Part shown: in pieces, positions 1-64,000 of the stretch
Layout: the number at the start of each line of letters is the position of its first letter
Numbering within the stretch: position 1 is the first letter of the stretch
Source of the DNA: Halichondria panicea
Lineage: Eukaryota; Porifera; Demospongiae; Suberitida; Halichondriidae
DNA length: 64,000 nucleotides
Assembly: GCF_963675165.1 (NCBI RefSeq)
Contig: NC_087386.1
Span: 298,931 to 362,930, forward strand
Reading direction: 5' to 3'
Notes under the pieces: generated by a model
Database searches by the model: none
Seen by the model: the letters and a program-made list of their open reading frames with translations, nothing else
Told to the model about the DNA's origin: nothing
Program-made: the position numbers and the translations under genes

Positions 1-241
1 AATTAATGACTTAATCTATCGTGTGAGATAGTAAGGATTGTCGACATAGCTGACTAGCTACTCTCATGGGAAACACCCACCTGCAATTACAGGGACAGTG
101 AAAGTATGCCAAGCGTTTGATTTCATTGAATTTATACGACGCATGATCGAGTTGTATTCAACATTTGGTCATTCTTTTAATTTATTGTGTAAGCATAATT
201 GTTGTGAAATGTATAGACGTACATGCAACCAATAACAATAG

Positions 242-1776
<1,535 letters not shown>

Positions 1777-2526
1777 ACACACTTCACACAACATTCAAAC
1801 ACTGAACTCTTTGCATTTATTGAGCGTTGTGTTGTATTCTTCTCTACTATAACAATATACTGTGTAGTGCCTCCATGGCCTGCAAATTACCAAGCATTTA
1901 ATTACTACTGTGAAGTGTTATTTGAGATGTTCATTGCCTTCTTGGATCATTGAGCATGTGCAGTAGAGACATGGGATGGTATGGATAGCTAGTCTGAGAA
2001 GTAATAAGCCTTATAGTCTAGTGGCCACGGGAATACAAGTGTGCGTGTACATACACAATAATATGCACTATTGTATGAGATAACAGAATAACTAGTTAGT
2101 CTACAGATAGCTTTGTGCATTTGAGGCAATCACTGGATCCCCTAAACATTCTCATAATACTTGACTGTATATCACTGACCGAGTGTTAGCTGTGGTTTGT
2201 AATGGTTTAAAATACTTGTGGTCATATCATTCTCGATTTACTATTATCCACAGCTCAGAGCGATCATGTTTCCTTGCATAATGCTTAACTTGATACCATC
2301 CAGTACTAACTTTGTAAGGTACTTAATTACATCGCATGCCCACTTATGTGGTAGTCCGGTTTCACATACTTTAACTAGTAATTATAAACAATGTATCAGT
2401 TTATAGCAACAGTACACTCGCACGTTCCAGTCTATAAAACACTCAAGTTGTGAGCAAATTTCATCAACTAAAAAGACTTGAGACTTGATTTTGTTGCTGG
2501 CTATTTGAAACAACACAACAGTGAAG
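1777..2526. other. Intergenic region, SMC1 to EGF-repeat gene
   Basis: This 750 bp AT-rich stretch separates two same-strand genes. I see no convincing exon, RNA gene or terminal-inverted-repeat element in it. The promoter of the EGF-repeat gene presumably lies in its right half. Confidence 0.5.
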
Positions 2527-4285
2527 ATGCAACAACGATTGTTAACAATTGCCAGTGCTCTGTTACTGTGTGCATGGAGTGCTACAACTGCAGGTTTGTA
2601 CTTCATTGCACGTGTGCACATCCACACAACAAATGTTCGATTTGGTTTGTTTCATGTTTTCAACGATTCTTTATCTCTCCATGCATGCAGCGTATGAATG
2701 TGACCCACCCTGCAGTAACGGAGAATGTACAGCCTACTTGGGGGAGCTCTCATGCCAGTAAGTGCAAGGCTGTACAGTACATGCAGTCTGCTCCTGCATG
2801 CATACTGAATAATTGTGTAGTCTGCAGCACTTTTATGTTATTATTAGAGTGCTGCATTGCAAGGATTTCATCTTTCATGTTTGTGCAGGTGTTCTGGTAA
2901 CTGGTCTGGGCCTGCTTGCGATGTGTTTGTGTGTGAGCGCTCTAACCCTTGCCTCAGTGATGGAGTGTGTGCCGTGCATCCCACCAATTCCTCCCAGTAT
3001 CTCTGCACTTGTCCAATTGGATTCTCGGGCAGCCGATGTCAGTACAAGGTTCCCCAGGGATCACAATGTGAGGGAAATGTGATAATTAAGTGAGGCATGT
3101 GCATCTGGGGGAGTTCTTGATATTAATAAATCCATTAATTTCTGCAGCAAATTGTACCCTTGACCTTTGTGGTTCTCACGGTGTGTGTTACGATACCGTG
3201 GGACCTCGTAACGGCTTCCATTGCGATTGTCATGACGGTTACTACGGACTGACTTGTAACTACACGACTAATCCGTGTGTCAATGAAGATTGCAGTGGAC
3301 ATGGTCATTGCCGAGTCGTACCTGATATAAATGGCATTGTATCCGCGCTGTGTACGTGCAATGATTACTATGGTTTCGCTGGAAATGTGGTTCAATGTAA
3401 CATACAAACTCGATGGGAATGTCTTCCACAAAGCAACCTCTGCCAGAACGGAGGTGAATGCAGACTGACAGCCACAGCCTACACCTGCACTTGCCCTCCC
3501 AGTGAGTATAAGTGTTCACTAATCACTTTTAGACAAGCACTTACACTTTCTCTTTAGAGGATAATTGTTCTTATTGATCCCACGTAAACAACACTCTCTT
3601 ATATCACTAACCTCTTAAAAAACAAACTTTTGATTAATTTAAACTATAATTTCCCCACCCAGACTTCCAAGGCAAACATTGTGAGCTTCCCTTTGATGTA
3701 TGTTCTACTGGAGATCGTTGTGGCAACGGTGGGACCTGTCAGCCTGAAGGCCACTACTTCACTTGCTCCTGTCCCCCAAACCACACTGGAGAGACATGTA
3801 AACACTTAATTGACCCCTGCTTTGACAAATCTTGCCTCAACAACGGTGTCTGCATCGTAGAGGGAGACAGAAACTCAGATGGTTATTACTCCTTGAATGC
3901 AAGCTCAAGATGTGATTGTCCATGTGGCTACACAGGGGAGCAATGTGAGACCACTCTATCTCGATCAGATCCTTGCTCCCCCTCTCCGTGTGGTGATAAT
4001 GGAGTGTGCTCTCACACGGACACGGCTCCGTGGTTCTCCTGCAAGTGTTGGAGCGGCTACACTGGGATGCTGTGTCAAGAGATTGACTACTGTGCTAATC
4101 TACTTCAAAAGTATCCCTCGAGTCATTGCAAAGAATGTGGGAGTGTTAGAAACTCGTTTCATTGCCTCTGTGAAGATGGTTGGGGTGGTCAATATTGTGA
4201 TAAGGACATTGATGAGTGCTTCGATGAACCCTGTGCTAAAGGACAACAATGTACTAACAGAAAAGGATCATTCAGCTGTGCATAG
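2527..4285 (+). CDS. Secreted EGF-repeat protein
   Basis: Exons 2527-2593, 2691-2757, 2889-3067, 3148-3501 and 3663-4285 join in phase to encode 429 residues. Exon 1 is a classic signal peptide (MQQRLLTIASALLLCAWSAT) ending near the intron. The rest is a row of about nine to ten EGF-like modules with the C-x-N-G-x-C and C-x-C-x-G-[YF]-x-G-x-x-C spacing, including a calcium-binding type start (DIDECFDEPC) at the end. No transmembrane segment or other domain is visible, so it is probably secreted, acting in matrix or ligand binding; orthology to Notch or Delta is not supported. The last EGF module stops after its fourth cysteine (FSCA, then TAG), so either the protein ends in a truncated module or a further exon was missed. 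Confidence 0.85.
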
Positions 4286-4490
4286 ATATAGTTCATTTAA
4301 TATTATTGTCTCACATTTCATTATTTTGTGCACACTTCATGTTCTACCCATCACGTGCTGTAAAAAAGTTATATTTCGAGGGCGGAAAATTACAAAGTTG
4401 AAAAGTAACATGTGTTGTTAACGATCTTTACCAGATATGTGCTTACCAAAGATATAGGAGGTTAGCTAGATAGTCTGACTGCATGCAGTC

Positions 4491-7400
4491 ATGGATGCTA
4501 GTGGAGCTGGAGCTGGTGCTATAAGAAACAGCGCTGTCCCTATGTCTCGGATAGGCCTCAATGACCACAAGGCAGGCATGAAGGGACTGGACAAACACAA
4601 GATTAATCAGGTATCCCATATCCAGCTCAGTATCATTATAACTCCTCAAACTATTGATAGTAATGCCAATGATAATTATTCCATATGTAATAGAGCTGCT
4701 CTGAAATTACAGTTAAATTATGAAATTATGGTTGCCCCTGAGGGACCAATCTTCTCTAGCTCTGTTTCCTCGCAGATTATCGTTGAGGCTTCGAAAGGGT
4801 CAAAGTACTATGAGAATGAAGTAAAGAAGGAGCAAACTGTTACTAAGAAGATTGAGACGATGGTTGCTAATCTACAGAGGCTAACAACTGCTCAAAAGAG
4901 TGCCTCCCAGCAAGCCATGGATCGTGAGGTGGACAGGCTGGAGAGGGATCGTGTCCTAGGTCGGGTGGTGGTTCATGCGGACATGGATGCATTCTATGCT
5001 GCCGTGGAGATGAGAGACAATCCAGCACTGAGGGACGTTCCCATGGCAGTGGGCAGTCAGGCCATGTTGGTGAGTGTACATAATTATACAGCTGGTTATT
5101 TTTCTATGGTAGATATTTTCATGTTGTAGAGCATCATCCGAAAATTAATATTCTACGTCACTATTGTTCTGAGCTGTACGACTATTTAGAATAGACATAG
5201 TACTTCATACAAATTTAAATACCTGCGCTATACAGTAGCTATATATAGCTATGAGATCATTACAGTCATCGCTGTACATGTACACAGTCTACCTCCAACT
5301 ATGCTGCTCGAAGGTTTGGAGTGAGGGCGGCCATGCCTGGGTTCATTGCTAGGAAACTGTGCCCTCGTCTTGTCATAGTGGGCACCAACTTTGACAAGTA
5401 TCGTGCCGTGTGTAAAGAGGTTCACTCTGTACTGGCCCGATATGACCCTCAGTTCTGCCCCATGGGTTTAGACGAGTCCTACCTCGATATCACTGACTAT
5501 GTGCTCAAGAAGTATCATATCAAGAAGCAGAATGATGGAACACAGCAAGACAGCCACACTCCACCACCATCAGAGCAAGGTGTTGGCCCCATTAGGCATA
5601 GGTCTAACTTGATGGATAAATATGATTTATTTCTTAGGTATTTGTTACAAACTAAAGCTTCAGACAGTCAAAGATAGTTGCCAAAAACACAAGGCCTCTT
5701 ATCTTTGTTTTGATTTGCTAGCCTTTCATTCGATCCTCCCGGTCAGTCTCTTATTAACAGCGGTGCTAATAATATTGTTCTCTTTGCTAGACTCTGATGA
5801 CCTCTGCACTCCACCTGATGGACCTCTCTCTGCTGCTCACTGGGAGATAGCTGCCTCTGTGGTTGCCGAGATACGCTCCCAGATTACCATGGTAACGGGG
5901 CTGACGGCCAGTGCTGGTATAGCTCCGAACATGATGCTAGCCAAAGTGGCCTCTGACATGAACAAGCCGGATGGTCAGTTTCTGGTGGAGCCTACTAGAG
6001 AGGGAGTGCTGGGGTTCGTACGACAACTGCCCATTAGGAAGGTACTGCTTGTACATATGTGTGTTAGCATATCACTGTAGAGGGTATGTACTGTGTCTGT
6101 GTTCTTATGTCCTACTATGTTTCAGCTCCACTATCCTCCCTAACCCCTCTCTCTGTATGTACTGATATATATCCCACTTCATGTTCACTACCCCCCCACC
6201 ATGTGCTGATATCCTTCACTATCCCCCCACCTCTCTCTCTGCGTGCTTATATCCTTCACTACCCCCCCCCCCCCACCCCCCTCTCTCTGCATGTGCTGAT
6301 ATCCTTCACTACCCCCCCACCTCTCTCTCTCTCTCTGTTTGTCCTGCAGATCTGTGGTATTGGCAAGGTGACAGAGAGACTGCTGCAAGGGCTAGGAGTG
6401 ACCACTTGTAACCACCTCTACCAACAGAGGGCTACTCTAAACCTCCTCTTCTCTTCCACGACCTCTCAACACTTCCTGCGGATTGCCATGGCGATAGGGG
6501 ACACTAACGTTCATTCGTACGGGTAAGGAATGATGTAATAGTTTTTGAGTGCCATTAATCGTGTCCTCTTTAGGAACAGCCAACGAAAGAGCTTGAGTAC
6601 TGAAAGGTAACAAAATGTTTTATGCAATTATTATTATTATTATTATTATTATTGGGTGTTGACACTACATCCGTTGTTTTGTTGCAGGACATTTGCTGAG
6701 CTCAGCAAAGAGAGCGACCTGTTGTGCAAGTGCAGGGAGTTGTGTGTGTGTCTGGCGGAGGAGATGATGAGGGAGGGGATAGCTGTGAGTGTGTGTGTGT
6801 GTGAGGGGGAGGGGCTAGCTGTGAGTGTGTGTGTGTGTGTGAGGGGGAGGGGCTAGCTGTGAGTGTGTGTGTGTGTGTGAGGGGGAGGGGCTACCTGTGA
6901 GTGTGTGTGTGTGTGTGAGGGGGAGGGGCTAGCTGTGAGTGTGTGTGTGTGTGTGAGGGGGAGGGGCTAGCTGTGAGTGTGTGTGTGTGAGGGGGAGGGG
7001 CTAGCTGTGAGTGTGTGTGTGTGAGGGGGAGGGGCTAGCTGTGAGTGTGTGTGTGTGTGTGTGAGGGGGAGGGGCTAGCTGTGAGTGTGTGTACACTACG
7101 TATACCTCTACTAGAGTCATTATTATCTGTTCCTTTGATTCCTCTGACTAACAAAATAATCTAGCTAACAATAACTACAATTGCCTTGCCCCCCTCTTAT
7201 AATTATATACATGTAGGGTAGAACTGTCACTCTGAAGATAAAGACCATTACCTTTGAGGTCCGCTCTCGAAGTGAGACCCTCCCCTGTCATGTGACCAGC
7301 TGTGACGACATTTACCGAACGGCTAGTCAACTACTGAGAGCAGAGATGGCCGCTGCCAGCCCCACCCCTCTTAGACTACGACTTATGGGTGAGTAAGACT

Positions 7401-8533
7401 AGCACATGTACACGCGTTGGAATAATAATATCTGATTTCTCCATTCTGTGCTTCCCAGTTCAAATTTATACATACATGTAGGTTGTATAGAATTGTGCCT
7501 GTTATTGAGTTGTACATGTACCGTATATCTTCTAATTTATCGGACAGGAAAAAATAATTATTTTGGAAATTGTCCGGGTATAATTAGAACAGATTTTTAT
7601 AGAGCGTGCAAAGTGTCCGGAATAATTAGAACAAGCAAGCAGCTGCATGCGAGCTAGCTAAGTTTAATAGAACAGTGTGCGACTGAATAGTTGCACTAGC
7701 TATCTAAAACTAGCTCTCAAAGCTATCTAACTGCAGCACTCTAAGTCTTACTTGCCGTCTATGAAAGAAACTCAACTTTTCAAGGGTATTGTCCGGATAT
7801 TTAGAACAAATGTAATATTAAAGCACTGGAGTGTCCGTTGTATTAGAACAACGAAAATTGCCCAAAAGAGTGTCCGGGGTATTAGAAGTGTCCGATAAAT
7901 TAGAAGGTATACGGTACTATATATAATATCCCCCCTCACACGCACACATTGGCAGGTGTCCGAGTGTCCACGCTTCAGCGCATCGGTACAGACAACATGC
8001 TTCAGCGCACCAGTACAGACAGCACGCTTCAGCGCACCAGTACAGACAACATGCTTCAGCGCACCAGTACAGACAACACGCTTCAGCGCACCGGTACAGA
8101 CAACACGCTTCAGCGCACCAGTACAGACAACATGCTTCATCGCACCAGTACAGACAACACGCTTCAGCGCACCGGTACAGACAACACGCTTCAGCGCACC
8201 AGTACAGACAGCACGCTTCAGCGCACCGGTACAGACAACATGATGAAGCTAACACACTTCTTCCACTCTCAACACCACCACCCAACAACGGACCCAACCA
8301 CTGACCCACTGTCGACTATTGAGCCCCCTAAAGAAGTCACTGATTGCCCCGTGTGTGGGAGACAGATCCCTACTAGTGATAACACCGTCCTCAACAGACA
8401 CCTTGACGACTGCCTCAGCTTGACCACCATTCAGGAGACAGCAGCTGCCAGAAAGAGACTATTGAACTCACCAGCTAGCTCACCACATAAGAGGCAGTGT
8501 TGTGTGAAACCCTTAGAGGCTTTTTGGACTTGA
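4491..8533 (+). CDS. POLK: DNA polymerase kappa (Y-family translesion polymerase)
   Basis: Nine exons (4491-4610, 4776-5069, 5288-5579, 5791-6041, 6350-6522, 6574-6606, 6688-6784, 7217-7388, 7956-8533) encode about 669 residues. Y-family hallmarks are present: the N-clasp (SKYYENEVKKEQ), the catalytic ADMDAFYAAVE and GLDESYLDITDY carrying the metal-binding acidic residues, and the helix-hairpin-helix CGIGKVTERLLQGLGV. The little-finger end LRLMGVRVS is followed by ten 9-residue repeats, then one UBZ4 zinc finger (CPVCGRQIP...HLDDC) that in this family binds ubiquitinated PCNA. Human POLK has two UBZ fingers; only one is seen. The C-terminal KPLEAFW resembles a PCNA-interacting box (inference). 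The enzyme bypasses bulky minor-groove lesions in the nucleus. The first donor (GTATCC, 4611) is weak. Confidence 0.93.
6775..7092. repeat. GT/GA-rich minisatellite copying the POLK exon 7 splice donor
   Basis: About eight units of roughly 34-38 bp fill the start of the intron after 6784. Each unit contains GCTAGCT followed by GTGAGTGTGTG, a near copy of the real exon end and donor (ATAGCT|GTGAGT). The array therefore presents a series of decoy 5' splice sites in the same orientation as the gene. Confidence 0.85.
7521..7914. mobile_element. TIR element (MITE) with TA target duplication, family 1 copy 1
   Basis: This 394 bp element in a POLK intron has inverted ends starting CCGTATATCTTCTAATTTAT, flanked by TA at 7519-7520 and 7915-7916. 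The sub-terminal GTCCGG...TTAGAAC motif recurs inside. A second copy in reverse orientation lies at 49598-49998. No transposase frame is present. TA duplications suggest mobilisation by a Tc1/mariner-type or related transposase (inference). Confidence 0.88.
7970..8239 (+). repeat. 27-bp coding minisatellite in POLK
   Basis: Ten in-frame units of 27 bp encode [TM]LQRT[SG]TD[NS]. The array sits between the end of the polymerase little finger and the UBZ zinc finger, where it lengthens a linker. Units differ mainly at three positions (T/M, S/G, N/S), so length polymorphism is expected. Confidence 0.95.
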
Positions 8534-8851
8534 CTCTAATAGTATTAATTGTTGCTCCAACAGTTTTTCATTTTGTGTAATGAGTTTAATGATGACACTG
8601 ATAATTAATACTAAGCCCTATGCATGGGCAAACAATCATTAAAACACAAGATGAACAATCTATAAACTATGGTGTTACTCAGTTGTATATACATGTATAT
8701 ATACAGTAAAATCTGTCACTTGTCTATTATAGATGAGTTACTACAGCAGTTAACGGCCTATACAAGGACAACAAGTATAATGTAATTGCACACTCAGATA
8801 CAGATGGGGGGGGGGGGGGGGGGGTACCAAATTGCACACAACAACGAATAA
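8534..8851. other. Convergent intergenic region with poly-G tract
   Basis: This stretch lies between the stop codons of POLK (+) and the Calx-beta gene (-). It contains a G homopolymer of about 18 at 8806-8823 and presumably both polyadenylation regions. No gene is seen. Confidence 0.5.
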
Positions 8852-11800
8852 TCACCTACCATCAGTATTGATGATAATAACAGTGGCATTATTGATGATG
8901 TTGACATTAGTATCAAGAGAATGTGCTGTCAACAGGAACGCCTCATCCAGCTCTACCGTACTGTCATTAGATATCTTAATGTCTATGCACATGTGAGATC
9001 CTGGACCATCACGAGCAGTTCCACTGAGGAACGTGACCGTGGTGGTGTTGACAACAGTGTAGTCACTCGGCTCTATAGATGGGAGTGAACAACATGGCTA
9101 CACTGCATGAGTAGCTATAGTTACCAGTGGCATTTCCATCTTGTGAGACTAGATCCACTTGTATTTCCACGTTTCTGGGCAGATTGCTAGCTATCTCCAC
9201 ACAAACACTTACTGTTCCATTCTCCTCTGCTACGGAGACCACCTCCTGACTGAACTGAAAGTCAAGTGCTGTAGATGTACAAATCAAAATCAATTATTTT
9301 GTATTGAAGTGTGAACTTCATGAATTGTATCCAGCAAGGGAAAGGGCAGTACAATAGGGTGCTGTAAATCAATAGTAATGAACAAAGTTTTCAAACATTA
9401 TTGGATATCGCCGTTCAAAAAAGCTCTACTTAACGCTGGGTCCCCTTCATTTTAAATCGGCTCTGTAACTAGGTTCTCAGGATGGTAAATGGTAAATGCT
9501 CGGGAATTAAGTTGGCAGCAAAATAATATTATTTGCAAGTTATACATGCATGACGCTGTATACATAACTACAGCTTACGTATGGTTGCAGCAATTGGTTC
9601 AATTCTTCCGGGCTGTGTTCTACAACATGTGTGTGTGGGTATTGTAGTAAGAGCTGCATGGCTGTCAACAATTCCTGTGCTGTAAAGCTACATGCCATTG
9701 AAATAAATATGACTCCATGCAGGGCACAAAATTAATATCAACATGAAGCCATTCTTTTAATCTGTTGCAGCATTACATACGCACTGTACCTGTTAGTGCA
9801 TTCGAGAACCACGTCGACTACCGTTGCTAGCACTGGGTTGAGAGTGTGCTGGTTTAGAATTGCAAGGAGTATCTCACTGTCAGTGTAATCTATAATATCG
9901 CATCTCAACCACATTTTTTAATCAATATACAACATTTCACTTACTACACGCTATTTGTTGGTTCAGAGCCTGACTCACATGACCTGCCAGGAGAGTAGCA
10001 GTGACATTAGCTTCCAGACCGCTGGGAATGACCAGCTATACAGAAGATGGGGGAGGGGGGGGGGGTGAGGACACGGTTAGATGATCGCATGATCACCTGT
10101 GGTGAGATGTTGCCAAGTTCAGGGATGGTTGTGAAACTGGTGTAGAAGACAAACACTCCAGCTCGAGTCAGAGGGCCTGCATGTGTGTGTGCAGTGTTAG
10201 GGGGTCAGACTATAGAGGACCTGCATGTGTGTGTGCAGTGTTAGGGGGTCAGAGGGCCTGCATGTGTGTGTGCAGTGTTAGGGGGTCAGACTATATATAG
10301 AGGGCCTGCATGTGTGTGTGCAGTGTTAGGGGGTCAGAGGGCCTGCATGTGTGTGTGCAGTGTTAGGGGGTCAGACTATATATAGAGGGCCTGCATGTGT
10401 GTGTGCAGTGTTAGGGGGTCAGACTATAGAGGGCCTGCATGTGTGTGTGCAGTGTTAGGGGGTCAGAGGGCCTGCATGTGTGTGTGCATGCAGTGTTCGG
10501 GGGTCAGAGGGCCTGCATGTGTATAGACTAGTGTTAGGGGGTCAGAAGGCCTGCATGCATGCATGTGTGTAGACTAGTGTTAGGGGGTCAGAGGGCCTGG
10601 CTGCATGTGCATGTGTAGACTATAGTGTTAGGGCCATGCAGTGTATGCCTTAACTCACCAGGGCCAGGAAAGACAGTGATGGAACCATTGGTTAGGGGGG
10701 CCTCTCGGTAAAACTCCTGTGTGGAGCCACTGGTATCCAAGAGTGTTAGTTTGTTGATTGGAGCTGGTAGCCTACAATTAAAGTATAATAAATACAGAAC
10801 CCTCACATGTGACATACCTCCTGATCACAGTCATGGTGTCCATGTCGACGATGCTGACGACTCTATTGATATATGTGATCCCGGCATCAAATGGAATGTT
10901 GACATCATCCACACTGCAAGCCAGACTCCTAGCCTCATCTGCTACACTCTGTCTCATACGATGTACATACTCCACACGTCTCCTCGTTCTGGTATTCTGT
11001 ATATCATCACAATACTCAGGGAATTGTTCATGCCTATAACAACATTGCATGCCTTACAAGCTGCTCAAGTCTAGCAGACACCCCAGTGCCTCCAATTCTT
11101 GCTCCTGGTGCAGTCCCACCATCTAGTCCACTCAAGAGTGCAGTGTCGACACACACAACATTAGCTGAGAATCCAGGGAAGCGTACCGTTTCACTGGTCC
11201 TCAGTATCACCTCAATGGTATCTGCAGTATAGTAGTGAGATGAGAGGTGTATATATAGTCGGAAGATGAGGGATTATCTCATCGCTGTTAAGCTGTTGCT
11301 GGAGGGAGCTAGGGATGATATTACCACACGCTTCAAGGGACCCAAAACCTCCTCCCAGCTGGCTCACTAGAAGGTAGTCCACACACCTATGAGAGAGCAG
11401 CCATTAGATGCATGACCTTCGATATATATACACATGAAATCTTTACGAATGATATACTTCTTACTTTGTTTGGCCATTGTCGTTACATGAAGGTGGTTCC
11501 AGGTCCAAAGACACGAGGTTGAAGACAGAAAAATGGTTGCTGGGACATTGTACTCTGTATCGTATTAGCTGCTCGTTACGATAGCTATAAAAACAAAACA
11601 AAACAGTGACTTGCATGCATGTGTGAAATTAATGGACTGACTCTTGTTGTCCATATCCTGGGGAGAAAAGATACAAAATTCTAGGATCTCCACCGATGGT
11701 AGGGATAGCTTGTAGGATGTGGTTATCACGTGAGCGAATGCTACACTTCAGGGGAGTTTCACGAATCGTTGTAGTGTACGCTGCATACTCACTGCATGCA

Positions 11801-12088
11801 TGCAAGTAAGGGTATATATTCATGACGATGCAGTAATCAGGTATGGCAAGACCTTCATTGGACATGTAAGGAACGTACTTGATTTGTGGCACAGGAGGTC
11901 TCCCTGTGTTGACAATGTTGCAGGGGAGGAAGTCCAAACGGTTGAGCAGACAGCGTGGTGGCGAGCCAAACTGGCAGTAACTCCTGTCACGTATATGCAG
12001 CAGTAAGGTATATTGGAATCAATTCATGAAGGGCTTACCCTTGCACTAGGATACTCAGTAATGCTGCAGCAATGATCAGCAGCTGCAT
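8852..12088 (-). CDS. Secreted protein with CUB-like region and Calx-beta domain
   Basis: On the minus strand, 13 exons join in phase to about 593 residues: 12039-12088, 11642-11983, 11465-11584, 11325-11386, 11080-11221, 10818-11033, 10659-10771, 10097-10176, 9945-10035, 9790-9889, 9579-9679, 9125-9268, 8852-9072. It starts with a signal peptide (MQLLIIAAALLSILVQG). A cysteine-containing middle region (NHFSVFNLVSLDLEPPSC to VRFPGFSANVVCVDT) resembles a CUB fold. The C-terminus is a Calx-beta domain (VVSVAEENGTVSVCVEIA, then LDEAFLLTAHS) as found in extracellular adhesion proteins. No transmembrane helix is seen. I do not recognise an orthologue. The join of exons five and six is uncertain (see findings). 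Confidence 0.7.
10170..10640. repeat. Minisatellite copying a splice acceptor of the Calx-beta gene
   Basis: About ten units of 37-45 bp occupy the intron between 10177 and 10658. Read on the gene (minus) strand, each unit contains CATGCAG|GCCCTCTGAC, which is the true acceptor plus the first exon bases at 10176. Decoy 3' splice sites therefore precede the real one. Confidence 0.85.
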
Positions 12089-12767
12089 GATGACAGCAAT
12101 CGTTTGCAGCTATTCTTATACACGAAGACTGCAAGTAATCTGTGACTGCAAACTTTCTCGTACTCCAGTTTATGTAGTGGCCTGCATTCAGCATGATGAT
12201 GGTGGAATGTGGTATATGTACACACTGGTATCTGGATAATAGGAGACGCATACACTTGTTAGAGGTATTACAGAACATGAAGTAAATGTTTAGCATGGCT
12301 ATCTAAAAATGCTATGTAATTGCACTGATTGATCAAACACCTTTGTAAGGATTGCACTGATTGATCAAACACCTTTGTAAGGATTGCACTGATTGCTGCT
12401 ATAACAAGTAATCTGTGTGCATGGAGAAGTATGTAAGGTTCATAGCAATATGTCAGTCTTGTTGCTCTCTAGTTGTTCATAACTTACTATATATAATTAT
12501 ACACCTTAATTCATCAACAGATCTGGAGCCTATATCTGTTGTACATCCACATGCACAATTGAGTTTTCTTGGGCATTGGTCCTATCAATCATAAAATGCT
12601 AATCAGTAGATATACCCATGTACTATAAATCAAATTATACACACCTTGTGACAACACATACACAAGAACAGGGGCCCATAAATAAGAGAATGGGCTCCTG
12701 ACAAGAAACACGAACAACTTATACACACCTTGACAACACACATTCACATACACAAGAAACATAAAGT
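12089..12767. other. Intergenic region with 32-bp direct repeat
   Basis: This 680 bp AT-rich stretch separates two minus-strand genes. A 32-bp unit (TGCACTGATTGATCAAACAC within it) is repeated at 12319-12350 and 12351-12382, with a partial third copy to about 12396. No exon is seen. It should hold the promoter of the Calx-beta gene at its left end. Confidence 0.5.
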
Positions 12768-15498
12768 CTAGCTAGTGGGTTCAAGTTCTGTCTTGGTTGC
12801 TATCATGAGCAGTTCTTCTTTGTCTAGTGTGAAATGACTCTTCTTCCACTGTGCCTTGAGCAGCCTCAATAGCAACCCCATCTCAGAGCCTGTCTTGAAT
12901 CCTGCCATCTTCAAATCATAGCCGTTCACTGGCATCTTTGGTACCTTCCATTTTTCCACCTCCTCGGCCAAAGCACGTCTGTCACAGTAATATAGCAGCT
13001 CCACTACAGAACGAGCAGGTGCTCCATCAACTATTAGATCTTGGTACGTCTTGAGAGATGTGTCCGCTTTGGATGCCTCCCTTCGATGCTGTACAATGAA
13101 TGCCCCCAGGCGTTTCTCATCGTTGCTTAGTTTCCATGCATGGGAGAGGTCGTATGATTCGTCCACAGTGTGTACTATACTCATTAGAAGGGACTCTGGT
13201 TGTAGTGTGTGTCCATGACCTTTCATGACCTTCCAGGCTCGCTCCAACTCAGCCACATTGCCGTTAGTGGGCAGTCCTGAGGGAAAGGGCATTGTAATTA
13301 TGAGTAAACTTTCTGAATACATACATGTACGTATATATACATGTACTAAATGCGGCCTCAACAAGAGTTATAGGTAGTCAAAGATATCTCTTAAAACAAG
13401 CTAATTTCGGAGAAAACACAAAAGGCTATATATAGCCCATGCTCTTTCGTTAAAAATAGATTTGGACCTTAACAAATATTTGGTTTAAACACACCGTCTT
13501 GTAGCTCTACCAAGCTTGTCATTAAGCATTACTTACCTATGCAGTCAGCCACACCAAGTTTGTACATGAGCTGTATGAGGTGGGGGGCGTGGCAGCCAAC
13601 GAGGATCCTCTTGAGTTCTGACCACACCCTCTCAACAGACACGCCCTTCAGTCCTACTGCATTCTCTCGTATGGCCGTCAGAGTATCAGAGTCATGGCAA
13701 TCAACATCAGGAACTGGAGGAGGAATAATAGTGAAGCATCCATATACATGCATGATTATAGACTTTGGTGGGTGTATACATATATATTTGAGATGAAAAA
13801 ATTTGCCATTTTTGGTGATACCATGTATAGTGAAAGCACCGCGGGTGCTGATGCCTCGGTGGAGGTGCCAAAGCTACATAACATAAAACTACTAGCTAGC
13901 TTTTATACACACATTGATTATAATTATCATGATGATCTAATTTTGCTGCATTGTACATGTAATCGCAGGAAACTCAAATAGTGGGTAATAATCTACCATG
14001 ATTGTTGTTAAAAACGATCGATGCCAAAAGTTCAAGTCTAAAACTAATGGGCAAGTCAGCAGAGCCTTGCAGCTCTCTTCTCACTCTTGCAGCTACAAAT
14101 AGCTAGCGTTCTAGTGCAGAGCTAACTACTAAGTACAGTAGCAACATTCGGTGAACAAGTTTTGCTACGGACTCTTCTGAAAAGGCTGCAATGGCATTCC
14201 AAGTAAGCAAAACTAGGCATAACTCGAGAACGAAGCTTTATTTTGCAAATCCACGAATTAAAATCCAAGAAAACATGACTAGAAGCCTATAGAAACTCTT
14301 ACTTGCACTTCATTGATCCTTGTGCAGCTGTAGCAGTCTACACACACACACACAGACAGACACACAAACACACTACCGTATACCTCGCTTGCGCATGCGC
14401 ACTGAGGCATAATAATAGCCCATGGTCCAAGGCCGAAAAATGACAAATGGGGCCCCAACAAAATTTTTAACATAATTTGAAAAGTCTCTTTGTCAATCAA
14501 AAAATCCATTAAATTGGATCATCAGAACTCTGCTAAAGTGCAGCTACAGTTGGTAACCATGCAAGTACATGCATCACAGCTACAGTTGGTAACCATGCAA
14601 ATACATGCATCACAGTCAGCATTGCCCACCAATCCGGCCATAGAATCTGAAGTATCTGAGTATGCGAAGGTAGTCCTCTTGTATCCTCGCTCGAGCCTCT
14701 CCCACAAACTGTATCCTCCTCTCCTCCAAATGCCTGAGGCCATTGAAATAATCGTACAGTGTTCCATCGAGTGTGAGACCCATGGAGTTGATGGTGAGGT
14801 CACGGCGGAGGGAGTCTAATCGCCAGTCCTTGGTGAAGTCAACCACTGCATGGCGTCCGTCTGTGATTCTGTCCACTCGAAGGGTGGTCACCTGACATAA
14901 GATTAATTAGTCTATTAAATAGTGTCGTACAATTACACAAGACTACCGTAATTGATGTAATTACAGCGCCAGAAAAACATTTTTTTGTGAGACTGTACTT
15001 AAAAAATTTATATGCATAAGAGTGGCACTGTATTACACGGTAATAGACCGTGGGCTGGGGATAGTGATGAGGAAAGGGGGAGAGAGTGTGTGGGATTAGA
15101 TACTGATGCAGGCACACGTGTACCTCATAGTCGACTCCAGTCTCAGAGTGTACAGTGATGGTGCCGTGTTGTAGACCAGTGGGTATGTACCGAACACCAT
15201 TCTCCTTGAATATCTCCATCATAGCATCGGGGGTACAGTCTGTTGCTATGTCAATGTCCTTGGGAGTGTTCCCCAGCAACAGGTCTCTCACCACACCTCC
15301 TACTAGCCTGAAGCCATAGCCTCTTGAGGTGAACAAGGACCCTAGTTTAGTCAGCTCTGGAGTAAGTATGGCTTTGAATTGCGGCGAGTCTAGCTTGCCA
15401 GTGGTCATGGTGGGGACGGTGAAGCTCCTCAGGCTGTGAGTGGATCCTCTAAAGACTGTAATAGCTCTGTGAAGTGTTCTCTGGGAGCAACATTGCAT
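12768..15498 (-). CDS. TRNT1: CCA-adding tRNA nucleotidyltransferase
   Basis: Exons 15124-15498, 14630-14891, 13537-13713 and 12768-13276 (minus strand) join in phase to 440 residues, close to the human length. It adds CCA to tRNA 3' ends in mitochondria and cytosol. Class II nucleotidyltransferase motifs are clear: motif [21 protein letters not shown] with the metal-binding DxD, motif [10 protein letters not shown], and the nucleotide-recognition [16 protein letters not shown]. The C-terminal half ([37 protein letters not shown]) matches the eukaryotic enzyme. I chose the ATG at 15498; the basic, Arg/Ser-rich first 30 residues look like a mitochondrial presequence, and a second in-frame ATG (MTTGKL) could give a cytosolic form. 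The exon 2 donor (GTGGGC) is weak. Confidence 0.93.
14400..14530. repeat. Fragment of the foldback repeat family seen at 27 and 35 kb
   Basis: An intron of TRNT1 carries AGCCCATGGTCCAAGGCCGA and an AAAGTCTCTTTGTCAAT-like end. These match the centre and arm of the palindromic repeats at 26964-27267, 27317-27590 and 34886-35170. Only one arm is recognisable here. Confidence 0.6.
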
Positions 15499-15776
15499 AT
15501 TCACTGGAATAGCAGTCTAAATTAACGAAAAACAGAGTTGAAGCATGGAAAAACAATATTGAAAAGAATAAAGCCACAGGGAAGGTCAGGAGGTGTGTCA
15601 GTCTCTAGGATCTAGGAGAGAGATTTGTATGGAGGAAAGAAACATTAACAATAGGCAGAGGTAAGTCAAGGTTATAATAAGAATTAACTGAATGTAGTAT
15701 ATCTATGTAAACTGAGTATTTCTATCACATGCAGCTAAACTTTTAAACAAGTCCACACGATTGATTGGCTAGAGCA
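15499..15776. promoter_or_regulatory. Shared upstream region of TRNT1 (-) and GM130 (+)
   Basis: The two start codons are 278 bp apart and point away from each other, so both promoters must lie here or overlap. No TATA box in a convincing position was seen. Assignment is by position only. Confidence 0.6.
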
Positions 15777-18700
15777 ATGTCATCCTCGGCTCAAGGTCTC
15801 AGAGAACTGACCAATGAGATATCCAGCCTCCTCTCAGAGGGGGGGATTAGATTAGCCCCTCAGCATAATGGCAGGGACTCTCCTCCGTCGTTTGGTTACC
15901 ATAGCTACAACATCCCTACTCTTGTCCCACCATCAGACACCAAACACGCTACAAGTAGTCCACTACTATCAACCAGTGGAGTATCGCTGAGTCAGCACAA
16001 CTCACTACCGTCTACCTCATCTGGGACAAGTCTGTCCATAGATACAGCCAAAGAAAACAGTTTTACAGTGAATCCTAACGAACAAGGGCAGGGGCAATCT
16101 CCACTAACTAACGAGCAGGGGCTGGGGCAATCTCCCCTGAATAACGAGCAGGGGCTGGGGCAATCTCCCCTCATTGCTAGACCATTGTTTGCAGTGAATG
16201 GTGGTAGTCCACTTTCCTCACGCAGTCAGAGTCGGTCCAGCCTCCTTCAGTTGCCAGGGGATACGGTTAGTGACGAAACTAGGGCACAGATAAAGGTAAG
16301 GTAGTGAGCTAACAATTAACTGTTTATCCAGTATATTTTGAGGGTATAAAATTTTGCAGAAAGACAGTTAGAAATGTTTTCGCGAATTTAAATTTTCGTG
16401 AAACGGCAGCCAGTGTGTGTGTGTTGTTAATAGTTTGAGTGTTGAAATTGTTAACTTTTCCGATGGTTGTCAGGCATTTTTGTAGCTACTAAGGTACTGT
16501 ATGATTGTGTGTGGTTACCATGGATACCCATTCTCCATAGGCTCACGCTCAGACGATAGACATACTAGTAGATGAGAAGGCCACACTACAAGCGAAAATA
16601 TGTCTGCTAACAAAACAGCTCTCAACCAAATCTAGTAAGAGCTAGCTATTATACCTCACCAACTGTTGCCCTCATACTGGGTTAATACACAGGTGAATGC
16701 TCCGATTTCCAACTCCAATTAAGGGAATCACGCGGGAAAATCGAAGAGATGCGGAGAGAGCGTACAGTGTTGACGGAGGAGTTCTCACGATCATCCAAAG
16801 CTCTGGCCCAGTCTCGTATTGATGTCAGTGAAGCCAGAGATGGTCTAGCAAGAATAAGGGGACTCTTAGAGGACCAGCAACAGGAGAACACAGAGTTGGT
16901 TGCCAGGGTTACTACACAGTCCACTGAGTTGGTGGCCCTGCGAGATACTGCCACTGAGATGAGGAGCAAGCTCAACATGTCAGAACTGCTTCAACAACAG
17001 GTGCAGTGTGTGTGTGTGTGTGTGTACTGGGTTATGGCTTCACTAATAGAGCAACCCTTTGTCAATGAAGCTGTGGTTGCTCCACATCAGTTACTGACAG
17101 CAGTGCACTTGCAACAGAGAATTGCCAAACAGTAAAACCACAATTAGATGTTCTTAGCCTTAAACTTGCTTTGGGCAAGTAGCTAGTGGCTTGATTTGCT
17201 CTCTCTTGAAACAATGCGCTGTGTCTAACTAAAATGGACTGTATTTGTATCTCCAGCTATCTGGGGGTTCCCCTGCTAGTGCCACACCCCCTCAAGCAGA
17301 TCTCTCCTCTCGACTTGCGGAACTAGAAGGGGAGACAGAGCGTCTCCATGGTGATGTACGACAGCTAAAGTTGGAACGAGACCAGTCATACTCTGACCTC
17401 AGTGCTCTCAGAGAGTCACTAGTGGAACAGCACGAGACACAAGTCAAGAAGGTACGGTTGCTATGCATTGATAGCCTGTAGTTCCTTATCCCTGGAGTGT
17501 GTTATGTGCACAAGATGATTATGACAAACCCTCTGTAGATGGCTGAGGTCAAGGGTCAACTGGTGGAGAAGGAAGTTGCTATGGAGACGATGAAGGAGCA
17601 GCTAGTAGCTCTACAGGTTGTAAATGGTGAGTTGAACACTATAGAGATGAACACAGTGTGTTTAGTTGCCACTTCTGCTTGGAGGCTTTTGGAGTTAACA
17701 ATTTGTACTGCAATAAAGTCATAATTATAGTAATAGCTACATGCTTATAATATCTACTCATGAACGCATACAAAATTCTACAATTCTAGTTCTCATCGAG
17801 TGTTTAGTAGAGCAGAGCTCCTAGTAACAGAGCAGCCGCTGTAACCACACCCCCTAGAGTCCCGTGCAATCCTCTGCCTCCATTGTAGAACTCCTATAGG
17901 AACAAGTACATGTGTGTATGTGTGTGTGTGTGGGGGCGTTTGTGGGTGTGTGTGTGTATAGTATTAGGGTACTGTAACGAACCACTTGTGTATGTGTGTG
18001 TGTGTGTGTGTGTGGGTGTATAGTATTAGGGTACAGTATGACGAACCACTTGTGTCCTGTCGACAGGAACAACAGTAGTGCCTGTGAACTGGAGGTTGTA
18101 GAAGTTGCTACGTTCACTCGAGCTTTCATCCGTCATAGTTATCTGTAGATACAGTGTGTCCGCTTCCGTAACCTCTCCTGTTGCCATGACAATTAGTCCG
18201 AGGCTTTTAGTTTTGTCTTTAACTAGACTAACACTTTGTGAGGTTGACCCTCCACTCAAGGTGTAGGTGTATCTGGAGGGGGTTTCCCCAATGTCTGAGG
18301 GGTTTCCCCTGGCTATAACGTCCACTCTAAAGGTAGAGTTGTCTCCAACATTGGTCAGTGTTAGACCCAGTGTCACACTCTCTCCCGTACGGAGAACTTG
18401 GTACGGGGATTGGCCAACGGCTGGAATGGAATGGAAAATGATTTTAGTTTTAATTAACTGTCATGTTGCTAAGCAAAGATGTCGTTGTGGTTATATACAT
18501 GTACATGTACATGTAACTACAAGATACTGTAACAGTCTACATCTTTGTGGTCTAAGCCTTGCATGTACAGTAGTGTTACCGTTAGACTCACGTGATCTCA
18601 CAAGTACATCTGACACATCCACACCCACTGAGCTGACTCTAGTGAAGGCCTGGCCTCCTGGTCGCATGCCCACCACACCTACTTTGAAGGGGGTGGGGGG

Positions 18701-21700
18701 AACGGGGACAATAGCGGCATACATGCCCACACCCACTGGAAATGGGCTCAGAGGAAAGAGCTGGTTGCCCTCTTTGTTGAGTATACTAGCTGAGGTTAGA
18801 CTGGCTCCCTGGTCCATACTCAGCAGTAGAGTGAGGACCTCTCCTATAACATACAGCGTGCTAGTTAGTGCATTAGAGGTCATGTTGTGTGATAGCTGGA
18901 GCAGTTTCTATTATCATGAACAAGGAATGCCTCGAGGCGTAGGATAGTCAGTCAGTTATGGGATTTCAGAGTCTATAATAATTATATTATCAATACATGT
19001 ATGTACACTGTACCTTGCAACACTTTTTGTTTCACTTGTCCCGCTATTTGGTAGAGTGTGCTGGTGACTGATTGGTCGCTGTCTCCTGTGACGAATGCTC
19101 GGTAGTTAGAGGTGGCATTAAAGACCAGCTGCCATGTCCCGTATTGGTTAGGGTTGTCAACGGCAACCGTGTACACAATCAGTGTAGAGGTGGAGGTCAA
19201 TAGTTGTGTAGTGAAATTATCAGTACCTGTAGTGTGTGGGTGTGTGTGTGGGTGTGTGTGTGTGTGGGTGTGTGTGTGTGGGTGTGTGTGTGTGGTGTGC
19301 ATTACTGTACATACACACTAAATGCTAAAGTAGATTGCCATATTGTACAAACCTTGAGGTGATGTCAGACTCCCCAGCGCTAGTCCCTCACCACTGACAA
19401 CTATCTGGAACTCTGTGATTGAGCTATCCACGGTAATATTCATAGTACCATAGAAAGAAGACCCAGATCTAGTAAGAATAGTAGCCGTAGTGTCTAGCTT
19501 GATGGAGGACACCACAATAGGAGCGATGTTTGACAGGTCCTCTGGGGGTAGGCTGTGAAATTGCCCCCCTGACAGGAAACTTAATAGCCCGTATGGTTGG
19601 CCCTCCACAAATCTCTTGCGCCTCCGTGAGCTACAGCCTGTGGTTGAGAATGAGTTGATTGTGAGTCCTTTCTCTTGTACAATGGTTACAGCTTCTGATA
19701 GACGCAGATAATCACTCGGTTGAGCATCAGTGAACACGTTGACAACGCCCCCCTCTGTGCTGTATTTAGCTGCCTCTATGATGGCTCCTAAACCTGGCTC
19801 CCGGCAATCGTCAGCACCACCCCCTGATGCTGTTAACGCTTGAATGTAGTCTAAGAATTCTGTAGCATTTTGTGTCACTCGTACTGTGCCTGGATCTGGA
19901 ATAGAAAATAGCTGATGTTAGCACATTTTTATTAATGATCACAGATTAGTCTCATTAATTATGTAATGTGCTTATATAGTAATATTATTATAGCACCGGA
20001 TAGCGGGTCATTTTTGTATAAACTACCAAATTAATAAATATATGTTCAGGGAATGGTAACCATGGTGACGTAGGACCTATTCATATGATGTTCTACAATA
20101 CGAAAAATACGAAAATTTCCACCATACAAGAATAACCCGCTATACGGCATATTCCCTAGGCCTACTATTGTAGAGCTTACTTGGGTCATTCAAGAGCGCC
20201 AGTATATAGTCGATGATGACCCCTCCGCTGATGCTGGTGCTGTAACTGCTTAGTTGTGCTTGTATCACTGGTATCACTGTCTGTATCCATGGTAACTCGT
20301 CACTCATGCTAGCAGTAGTGTCCACCACGAAAGCCACTGAAGTGTGCAATATCTCAATATCCAAAAATTGTCTAAATACTTCATCTCCAACTGTTTCCCT
20401 AATATCTTCCAGAAAGTTAACGGTAGCTTGCATGGCCACGTTGGCTGCCTCCTCGTGCAGTGTGTAGTGGTTAGCTAGTCTGTTTTGGTTGCTATCTTTG
20501 TTAATGCCACCCTCTGGTGTTAGTGTGCTGGAGAAGTCACCTAAGCCTCCGTGGCTACACTTACCCTCAGGCTTGCTGAACCCCGTGTACCCTGTCGTTA
20601 GGACCATATCATTTTGTATATCACTCAATATGTTGTCGTTACAGTTGTACTCGTAATCGAACGCAATGAATCTGCTAATGAATACCAACAGAGATGGATC
20701 CACAGTGGCACCACGCTGACAGCTTCTGCAGGTAGGGACACTAGGGCTGGCAATCTTTGTGAGTGTTGTACCAGGCATTCCGAGTACGCCCCACGGCTGT
20801 GTGTTCCCGAGCTCCACCCAGTCAGAGTGGCTGTAGAAGTCTTGCAGAGTGTGCAGAGCCCTACCCACTTCACGACGTGCCTCCTCATACAGCCGCCCTC
20901 GAATGTGGCTCACTACAACTTCCCTCTTCTCCAGTAGGCGATTGTGGCCCTCGAGGATCTGTTCGTTGTCAAAATGTGTTCCAGCTATCCCTACCTCTGC
21001 TGTATCCATGTCCGCATTGCTCTCCATAACAGTAGCCATAGCTCTGGTAAATTGTCGGTACATTAATCTGCATTGAGACTGGGTGCAGGTAGTAGTGCCT
21101 TGGTAATATGCTGCAAACAGGGACTCTGCTGTAGGATTGTCCAGGTTGAGTATAGCAGAGGTGCTGTCACCACCATTGTTTGGATTGTTTAGCAAGAAGC
21201 TTCTGAGGACACGTACACTGGCATCTTGTGTGATGGTGTGATGGTCTTGTGATCCTACAGTGAAGCCAGCAATGGAGGCAATCAAGTTTGGATTGAAACC
21301 GTACGAGATGGCAGCCCCAGACAAGAACAGGAGGACTGACACAATCTGGACCATCTCTTGACTTGACTTGTTTCAACCAGTGACTCTGGTAGCTGCTCCT
21401 GTTGTTATAGTTGATGGAGTGCAGTGACTCTGGTAGCTGCTTCCTGTTATAGTTGATGGAGTGTAGTCAGTATCACTCCCACAGATGCAACTATTAGAGG
21501 GTGTGTATGGTATGGCATGTAGGTGATTCATTGATAGTTTAGACAAGTGTAATTGGTAATTTAATCACTAAAATTATTCATAGCATTGTTTGTCGTTGTA
21601 GAGTCTGTCAAGAATCAGGTCGCTACTGAGCATGCCCAGAGTGTGGACTCTAGCCGGGTTGCCATGGAGATGGTACAGGAGGAAAAGGAAAAGCTCCAGG

Positions 21701-24700
21701 CTCTAGTGAAGGACCTCTCTCAAAGCAATACGGAGCTAACGAGGTACAATATTGTCCAGTGTACATGTGTCTACACAGTGGTAGTAGTCGTGCAGTGTAC
21801 ATGTGTCTACACAGTGGTAGTAGTCGTGCAGTGTACATGTGTCTATATAATAGTTAGACACTGTTTAGGAAGTTTCTACATGATTTAGAAGCCCAAAGGG
21901 CTGGTTGTAGTATCCCGAACGTAGTGAGGGTTCTACTAGCCCTGAGGACTTCTAAATCATGTGGAAACTTCTTAAACAGTGTCTAAGCATTTTAGATCAT
22001 AGCAACCATGAGTATTTAGCCAATCAGATTTGAATGTTCTTATCTAATCTTTGCTACATGATTTTCTAAGTGAAGTACATGATTTTCTATTGAAGTACAT
22101 GATTTTCCATTGAAGTACAATAGAACCTCGATTATCCGGCCCTCGATTATCCGGAACCTCGATTATCCGGCTTGGCAGTTTTCTTTTTAATCAGATTACA
22201 TAATTCAGAAAATGGGCGTGTCCCTAAAATGCGCATGCGCGTTGCAGCTGTTACCATGGAGACATGCCTGCTTTTCTTTTGCGCATGCGCAGACAACATG
22301 TGGCACTGCTGTTCATCAATAAAGTGGGTGGATCAAGGCGTGGTTTATCTATTCGATTATCCGGCATATTCACTTATCCGGCCTGCTTCTGGAACCAAGG
22401 TGTCCGGATAATCGAGGTTCTACTGTACATGATTTTCTAAATTGGATAGAACATTTCCTCTAACCAATCAGATTGCAGTATTTATGACAAACATGATCTA
22501 AACAGTGGTAGTAGTCGTGCAGTGTACATGTGTCTACACAGTGGTAGTAGTCGTGCAGTGGTAGTCGTGCAATTGCTTGTACAGAACAACGGTGCACACA
22601 TGTAAAGTGAATGCTTTTCCAGAATCAGGTGTTTTCGGAGCTAACTTTGATGGTTCATTACTTGTGTTGAGAACGTCGTTAAAATATTCATTTAGTAGTG
22701 CTAAAATTATTTATGGTGTGCTTAGATCAGTAATTTTTTTCGACCCCAAATTGTGTTTGAGATCAAAGTGTGTACATGTACATGTGCCCTTCACCCCACA
22801 GCTTGAGTCGTGAGCAGGAAGGTCGTATCACTGAGCTAGAGGTGCAGCTGTCTCGAGGGAGAGAGCAGTCAGTGGACCAGCAGTCACTCCTCACCACCAT
22901 AGCACAGGACAGGGAGGCAGTCTCCAGGTGAGCTCTGTGTGAGGTGTGGATGTGGGCGGGTGTGTGTGTGTGTGTGTGTGTGTCTATGGCGAAGTTTTAT
23001 CAACAGGGGTATGCACAGTTTTCAAATGGTGGCTAAAACATGCAAATTGCTATAGCCTAACACATGTATGGTAAACTAGGTCTAAGAGGTTACTTATTTT
23101 TGTCAAGAGGTGGTTAGTACAGACTAACATTGACCAGTGTGGGCACATCCCTGATCATGCAATAATCCTCCTCCTCTCAGAGCCATGTCACAGAACAAGG
23201 AGCTCAAGGCGCAGATGGTTGAGCTACAGGACGCATTTGTTCGGCTGAGTCAGCAGAATATGGAATTGGCCAGTGATCTAGAAACTGAGCGACTGAGAGT
23301 GGCTCATCTGAAGACACACCCACTAGCAGAGCCAAAGGGAAAACCCCTGATTACAGAGGGGGAAGAAAGATCTGATGAGGTGTGTCGTTTTGAAGCTACT
23401 GTGTTTGATTATTCTAAATGTACTTTTATTGTTGTAGGTTTTGTTATTGGAGAAAACTGGCCTGCAAAATCAGCTTGTCCAGTTACAGACTGAGCATACA
23501 AACCTGACTGACCAGTTCAACCGGCTACAGACGGATCATTCAACCCTTTCCAACCAGCTGGTCGAGTTACAAGCTAGCCACACCCACTTATCTGAGCAGC
23601 ACGAGACGACTCTACAACAGCTCGTCACTAAAGAGGAGAGAGAATCAACAGGTGAGACCATGGTCCCTTTCGTTAACCAAATACCAAACTTTTACTGTTT
23701 TCATGGGTTGTATTAGCAATCCTCGGTAAGCTGTCAATCTGTAAAAGTTTGTTTAGAGGCCATTCCACTTGCCGTAGAAATGTTCATGCTATACGGTACA
23801 CTTCATTAATTGGTTTTGGCAAATTTTGGTCCAGTGAAGTATAGTAACTTAATCATGTCCTGTGATAGAGCTTATACTCAAAAATGAAGTTATGACCTCA
23901 GATTATTTATTCCCTTTTACTTCAGATTTCTCCGAGCGTGAGTCTACAGACATTCACAACATGTCAGCTGATGAGCTCTCTCACTTGCAACACAACTTCA
24001 ACGCACTTCAGGCAAAGTTTGTGCATCTTGTGACAGAGAAGGCCGACCTCCTGGAGAAGCTGCAGGAGAACGAGCACCTCATAGTGAATCTATCGTATGA
24101 GACAGAGACAATAGGTGTGTGATGATTCCCTTCAATACCATACGATACGTAGGTGTGTGATAATTCCATTCCATACCGAATATGTAGGTGTGTGATTCCA
24201 TTCCACACCATACAATCGTAGGCGTGTGATGATTCCATTCCATACCATACAATACGTAGGTGTGTGATGATTCCATTCCTTACCGAATATGTAGGTGTGT
24301 GATTCCATTCCACACCATACAATATGTAGGCGTGTGATGATTCCATTCCACACCAATTACAATGTCCAAACAATTCTGTTCATAATTATAATGTGTTTAG
24401 ATAGTAGGCAAAATACACGAATGTCTGATGTCTTAATTGATTTCTACTAACCCTCCTCCCCTTTGCTGTCTCCAGGTGATTACATCACGTTGTACCAGGC
24501 TCAGAGAGATGCTCTCAAGAGCAAGTTCAGAGAAAAGGATCGTTGTATTGAGCAGCTCACTCAAGAGAAGGTGTCCATGCAAGCTAAGCTACGAGATCTT
24601 CAAGGATTGGTACGACATGTCTTATCTGATCGTAGTGCCCTGCCGTCCTCGATACCAGCCCCCACTGTGCGACCACCCCCCACATCCCCCACAACCTCCA

Positions 24701-25023
24701 CCCCCTCACGCCCACACACACACTCCACACTACCCCTTCATCTAAGACCTCAACGATCATCTGAGGGGCAACTGAACGATAGAAAATCAAACAATCTTGA
24801 GACCTTTGATGAAAGTTGTCGGACATTGGAAGCTAGTCATGTGACTGAAGACGTGAGTCACATGACATTTGGTGACAGTCAAGTAACTATTGATGGTGAC
24901 AGTCTCGTTTCCACGGCAACAACGGAACAGATACTGCATTTGTTGGATGAACTGGACTCAGACAGAGAACACAGTCTACACATACCATGTAGGATATGTA
25001 TAGGACCTATTATCAATGTTTGA
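15777..25023 (+). CDS. GOLGA2: GM130-like golgin (GOLGA2)
   Basis: Eleven exons (15777-16295, 16541-16634, 16693-17000, 17257-17451, 17539-17626, 21602-21743, 22802-22927, 23181-23379, 23438-23651, 23926-24114, 24476-25023) join in phase to 873 residues. The N-terminal 170 residues are Ser/Pro-rich with an NEQGLGQSPL repeat (three copies); the rest is long coiled coil. Diagnostic GM130-type stretches are SRAMSQNKELKAQMVELQD, LVTEKADLLEKLQEN and TIGDYITLYQAQRDALKSK. GM130 is a cis-Golgi tether that binds GRASP65 and p115. The C-terminus ends in hydrophobic residues (IINV), which could be a PDZ-type ligand for GRASP (inference). The intron 17627-21601 contains a whole antisense gene. The first ATG (15777) is used; an in-frame TTG lies 12 nt upstream. 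Confidence 0.87.
17804..21354 (-). CDS. VWA7: VWA7-like protein: Het-C-type domain plus von Willebrand A domain
   Basis: Six minus-strand exons (20181-21354, 19353-19895, 19014-19226, 18592-18843, 18050-18420, 17804-17893) join in phase to 880 residues, close to the VWA7 length. There is a signal peptide (MVQIVSVLLFLSGAAISYGF). The first 300 residues form a Het-C/phospholipase C-like alpha domain with the signature HTLQDFYSHSDWVELG. A VWA domain follows with a MIDAS-like DTTASMSDE, and then beta-rich modules. The last exon encodes a hydrophobic tail (VVTAAALLLGALLY) right before the stop, as in GPI-anchored proteins. The gene lies complete inside one GM130 intron on the opposite strand. Its function in animals is unclear. 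The donor before the last exon (GTGGTT, 18049) is non-consensus. Confidence 0.85.
17925..18060. repeat. Two-copy tandem repeat including the last VWA7 splice donor
   Basis: On the minus strand the segment ACAAGTGGTTCGT...AGTACCCTAATACTATA occurs twice (about 17948-17991 and 18022-18054), separated by GT/GGGTGT microsatellite. The upper copy holds the real exon end and donor, and the lower copy repeats it in the intron. Confidence 0.7.
19996..20147. mobile_element. TIR element of the ATAGCGGGT family
   Basis: Inverted ends CCGGATAGCGGGT (left) and ACCCGCTATACGG (right) bound 152 bp in the first intron of the VWA7-like gene. Relatives lie at about 32519-32668, 35445-35606, 39625-39750 and 53886-54067. 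Confidence 0.7.
21755..22575. repeat. 36-bp minisatellite interrupted by inserted elements
   Basis: Units containing GTACATGTGTCTACACAGTG and GTAGTAGTCGTGCA occur at about 21758-21850 and resume at 22500-22572. The gap is filled by a foldback stretch (arms TTAGACACTGTTTAGGAAGT at 21852 and its inverse near 21985) and by the pogo-like element at 22118-22425. Everything lies in a GM130 intron. Confidence 0.75.
22118..22425. mobile_element. pogo/Tigger-like MITE
   Basis: The 308 bp element has terminal inverted repeats CARTAGAACCTCGATTATCC and TA duplications at 22116-22117 and 22426-22427. The ACCTCGATTATCCGG end is the kind known from pogo/Tigger elements. The left end repeats TCGATTATCCGG three times. 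No transposase is encoded. Confidence 0.85.
24107..24350. repeat. Minisatellite copying the GM130 exon 10 splice donor
   Basis: Six or seven units of about 37 bp start exactly at the end of the exon at 24114. Each repeats TAGG[TC]GTGTGATGATTCC, so the exon end plus donor (ATAG|GTGTGT) is copied along the intron. Confidence 0.85.
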
Positions 25024-25193
25024 TGTATCTCTCAGAATTAGTTATAATTATATTTCAACCTGGCATTTTGATCAGTGTGTATAATATCAGGATAATATTA
25101 TATATACCTGAAAATAAGGTCCTCTTCAAGAAAGAGGGTGGGGCTGATTTGCACAGTACAGAAGGTGGGCGTGGCTCGTTCGTAGGAGTTCTC

Positions 25194-25224
<31 letters not shown>

Positions 25225-25272
25225 TGTGTTTAATAATGTTGTGTTTCTTAATTGTATTTACTGTGAGATGCT

Positions 25273-28200
25273 ATGGCAGAAGGAGGAACTATACAAGCAC
25301 TAACACTGCGCTACAGTTTAACTAACGTTGAGCCAGTTTATGAGGACGAGAAGCTGGTTGTCATCAACACTGGTAGCTATGGCAGGATACTCAAGGTGAT
25401 GGTCAATGGAGCTCTGTGTGCAGCCAAGGAGATACACTACAACATAGCCGTGGGGCCTGGCAACGTGAACGTGGAGCAGTTTACTAGAGAGATAGAACTG
25501 ATGAGTGGAATGCGGCACCCCAACGTGGTCCAGTTCCTAGGAGTGTGCCCATCAGTCCGACCCAACGCCATGTCACCACTACAAGAGGTGAATGTCCCCT
25601 GGCTCATCATGGAGTACCTTCCCTTTGAGTTACACTCAACACTCGAGAAACAACTTCAAATCCCACTGTCTGTGAAAATCGCTATTATGCTCGATATCTC
25701 ACGAGGTTTGTCGTATTTGCACAACAATCGATCGTCCGAGGAAATCATTCATCGTGATCTGAGTGCGCGTAATGTTCTCCTAACCTCGTCCCTCTCCGCC
25801 AAGTTAGCTGATTTTGGTGTCTCAAAACGCCGGGACTACAATGCCACCATGACCAAGAATACGGGCAACCCGTGGTTCATGCCTCCAGAGAACAAGCCTG
25901 GGAGTAATGTCCGCTATAACACTAAGATGGACATCTTCTCCTTTGGCGTGATTTTGCTCTTCATCATCATTGAGAAGTTTCCTGATGAGATCCTATTAGA
26001 CACATACCACAACGATCACGGGAACTTGTTAGCTCGATCAGAAGTGGAACGAAGACAAAAATATTTCGATATTGCCGAGGGATCTCATGACCCCGACACT
26101 TTGACCCTTGTGAACCTGTGCAAAGAATGCCTCGACAACCGACCCGGACATAGACCATCTGCAGAAAATGTATTAAACCATCTGAATCGCTTCCATTTAC
26201 CTGAGGATGCCATGGAAACGGACAAACTTCAGCTCATGATGAGAATGAGACAGCTGGGGAACGAACCACCGCAGTCTCCACGGCAACCACAAGAGGTATG
26301 AATAGTTTTAGTTTCATACAACTGTACAACTATTCAAAACTGTTGTTTTATGTGTCTATAATTATTATACCAAACTCGAAAGATAACACATTATAATAAT
26401 AGTGTACATATCTTTCCCCCCTACACATAGTAACCCTTCCCCCTCTCTCCCATATACAGACAGGACGACGTGAGGAGGTGGCAGCACTGCAGGCTGAACT
26501 AGGCCAGCTCAGGGAACAGCTGGTGAGATACCTACATGTATATGTGTCACTCGTGTGCCCGGAATTGTCCCTAGTGATGGCTAACTCATTTCAACAGCCA
26601 AATTAGTCTCTTTTATAGCCATAACCGACCGGTGTTTGTTTGTCCACCACCGACCTGTGTACTTGTGTATATAGCTAATGGTGTGTAGAAGAGCTACGTG
26701 CTCTAATCGTACTCTCCCCCACCCACACACTCCACCCACTCACGCTAGGATGGACGCACACAGGATGTTGAGAGGGTGGAGGGTCAACTGTCCCAGTTAA
26801 GGGTAAGTTTGTTCTTCACTATAATTACTGTATATGAGTTCCTTGTATGGCTGATGAATGTTGTTTTCAATTTTACTGTAGACTATAACAAAAACATGTA
26901 CATGTATATAATTATACGTACAATTGTGTACATAATAATTATTGGTAACAGTGTGGTTGAACGTCTTTCACCAGCCATAACTTGAGTACCGTTGACCCAA
27001 TGTCAAAAATTTTATGATTTTCTGAAAGCTTAGAAAGAGACCTTTCAAGTGATGTGTTTTAATCCAACATTTCGTTGGAGCCCAAATTTGTAATTTTTCG
27101 GCCTTGGACCATGGGCTATTATTCATGGTATCGCCAAATTGGTAAATACTTTTATCACTCAAAAAAGAAAGTTGATGACACCATTTGAAAGGTCTCTTTC
27201 TAAGCTTTCATAAAATCATAAAATTGTTGAAATTAGATCCACAGAATTCAAGTTATGGCAGCTGAAAGAATCCCCGAACTAAACCAAAGATTGTACACAT
27301 GTCCTGGGGTAGTTGGACATCTTTCAACAGTCATAACTTGAGTACCGTTGATCCAATGTCAAAAAATATATAATTTTCTGAGAGCTGAGAAATAGACCTT
27401 TCAAATGATGTGTTTCAATCCAAAATTTTGTCGGGGCCATATTACGGCCTTGGACCATGCATGGTATGGCCAAATTGGCAAATAATTGTATCGCTCAAAT
27501 ACAAACTTTGATGATACCATTTGAAAGGTCTTTTTCTAAGATTTCAAGAAAATCAGAAAATCATTAATCCACGGATTCCGAAGTACAGTATTTAGTTTGT
27601 ACTTAGCATCGTACCACACCCCCCACACACACACACACACACAGGTGCAAAGAGATGCTGAGCTGCAACGTATGCAAATACAAGCAGAACGGAACCTGGT
27701 ACGTTTACACTGACCTAGTAACTGTGTCTGGACAGAGCTAGCATCAGTGCAAGATCGGGGCAGCTATGACACACTACCACTAACCCCTCCCCCCCACACA
27801 CAGGAGGAGGCCCGCTCTGAGTGCCATAGGTTGGAGGCGGAGCTTGAGTCTAAGGAGGGGCAGCTGGCAGACAAACAGAGAGCTTTGGAGAGGGAGAAGG
27901 AGATCGCTGACAACTACCAGAGGATGATCAACTATGGGGAAAGTGAGAAGGACATGGAGATGGTTACGCTGAGGCAGCAGTTGACCAGACTCAACGAGGA
28001 GATTAGGAGAACTGAAGAAAAGTATACCTACGCTAAGGAAAATGCTCGCAGCTATGCAGTGAGTTCATGGGAACACTACCATACTTTGAGGCTCCCATAA
28101 TTGGGAAACTCTATCACTTGACATGAATTTGTCGGGCCTTTGCCTAAAACTGACCCTTGGTGCAGCTACATGTACTGACCCTTGGAGCAGCTACATGTAC

Positions 28201-28552
28201 TGACCCTTGGAGCAGCTACATGTAACTGTCTCTATTGCACTATAGGAACAGTTGCACAAGTTGGAGAGCAAACCATCAACAACCGAGGAGGCCAGCTTAC
28301 CCCCCCTGGTGAGTGACCCCCCACTGTGCATACATGTAGTGTAGCCAGCTTACCCCCACTGTGGTGTAGCTAGCCAACCCCCCTGGTGAGTGACCCCCCA
28401 CTGTGGTGTAGCTAGCCTACCCCCTGATGAGTGACCCCCCACTGTGTATACAACACTGTGTATACATAGCTACCTTACACAACTTTCATTTATGCATTTT
28501 TATGATATTTTAGTAGCTGTGCACACACACACACACACACACACGCACGCAC

Positions 28553-28596
<44 letters not shown>

Positions 28597-29554
28597 CCAC
28601 CGAGTGGTCTACAGACATCCCTGAGACTCAGCTGCTCCCGACAAGAGGAGCCTTCCCCTCGTGGGCTCCACTCAGCCCACTGTGTCCACTACAAGAACAA
28701 GATCTTATACGGCGGAGGAGAGCAGGCGGCCGAGGCCAACTATCTCAAGAGCATTCTCGCCTTCGACCTTGAGCTCAACAAGTAGGTTCAATAATGTATA
28801 TACTTACTGTGCAACAGCAGGAGCAGTTATTAATGAAGCATAAATATGGCATATAAATATTTATGGAGTGGGGGCACGTGTTTATATGCAAGATAATACA
28901 GTTGTGTACAGTAAGTACACTGCCAGTTTACAAGGTTTCCTAATTGGCCTGTTGTTGTTTTGCTCGCACTTGTTTTGTTTGCTCTTGTCTTGCTTGCTCT
29001 TGTATGGCCTCTTCCTCAGCTCTCTTAGTTTGTTTGACAGCCTCCACAAACTGCTTGAGCTCCTCCATTTCTCCTTGTTGGCCCTCCACTCTTTGCAAAT
29101 AATCCTCTTCTCTTTGACTAAACTGTGCCTCTAGTTCACTCAGCTTCTGCTCCAGCTTCTTCTGTACCTGGAGCATCTCTTGCATTGCCTCCTCTGTCTG
29201 GTGTTGCCCCGAGCGATTAGCTATCTCACTGTCAACTTGTCTCTGTTTCAGCTCTTTCATATCTTTTACGACACTTGCTCCACTTTTCTCTAGTGCCAGC
29301 ATACAGCCCAGGATCACTGCCAGTATGCCCAGTAGGAACATGTTAGGGGACTCTTTAGCTACTGCCATTCTCTCTTTGCTTTCTTTAGATCTGTGCTTTT
29401 GATGGGTGTGTCTGAGATAACCATCTCAGTTGACTAATGATGCATGGTTGTGATTTATGAAAGCTATGAATGTGATTATAAGTATTGTCTAAACATGGAA
29501 ACATTATCACATAACACACACACACGCACACACACACACACACACGCACGCACG

Positions 29555-29594
<40 letters not shown>

Positions 29595-30390
29595 CACACA
29601 CAGGTGGAGTGTGTTCTCTGCTCATCTAAAGCTAATGCACTTTGCACTCTTGGTTGTCGCTGGGGGCAGGCTCCTGATGGTCGGTGGCTATGACGACACA
29701 CGCAACGAGTACACTGACAAAATCTCTGAATTTGTCGAAGGCCAAGGCTGGAGAGAATTCTGTCGTCTGCCAGGAAAACTAGCTAAAACTGCCGTCCTTG
29801 CATATCGAACCTGGCTGATTGTGGCAGGTGGGTGTACAGAGGGAGCCCACTCACTTAGTCAAGTCCACGCTCTGGATCTGGGGCCGGGGGGCAGTAAAGG
29901 ATGGAAATCTCTAGCCCCCCTGCCCGAGAGTTGTCAAGGCTTTCAATGTGCATCTTACATTTCTCAACATCGGACCGACCAGTCTAAGGACGTGGGAGTA
30001 TGGTATCTAACCAGCTGCATTCACGGCTTACAATCGAAGCAACCGACAATGGCTGTATCCGTCCCAGATCTCGTTACCAAGGGGGCAAAGTGGTTGAGAA
30101 TTCCAGATCCCCCTGTTCGATCACCAGCCGTAACCACGTTGAGGGGTCATCTTTTGATTCTGGGGGGTCAAGATGCTAAGAAACAGAACTTGATCAGTAC
30201 CAAAGTGTATATGTATCACCACGGTACCAAGGAATGGCTGAGTGTGGCCGAAGTCAAGAATCCTAGATCACTGTCTACGTGTGTCAGCATGCATACCAAC
30301 CCTGACACTACCAAGTTTATGGTTCTCGGAGGAAAGGACAAGAGGAACAACTACTCCACAACTGTGGAAATATTCAATTGTGTTCCTTAG
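25273..30390 (+). CDS. Kinase / coiled-coil / Kelch fusion protein
   Basis: Exons 25273-26295, 26460-26522, 26749-26802, 27645-27698, 27804-28058, 28246-28308, 28597-28781 and 29604-30390 join in phase to 827 residues. Residues 1-300 form a TKL/tyrosine-kinase-like catalytic domain: glycine loop NTGSYGRILKV, lysine in CAAKEI, HRDLSARN, DFGVSK and a MPPE activation end, so all catalytic residues are present. A charged coiled coil of about 150 residues comes from several short exons. The last 300 residues are Kelch repeats (VAGGRLLMVGGYDD, LLILGGQDAKKQN, MVLGGKDKRNN). Kelch propellers usually bind partners, so the layout suggests a scaffolded signalling kinase. No signal peptide or membrane segment is seen. 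I know no vertebrate orthologue. An extra 5' non-coding exon is possible. Confidence 0.85.
26960..27600. repeat. Two tandem copies of a large palindromic repeat
   Basis: Copies at about 26964-27267 and 27317-27590 each have arms of roughly 90 bp: TCATAACTTGAGTACCGTTG ... GAAAGCTTAGAAAGAGACCT on one side, and AAAGGTCTCTTTCTAAG(C)TTTC ... TTCAAGTTATGGC on the other. The centre contains GCCTTGGACCATG. They lie in a kinase/Kelch intron. A third copy is at 34886-35170 and a fragment at 14400-14530. Confidence 0.8.
28285..28445. repeat. Tandem repeats copying a kinase/Kelch exon end and donor
   Basis: Three degenerate copies of GCTTACCCCCCCTGGTGAGT / ACCCCCCACTGTG follow the exon ending at 28308. 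The first copy is the real exon edge and donor. Confidence 0.75.
28520..28593. repeat. (CA)n microsatellite
   Basis: A CA/CG-interrupted tract ends directly at the acceptor (ACATAG) of the exon starting at 28597. Confidence 0.9.
28940..29368 (-). CDS. Small coiled-coil membrane-anchored protein, nested antisense gene
   Basis: A single-exon frame of 142 residues on the minus strand lies entirely in the kinase/Kelch intron 28782-29603. Residues 10-26 (MFLLGILAVILGCMLAL) form a hydrophobic anchor. The remaining residues 30-142 are Glu/Gln/Lys-rich with strong heptad character and end in EQARQEQTKQVRAKQQQAN. The long low-stop frame and single hydrophobic N-terminal segment argue that it is real. 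I do not recognise a family; similar anchors plus coiled coil occur in small ER or mitochondrial proteins. It could also be a retroposed fragment, but no parent was found in the window. Confidence 0.6.
   Translation of the reverse strand: MAVAKESPNMFLLGILAVILGCMLALEKSGASVVKDMKELKQRQVDSEIANRSGQHQTEEAMQEMLQVQKKLEQKLSELEAQFSQREEDYLQRVEGQQGEMEELKQFVEAVKQTKRAEEEAIQEQARQEQTKQVRAKQQQAN
29513..29603. repeat. (CA)n / (CGCA)n microsatellite
   Basis: A CA tract with CGCA interruptions directly precedes and forms the acceptor of the last kinase/Kelch exon (ACACAG|GTGG at 29604). Confidence 0.9.
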
Positions 30391-30613
30391 AGCTAAATTG
30401 TATAATACTGTCTTGACTATAATAATTATTGTTACGTATATAACAGCTGCATGCCTCTCTCACACTGTGTGTTTTCTTAATCAATAAATCACTTTCTATT
30501 TTCTATTTTATACTTTTTGTATCCGTGTTTGATCAACAACAATAATTCATTAATAATTCAAAGACACATGATTGTTGAGTACATTATGATTATAGAGCAC
30601 AGTAAATAAATTA

Positions 30614-31649
30614 TTATCTAAATCTATCTAGTACATGTTTGTGTGGGGTGGTATTGTTCAAGTCTTTAGTTTCTTCATTTGTTTCCTCCACCTGCATCTT
30701 TCGCTTTAGCTCCTACAGAAAAGTAATATTTAATAGGCCACACAAGTGGTACAACTTACCGTTGCTATGGCGTCTTTACGCCCTCGCTTTTTGTGAAGCT
30801 TCTTAGAGAGGCTACTCCTCCCACGAGTCTTCCTCTTTTCTTTTACACCTCCTCTGCCAGTCGATTCCTATGCATGCATGTATGTGGGTGTAAATACAAT
30901 CACACACAAACAATCATGTGTGTACAGTACACACATCACCTGATACGTATACACATGTACACACATCACCTGACACACACACACATGATCACCTGACACA
31001 CACACATGTACACACATGATCACCTGATACGTATACACATGTACACACATGATCACCTGACTGCCTTCCTCAGTTGGCCCGGGGTTGACTCTACTGATGG
31101 TGTCTGGATCCAACGCTATCAACTCCGAGGGAATCTAGTAGCAAATACACAGTACACATCACTCAGTAAGGGAGAGTTGGGGAAGCTTGTGATTAAAATT
31201 AATCAATCGAAATGTAAACGTTCCTTTACCTTCTCCAGCAGTTGTTTGACTTCCCCCTCTTGTCTCTGCTTCTTTGTCTGATAAGGATTAGCCTCCAGAG
31301 CATCAAAGTTGGCCTCTCCACAACCTATAGAGGTCAACAAGGTCAACAACAGCTGACACACGAGTAGCACCACACTACATAAGGCACACACACACACTGT
31401 ACCTGGGACTATGATACTAGTGAACCCTGAACTGTGGCCAATACCAAGGCAGTCTTCAAATGGGCAGAACTCAACATCATTGACTTCTCCATTGACACTG
31501 TGTGTCATATAGGGGCCTGACTGCTTAACCACGCCCCCTAGTACACCCCTCCACACCTCCACCACACGCCCACGTCCCATAGCTAGCTGTCCTCGTTGGC
31601 TCACAGACAGAGACACTGCAGGACGATACGTCTGATAGGAGTGCAGCTC

Positions 31650-31690
<41 letters not shown>

Positions 31691-33416
31691 GGGGTACAGT
31701 TATACAAAAAATGTACATTGTACAGTATTAAAACACCAACAAAATGACTTAATGTTTGCAGCTGTTCTGTCAGAGAACTCCTAAACACAGATGTACATGT
31801 ACTGCACGACACAGCTGTTGTTGTTGGATTGACTAACTTGTAGTTTCTGATGTCCCATATTTTGAGTCTTGCATCCATACCAGCAGTGGCCATGTACCAT
31901 CCTCCCGTCTCTATGGCAATGGCCGTGAGAGGCGCTTGATGACAGAGCAGCTTGACCAACGATGTGTGCATATTAGGGCTCCACAGCGTCACAGTACCTG
32001 TGTATGTGGGCAGTGTGTGTGGGGGTGGTGGAGTGGGCGGGCCTTACCATTCTGATGTCCAAGATGCACTATTCCATTGTGAGGGTTGTGTGCCATACAT
32101 CGCAGTGATCCCATCTTTGTGCGGTGCTCTGTGATTGGTCGACCAGTCGACGTATCCACGTAGTTCAGATTACCATGGTCACTCTGGGAAGAGAGAAATG
32201 TGCTAAAAATCCAGCAAAAGACGCTATGTATGACAAACTGAGGGACAAACTATGGTCTACTAAAAACCAGTCAGTTTGAAACCACTGAAATGGACTTATT
32301 ACAAGTTATGGGCTTGTAATGTTAGCCACGACACATACAGCAAGGCTTACCGCAGCGACTAGTAGGAAGTGGTAGGGAAGGAAGGCTAACTTGTTGACCT
32401 CCCTAAGAGCTTTGAGACAGTGCAGCTCCATCCCCGAGGTATCATACACATACACGTGTCTCTTCTGGGCCACGGCATACATCATCTCATTGTGCAGAAA
32501 CCTGAGGACATACAGTATTATAGCGGGTATTAATGTTCGCGGTTTTCGATGATTAAGAATAAATTTATACCCATAAATTTAATATTGCTGCATGCATACT
32601 GCAAAAACCTTCCTGAGGGTCATTCTGCAAAAATGTATACCCTCGCAATATACCCGCTATATGGTACTTACAAGTGATGTACTGATACTTACTGGACATC
32701 ACGAACTGTTTCTCGGACATGAAATTCTGCCCCCAGCTTTTTTTCTTTCCATCCAACAGTAGCCAGATGACCTTTCTGACCTCCAAGTAACAGGTGGCTG
32801 GATGATACAATTACTTAATGATCACCATCATTAACAAACACACTGTTACCTTCCATTTCGTGAATAGTTGATACTGTATGGTCCAAAAGTGTCCAACTTC
32901 AAATCAAAGTACTAAAATGACATAATTAACGAGTGATTATAACGAGCAGGGGTCTCCTCACTTGCACACTGCTGGCTAGTGGAACAGCTGCTGCAATGTC
33001 CTCTTGCTTGAAACGATACGTCCTCTCCATTTGCTCAGCCTCCAAATACCTGCAACACAATATACACACATTGACACACAGGAGTTGGGTCGGAGGTAAA
33101 TGAACCCACGAACCCTGGTTCCTCTTGGAGCAGTAGTTCACTCCGAGCAGCCTTCTTAGCCGCTCTCTTATGCTGACCATCGCTCTCTTTGATGAAACGA
33201 CGAAGTTTCTTATCTTTAATATTCTGTGTAATGGTTATAATTATGCATGGTACATGTTGTTTTGGGAATTTTTACCTTTGTTTTTTTGTTTTTGACAAGT
33301 CTGTCGTATTTTGTAACCCTGTCCCGCGTGTCTCTCAGACTGAGGCCGCGCTCTTCCCTCTCCTCCCTCAGAGCAGCCTCCCTCGCCACTCGCTCCTCAC
33401 TCTCCTCTGAAAACAT
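30614..33416 (-). CDS. WDR46: WDR46 / UTP7-like WD-repeat ribosome biogenesis factor
   Basis: Thirteen minus-strand exons (33276-33416, 33114-33223, 32962-33049, 32850-32911, 32693-32797, 32351-32501, 32048-32183, 31838-31997, 31403-31650, 31230-31324, 31057-31134, 30760-30867, 30614-30712) join in phase to 526 residues. WDR46 (yeast Utp7) is a nucleolar small-subunit processome protein. Diagnostic stretches are [54 protein letters not shown] and the BING4-type C-terminal block [15 protein letters not shown] ... [20 protein letters not shown]. The tail is Lys/Arg-rich and ends LDRFR, as in the family. The N-terminus is highly charged ([17 protein letters not shown]). The donor at 33113 (GTTCGT) is unusual but restores the family reading. 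Confidence 0.92.
30930..31062. repeat. Minisatellite copying a WDR46 splice donor
   Basis: On the gene strand about five units contain TCAG|GTGATCATGTGTG with CA/GT-rich spacers. The copy at 31051-31060 is the real exon end and donor. Confidence 0.8.
32519..32668. mobile_element. TIR element of the ATAGCGGGT family
   Basis: Left end TATAGCGGGTATTAATG and right end AATATACCCGCTATATGG bound about 150 bp in a WDR46 intron; internal GTATACCCTCGC-type motifs are shared with the other members. Confidence 0.7.
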
Positions 33417-33763
33417 AGCAACAGAGTCTGTTTCTTGATCTTCTATGTACGTGTAGGTTTCTCTGCAGACTAGTCCACGTGGTTACGGTATTTAATTTCA
33501 ATCTTTCTTATCTCGTTAATTTTAAAAGCCTCGAAAGGCTACTAGCCTCGAAAAAAAAAGCCTCGATTCTCCCTCCTTGCGTCCTGGAATCGAGGCTGTA
33601 AGTAGGCGTGTGCTCAGCTAGCTCAAGAAAATATACACAGTGACTATACTATAGTACTAGTCAATGCAGAGATAGAGTAATTATCTCTGGTCAATGGAAG
33701 TGGTTTCCTATGGATCACAAAGGTACTAGCGTCTCTTGCTCTTGACTGTGTGTATGCTATGAT
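33417..33763. promoter_or_regulatory. Shared upstream region of WDR46 (-) and WDR13 (+)
   Basis: The divergent start codons are 347 bp apart. At about 33524-33600 there is a foldback sequence (AAGCCTCGAAAGGCTACTAG with AGCCTCGATTC...GAATCGAGGCT), which may be a small mobile-element remnant inside the promoter. Confidence 0.55.
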
Positions 33764-36993
<3,230 letters not shown>

Positions 36994-37231
36994 ATCACAT
37001 ACGCTTAATCTCCTAGCTATAATATTACTTTTTGTGTTTAATAGTATGTTTCCTCACAATATTAATGTTATTGAATTGAAAAACCAACAATAACGATGTA
37101 TCACAAAAGTTCTATATTATACTCAAAAATGGCTATTCTTACGTACACTAAAGTTCAAACTTCATGTGCTACAAAAGAGCTAAGAAATCACTTGAAATAC
37201 ACACAATGACAGTACACTAGTGTCTGAACTA

Positions 37232-38367
37232 TCATACAGTCTTTCTGTCAGTCATCACTCGAATAATAGATCCCAGTCCAGCCTCAGCCACGGCCTGTGT
37301 GGGCGGTGGGGTGTGTGGTGTGTGTGTGTGTAGGTACCAATAGCTGTACATACACAATAACACTAATTATTGGTTATAACATTAAGTTTGAAAGGTCAGT
37401 GGTTTAACCATTTTTGAGAAGCTGTGAAAGTACATCCCATTACATGACATGCTTACTTATAATCATAATCAGGTGGGAGGGGATTCATCACGACCCACGA
37501 TACCCAGGCTAGTAGTTACAATACACACCTTCTCGTGCCAGACCAGTAACGTGCCACAAGAATTCTCAGTTGGTTCTGCAAACCCTCGGTAGATGTACTT
37601 CATAAGAATGTCCCTCTGTTCGTTGTCTAGTGAGCTCACAGTCTTGCCAATCTCAGAGGACTTGAACCTTGTCAGAACATCCAGTACCATACTGAAGTTA
37701 CGATCCTGCAGGTCATGTGATACGATCATACAACACTGTAGTACAGATATAATTATAGGCAATTAAGAAATGTGGTGTAAGGATTAGACTGGCTACTGGT
37801 TTTGACCTAAAAAGGTAAAACTGATCACCTAAACAGAAAACACAACAAACATACAAACACTCCAACTGGACACACTGCTATTATGATACCAACTATATCT
37901 ACTACATAGAGCTTCAATCGTGAGTTAATAAGACCACTCACCTTCACGGCCTTGTCTTTGACTCCAAACGGAGGATCTTTCAGTGCTACTTGAAGTGCCC
38001 CTTGAGTATTACCAGTGATCATCAGTCAAGGAAACACACACACACACTGTATATGCTCGAACAATTACTGAGTAGCCGACCTATTATTAAGCAAGCTAGT
38101 GGTTTAATACGTTATTAGTGGCTACGTGTAAGAGATTACTAGACGCACACGCAGCATGAGTAATAGCCTGGCTATATAGGTGTGTGCTAGTAGTATTATT
38201 AGTGGTTGAGGATATGAGGACACGAGGCTCTTGATCTCAGACTCTCTCTGACTGACAGTATCTGTATCACCACTCTCATCTTGAGTATCCTCATCTCTGA
38301 AGTTCTCCTCGTCGAGCTCATCCACATCTACCTTCCTGAAGTCATCCGTACGAGTGTTCTTGGACAT
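37232..38367 (-). CDS. ARPC5: ARPC5, p16 subunit of the Arp2/3 complex
   Basis: Exons 38216-38367, 37942-38014, 37529-37705 and 37232-37294 (minus strand) join in phase to 154 residues, close to the human 151. Family signatures are MSKNTRTDDFRKVDVDELDE at the start, GNTQGALQVALKDPP, ILMKYIYRGF, LLVWHEK and the terminal GSIIRVMTDRKTV. ARPC5 anchors ARPC4 and helps Arp2/3 nucleate branched actin in the cytoplasm. The first intron has no usable GT-AG pair. An AT-AC intron with U12-type donor (ATATCCTC) and branch site (TTTCCTTGAC) gives the exact family sequence across the join. Confidence 0.94.
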
Positions 38368-38752
38368 CCTGTGGCGACTCAGTGAGCTCCTAGTACAGTA
38401 AAGAAAGCTTAGTGTAGTAGAAACTATATAGCTATAGAAGCGCTTGTGATGGTTTTGGACTAATTAAGGGTCACGTGCAAATCACGAAAGAGAAAGAAGA
38501 GTTTTCCTATAGACGACCTTTCCCCTAGTTTCATTTTCTAACCACTAACACCTTTCCCACATTTTTAATTCACATACATGTACATGTAATATACAAAAAT
38601 AAACAGTTGACGGGAATAATTTATAAGGAAGAAGGAAGAAATAGAAATAGAGTACTTGTAAGCAGAATACACAAAAGCAAGTGCACTGTAGTAATACAGA
38701 CTTGTCATAGACACCATCACTGTACATACATAATAAAGAGTTTCCACAAAAA

Positions 38753-40594
38753 TTAGAAGACTCTCTCGTGCATATGTCCTCCAGCGGCCCCTTGGCCCAC
38801 CCCCCTTCCCGAGGGACCTGCCACGCCCCCTACATTACGAGGTCCGGGGTTAGAGTGCATCACAAACATGGAGCTCTTGTAACGACTTAGTTTCTGTGCC
38901 AAGTCCGTCTTCGAGGGCATCGGAAGCTCCCAAAATATATCGTGATTAAGTGCTGCGTCAGCATCTAGTCTTTTCTTGGGGTCTAGTGATAGTAGCTTGT
39001 CGATAAGATCGACTGCAAATGAGTCTTTGATATAATGCCGTAAGCGTTCGCGAATTTTCCTCTTTTGCTCTTTAGGCAGCTCCAATTTTGTGTACAGATC
39101 CAACTTGTCACAGCTTGGCCAGATGTCGGGCGTTATTGACCCACAAAGCTGACAGATGAGAGAGATTTGATGCTGTTCTGTTTCTCCCTGCATGATGGGA
39201 CGTCTGGTCCACATCTCACACATAATGCACCCAGCGCCCCACATATCAATGGGAGGACCGTAATTCCTCTCACCCAGTAAGATCTCCGGGGGTCGATACC
39301 ACAGGGTCACCACTCTGTTCGTATAGCGGGCAGCTCCTTTTAACAAGGCACGAGCAAGTCCAAAATCGGCTAGTTTTAGAATTCCGTCTTTTGTGATGAG
39401 GACGTTTGAAGATTTCATGTCTCTGTGAAGGATCTTGCTGTTGTGGATAAAGTGGAGGGCATTGAATAACTGGCTCATGATCGATTTTATCTCTGCCAAG
39501 GAGAATTTGACATCTTCACAACTGAGGAGGCCGGCTAGATCGTGGGCACAGAATTCAAACACGAGGTAGATGCTCCCTCTCTCTCTGTTGTACGGAGTCG
39601 CTGTAACGAGAGAGAGAGATATCGTATACAGCGGGTTTATATTGAGGGTATAAACTTTCGCGGAAAGGCCACTAGAAAGGTTTTCAAAGATTTAATTCTC
39701 ACAAAATAGCAGATCTTTTGGCATGCATGTGATATTAAATGTACGGTACCAGTAATCATAATTTGTGATGCCATTTCCACTGATACAAACTACCAATGGT
39801 ACTACATTACCTTTGGTCCTACAGATCTCAATAAGGGACACGATGTTCTCATGGTCGAGTAGTTGCAGTATCCGTATCTCCCTCAGTGCAGTCATGGGGA
39901 ACTGCACAGTGTGTGACAATGAATGAAATGTCACCTTATTGAAACAATAGGCTGTTATGACACTTAAGACTACCTACACAAAACAAATTGAGTGGTGCTG
40001 CATGCTTATGGGTAAAATAATATAGAAATGTCGCATAGTTAGAGTGCCGCCTTTAATTGAGATGTTACGGTACTGTGACCACGACTCACCCCTTCAGTCT
40101 CGTTCTCCATCCGTACTTTCTTAAGAGCTACCAGTGCATTCGTCTTCCTATTGCGAGCCTTAAACACCTCCCTAATAGTGAAGAAGACATTGTTACTGAT
40201 CATACAGGATTCTAGAGTACTGCCATGAACGTGAACGTGAACAGGTCGCTGTACTATTGATTCAAGCACGCCATCTTGTATCTCTATCAGAAAGCTCCTA
40301 AATGCATCCGTCCTAGTTTAATTTATGGGCAGTCAACGTTGTGTGGGTGTGTGTGTGCGTGTGCATGTGTGGGTGTGGGTGTGTGTGTGCGTGTGCATGT
40401 GTGGGTGTGTGTGTGCTCTTTGTGAGGGTGTGTATGTGTACGTGTGTGATTGGAACTCACCCAAAAGTGCCCTGGCCAACTTTGGCCAACCGCTCATACT
40501 TTCCAATCTCTGGACAGAAGGGGAAGTTGATGGCAGAGGATTTCATGGGTCCCCCAGAGCTCGCCTGACTAGAGGTAGTGCCTGAAGCACTCAT
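38753..40594 (-). CDS. CDK9: CDK9, P-TEFb kinase
   Basis: Exons 40461-40594, 40090-40171, 39811-39901 and 38753-39600 (minus strand) join in phase to 384 residues. CDK9 with cyclin T phosphorylates the RNA polymerase II tail and negative elongation factors to release paused polymerase. Features seen are the glycine loop KVGQGTFGEVFKAR, catalytic lysine in VALKKV, the PITALRE-like helix FPMTALREIRIL, HRDMKSSNVL, DFGLAR, the T-loop YTNRVVTLWYRPPE, NYGPPIDMWGAGCIM and the C-terminal RVF ending. The start is the only upstream ATG in frame. It is head-to-head with the Roc-COR-Death gene, 108 bp between start codons. A damaged copy lies at 53669-54844. Confidence 0.95.
39625..39755. repeat. Remnant of an ATAGCGGGT-family element in a CDK9 intron
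   Basis: It contains ATACAGCGGGTTTATATTGA and GGGTATAAACTTTCGCGGAA, matching 53886-54067 in the duplicated copy. The right end present in copy B (TATACTCGCTATACGGTACC) is lost here. Confidence 0.6.
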
Positions 40595-40702
40595 GGCCGG
40601 CTGTGTGTGTTTGGAACTGTGGTAACCACGCCCCTAACAAATAAGAGGTCATTACCTCTAGCCCACAAAGAAATATAGGGGTGTTCCAGACCTTCTCTTG
40701 AA
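40595..40702. promoter_or_regulatory. Shared upstream region of CDK9 (-) and the Roc-COR-Death gene (+), copy A
   Basis: Only 108 bp separate the two divergent start codons, so an always-active housekeeping promoter probably also drives or influences the immune-type gene. The equivalent interval in copy B (54845-54973) retains the sequence although its CDK9 is dead. Confidence 0.6.
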
Positions 40703-43700
40703 ATGGCTGCTAGTTCCCCACAGTTGATGAAGGATGGTCTTACTTGGTTGAATAGGGTATGATATTCACATGATAGATAGATACTCAATGATCAGTGCAT
40801 TCTCCTAGTGCCTAGATGTACTTGTTGCTTGGCATCATTCATTCATCACAGTATAGTGCCTACACTCTACCCTGTCAGTGTGAGGTGTTTTATCTCATGT
40901 TGTTGTTCTCTCCACATGTACCACTCTCTCTGGATGGACAACAGCTAGGGATTAAGGTACGTTGTGTGCAATCACATTCTACCAAGCTGACATGCTTGTG
41001 CTCTGAGCACTTGTTGTTAGGAGGTAGACAGTGTAAAGAAGAGCACATACGGATAACTGAATGTGATACTATTCCTTAATTGAGACCAGTAGATCTACTC
41101 GTAGTAGTACCTGAAAGTATGCATGGTTAATCAAGTGTTTCAGTCTGCATGTTTGGCTGTCCACAATTGTTTCCCCTCCCCTGTCTCATGCATCACCAGT
41201 GTACTGTATCACTGCACTAATGTTCTCTTCCTTCCATTTCATGCATCTCCACCTCACCTTGACTGACCCTCTGAAACAACAGGGTGTAAGTTGGTGTGTG
41301 TTGTCAGAGTATTTAGTGTCTGTTGCATATTCTGTGATGTTTCTACTTCCCCATTATTACTCTTGTGTGTGTGCAGTGCCATAGTGTTATATAGGGAAAT
41401 ATTTAGTATGATCACATTCAACCTCGTAATCATTCATTTACTATCTTCCCACGTGTTTGCCCTGTGGACTCTCCCTCTCTGGATCAACAGTCTGTAAGTT
41501 GTGTTTGCACGTGCACACTCATTTTAATGGTTACTAGGAACTCGTAAATTAATATTTAGCCGAGGCCCACACAACTTATTAGGCTGTACTTATAATTATT
41601 ACTTTTGGTGGTTCATAGAATATGCATCTAAGTTGGTACATTATCGTGTTTGTCTCTTCCCATGCACACACTCATTCCTATGTTGGACCACACACTGATT
41701 TGGACTATTGTAGAAGGTGAGCTTCTTACGAGTACTCAATGTCTACACACTAAAATGGTTCAGCTCCAATGTGTACGGATGTACTGGTTACCTAGCATCA
41801 TTAGCGTGTGTCCCTTGTCCTCTAGAGCTGACCCTCTCCCTCGTATAGGGTAGACCATGGCTACGGGGACGATATCAGCCTCCCAGTTTGTGGTTACCCC
41901 AGGTGTAGGCCAGGGCACATTTTAACTGTTCAATTCGTAGTCCCATTTTACGCACAAGTTGGTGCGTATACATTAATTTTGTGTACATTGTGTTCATGTA
42001 AATTCCACAACTAATTAAGTTGTTGAAGATATTTCCCAAGAGCTTTTCTATGCACCACCATTGTGTACATTGTGTACATGTAAATTTGTGTTTATGTAAA
42101 TTCCCCAACCAATTAAGTGCCTACTGAACCTAAAACTTGTTGCCTATTTCTCCCAACTTTTTTATTTCTTAGCTTTTCTATGCCAGGTCTAGCCACTTGT
42201 TGCTATGTGTAGTCAGTCCCATACACACCAACGTTCAACTGATCTGATGTCTTGTATGTGTGTTAAGATTAAATCTCTCCCTCACATGTACCATTTGATG
42301 TGTCTCAGGTTCTCATTAAGGTATGTTGTGATTGTGTGTTTACCGTCCCTTCCACTGACCCACCCACTGACCCTTCCATTATCTGCTATTGCTAGTACCG
42401 AGTACCTGTGTGTGTACTAGCCAGTGTGTGTACTACCAGTGTTCATATCCCTCTCTCCTCACATGTACCCTCTGTGGACTGTTACTCAACAACAGGGCGT
42501 GAGTTTATTGCATGTACATATAATGGCGTACTAGGCTGACTTGTATACATGTACTACTGCATGAAGGCAGAAAGAATAACTTGCGTGACTTTATTTAGGA
42601 TTAGTATGTACTGAAAGTTTCATGCTGTACAGAAGTGTACTTGCAATAGTTGATGTATACATGTGTGAATGCATTCGTGTATTTGAACATGTTCATTTCT
42701 CTACATGTCCGTGTCCTACTGCTTGTTAATGTAACTACTGCTAATGATTACTGGAACAACAGTATGTAAGTTACAGTATACAGACATGCATGAATGCACT
42801 CACTGCTCCTACCATCATCCCCCTCTCTCTGTTTCCATGTGTGTCTAACGCTGGTGTCTCATTGGACTAAACAGAAGGTGAGCGGGACACTGCACTGACT
42901 TGTGACTGTACTTGTGTCAGTAATGTTTGAGTTGCATGAGTACATGTGTATTGGCATTCATAGTGTACTGGTTTGTGATTATATTCTTTTCTCTCTCCCT
43001 ACATTTCCATGGTTACTGAATATCTGGAACGATAGAGAGTGAGTTAAACAATGTTGGCAAACATACCGTACACCTCATGTGCATTCAGTTTGTAATAGTC
43101 TCATATCCTTACTTGACTCTAGTAGCTATACTGGTTGCTCCTATAGACAACTCATAATGTGTGACCACAAACACACAGTCTAACCCACTCTTGTCTTGTT
43201 AACCTTGTCCAGGATAAGGATGAGAAGGAGAGTAAACTGATGCATCATAAGATGGTGAGTGTTGACAGTTGCACTTACTACTCTCGTGGTAAGAGTGGTA
43301 CACGTAGTCTAGCAGAACGACAATGTGTGTACATGTACTGTCCATTGTATGATGAATGGTTGCTTTTTGTCTACCTTTGTGTATGTTTTATAAGTCCACT
43401 TTTACTGTTTGACTGTGTGAGGTTATACCGTATAGCGGGTAAATATAATATTATGATATACTCGTCAAGGTTGGTGGTTGCTGATTTTTATATTTTGATA
43501 ATTTGTACATTTGTATCAGCTGTATGTTCTATTTGGTGGAATGTTCATTCAGTCGTATATATATTCTTTACTCCCCCAGGGAAGAGTTGCCCTCCAACAG
43601 AGACTGTCTGGTGACATCACTGACCAGGACCGGAGACAACTGCAGGGAGAGCTGGAGGAGGTGGAGTGGGAGATCAAGAAGTGTGTCTCTGAGATACAAG

Positions 43701-46700
43701 ACTGTGAGGAGGATATACAATACTATGAGAATGATATTGCTGAGACACGGAGAAGAGGAAAGGAGAAGCAAAGAAAGGAAGGTGAGGGGAGCAAGGAACT
43801 TTATAGTACAGTGAGTGTTGATGCTCATAGTTGCAATCACTCGTACCTGTAGCAACTTACATGTAGTGTGTTATTAGTAGACTGTACCTACAGCTGGTCC
43901 ATTTAATGAAAGCTTTTACTATGTTCGTAATCCCGCTCTTTTTGTTGGTTTTATAAACTTTATGTTGCTAGGAAACTGACTTTTGTACACGTCTGAGCTA
44001 CCGTATATGCTTGATCAGAGGCCGCTCTCAAATAGTAGCCTCAGTGAACTTTGACTCTAGCATTTCTGCACATGGCAGCCAGGCTAGTATTAATGATTTA
44101 GCTACATGTACCTAGCTACTAGCCTAGTAGCTAGGTACAGGTAGCTAGGTACAGGTAGCAGCTTGTTAGTGCTTCACAAGACTTTCTCATGGCAGAGTTC
44201 AGGTTTATGCAAGTGAAAAGAACTTTTGAGGACAAACTAAAGGTTGTTGAATTAGCTGGAGCTAATAAACACCACTTTTGAATTGTAGCCTCCTCTTCCA
44301 GCAAAATGAAACCTTTACATTTAGTAGCCGCGGCCTCTGATCAAGCATATGCTGTATATTCCTTGCTATTCCACACATCTGTCACAGTGTACATGTATTA
44401 TAATTATGGACACTGTTTATCAGACGTTGATTAATACGTACATCAATATGTGCACATACATGTACAGTCACTGTGATTGAGTGATTGGGTTGGTAACGTT
44501 GTACTGTGTACTTAGTGACATCATCATGTTAATTCATTCATAGCACATTCCTGTAATGATCAGCCACATTCCCTGTCATTGGTGGGTCACTCACTTAGCA
44601 AGCTTTAAAGGTTTATGTACGTACAGCTGCTGTATCCATTGTTTGTAGCAGATTGATGCCGGTCCTTCCATTAAATGCTTTTCTTTTGTGTAACTTGAGT
44701 TACACTACCCAGTGGCGGATCCAGGGGGAGATCCCAGGGTGCCACGGATCCCCCCTTTCAGTCTAGCTATTGTGGCTTTACTACAGCTACCAGCTAGCTA
44801 TTTATCAGTTTTGTAGCTATTGTAATTTGATTCAATGATTGTACCTGTTGTTTTGATGCATCAACTGCCAAAGGAGTGTTCAGGTTAACCTAGGCTAGCT
44901 TGTTGACTGTTCGTGGCAGCTAGCTAGCTCTACACAAGTCTATTATGGGACTTCTCCTGGCTGAGTATGGGATTTTCCCAAGTCACGTGAGACCGGAAGT
45001 GGGCGTAACCCCAAAAATTTCGCGCTATGCACTCGTAGTTTGGAACCCCCCTTTCATTTTCCTGGATCCGCCACTGCATATGCTACCTAGTTGCCTTCCA
45101 CACTCTATTGCATGTACATGCAGAATGATTTGTGTATGTGTGTATTCTGAGTCTGCTCACCTGAATGCCATAGCGCTGCTTTTACAGCGTGGATAGCCTC
45201 CACACAAAATATATAATAATAGCCTCTAACCTCTAGTTGTTTGGCTAACTGTTATATAAGCGAAAGCTCGGCCTGGGATCGAGGCTATAGGATAGCCTCC
45301 ACACAAAATAATGACATTTAATAAAAGAATAAAAGCTAAGAAGCTATACACATTGGCTATAGAGCTAGCTAGATATAGTAGTCGGCTTTAATTGGAGGCA
45401 CTTCATTACACATGTGCACTATGACAGCCAACTGGAGCCCTACCTGAGAAGACACTACAGCTGCATGGCTGTACATATTGTTATGTCTCAGATGCGCATT
45501 GTCAACTTAAAATTAATGTAATAGCTGTCTTGTGTACTGTTTTCGTAAAAAATAGCTGTTTTGCTGAAAACACAAGCCAGAGGCAGCACTGTATCAATTG
45601 GTGTGTGTTCAATTGATGACCCTTTACCAGTAAAGTCGTGACGCTTAATGGAAGCTGTGTGCACATGTTTTCTTCCCATTGCTCATTGCCCCACCCACTG
45701 TGACATCACCATTTTTTTCTATTACATCAATAATTATTATGTTTGCATGTCATACCTTTTGTAGCTAGGCAACCGACTACATATCCATGTGTTTGAGTTA
45801 GTGTACTATAGACTATATTGCATGTGTAATTATAGTGACATATTGTTTAGAATCAGCGAAGCGGTTGTTTGATGAGGCGATGAAGCACGGACATGTCTTG
45901 GTCAACATTGTCAACATGCTCGTGTTTGGACCGGCGGGAACAGGGAAGACCAACCTCAAGCACCTGCTAACTGACAAGCCCCCTCCACTACACCGAGACA
46001 GCACTCCTTGTATGGAAAAGCCAGTACGCATTCGACCCGTGTCCAACACGAAATTCAGGTCAACTGGAAGAGGTTGGGAAGAGATGTCTCAGCCAAAGCT
46101 GCGCAAGCTACTTGCTCAAATCATCGCCAAGTTACCAAAAGAAAGTGCCGATCCATCCACAGCATCAAGGGTTGCCGAGAGCTTGAAGAAGATGACCACA
46201 ACCGAGTCAATTTCTGGTTCTAATGAGCACTTTTCTGATTCCGATGTGCCATTTTCTGATTATTCAGATAATTCAAATTCTAGTTCCGATGAGTTAGTTT
46301 CTGATTCCGATGTGCCATTTTCTGATTATTCAGATGATTCAAATTCTAGTTCCGATGAGTTAGTTTCTGATTCCAGTTCGAGCCCATCGAGGAACGATTC
46401 CGATGAATTTTCTGGCTCTACAAGAAAGTTGAAGAAAGCCGTTGATAAAGTGATAGCGAGTGTAGTGAGTGGTGTGGCAGAAGAGCTGAAGCCAGCCACA
46501 CAGGGAACTGACCAACTGTCGAGCAGTGACCAGCAAGAAGGAGAACTGTTTGATTCCAACTGGGTGTATGTTACCGACTGCGGCGGCCAGCCGCAATTTC
46601 ACGACATCAGCCCTCTCTTCATCAAGCACATTTCAGTGGCGTTGATAGTCCTGCGTTTGATTGACGAACTCTCCAGTTTCCCTTCTGACGAGTACTACAA

Positions 46701-49700
46701 GGATGGGCAGCTTGTTGGTAGTCCTCATGCATCTCACATGACCCTCAGGGAGACACTTCAGAGTCTCATTCGATCCATTGAGTCCCATACCTCACAAGAC
46801 AAGAAGCCGAAGATGATCTTTGTGGGCACATTCTTAGATCAGCTGAAGAGCTCGGATACACTTATCAAGAGGAATCAAGAGATTCTCGACATGCTGCCAC
46901 CCGATATCAAGAAGCTATTGGTGTACGAAAATCTTGGAATGAACAATCTGATTTTTGGTCTTAACACAATCAGCCGAGAAGATAATTCACTGGCCACTGC
47001 CAATAGGATTAGAATTGCTATTGAGCGTTCTATTCCGTTGAAAGTCAAAATGCCCATCTGGTGGTCCTTCTTGGATTCACTTCTCCAGAGTTTATCTGCC
47101 AGTCTCGAGCGAGGTGTATTAAGCATTGAAGAATGTCTCCAATTAGCCACTCGATTTGGTTATGTGCTCCAAGATCTTGAAGCTGCTCTGGTCTTCTTTG
47201 ACAGCGTGTGTATAGCGCACTACTATCCCTCCATTCTCCCCAACACAGTGTTTGTGGATGCCCAGATTCCTCTAGACAAGATCACTGAGCTCTCACAGCA
47301 CGCCATCTCCCTGAGGGATCCTGAAGTCAAATCAAGCACAGGAGGGACAGATGCCGAATGGAAGAGATTTAGAGACGAGGGCATAATCACTGTAAAGTTC
47401 CTACAATTCTTCGAGAAGCATTACGTTGAAGGCATCTTTTCTCCAGAAGATATGCTGTTGATCATGAAAAAGCTTCTCGTGATTGCTCCCATTCCTCTAG
47501 TGGAAGCCACTCCCCACCAAGCCGAGTTCTTCATGCCATCTCTACTCACATCGATCCCACCTGCTGAGTTAGACGAAATTCGTTCCTCCTTCACAACATC
47601 ACCCCTCGCTGTCTACTTTCGTAGTGGGTGTATTCGCTCTGGAGTCTTTTGCTGTCTAGTTGTGGACGTGATCAAGAGGGTGGGCTGGCAAGTTTTGTTG
47701 CCTTCAGGGAAACCAATCTGTTTTGCTAAAAATTGTATCCAGCTAAGAATTCCCAAGCACCCGTGCACCGTGGCTCTGATCGACTCATTCTCGTATATCG
47801 AAGTGTACATTGACGTCCCTTTTCCTCTGCGCAAAAAACTTTGTCTTTCCATTCGCAATGAAATTTTGATCAGCATTAAATCGTCCTGTGACATGTTGCA
47901 TTACAACAACGACACACCCGAGACAGCCATCTTTTGCCCTTGCAAGAAGAGCACTGGAAGCATACGCAAATTGCACCTTGCTGATCTGAGTGAACGGAAG
48001 GACTATTGGATATGCTCCCAGGAGGCACGTGTGTATGGGAAGCTCAGTGACGAACATAGAATCTGGCTGGACAATAGCGAAGGTTCAGGTGAGTATAATA
48101 ATTATTGTGTTCAGTAATATTGACATTTATGTTTCCCTATGTTAGGTGAACCATCCTCTGTTACGAGAGATGTCACTGAAAGAACGAGTGATCAGCTGCA
48201 ATACCCCGGTAATTACGTAGTAACATTTGTAGATTTATTTGATTGGAATTACGTGTACTACATAGTTACTTGATTGATTACATATTTTTTGTTTGAGCGA
48301 CTCTTGTATTATCCCCCTCAGGCCCATCGTCCCCTGTAGTGGAACCTGCGCGTAAGAAGATGAGAATGAGTGATCAACATACCAGTAAGGAAGTGCCATT
48401 AATTTGGTTGATAAGTTATTTTACTTGATCACTAATAATAATTATTATCCAGTCTATTTTATCATTCTTCTTTCCTTGTCATAATTATTTACTGTATGTA
48501 TCGGTTATATAAATAATTCTAAGGTTCTGGTGATCAACGCTTTTACGTATTCTGTACTGCAGGTGAATTGTCCTCTGTTACAGTAATGGAAGATGTGTGT
48601 AAGAAGACTGGAGTGAGGGACCAACAACTAGATCAAGAAATCCCTGAGAATGACATCACTCGATTTGCGGAGAAATTTCCTCAACTGCTGAGCGTGCACA
48701 AGGTAGGCAGTACTCTACATCTTAATAAATACTTATCATCCTGACATTTTGGCAAGGGGAGCAAACGGTGTACATGTAAGATGTTAGGTGGGGGTGAGGC
48801 AAGGGGTGTACATGTAAGATGTTAGGTGGGGTGATGGTTAGGTGGGGGTGAGGCAAGGGGTGTACATGTAAGATGTTAGGTGGGGTGATGGTTAGGTGGG
48901 GGTGAGGCAAGGGGTGTACATGTAAGATGTTAGGTGGGGGTGAGGCAAGGGGTGTACATGTAAGATGTTAGGTGGGGGTGAGGCAAGGGGTGTACATGTA
49001 AGATGTTAGGTGGGGTGATGGCTAGGTGGGGGTGAGGCAAGGGGTGTACATGTAAGATGTTAGGTGGGGGGTGATGGTTAGGTGGGGGTGAGGCAAGGGG
49101 TGTACATATAAGATGTTAGGTGGGGTGATGACATGTTTGTGGTTATGCCAATTCCGTACCCTCGCGAAAATAAGCCTATCTTGAATAAACGCCCATCCCC
49201 TCTTTTACTTCGAAGTTCTTGCACGAGGGTATTTTCACTCGACTGGACCAATATCAGACATATAACTTTCTCTGTATATGGATCAGTTTGCCCTTGAAGA
49301 TGTATATGCAGGGAACAAGTAGTCCTATATGCTGAGAAAGGAAAACACAAAGTCTAAGAAAGTTATCACACAGGCTAATTTTGCAGGTTACCTTGCCTTT
49401 GTTTTCTGAAACAAAGTACCTGATAGCTGCTCTGTAGGAGTGTGACCTACCATCCTTCGGGAAGTTCTGCTAACATCTGACATCGACAAGCAACGAATAG
49501 AGTCAGAGTCGATCCACTTCTTCATGTTCATTCTCTTGTCATGCTTTACATGCATTATAGTTTATAACATTGTTGTTGTCAATAAAATATTCATATACCG
49601 TATATCTTCTAATTTATCGGACACTTTTAATTACCCCGGACACTCTTTTGGGCAATTTTCGTTGTTCTAATACAACGGACACTCCAGTGCTTTAATATTA

Positions 49701-50937
49701 CATTTGTTCTAAATATCCGGACAATACCCTTGAAAAGTTGAGTTTCTTTCATAGACGGCAAGTAAGACAAGACTTAGAGTGCTTCAGTTAGATAGCTTTG
49801 AGTAGCTAGTTTTAGAAAGCTAGTGCAACTATTCAGTCGTACACTGTTCTATTAAACCTAGCTAGCTCGCATGCAGCTGCTTGCTTGTTCTAATTATTTC
49901 GGACACTTCGCATGCTCTATAAAAATATGTTCCAATTATACCCGGACAATTTCTAAAATAATTATTTTTTGCTGTCCAATAAATTAGAAGATATACGGTA
50001 CTATGTATTAAAATGAAAATACAATAAATTAATAAAGATTGTCATAGAGCAAAGTGTAAACCTTGATTTGAGGCCGCGGATGGGCGTATATTTGAATGAA
50101 AACTCGCCGTTCGCGATTAAACGCCCAGTCCCCTAATAAGCCTAGACTTCTTGCAGAAAAGGGTGGGCTTATTTTCGCGAGGGTACAGTAATCAAGAATT
50201 CATTAACTTGCCCTATTAAGAATGTTCACCAGAACCACTCAATTGTATTCCCATTGAGTTTCCTAGAAGGTATTTGCTAGGGGCAACCCCCACCAAATGA
50301 AACACTGTTTATTTTACAGGCTTTGACAATTAACGATCTACAACATGTCTATGTGACTCTACATGAAAGTGCCCCTTACTGGTTGAATCTGGGATTGGCT
50401 CTAGGTCTCAGTCATCCTGTTCTCAACAACATCGATACTGGCAAGCATCGTGGCGATAATCTGTCTTGCTTGCGTGAAATGCTGGTTAAGCTCCTGAGTA
50501 CACAAGATGTAACATGGAGTCTCCTGTCAGATGCTCTCAAAAAGCCCACAGTGAAACTCGTCAATTTGGCTGATAGCATCATGGGTAATTACCATTTTCA
50601 GTGTTTGTGTAGTTTGCTTTATTTGTCATTTTTAGTGCTTGATATAAACATGAAAATGTACATTAATTTTTGTGATGCCTTTTTTCTTCATGCAGTTAAT
50701 CAATCCAACCTGCTCGATGGACTCAACCTCACCCCAGCCGACCTTGATGATGTAACTGATGTCACACGTCGTTATGGCGATCAAGCTGGAGTGGCTCATG
50801 CATTGAGAGTGTGGCGAAAAGTGAATCCTTCCAGAGCTACCTTCAGGGCCTTGGTGGAAATTGCTATAGAACTGAGAAGAGGAGACACTGCTACAGACAT
50901 TTGTAGATTCATTGTAAAGGAACTGAACAAAAATTAA
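40703..50937 (+). CDS. Roc-COR GTPase with microexon-encoded N-terminus and two C-terminal Death-fold domains, copy A
   Basis: Exons: 40703-40756, microexons 40945-43038 (listed in the next entry), 43213-43254, 43580-43781, 45851-48088, 48146-48208, 48322-48384, 48563-48702, 50320-50584 and 50696-50937; the total is 1117 residues. Residues 50-115 are charged coiled coil (LQQRLSGDITDQDRRQLQ). The 2.2-kb exon holds a ROCO-type GTPase: P-loop FGPAGTGKTNLK, switch II VTDCGGQPQFHDISPLF, G4-like FVGTFLDQL, then a COR-like region. An acidic Ser/Asp loop sits between P-loop and switch II. After short linker exons come a Death domain (LALGLSHPVLNNIDTGKHRG) and a second Death-fold helical domain (RRYGDQAGVAHALRVW). 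The layout suggests an intracellular switch that recruits Death-domain partners in immunity or cell death (inference). Exact orthology is unknown. Confidence 0.8.
40945..43254 (+). other. Microexon array, copy A (12- and 3-nt exons)
   Basis: Predicted exons, with sequence and residue: 40945-40956 CTAGGGATTAAG (LGIK); 41283-41285 GGT (G); 41491-41493 TCT (S); 41714-41716 AAG (K); 42309-42320 GTTCTCATTAAG (VLIK); 42496-42498 GGC (G); 42763-42765 TAT (Y); 42875-42877 AAG (K); 43036-43038 AGA (R); then a 42-nt exon at 43213-43254. Each is bounded by AG and by GTAAGT, GTGAGT, GTGAGC, GTACGT or GTATGT, and most have the acceptor context TGGAN(C/A)AACAG and an upstream CTCTC...CACATG pyrimidine tract. 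All are phase 0, so any subset keeps the frame. The introns are 109-592 bp. Use in mRNA is not proven from sequence. Confidence 0.72.
44001..44354. mobile_element. TIR element with TA target duplication, family 2 (copy A)
   Basis: Ends CCGTATATGCTTGATCAGAG and the inverse GATCAAGCATATGCTG enclose 354 bp, with TA at 43999-44000 and 44355-44356. The same element at the same place in copy B (58631-58970) shows that it predates the duplication. Confidence 0.85.
44710..45076. mobile_element. TIR element with CAGTGGCGGATCCAGG ends
   Basis: Inverted ends CAGTGGCGGATCCAGG and CCTGGATCCGCCACTG bound 367 bp. The copy B counterpart starts at about 59326 (CAGTGGCGGATCTAGG) but has lost its right end. 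Confidence 0.8.
48755..49130. repeat. Minisatellite, GTACATGTAAGATGTTAGG unit
   Basis: Units of about 35-55 bp (GTGTACATGTAAGATGTTAG plus GTGGGGGTGAGGCAAGG) are repeated about eight times in the copy A intron. Copy B has a single unit at the same site (about 63215-63240), so the expansion happened after duplication. Confidence 0.88.
49154..50188. mobile_element. Large TIR element inserted in copy A only
   Basis: Inverted ends GTACCCTCGCGAAAATAAGC (49156) and GCTTATTTTCGCGAGGGTAC (50186) bound about 1 kb. The paralogous intron in copy B reads straight from GCCAAT to AATCAAG (about 63262) and is an empty site. A family 1 MITE is nested inside at 49598-49998. No transposase was recognised. Confidence 0.8.
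49598..49998. mobile_element. TIR element (MITE), family 1 copy 2, nested
   Basis: The 401 bp element is inverted relative to 7521-7914 and shares its ends and internal GTCCGG / TTAGAAC motifs. TA flanks it at 49596-49597 and 49999-50000. It interrupts the larger element above. Confidence 0.88.
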
Positions 50938-51253
50938 TTCGTTTTTATATTGATGATGCTATTTTGTGTGTACTGTAACATGTGCTATTAAATGCTTTTT
51001 CATAACATTGAGTGTTGATCTGTGAAAAGTTAAACTGAGCATGTGCGCTGCATGCATAACTATGCGCTGCAGTGTGAGCGCTTAATTAGCAACGCCCACA
51101 CAATCGAGTCCTATAATTATAATATTATAGCATTCTTGGTTAGAACCACAGTCATGTATACAGATAAGAGAGTTACGTTAACAAAGGAATTTATAAACTG
51201 TATACATAATCAATAATTAAACAGTCCGAGTGTCCCATGTTGAGTTAGTAAGT
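50938..51253. other. Convergent intergenic region
   Basis: This 316 bp AT-rich stretch separates the stop of the copy A Roc-COR-Death gene from the ODAD3-like fragment. No gene was seen. Confidence 0.4.
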
Positions 51254-53320
51254 TCATCTCTTTCTTTTCTTCTTAGCATCAGCCTCATCGTCATCGTCCT
51301 GAGGTTTAGCCTTTGTCTTAGACTCCACTAGAGCAGTGGTTGTTTTCTTCATGAGATCTCTGCTCACAAACTCCTCATCGCTACCACTGTCCTCGTCTAC
51401 AGGGGGGGGGGGGTTAGAATAATACATACAAGTCTATACATTGCTTACCATAGAACATTTGTCGTGAGCCCATCTTTGGCAGGTCCACCTTCACATTGCC
51501 AGCCATACCGCCCTCGACAACATGGCGGAACTGTGACAACAGAAATACAGTGGATGTACTTTAGAATAAAAAACAGCAACACATTACAGTCCTCGTGGAT
51601 CTAAGACACAGTGATTTATAATTATAATAATTAAGTCACAGCAGCTCACCTCCTCGTCCTCCATCTCCTTGTGGACAGTGTCCAGGTCCCTACTAGAGAG
51701 CTCCTCCGCTAGACTCACTAACTTGCCCTCCACACTGCTCAGCTGTTCGATCACATACTCCTCACTGCCAGGGGACAGCTTGGGCTTCAGGGCATGAGAG
51801 TGAGGCTATACAGGGGTTAGGGGGTATGTGTTGGTACAGGGCATGAGAGTGGGGCTATACAGGGGTTAGGGGGTATGTGTTGGTACAGGGCATGAGAGTG
51901 AGGCTATACAGAGGTTAGGGGGTATGTGTTGGTACAGGGCATGAGAGTGGGGCTATACAGGGGTTAGGGGGTATGTGTTGGTACAGGGCATGAGAGTGAG
52001 GCTATACAGAGGTTAGGGGGTATGTGTTGGTACACAGGGCATGAGAGTGGGGCTATACAGGGGTTAGGGGGTATGTGTTGGTACAGGGCATGAGAGTGAG
52101 GCTATACAGAGGTTAGGGGGTATGTGTTGGTACAGGGCATGAGAGTGAGGCTATACAGGGGTTAGGGGGTATGTGTTGGTACAGGGCATGAGAGTGAGGC
52201 TATACAGAGGTTAGGGGGTATGTGTTGGTACAGGGCATGAGAGTGAGGCTATACAGAGGTTAGGGGGTATGTGTTGGTACACAGGGCATGAGAGTGGGGC
52301 TATACAGGGGTTAGGGGGTATGTGTTGGTACAGGGCATGAGAGTGAGGCTATACAGGGGTTAGGGGGTATGTGTTGGTACAGGGCATGAGAGTGGGGCTA
52401 TACAGGGGTTAGGGGGTATGTGTTGGTACAGGGCATGAGAGTGAGGCTATACAGGGGTTAGGGGGTATGTGTTGGTACAGGGCATGAGAGTGAGGCTATA
52501 CAGAGGTTAGGGGGTATGTGTTGGTACAGGGCATGAGAGTGAGGCTATACAGGGGTTAGGGGGTATGTGTTGGTACACAGGGCATGAGAGTGGGGCTATA
52601 CAGGGGTTAGGGGGTGTGTGTTGGTACAGGGCATGAGAGTGAGGCTATACAGGGGTTAGGGGGTGTGTGTTGGTACAGGGCATGAGAGTGAGGCTATACA
52701 GGGGTTAGGGGGTATGTGTTGGTACAGGGCATGAGAGTGGGGCTATACAGGGGTTAGGGAGTATGTGTTGGTACAGGGCATGAGAGTTGAGAGTGGGGCT
52801 ATACAGGGGTTAGGGAGTGTGTGTTGGTACAGGGCATGAGAGTGAGGCTATACAGGGGTTAGGGGGTATGTGTTGGTACAGGGCATGAGAGTGGGGCTAT
52901 ACAGGGGTTAGGGGGTATGTGTTGGTACAGGGCATGAGAGTGAGGCTATACAGGGGTTAGGGGGTATGTGTTGGTACAGGGCATGAGAGTGGGGCTATAC
53001 AGGGGTTAGGGGGTATGTGTTGGTACAGGGCATGAGAGTGAGGCTATAATAAATTGAAGTCCTATACAATTTTATATTGCACCACAATTAATCTAAAGCT
53101 TGTACTACATTTGCAGATATGTACTTGTGTAGTCGTACAATACACACACACAGTACTTTCTTACTGCTTTGATGTGCTGCATCTTCTCTGTGAGATGCTC
53201 CACTCCGTTGTTGACCTGTCCCAAAAGTTTATTGGCACTCTTGGTTTTACTCTCACTCTCAGCACACTTCCTCTTGGCATCGTCAAGGTGACCTTAGAAC
53301 TCCTCCAGCATACGCTGACC

Positions 53321-53361
<41 letters not shown>

Positions 53362-53668
53362 TAAATGGAGTAGTAGCTATTAGCATGAATGCTTTGTACA
53401 CCACTTTCTAAGTAGCAGTGTACATGTACATACTAAGTTAGTACAACAGTACTGTCTGCATACATGTATAGTACACGTGTGTATGATTCTTACGTAGACA
53501 TCTTTGCCTCTCCCGAGTACTTGAGGTCCTCAAACTGTGCCTGCAGCTTCTCCCTCTCCTCCTTGAGCCGTGACACCACCTTAGTGTTCTCCTCTCTCAG
53601 CTGCTCCAAATGTCTCTTAGTGTCCCCCTGGTTCAGGAACCTATCCACCACCTCCTGGATGTCTGACA
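51254..53668 (-). pseudogene. ODAD3: ODAD3/CCDC151-like 3' fragment, truncated and with a stop codon
   Basis: Minus-strand exons 53494 to about 53668 (cut), 53165-53321, 51650-51805, 51449-51530 and 51254-51396 join in phase. They match the C-terminal half of the outer-dynein-arm docking protein ODAD3/CCDC151: SDIQEVVDRFLNQGDTKRHL, LEDLKYSGEA-like FEDLKYSGEAK, LVSLAEELSSRDL, MEDEEFRHVVEGG and VKVDLPKMGSRQMF, ending in a Lys-rich tail. The normal protein docks dynein arms on ciliary doublets. The 5' end is lost at about 53668, where the CDK9 pseudogene begins, and an in-frame TAA lies at 53294-53296 in place of a sense codon (EEF-stop-GHLDDAK). Other exons are open, so the loss seems recent. 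Confidence 0.82.
51786..53045. repeat. 49-bp minisatellite, about 25 units, copying an ODAD3-like acceptor
   Basis: The unit is GGGCATGAGAGTGAGGCTAT plus ACAGGGGTTAGGGGGTATGT plus GTTGGTACA, with small variants. On the gene strand each unit contains CCTGTATAG|CCTCACTCTCATGCCC, which is the true acceptor and the first 18 exon bases (51788-51805). The 1.26 kb array fills nearly the whole intron. Confidence 0.93.
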
Positions 53669-54656
53669 CTCTTTAGGCAGCTCCAATTTTGTGTACAGAT
53701 CCAACTTGTCACAGCTTGGCCAGATGTCTCCCTGCATGATTGGATCGATTTTATCTCTGCCAAGGAGAATTTGACATCTTCACAACTTAGGAGGCCGGCT
53801 AGATCGTGGGCACAGAATTCAAACACGAGGTAAATGCTCCCTCTCTCTCTGTTGTACGGAGTCGCTGTAAGGAGAGAGAGAGATATCGTATATAGCAGGT
53901 TTATATTGAGGGTATAAACTTTCGCGGAAAGGCTACTAGAAAGGTTTTCGAAGATTTACTTCTCACGAAATAGCAGATTTTTTTGGCATGCATGCGATAT
54001 TAAATTCGTGGGTATAAACATTTGCGGTACAATTAATCAGCGAGCATTTATACTCGCTATACGGTACCTTGCTATACAATCATAAATTAATTTGTGAGGC
54101 CATTTCCACTGATACAAACTAGTCAATGGTGCTACATTACCTTTGGTCCTACAGATCTCAATAAGGGACACGATGTTCTCATGGTCGAGCAGTTGTAGTA
54201 TCCGTATCTCCCTCAGTGCAGTCATGGGAAACTGCACAGTGTGTGACAATGAATGAAATGTCACCTTATTGAAACAACAGGCTGTTATGACACTTAAGAC
54301 TACCTACACAAAACATGATATGCTGCATGCTTATGGGCGAAATATAGAAATATTGCATAATTAGAGTGCCGCCTTCAATTGAGATGTTCCGGTACTGTGA
54401 CCACGACTCACCCCTTCAGTCTCATTCTCCATCCGCACTTTCTTAAGAGCTACGAGTGCATTTGTCCTCCTATTGCGAGCTTTAAACACCTCCTTAATAG
54501 TGACGAAGACATTGTTACTGATCATACAGGATTCTAGAGTGCTGCCATGAACGTGAACAGATTGTATCTCTATCAGAAAGCTCCCTTAATTGAGTCCTAA
54601 TACGATTTATGGGAAGTCAACGTTGTGTGTGTGTGTGTGTGTGTGTGCCCTTTGTG

Positions 54657-54702
<46 letters not shown>

Positions 54703-54844
54703 GAACTCACCCAAAAGTTCCCTGGCCAACTTTGGCCAACCGCTCATACTTTCCAATCTCTGGACAGAAGGGGAAGTTGATGGCAGAGGATTTCATGGGT
54801 CCCCCAGAGCTCGCCTGACTAGAGGTAGTGCCTGAAGCACTCAT
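53669..54844 (-). pseudogene. CDK9: CDK9 pseudogene, partial copy at the duplication edge
   Basis: Sequences homologous to CDK9 exons 1-3 and pieces of exon 4 are present on the minus strand. Exon 1 (54711-54844) is intact. Exon 2 has lost its acceptor context (CTATTAG|GGAGG has become ATTAAGGAGG). Exon 4 has two large internal deletions, so the kinase core with HRD and DFG is gone, and it stops at the junction with ODAD3-like sequence near 53669. It cannot make a kinase. The intact parent is at 38753-40594. Confidence 0.92.
53886..54067. mobile_element. ATAGCGGGT-family element in the CDK9 pseudogene
   Basis: Left end ATCGTATATAGCAGGTTTAT and right end TATACTCGCTATACGGTACC bound about 180 bp. 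This copy is more complete than its partner at 39625-39755. Confidence 0.65.
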
Positions 54845-54973
54845 GGCCGGCCGGCTGTGTGTGTTTGGTGTGCCAAGTCAACTGTGCTAACCACGCCCCT
54901 AACCAATAGGTCATTACCTCTAGCCACTCCCACAAAGAAATATAGGGGTGTTCCAGCTAGACCTTCCCTTGAA

Positions 54974-57900
54974 ATGGCTGAATCTACAACACTGAATGCT
55001 GCTAGTTCCCCACAGTTGATGGAGGATGATTTCACTACTGGGGAATGGGTATGATATTCACATGATAGATAGATACTCAATGATCAGTGCATTCTCCTAG
55101 TGCCTAGATGTACTTGTTGACCACCCATAAACACACTTGGCATCATTCATTCATCACAGTATAGTGCCTACACTCTACCCTGTCAGTGTGAGGTGTTTTA
55201 TCTCATGTTGTTGTTCTCTCCACATGTACCACTCTCTCTGGATGGACAACAGTGGGAGATTAAGGTACGTTGTGTGCAATCACATTCTACCAAGCTGACA
55301 TGCTTGTGCTCTGAGCACTTGTTGTTAGGAGGTAGACAGTGTAAAGAAGAGCACATACGGATAACTGAATGTGATACTATTCCTTAATTGAGACAAGTAG
55401 ATCTACTCGTAGTAGTACCTGAAAGTATGCATGGTTAATCAAGTGTTTCAGTCTGCATGTTTGGCTGTCCACAATTGTTTCCCCTCCCCCTGTGTTCATG
55501 CATCACCAGTGTACTGTATCACTGCACTAATGTTCTCTTCCTTCCATTTCATGCATCTCCACCTCACCTTTGACTGACCCTCTGAAACAACAGACTGTAA
55601 GTTGGTGTGTGTTGTCAGAGTATTTAGTGTCTGTTGCATATTCTGTGATGTTTCTACTTCCCCATTATTACTCTTGTGTGTGTGCAGTGCCATAGTGTTA
55701 TATAGGGAAATATTTAGTATGATCACATTCAACCTCGTAATCATTCATTTACTATCTTCCCACTGTTTGCCCTGTGGACTCTCCCTCTCTGGATCAACAG
55801 TGGGTTAGTTGTGTTTGCACGTGCACACTTATTTTAATGGTTACTAGGAACTCGTAAATTAATATTTAGCCGAGGCCCACACAACTTATTAGGCTGTACT
55901 TATATTACTTTTGGTGGTTCATAGAATATGCATCTAAGTTGGTACATTATCGTGTTTGTCTCTTCCCATGCACACACTCATTCCTATGTTGGACCACACA
56001 CTGATTTGGACTACTGTAGGAGGTGAGCTTCTTACGAGTACTCAATGTCCACACACTAAAATGGTTCAGCTGCAATGTGTACGGATGTACTGGTTACCTA
56101 GCATCATTAGCGTGTGTCCCTTGTCCTCTAGAGCTGACCCTCTCCCTCGTATAGGGTAGACCATGGCTACGAGGACGATATCAGCCTCCCAGTTTGTGGT
56201 TACCCCAGGTGTAGGCCAGGGCACATTTTAACTGTTCAATTCGTAGTCCCATTTTACGCACAAGTTGGTGTGTATCATTAATTTTGTGTACATTGTGTTC
56301 ATGTAAATTCCACAACTAATTAAGTTGTTGAAGATTTTTCCCAAGAGCTTTTCTATGCACCACCATTGTGTACATTGTGTACATGTAAATTTGTGTTTAT
56401 GTAAATTCCCCAACCAATTAAGTGCCTACTGAACCTAAAACTTGTTGTTGCCTATTTCTCCCAACTTTTTTATTTCTTAGCTTTTCTATGCCAGGTCTAG
56501 CCACTTGTTGCTATGTGTAGTCAGTCCCATACACACCAGCGTTCAACTGATCTGATGTCTTGTATGTGTGTTAAGATTAAATCTCTCCCTCACATGTACC
56601 ATTTGATGTGTATCAGAAGGCCATTGAGGTATGTTGTGATTGTGTGTGTGTCTCGTGGAGTGCGTGTGTTGTATTGTACAACAAACAAAATCATATGTAT
56701 TAAAGTTGTACATGTAAGATGCTTGTTGTACCGTTTACCGTCCCTTCCACTGACCCACCCACTGACCCTTCCATTATCTGCTATTGCTAGTACCGAGTAC
56801 CTGTGTGTGTACTAGCCAGTGTGTGTACTACCAGTGTTCATATCACTCTCTCCTCACATGTACCCTCTGTGGACTGTTACTCAACAACAGACTGTGAGTT
56901 TATTGCATGTACATATAATGGCGTACTAGGCTGACTTGTATACATGTACTACTGCATGAAGGCAGAAAGAATAACTTGCGTGACTTTATTTAGGATTAGT
57001 ACGTACTGAAAGTTTCATGCTGTACAGACGTGTACTTGAAATAATTGATGTATACATGTGTGAATGCATTCATATACTATATAGCGCGAAATTTTTGAGG
57101 CACTTATATTTCGTGAAATGGCCTCTAAACGCATTTCGTTGCACAATGTTCGCGGAATATCTGCTTACCGGAAGCCACGCCTTTAAATCTTTGCACGTTA
57201 TAGCAGATAATTCTAATTAAAGAACAATTTTCGTGGACTTAGTACGTACTGAAAGTTTCATGCTGTACAGACGTGTACTTGCAATAATTGATGTATACAT
57301 GTGTGAATGCATTCGTGTATTTGAACATGTTCATTTCTCTACATGTCCGTGTCCTACTGCTTGTTAATGTGACTACTGCTAATGATTACTGGAACAACAG
57401 AGTGTAAGTTACAGTATGCAGACATGTATGAATGCACTCACTGCTCCTACCATCATCCCCCTCTCTCTGTTTCCATGTGTGTCTTACGCTGGTGTCTCAT
57501 TGGACTAAACAGAAGGTGAGCGGGACACTGCACTGACTTGTGACTGTACTTGTGTCAGTAATGTTTGAGTTGCATGAGTACATGTGTATTGGCATTCATA
57601 GTGTACAGGTTTGTGATTATATTCTTTTCTCTCTCCCTACATTTCCATGGTTACTGAATATCTGGAACAATAGAAAGTGAGTCAAACAATGTTGGCAAAC
57701 ATACCGTACACCTCATGTGCATTCAGTTTGTAATAGTCTTATATCCTTACCTGACCCTCGTAGCTACACCTATAGACAACTCATAATGTGTGACCACAAA
57801 CACACAGTCTAACTCACTCTTGTCTTTGTTCACCTTGTCCAGTATAAGGCTGGGCATGAGAGTGAACTGAAGCGTCATGAGACGGTGAGTGTTGACAGTT

Positions 57901-60900
57901 GCACTTACTACTCTCGTGGTAAGAGTGGTACACGCAGTCTAGCAGAACGACAATGTGTGTACATGTACTGTCCATTGTATGATGAATGGTTGCTTTTTGT
58001 CTACCTTTGTGTATGTTTTATAAGCCCACTTTTACTGTTTGACTGTGTGAGGTTATACCGTATAGCGGGTAAATATAATATTATGATATACTCGTCAAGG
58101 TTGGTGGTTGCTGATTTTTATATTTTGATAATTTGTACATTTGTATCAGCTGTATGTTCTATTTGGTGGAATGTTCATTCAGTCGTATATATATTCTTTA
58201 CTCCCCCAGAGAAGAGCTGCCCTCCAACAGAGACTGTCTGGTGACATCACTGACCAGGACCGGAGACAACTGCAGGGAGAGCTGAAGGAGATGGAGGGGG
58301 AGATCAAGAAGTGTGTCTCAAAGATACAAGTGTGTGAGGGGAGGATACAATACTATGAGAATGAGATTGCTAAGACACGACTAAGACCAGAGGAGAGGCA
58401 GAGAAAGGAAGGTGAGGGGAGCAAGGAACTTTATAGTACAGTGAGTGTTGATGCTCATAGTTGCAATCACTCGTACCTGTAGCAACTTACATGTAGTGTG
58501 TTATTAGTAGACTGTACATACAGCTGGTCCATTTAATGAAAGCTTTTACTATGTTCGTAATCCCGCTCTTTTTGTTGGTTTTATAAACTTTATGTTGCTA
58601 GGAAACTGACTTTTGTACACGTCTGAGCTACCGTATATGCTTGATCAGAGGTCGCTCTCAAATAGTAGCCTCAGTGAACTTTGACTCTAGCATTTCTGCA
58701 CGTGGCAGCCAGGCTAGTATTAATGATTTAGCTACATGTACCTAGCTACTAGCCTAGTAGCTAGGTACAGGTAGCAGCTTGTTAGTGCTTCACCGTGGCA
58801 AAGACTTTCTCATGGCAGAGTTCAGGTTTATGCAGGTGAAAAGAACTTTTGAGGACAAACTAAAGGTTGTTGAATTAGCTGGAGCTAATAAACGCCGCTT
58901 TTGAATTGTAGCCTCCTCTTCCAGAAAATGAAACATTTAGTAGCCGCGGCCTCTGATCAAGCATATACGGTATATTCCTTGCTATTCCACACATCTGTCA
59001 CAGTGTACATGTATTATAATTATGGACACTGTTTATCAGACGTTGATTAATACGTACATCAATATGTGCACATACATGTACAGTCATTGTGATTGAGTGA
59101 TTGGGTTGGTAACGTTGTACTGTGTACTTAGTGACATCATCATGTTAATTCATTCATAGCACATTCCTGTAATGATCAGCCACATTCCCTGTCATTGGTG
59201 GGTCACTCACTTAGCAAGCTTTATGTACGTACAGCTGCTGTATCCATTGTTTGTAGCAGATCGATGCCGGTCCTTCCATTAATTAACCTTTTGTGTAACT
59301 TGAGTTACACTACACAGTGGCGGATCTAGGGGGAGATCCCAGGGTGCCACGGATCCCCCCTTTCAGTATAGCTATTGTGACTTTACTACAGCTACCAGCG
59401 AGCTATTTATCAGTTTTGTAGCTATTGTAATTTGATTCAATCATTGTACCTGTTGTTCTGATGCATCAACTGCCAAAGGAGTGTTCAGGTTAGCTAGGCT
59501 AGCTAGTTGACTGTTCGTGGCAGCTAGCTAGCTCTACACAAGGGACTTCTCCTGGCTGAGTATTGGATTTTCCCTAGTCACATGAGACCGGAAGTGGGCA
59601 TAACCCCAACAATTTTGCACTGTGCGCTCGTAGTTTGGAACCCCCCTTTTATGTAAGAGCTACCTAGTTGCCTTCCACACTCAAATGTACTCTATTGCGT
59701 GTACATGCAGAATGATTTGTGTATGTGTGTATTCTGAGTCTGCTCACCTGAATGCCATAGCGCTGCTCTTACAGCGTGGATAGCCTCCACAAATAATGGC
59801 ATAAAAGCAAGCAAAAGCTAAGACACTTACTATACACATTGGCTATAGAGCTAGCTAGATGTAGTAGTCGGCTTTAATTCGAGGCACTTCATTACACATG
59901 CGCACTATGACAGCCAACTGGAGCCCTACCTGAGAAGACACTACATGGCTGTACATATTATTATGTCTCGGGTGCACATTGTCAGCTTAAAATTAATGGA
60001 ATAGCTGCAACTGTTTTCGTAAAAACAGCCGCTTTGCTGAAAACACAAGCAGCACCGGTGTGTGTTCGTTCAATTGGTGTTCGTTCAATTGAAGGCCCTT
60101 TACCAGTAAAGTCGTGACGTATGATTATAATGTTGGTAAAGGAAGATTTGTGCATACATTTCTCATGTTTTCTACTCATCACCATTCTTTTATTACATCA
60201 ATCAAATGTTTACATGTCTTTTGTAGCTAGGCAACCAACTACATATGTGTTATGTTTGAGTTAGTGTATGCATGTGTAATTATAGTGACATATTGTTTAG
60301 AATCGAAGCGATTGTTTGATGAGGCGATGAAGCACGGACACGTCTTGGTCAACATTGTCAACATGCTCGTGTTTGGACCGGCGGGAACAGGGAAGACCAA
60401 CCTCAAGCACCTGCTAACTGACAAGCCCCCTCCACTACAGCGACACAGCACTCCTTGTATGGAAAAGCCAGTACGCATTCGATCCGTGTCCAACACGAAA
60501 TTCAAAACAACTGGAAGAGGCTGGGAAGAGATGTCTCAGCCAAAGCTGCGCAAGCTACTTGCTCAAATTATCGCCAAGTTACCAAAAGAAAGCACTGATC
60601 CATCCACCGTATCAAGGGTTGCCAAGAGCTTGAAGAAGATGACCACAACCAAGCTATTTTCTGACCACTTTTCTGATTCCATTTCGAGCCCATCGAGGAA
60701 CGATTCCGATGAACTTTCTGGCTCTACAAGAAAGTTGAAGAAAGCCGTTGATAAAGTGATAGCGAGTGTAGTGAGTGGTGTGGCAGAAGAGCTGAAGCCA
60801 GCCACACAGGGAACTGACCAACTGTCGAGCAGTGACCAGCAAGAAGGAGAACTGTTTGATTCCAACTGGGTGTACGTTACCGACTGTGGCGGCCAGCCGC

Positions 60901-63900
60901 AATTCCACGACATCAGCCCTCTCTTCATCAAGCACATTTCGGTGGCGTTGATAGTCCTGCGTTTGATTGACGAACTCTCCAGTTTCCCTTCTGACGAGTA
61001 CTACAAGGATGGGCAGCTTGTTGGTAGTCCTCATGCATCTCACATGACCCTCGGGGAGACACTTCAGAGTCTCATTCGATCCATTGAGTCCCATACCTCA
61101 CAAGACAAGAAGCCGAAGATGATATTTGTGGGCACATTCTTAGATCAGCTGAAGAGCTCGGATACACTTATCAAGAGGAATCAAGAGATTCTCGACATGC
61201 TGCCACCCGATATCAAGAAGCTATTGGTGTACGAAAATCTTGGAATGAACAATCTGATTTTTGGTCTCAACACAATCAGCCGAGAAGAAGATTCACTGGC
61301 CACTGCCAATAGGATTAGAATTGCTATTGAGCGCTCTATTCCGTTGAAAGTCAAAATGCCCATCTGGTGGTCCTTCTTGGATTCACTTCTCCAGAGTTTA
61401 TCTGCCAGTCTCGAGCGAGGTGTACTAGGCATTGAAGAATGTCTCCAATTAGCCACTCGATTTGGTTATGTGCTCAAAGATCTTGAAGCTGCTCTGGTCT
61501 TCTTTGACAGCGTGTGTATAGCGCACTACTATCCCTCCATTCTCCCCAACACAGTGTTTGTGGATGCCCAGATTCCACTAGACAAGATCACCGAGCTCTC
61601 ACAGCACGCCATCTCCCTGAGGGATCCTGAAGTTAAATCAAACACAGGAGGGACAGATGCCGAATGGAAGAGATTTAGAGACGAGGGCATAATCACTGTA
61701 AAGTTCCTACAATTCTTCGAGAAGCATTACATTAAAGGCATCTTTTCTCCAGAAGATATGCTGTTGATCATGAAAAAGCTTCTCGTGATTGCTCCCATTC
61801 CACTAGTGGAAGCCACTCCCTACCAAGCCGAGTTCTTCATGCCATCTCTACTCACATCGATCCCACCTGCTGAGCTAGACAAAGTTCGTTCCTCCTTCAC
61901 AACATCACCCCTCGCTGTCTACTTTCGTAGTGGGTGTATTCGCTCTGGAGTGTTTTGCTGTCTAGTTGTGGACGTAATCAAGAGGGTGGGCTGGCAAGTT
62001 TTGCTGCCTTCAGGGAAACCAATCTGTTTTGCTAAAAATTGTATCCAGCTAAGAATTCCCAAGCACCCGTGTACCGTGGCTCTGATCGACTCATTCTCGT
62101 ATATCGAAGTATACATTGACGTCCCTTTTCCTCTGCGCAAAAAACTTTGTCTTTCCATTCGCAATGAAATTTTGAACAGCATTAAATCGTCGTGTGACAT
62201 GTTACATTACAACAACGACACACCCGAGACAGGCATCTTTTGCCCATGCAAGAAGAGCACTGGAAGCATACGCAAATTGCACCTTGCTGATGTCAGCGAA
62301 CAGAAAGACTATTGGATATGCTCCCAGGAAGCACGTGTGTGGGGAGAGCTCACTGATGAAGGTAGAATCTGGCTGGACCATAGCGAAGGTTCTGGTGAGT
62401 ACCGAGTGATTTTTATAATTAAAAAGTATATATTTTTCCCTCAATTAGGTGAATCATCCTCTGCTACGAGAGGCACTTGTACGAAGACTGAGAGAAATAG
62501 TGATCAGCAGCAAAACTCCGGTAAGTATACATAACAGCAGCTCTCTATTGAGTGGAAGAACAACATTAACTATCGTTGGTTTGATATGCATGTTGTTGTT
62601 TTAGTAATTCCTTTGTTTTGTTCAGTCCATCAATGTGGGACTCTGGCCAATGTTGTTAGTAGCACTGGATCTGGAATGAGTGATCAACAGCCTTGTTTGA
62701 GTGAGCATGTTAATTGATAAACGTACTACATGAGTGTAACTGCTGTGTCTGCTTTTCCTCAGGTAATTCTGTAATGGAAGATGTGTGCTTGAAGACGGAA
62801 GTACATGTGCATGTTCATGATCAGCGAAATACTTCTGGTAAGCTTTTTATTTTGTGGTTTTTTTGTTTATAACCGTTCCCTCCTCAGACAAATCGTCTCC
62901 TGTGTTCGATATAATGAGTGATCAACATACCAGTAAGAAAATTCAACAAGTTATTTTGAGTTTGAAAGTTTACTTTTTTTCTCGGACCACATTTAGTATA
63001 ACTGTTGTTTTCTTCAGGTGAATTGTCCTCTGTTACAGTAATGGAAGATGTGTGTAAGAAGACTGGAGTGAGGGACCAACAACTAGATCAAGAAATCCCT
63101 GAGAATGACATCACTCGATTTGCGGAGAAATTTCCTCAACTGCTGAGCGTGCACAAGGTAGGTAGTACTCTACATCTTAATAAGTACTTATCATCCTGAC
63201 ATTTTGGCAAGGGAAGTACATGTAAGATGTTAGGTGGGGATGATGACATGTTTGTGGTATGCCAATAATCAAGAATTCATTAACATGCCCGATTATTATT
63301 GTTCACCAGAACCACTCAATTGTATTCCCATTGAGTTTCCTAGAAGGTATTTGCTATAGGGGCAATCCCCACCAAATGAAACACTGTTTATTTTACAGGC
63401 TTTGACAATTAACGATCTACAACATGTCTACGTGACTCTACATGAAAGTGCCCCTTACTGGTTGAATCTGGGATTGGCTCTAGGTCTAACTCATCCTGTT
63501 CTCAACAACATCGATACTGGCAAGCATCGTGGCGATAATCTGTCTTGCTTGCGTGAAATGCTGGTTAAGCTCCTGAGTACACAAGATGTAACATGGAGTC
63601 TCTTGTCAGACGCTCTCAAAAATCCCACAGTGAAACTCGTCAATTTAGCAGATAGCATCACAGGTAACCATTTTCAATGTTTGTGTAGTTTGCTTTATTT
63701 GTCATTTTTAGTGCTTGATATAGACAATAAATTGTACGTATTATTAATTTTAGTGATACCTTTTCTTCATGCAGTCAATCAATCCACAACTCCTAACCTG
63801 CTCGATCGACTCAGCCTCCCCCCAGCCTCCCTCGGTGAATTAACTGATGTCACACGTCGTTATGGCAATCAAGCTGGAGTGGCTCATGCATTGAGAGCGT

Positions 63901-64000
63901 GGCGAAGAGTGAATCCTTCCAGAGCTACCTTCAGGGCCTTGGTGGAAGTTGCCATAGGACTGAGAAGAGGAGACACTGCTACAGACATTTGTACATTCAT
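54974..64000 (+). CDS. Roc-COR GTPase with microexon-encoded N-terminus and Death-fold domains, copy B (3' end outside window)
   Basis: Exons: 54974-55048, microexons (next entry), 57843-57884, 58210-58411, 60301-62394, 62449-62520, 62626-62700, 62763-62837, 62888-62932, 63018-63157, 63399-63663 and 63775 to beyond 64000. Start MAESTTLNAASSPQ. The GTPase exon is nearly identical to copy A (P-loop GPAGTGKTNLK, switch II DCGGQPQFHD) but lacks most of the Ser/Asp-rich loop and one codon near its start. The linker before the Death domain comes from four small phase-1 exons instead of two. Both Death-fold domains follow (NIDTGKHRGDNLSC, then RRYGNQAGVAHALRAW, truncated by the window). No disabling change was found, so it looks functional. 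Confidence 0.8.
55253..57884 (+). other. Microexon array, copy B
   Basis: Predicted exons, with sequence and residue: 55253-55264 TGGGAGATTAAG (WEIK); 55594-55596 ACT (T); 55801-55803 TGG (W); 56020-56022 GAG (E); 56617-56628 AAGGCCATTGAG (KAIE); 56891-56893 ACT (T); 57401-57403 AGT (S); 57513-57515 AAG (K); 57674-57676 AAA (K); then 42 nt at 57843-57884. Positions, order and splice signals match copy A one for one, while the exon bases mostly differ. The donor at 55804 is GTTAGT, the only visible weakening. Confidence 0.72.
57066..57313. repeat. Insertion with flanking 75-bp duplication in a copy B microexon intron
   Basis: Relative to copy A, about 170 bp (TATATAGCGCGAAATTTTTG ... TTTTCGTGGACT) is inserted. 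The 75 bp next to it (AGTACGTACTGAAAGTTTCA ... GAATGCATTC) is present on both sides, at 56998-57072 and 57239-57313. The insert has TTCGCGGA-type motifs like the ATAGCGGGT family. Confidence 0.7.
58412..60300 (+). other. Long intron of copy B
   Basis: This is the counterpart of 43782-45850. It contains the family 2 TIR element at 58631-58970 and a 3'-truncated CAGTGGCGGATC element from about 59326. It is otherwise close to copy A. Confidence 0.6.
58631..58970. mobile_element. TIR element with TA target duplication, family 2 (copy B)
   Basis: Ends CCGTATATGCTTGATCAGAG and GATCAAGCATATACGG, flanked by TA. It is shorter than the copy A partner by small internal deletions. Confidence 0.82.

Follow-up and report, generated by a model that had tools for sequence, protein, structure and literature searches.

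Introduction

The Podospora proteins HET-D and HET-E have a nucleotide switch attached. Schistosome micro-exon genes contain small symmetric exons, and their products are secreted, with variation that is tied to splicing. Sponge aggregation factors, in turn, are extracellular adhesion genes. To our knowledge, no sponge gene has been proven to encode a self/non-self receptor, and we know of no earlier case in which specificity residues are carried one per exon.

For HET-D/HET-E, 69 WD repeats are reported to give 55 combinations at four codons (PMC1805685). The micro-exon genes of schistosomes are described as an expanded family with raised dN/dS (PMC4350168). Grafting has been used since 1869 to study how sponges tell self from non-self, an ability taken to depend on a polymorphic genetic system (PMC5450542); one reference title in that paper calls the aggregation factors polymorphic.

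The DNA analysed here, referred to as the window, is a stretch of 64,000 nucleotides (C10:298931-362930) from the 131 Mb assembly of Halichondria panicea. It holds two of ~45 copies of a unit found on contigs C10 and C13. We propose, with a probability of roughly 0.78, that these copies form an arrayed family of ~45 genes whose product is a Roc-COR GTPase carrying Death domains at its C terminus and, at its N terminus, a hairpin that serves as a diversified specificity surface. The family would thus be a concrete, testable candidate for a sponge recognition receptor.

Results

Two copies of the unit in the window

The arrays of the unit lie at 0.34-0.75 Mb and 2.24-2.52 Mb of C10 and at ~4.9-6.4 Mb of C13, and one microexon pattern also matches beyond them, at 5.26 Mb of C10 and on C17. 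In the window, the 5' region of copy A spans 40703-43781 and that of copy B 54974-58411. The features of both copies are:

40703..40756, + strand, copy A exon 1, shorter (alignment)
40945..40956, + strand, copy A 12-nt microexon CTAGGGATTAAG
41283..41285, + strand, copy A 3-nt microexon GGT
41491..41493, + strand, copy A 3-nt microexon TCT
41714..41716, + strand, copy A 3-nt microexon AAG
42309..42320, + strand, copy A 12-nt microexon GTTCTCATTAAG
42496..42498, + strand, copy A 3-nt microexon GGC
42763..42765, + strand, copy A 3-nt microexon TAT
42875..42877, + strand, copy A 3-nt microexon AAG
43036..43038, + strand, copy A 3-nt microexon AGA
43213..43254, + strand, copy A 42-nt exon
43580..43781, + strand, copy A coiled-coil exon
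45802..48117, + strand, copy A open reading frame with the Roc-COR exon
50281..50937, + strand, copy A open reading frame containing a Death-like segment (E 0.014 for Pfam Death, under the cut-off)
54974..55048, + strand, copy B exon 1, start MAESTTLNAASSPQLMED
55037 and 55040, + strand, hypervariable codons of copy B exon 1 (10 amino acids each in 24 copies)
55253..55264, + strand, copy B 12-nt microexon, xxI(E/K), codons 1-2 hypervariable (11 and 12 amino acids in 24 copies; 45 genome matches)
55594..55596, + strand, copy B 3-nt microexon, hypervariable NNT (11 codons in 23 copies)
55801..55803, + strand, copy B 3-nt microexon, hypervariable, TGG paired with a GTTAGT donor
56020..56022, + strand, copy B 3-nt microexon GAG, nearly invariant (24-copy alignment)
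56617..56628, + strand, copy B 12-nt microexon, codons 1-2 hypervariable
56891..56893, + strand, copy B 3-nt microexon, hypervariable (alignment, genome pattern search)
57401..57403, + strand, copy B 3-nt microexon, hypervariable (alignment, genome pattern search)
57513..57515, + strand, copy B 3-nt microexon AAG, invariant (24-copy alignment)
57674..57676, + strand, copy B 3-nt microexon, K/R/E/N (4 codons)
57843..57884, + strand, copy B 42-nt exon, at least five amino acids at each of five codons
58210..58411, + strand, copy B coiled-coil exon, turn SGDITDQD, then a second hypervariable helix, donor at 58412
60301..62394, + strand, copy B Roc-COR GTPase exon (GPAGTGKT, DCGGQ), both boundaries deduced from splice sites
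63263..64000, + strand, copy B region matching in sequence the Death-like exon region of copy A (50186-50912)

Between exon 1 and the coiled-coil exon lie exons of 12, 3, 3, 3, 12, 3, 3, 3, 3 and 42 nt, and all introns are phase 0 and 109-594 bases long. AG and GT border every block where it is present in the 24-copy alignment, in which a single donor, that of the 42-nt exon of L023, is unaligned; the patterns used to search the genome for microexons demand splice sites, and their matches are not counted as evidence of splice-site conservation. Judged from the DNA, the microexons are presumably spliced into the mRNA. Further downstream, named gene models connect the 42-nt exon, the coiled-coil exon and the GTPase exon, the 42-nt exon being joined to the next exon in the RefSeq-named models P0007, P0025 and P0035; the end of the coiled-coil exon was set from the sequence and the exon join of P0007. 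Inspection of the N terminus MAESTTLNAASSPQLMED by eye revealed no hydrophobic stretch.

The alignment covers 24 of the ~45 copies. Outside it are L026 and L030 (long insertions), L012, L021 and L028 (partial), and L001, L004, L005 and L007, which are duplicates of L009, L010, L029 and L031. L015 and L027 lack some microexons and were counted only where a microexon is present. The codon table for the whole genome comprises 45 anchored copies, 34 of them complete.

Several copies show structural peculiarities. L015 (C10:2292750-2302600) has no equivalents of the microexons at 56020, 56617 and 56891; its reading frame would nevertheless stay open, every one of these exons being phase 0. In the partial copy L012 (C10:2451332) the acceptor of a 12-nt exon is changed from AG to TG. 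An intron of copy B contains an insert of 167 bases (57072-57238) with matches elsewhere in ten fetched loci. It is flanked by a 76-base direct repeat that is 98.7% identical (56996-57071 and 57239-57314), an unusually long flanking duplication for a simple insertion.

Copies A and B are separated by, among others, a tandem array of 25.5 units of 49 bases with 95% matches (51788-53048). A minus-strand protein-kinase open frame (38753-39691) adjoins copy A, and a kinase fragment (39479-39740) is 95% identical to 53743-54005 upstream of copy B, so that the duplicated unit includes part of the neighbouring kinase gene. Elsewhere in the window, open frames in 4479-8533 resemble what we take to be a Y-family DNA polymerase of the kappa type, and a repeat lies within this region at 7969-8242.

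Microexon codons and flanking introns

The original prediction held that microexons are hypervariable between the copies while the introns beside them are nearly identical. This hypervariability is real and larger than first noted. The earlier counts for copies A and B were reproduced: 11 of 21 bases are different in the seven 3-nt exons, 4 and 6 of 12 bases in the two 12-nt exons of the alignment, and 10 sites spread over 9 codons in the 42-nt exon. All nine scored microexon codons differ (19 of 27 bases), as compared to 37 of 2472 intron bases (1.5%).

The same picture emerges from the 24 copies. Mean intron diversity is 0.039 over 2629 sites, with a single site above 0.6, and 0.032 within 30 bases of exons; splice sites and the intron bases next to them are almost fixed. 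For positions 1, 2 and 3 of the eight hypervariable microexon codons, diversity is 0.69, 0.72 and 0.38. A mean diversity of at least 0.5 is reached by seven of these eight codons (the eighth having 0.497) and by 2 of 2687 3-nt windows in introns. At 55594-55596 the third base is T in 23 of 23 aligned copies and in 44 of 45 genome matches. Exon distance hardly tracks intron distance (r 0.17), and the 54 copy pairs with 1-2% intron divergence differ at 87% of nine codons. Genome-wide, the residue strings at the eight codons are all different in the 34 complete copies.

The variation is, however, not confined to the microexons as had been claimed. Our codon scan comprised 130 codon-sized units; without the final nine, situated past the end of the coiled-coil exon, ~121 exon codons remain, and 27 of these have at least five amino acids. 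They include the end of exon 1, the 42-nt exon and the exon at 58210-58411, which has nine such codons and is modelled as a hairpin by AlphaFold2. Among the seven 3-nt exons, GAG at 56020-56022 and AAG at 57513-57515 vary very little or not at all.

Diversifying selection and targeted mutation

Strong diversifying selection, one of the causes originally put forward, is supported by the nature of the changes: they alter amino acids, they include no stop codons, and the positions that vary most are the same in the relatives described below. Germline or somatic hypermutation aimed at the microexons would be a different explanation. In its favour, codon differences look saturated even between those closely similar copies, and 12 of 14 codons lack phylogenetic signal at P 0.05 (one with 0.053), as compared to signal at 119 of 133 informative intron sites.

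Step counts on the intron tree, in which 7 of 21 internal nodes have a support of at least 95 and which is thus weakly resolved, bear on this question. Hypervariable positions 1 and 2 evolve at 45-50 times the intron rate, with an average of 10.75 and 12.0 parsimony steps versus 0.24 per intron site, values that are lower bounds as parsimony saturates. The whole control consists of six conserved codons of the microexons, four of which belong to the two 12-nt exons and two of which are 3-nt exons. Their positions 2 and 3 have 0.17 steps, near the intron level and 0.7 times the intron rate; their position 1 has 2.83 steps, raised by an E/K exchange, that is, an amino-acid change. A mutator acting on the exons should also have altered the third bases of ATT, GAG and AAG, which are spared, and the nearly constant T at the third position of 55594-55596 speaks against it as well. 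Moreover, none of 641 hypervariable codons is a stop codon, with 30 being expected from random bases. Conserved codons that keep the intron pace, together with the lack of stops, argue for selection on amino acids, contradicting mutation targeted to the exons, which we regard as most improbable.

Ratios of pN to pS agree with selection: the microexons have a ratio of 1.81, the two exons after them 1.71 and 1.70, exon 1 has 0.86 and the GTPase exon ~0.46, the pS values of the small exons resting on few sites. The truncated copies L012 and L021 were considered as a control evolving without selection and rejected, as they differ at 3 of 860 bases and are too recent.

Position of the variable residues in a predicted hairpin

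Joining the exons of the unit yields a product of the form xxIE-x-x-E-xxIE-x-x-K-x-xKAxxESELKxxET-RRAALQQRLSGDITDQD... With Ile as position 0, 15 of the 16 codons with at least eight amino acids fall at +2, +3, +5 and +6, and none at 0 or +4. Counted from the turn, these codons sit 24-43 residues before it and 30-41 residues after it, and if all microexons are spliced in, their residues are predicted to be neighbours across the base of an antiparallel hairpin. The AlphaFold2 model of P0007 has helices at residues 2-36 and 41-104 that lead into the GTPase; the 42-nt exon and the coiled-coil exon are part of this model, the microexons contribute no more than one codon, and its first 11 residues translate from the inferred intron. 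The idea of a recognition surface, raised originally, is supported as likely by these heptad positions on one helix face and by their recurrence in relatives on other contigs.

The 3-nt blocks might instead be variable non-coding tags, with the protein starting downstream. Such tags would fit the named gene models read, all of which begin at or after the 42-nt exon or inside an inferred intron, and the residues of exon 1 or of joined microexons, which are present in 0 of 235 retrieved proteins. They would account poorly for the AG and GT at the borders of the blocks, for codon positions that behave like coding sequence, and for the phase 0 of every block, by which the joined blocks maintain the heptad and hairpin register of the ordinary exons. 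As this register needs each microexon exactly once, it is the best evidence here that the blocks are exons, and we consider non-coding tags very unlikely.

Possible exchange between copies

Templated exchange, the remaining cause put forward originally, meets with mixed evidence: all four combinations occur at 618 of 3403 pairs of biallelic intron sites, pointing to exchange between copies, but a shared codon is no clear predictor of the flanks. In its codon-sized form this explanation takes single-codon exons as cassettes moved by conversion, with the introns providing homology. Codons of different exons do assort freely, with 529 shared pairs versus 518 expected in the 24 copies and 131 versus 127 in the 34 complete ones, and codons within an exon are mildly linked (94 versus 68 expected, and 10 versus 6.9). 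C10 and C13 have some codons in common at all eight sites, and TGG together with the GTTAGT donor is found in four C10 copies and one C13 copy.

Free assortment is, however, also expected from saturation by selection, so that it is compatible, like the codons free of phylogenetic signal, with either shuffling or saturation; the two codons of 14 that do have signal are both in the coiled-coil exon. Across nine codons, compared without a significance test, having a codon in common does not clearly go with greater similarity within the flanking 100 bases; the first codon of the 42-nt exon is the exception, with flanks that are more alike. A search for conversion tracts moving codons with their flanks did not clearly find any. 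In addition, sites nearly fixed between the contigs (100, of which 21 lie upstream of exon 1) show little mixing apart from, chiefly, L027 and a short stretch of L025, although this is weak evidence since the sites were picked for fixation. Altogether, we think it unlikely that codon-sized exchange is the cause of the hypervariability.

GTPase exon and downstream domains

The GTPase exon had been described as almost unchanged, which proved wrong. Copies A and B have 89% protein identity there, with P0003 taken as copy A, and 94.95% DNA identity in the region 46364-48215, making it more divergent than the introns. In the 3' part of the exon, single 250-base bins of C13 copies differ from copy B by up to 28%. 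Of 19 sequences extracted for these statistics, 17 are also present in the intron alignment, and in these 17 copies (136 pairs) synonymous divergence of the GTPase is 0.169 versus 0.034 for introns. This suggests that the 5' introns are homogenised or constrained, in which case the intron baseline may understate neutral change.

The GTPase part of the P0007 model matches the Roc-COR fold in Foldseek and VIA-align, the VIA-align rows spanning approximately residues 89-795, and by fold a Roc GTPase is followed by a COR domain as in ROCO proteins. The sequence is divergent and the Pfam Roc profile stays below its cut-off (13.5 bits versus 27), so the placement among ROCO proteins is by fold and does not extend to Pfam-level membership. 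Pfam Death scored above the cut-off in one scanned protein, P0041 (23.7 bits versus 22.6), and below it in P0023 and at 50281-50937 of the window, and P0007 gave no Death match. Up to E 1, neither a kinase nor an LRR match was obtained for P0007, nor a NACHT or WD40 match for P0007, P0023 and P0041.

Sequences beyond the reference copies

Among the distinct coiled-coil motifs from the fetched loci, 22 of 24 are present in ena and RefSeq proteins, which can thus stand for the reference. Coiled-coil sequences labelled ncbi and located on short contigs share an intron-derived tail that is exact in 20 of 29, and it is exact in 53 of the 59 remaining coiled-coil sequences. The ncbi short-contig proteins form 30 clusters, 3 of which are also ena and 27 ncbi-only. 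The motif is carried by 25 of these 27, and none of the 25 matches any of 58 reference-side strings, the nearest ones differing at 3-8 of 21 residues. These ncbi-only sequences are probably from other individuals.

More distant relatives are found on contigs 494182, 613670, 192528 and others, with GTPase exons that are 55-58% identical, and they probably come from one or more other sponges. The five positions at which they vary most are the same five as in H. panicea. The remaining positions vary more than in H. panicea, up to 0.78, so that the contrast between positions is weaker there.

Discussion

If the hairpin is a specificity surface, this surface would comprise ~15-20 residues on one face at the hairpin base, and extreme diversifying selection would keep replacing them, favouring rare faces, while recent duplication and exchange inside each array would keep the remaining 5' region nearly identical. 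One arm of the hairpin would be encoded by nine phase-0 exons, each 3 or 12 nt long, with introns of 109-594 bases between the variable codons. The face may meet a variable partner, either the hairpin of another copy or individual or a microbial ligand. Binding might then alter the Roc-COR switch and bring Death domains together, and their assembly could give a signal for death or rejection, as in cytoplasmic immune and allorecognition receptors. These steps, from partner binding to Death-domain engagement, are our inference. As to the biological role, we tentatively favour allorecognition, with pathogen sensing close behind.

A further reading gives the exon structure itself a function: in a sponge histocompatibility or immune locus, one-codon exons would let recombination assort single codons into germline combinatorial specificities, aided by hundreds of homologous intron bases between adjacent specificity codons in dozens of copies. 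We consider this combinatorial role possible but rather doubtful. Since the gene models read miss the variable arm, similar systems may be hidden elsewhere. In searches of the open-access literature, neither the family nor one-codon specificity exons or demosponge microexons appeared in titles or the beginnings of abstracts.

Comparison with known systems places the family near several of them. With ROCO proteins (LRRK1/2, bacterial Roco) it shares the Roc-COR fold, but P0007 has no kinase or LRR match and the family has a hypervariable hairpin and putative Death domains instead. As in schistosome micro-exon genes, there is an array of symmetric microexons, provided that they are spliced as proposed; in the sponge, however, the codons differ between gene copies and the exons are as short as one codon. 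The sponge aggregation factors are set apart by their description as extracellular adhesion genes. A further one is the Podospora HET-D/HET-E (NWD) family, which is likewise multi-copy, with homogenised units and few diversifying codons on the interaction face (PMC1805685). In the sponge family 27 of ~121 codons have at least five amino acids next to introns with a diversity of 0.039. HET-D/HET-E combine WD40 repeats with NACHT, whereas the sponge family has a helical hairpin spread over microexons and Roc-COR, and HET-D/HET-E are allorecognition receptors, whereas allorecognition is a proposal for the sponge family. With defining domains that differ, the sponge family would work like HET-D/HET-E without being one of them. 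Its evolutionary signature resembles that of fungal HET-D/HET-E, and its candidate one-codon specificity exons appear to have no known precedent.
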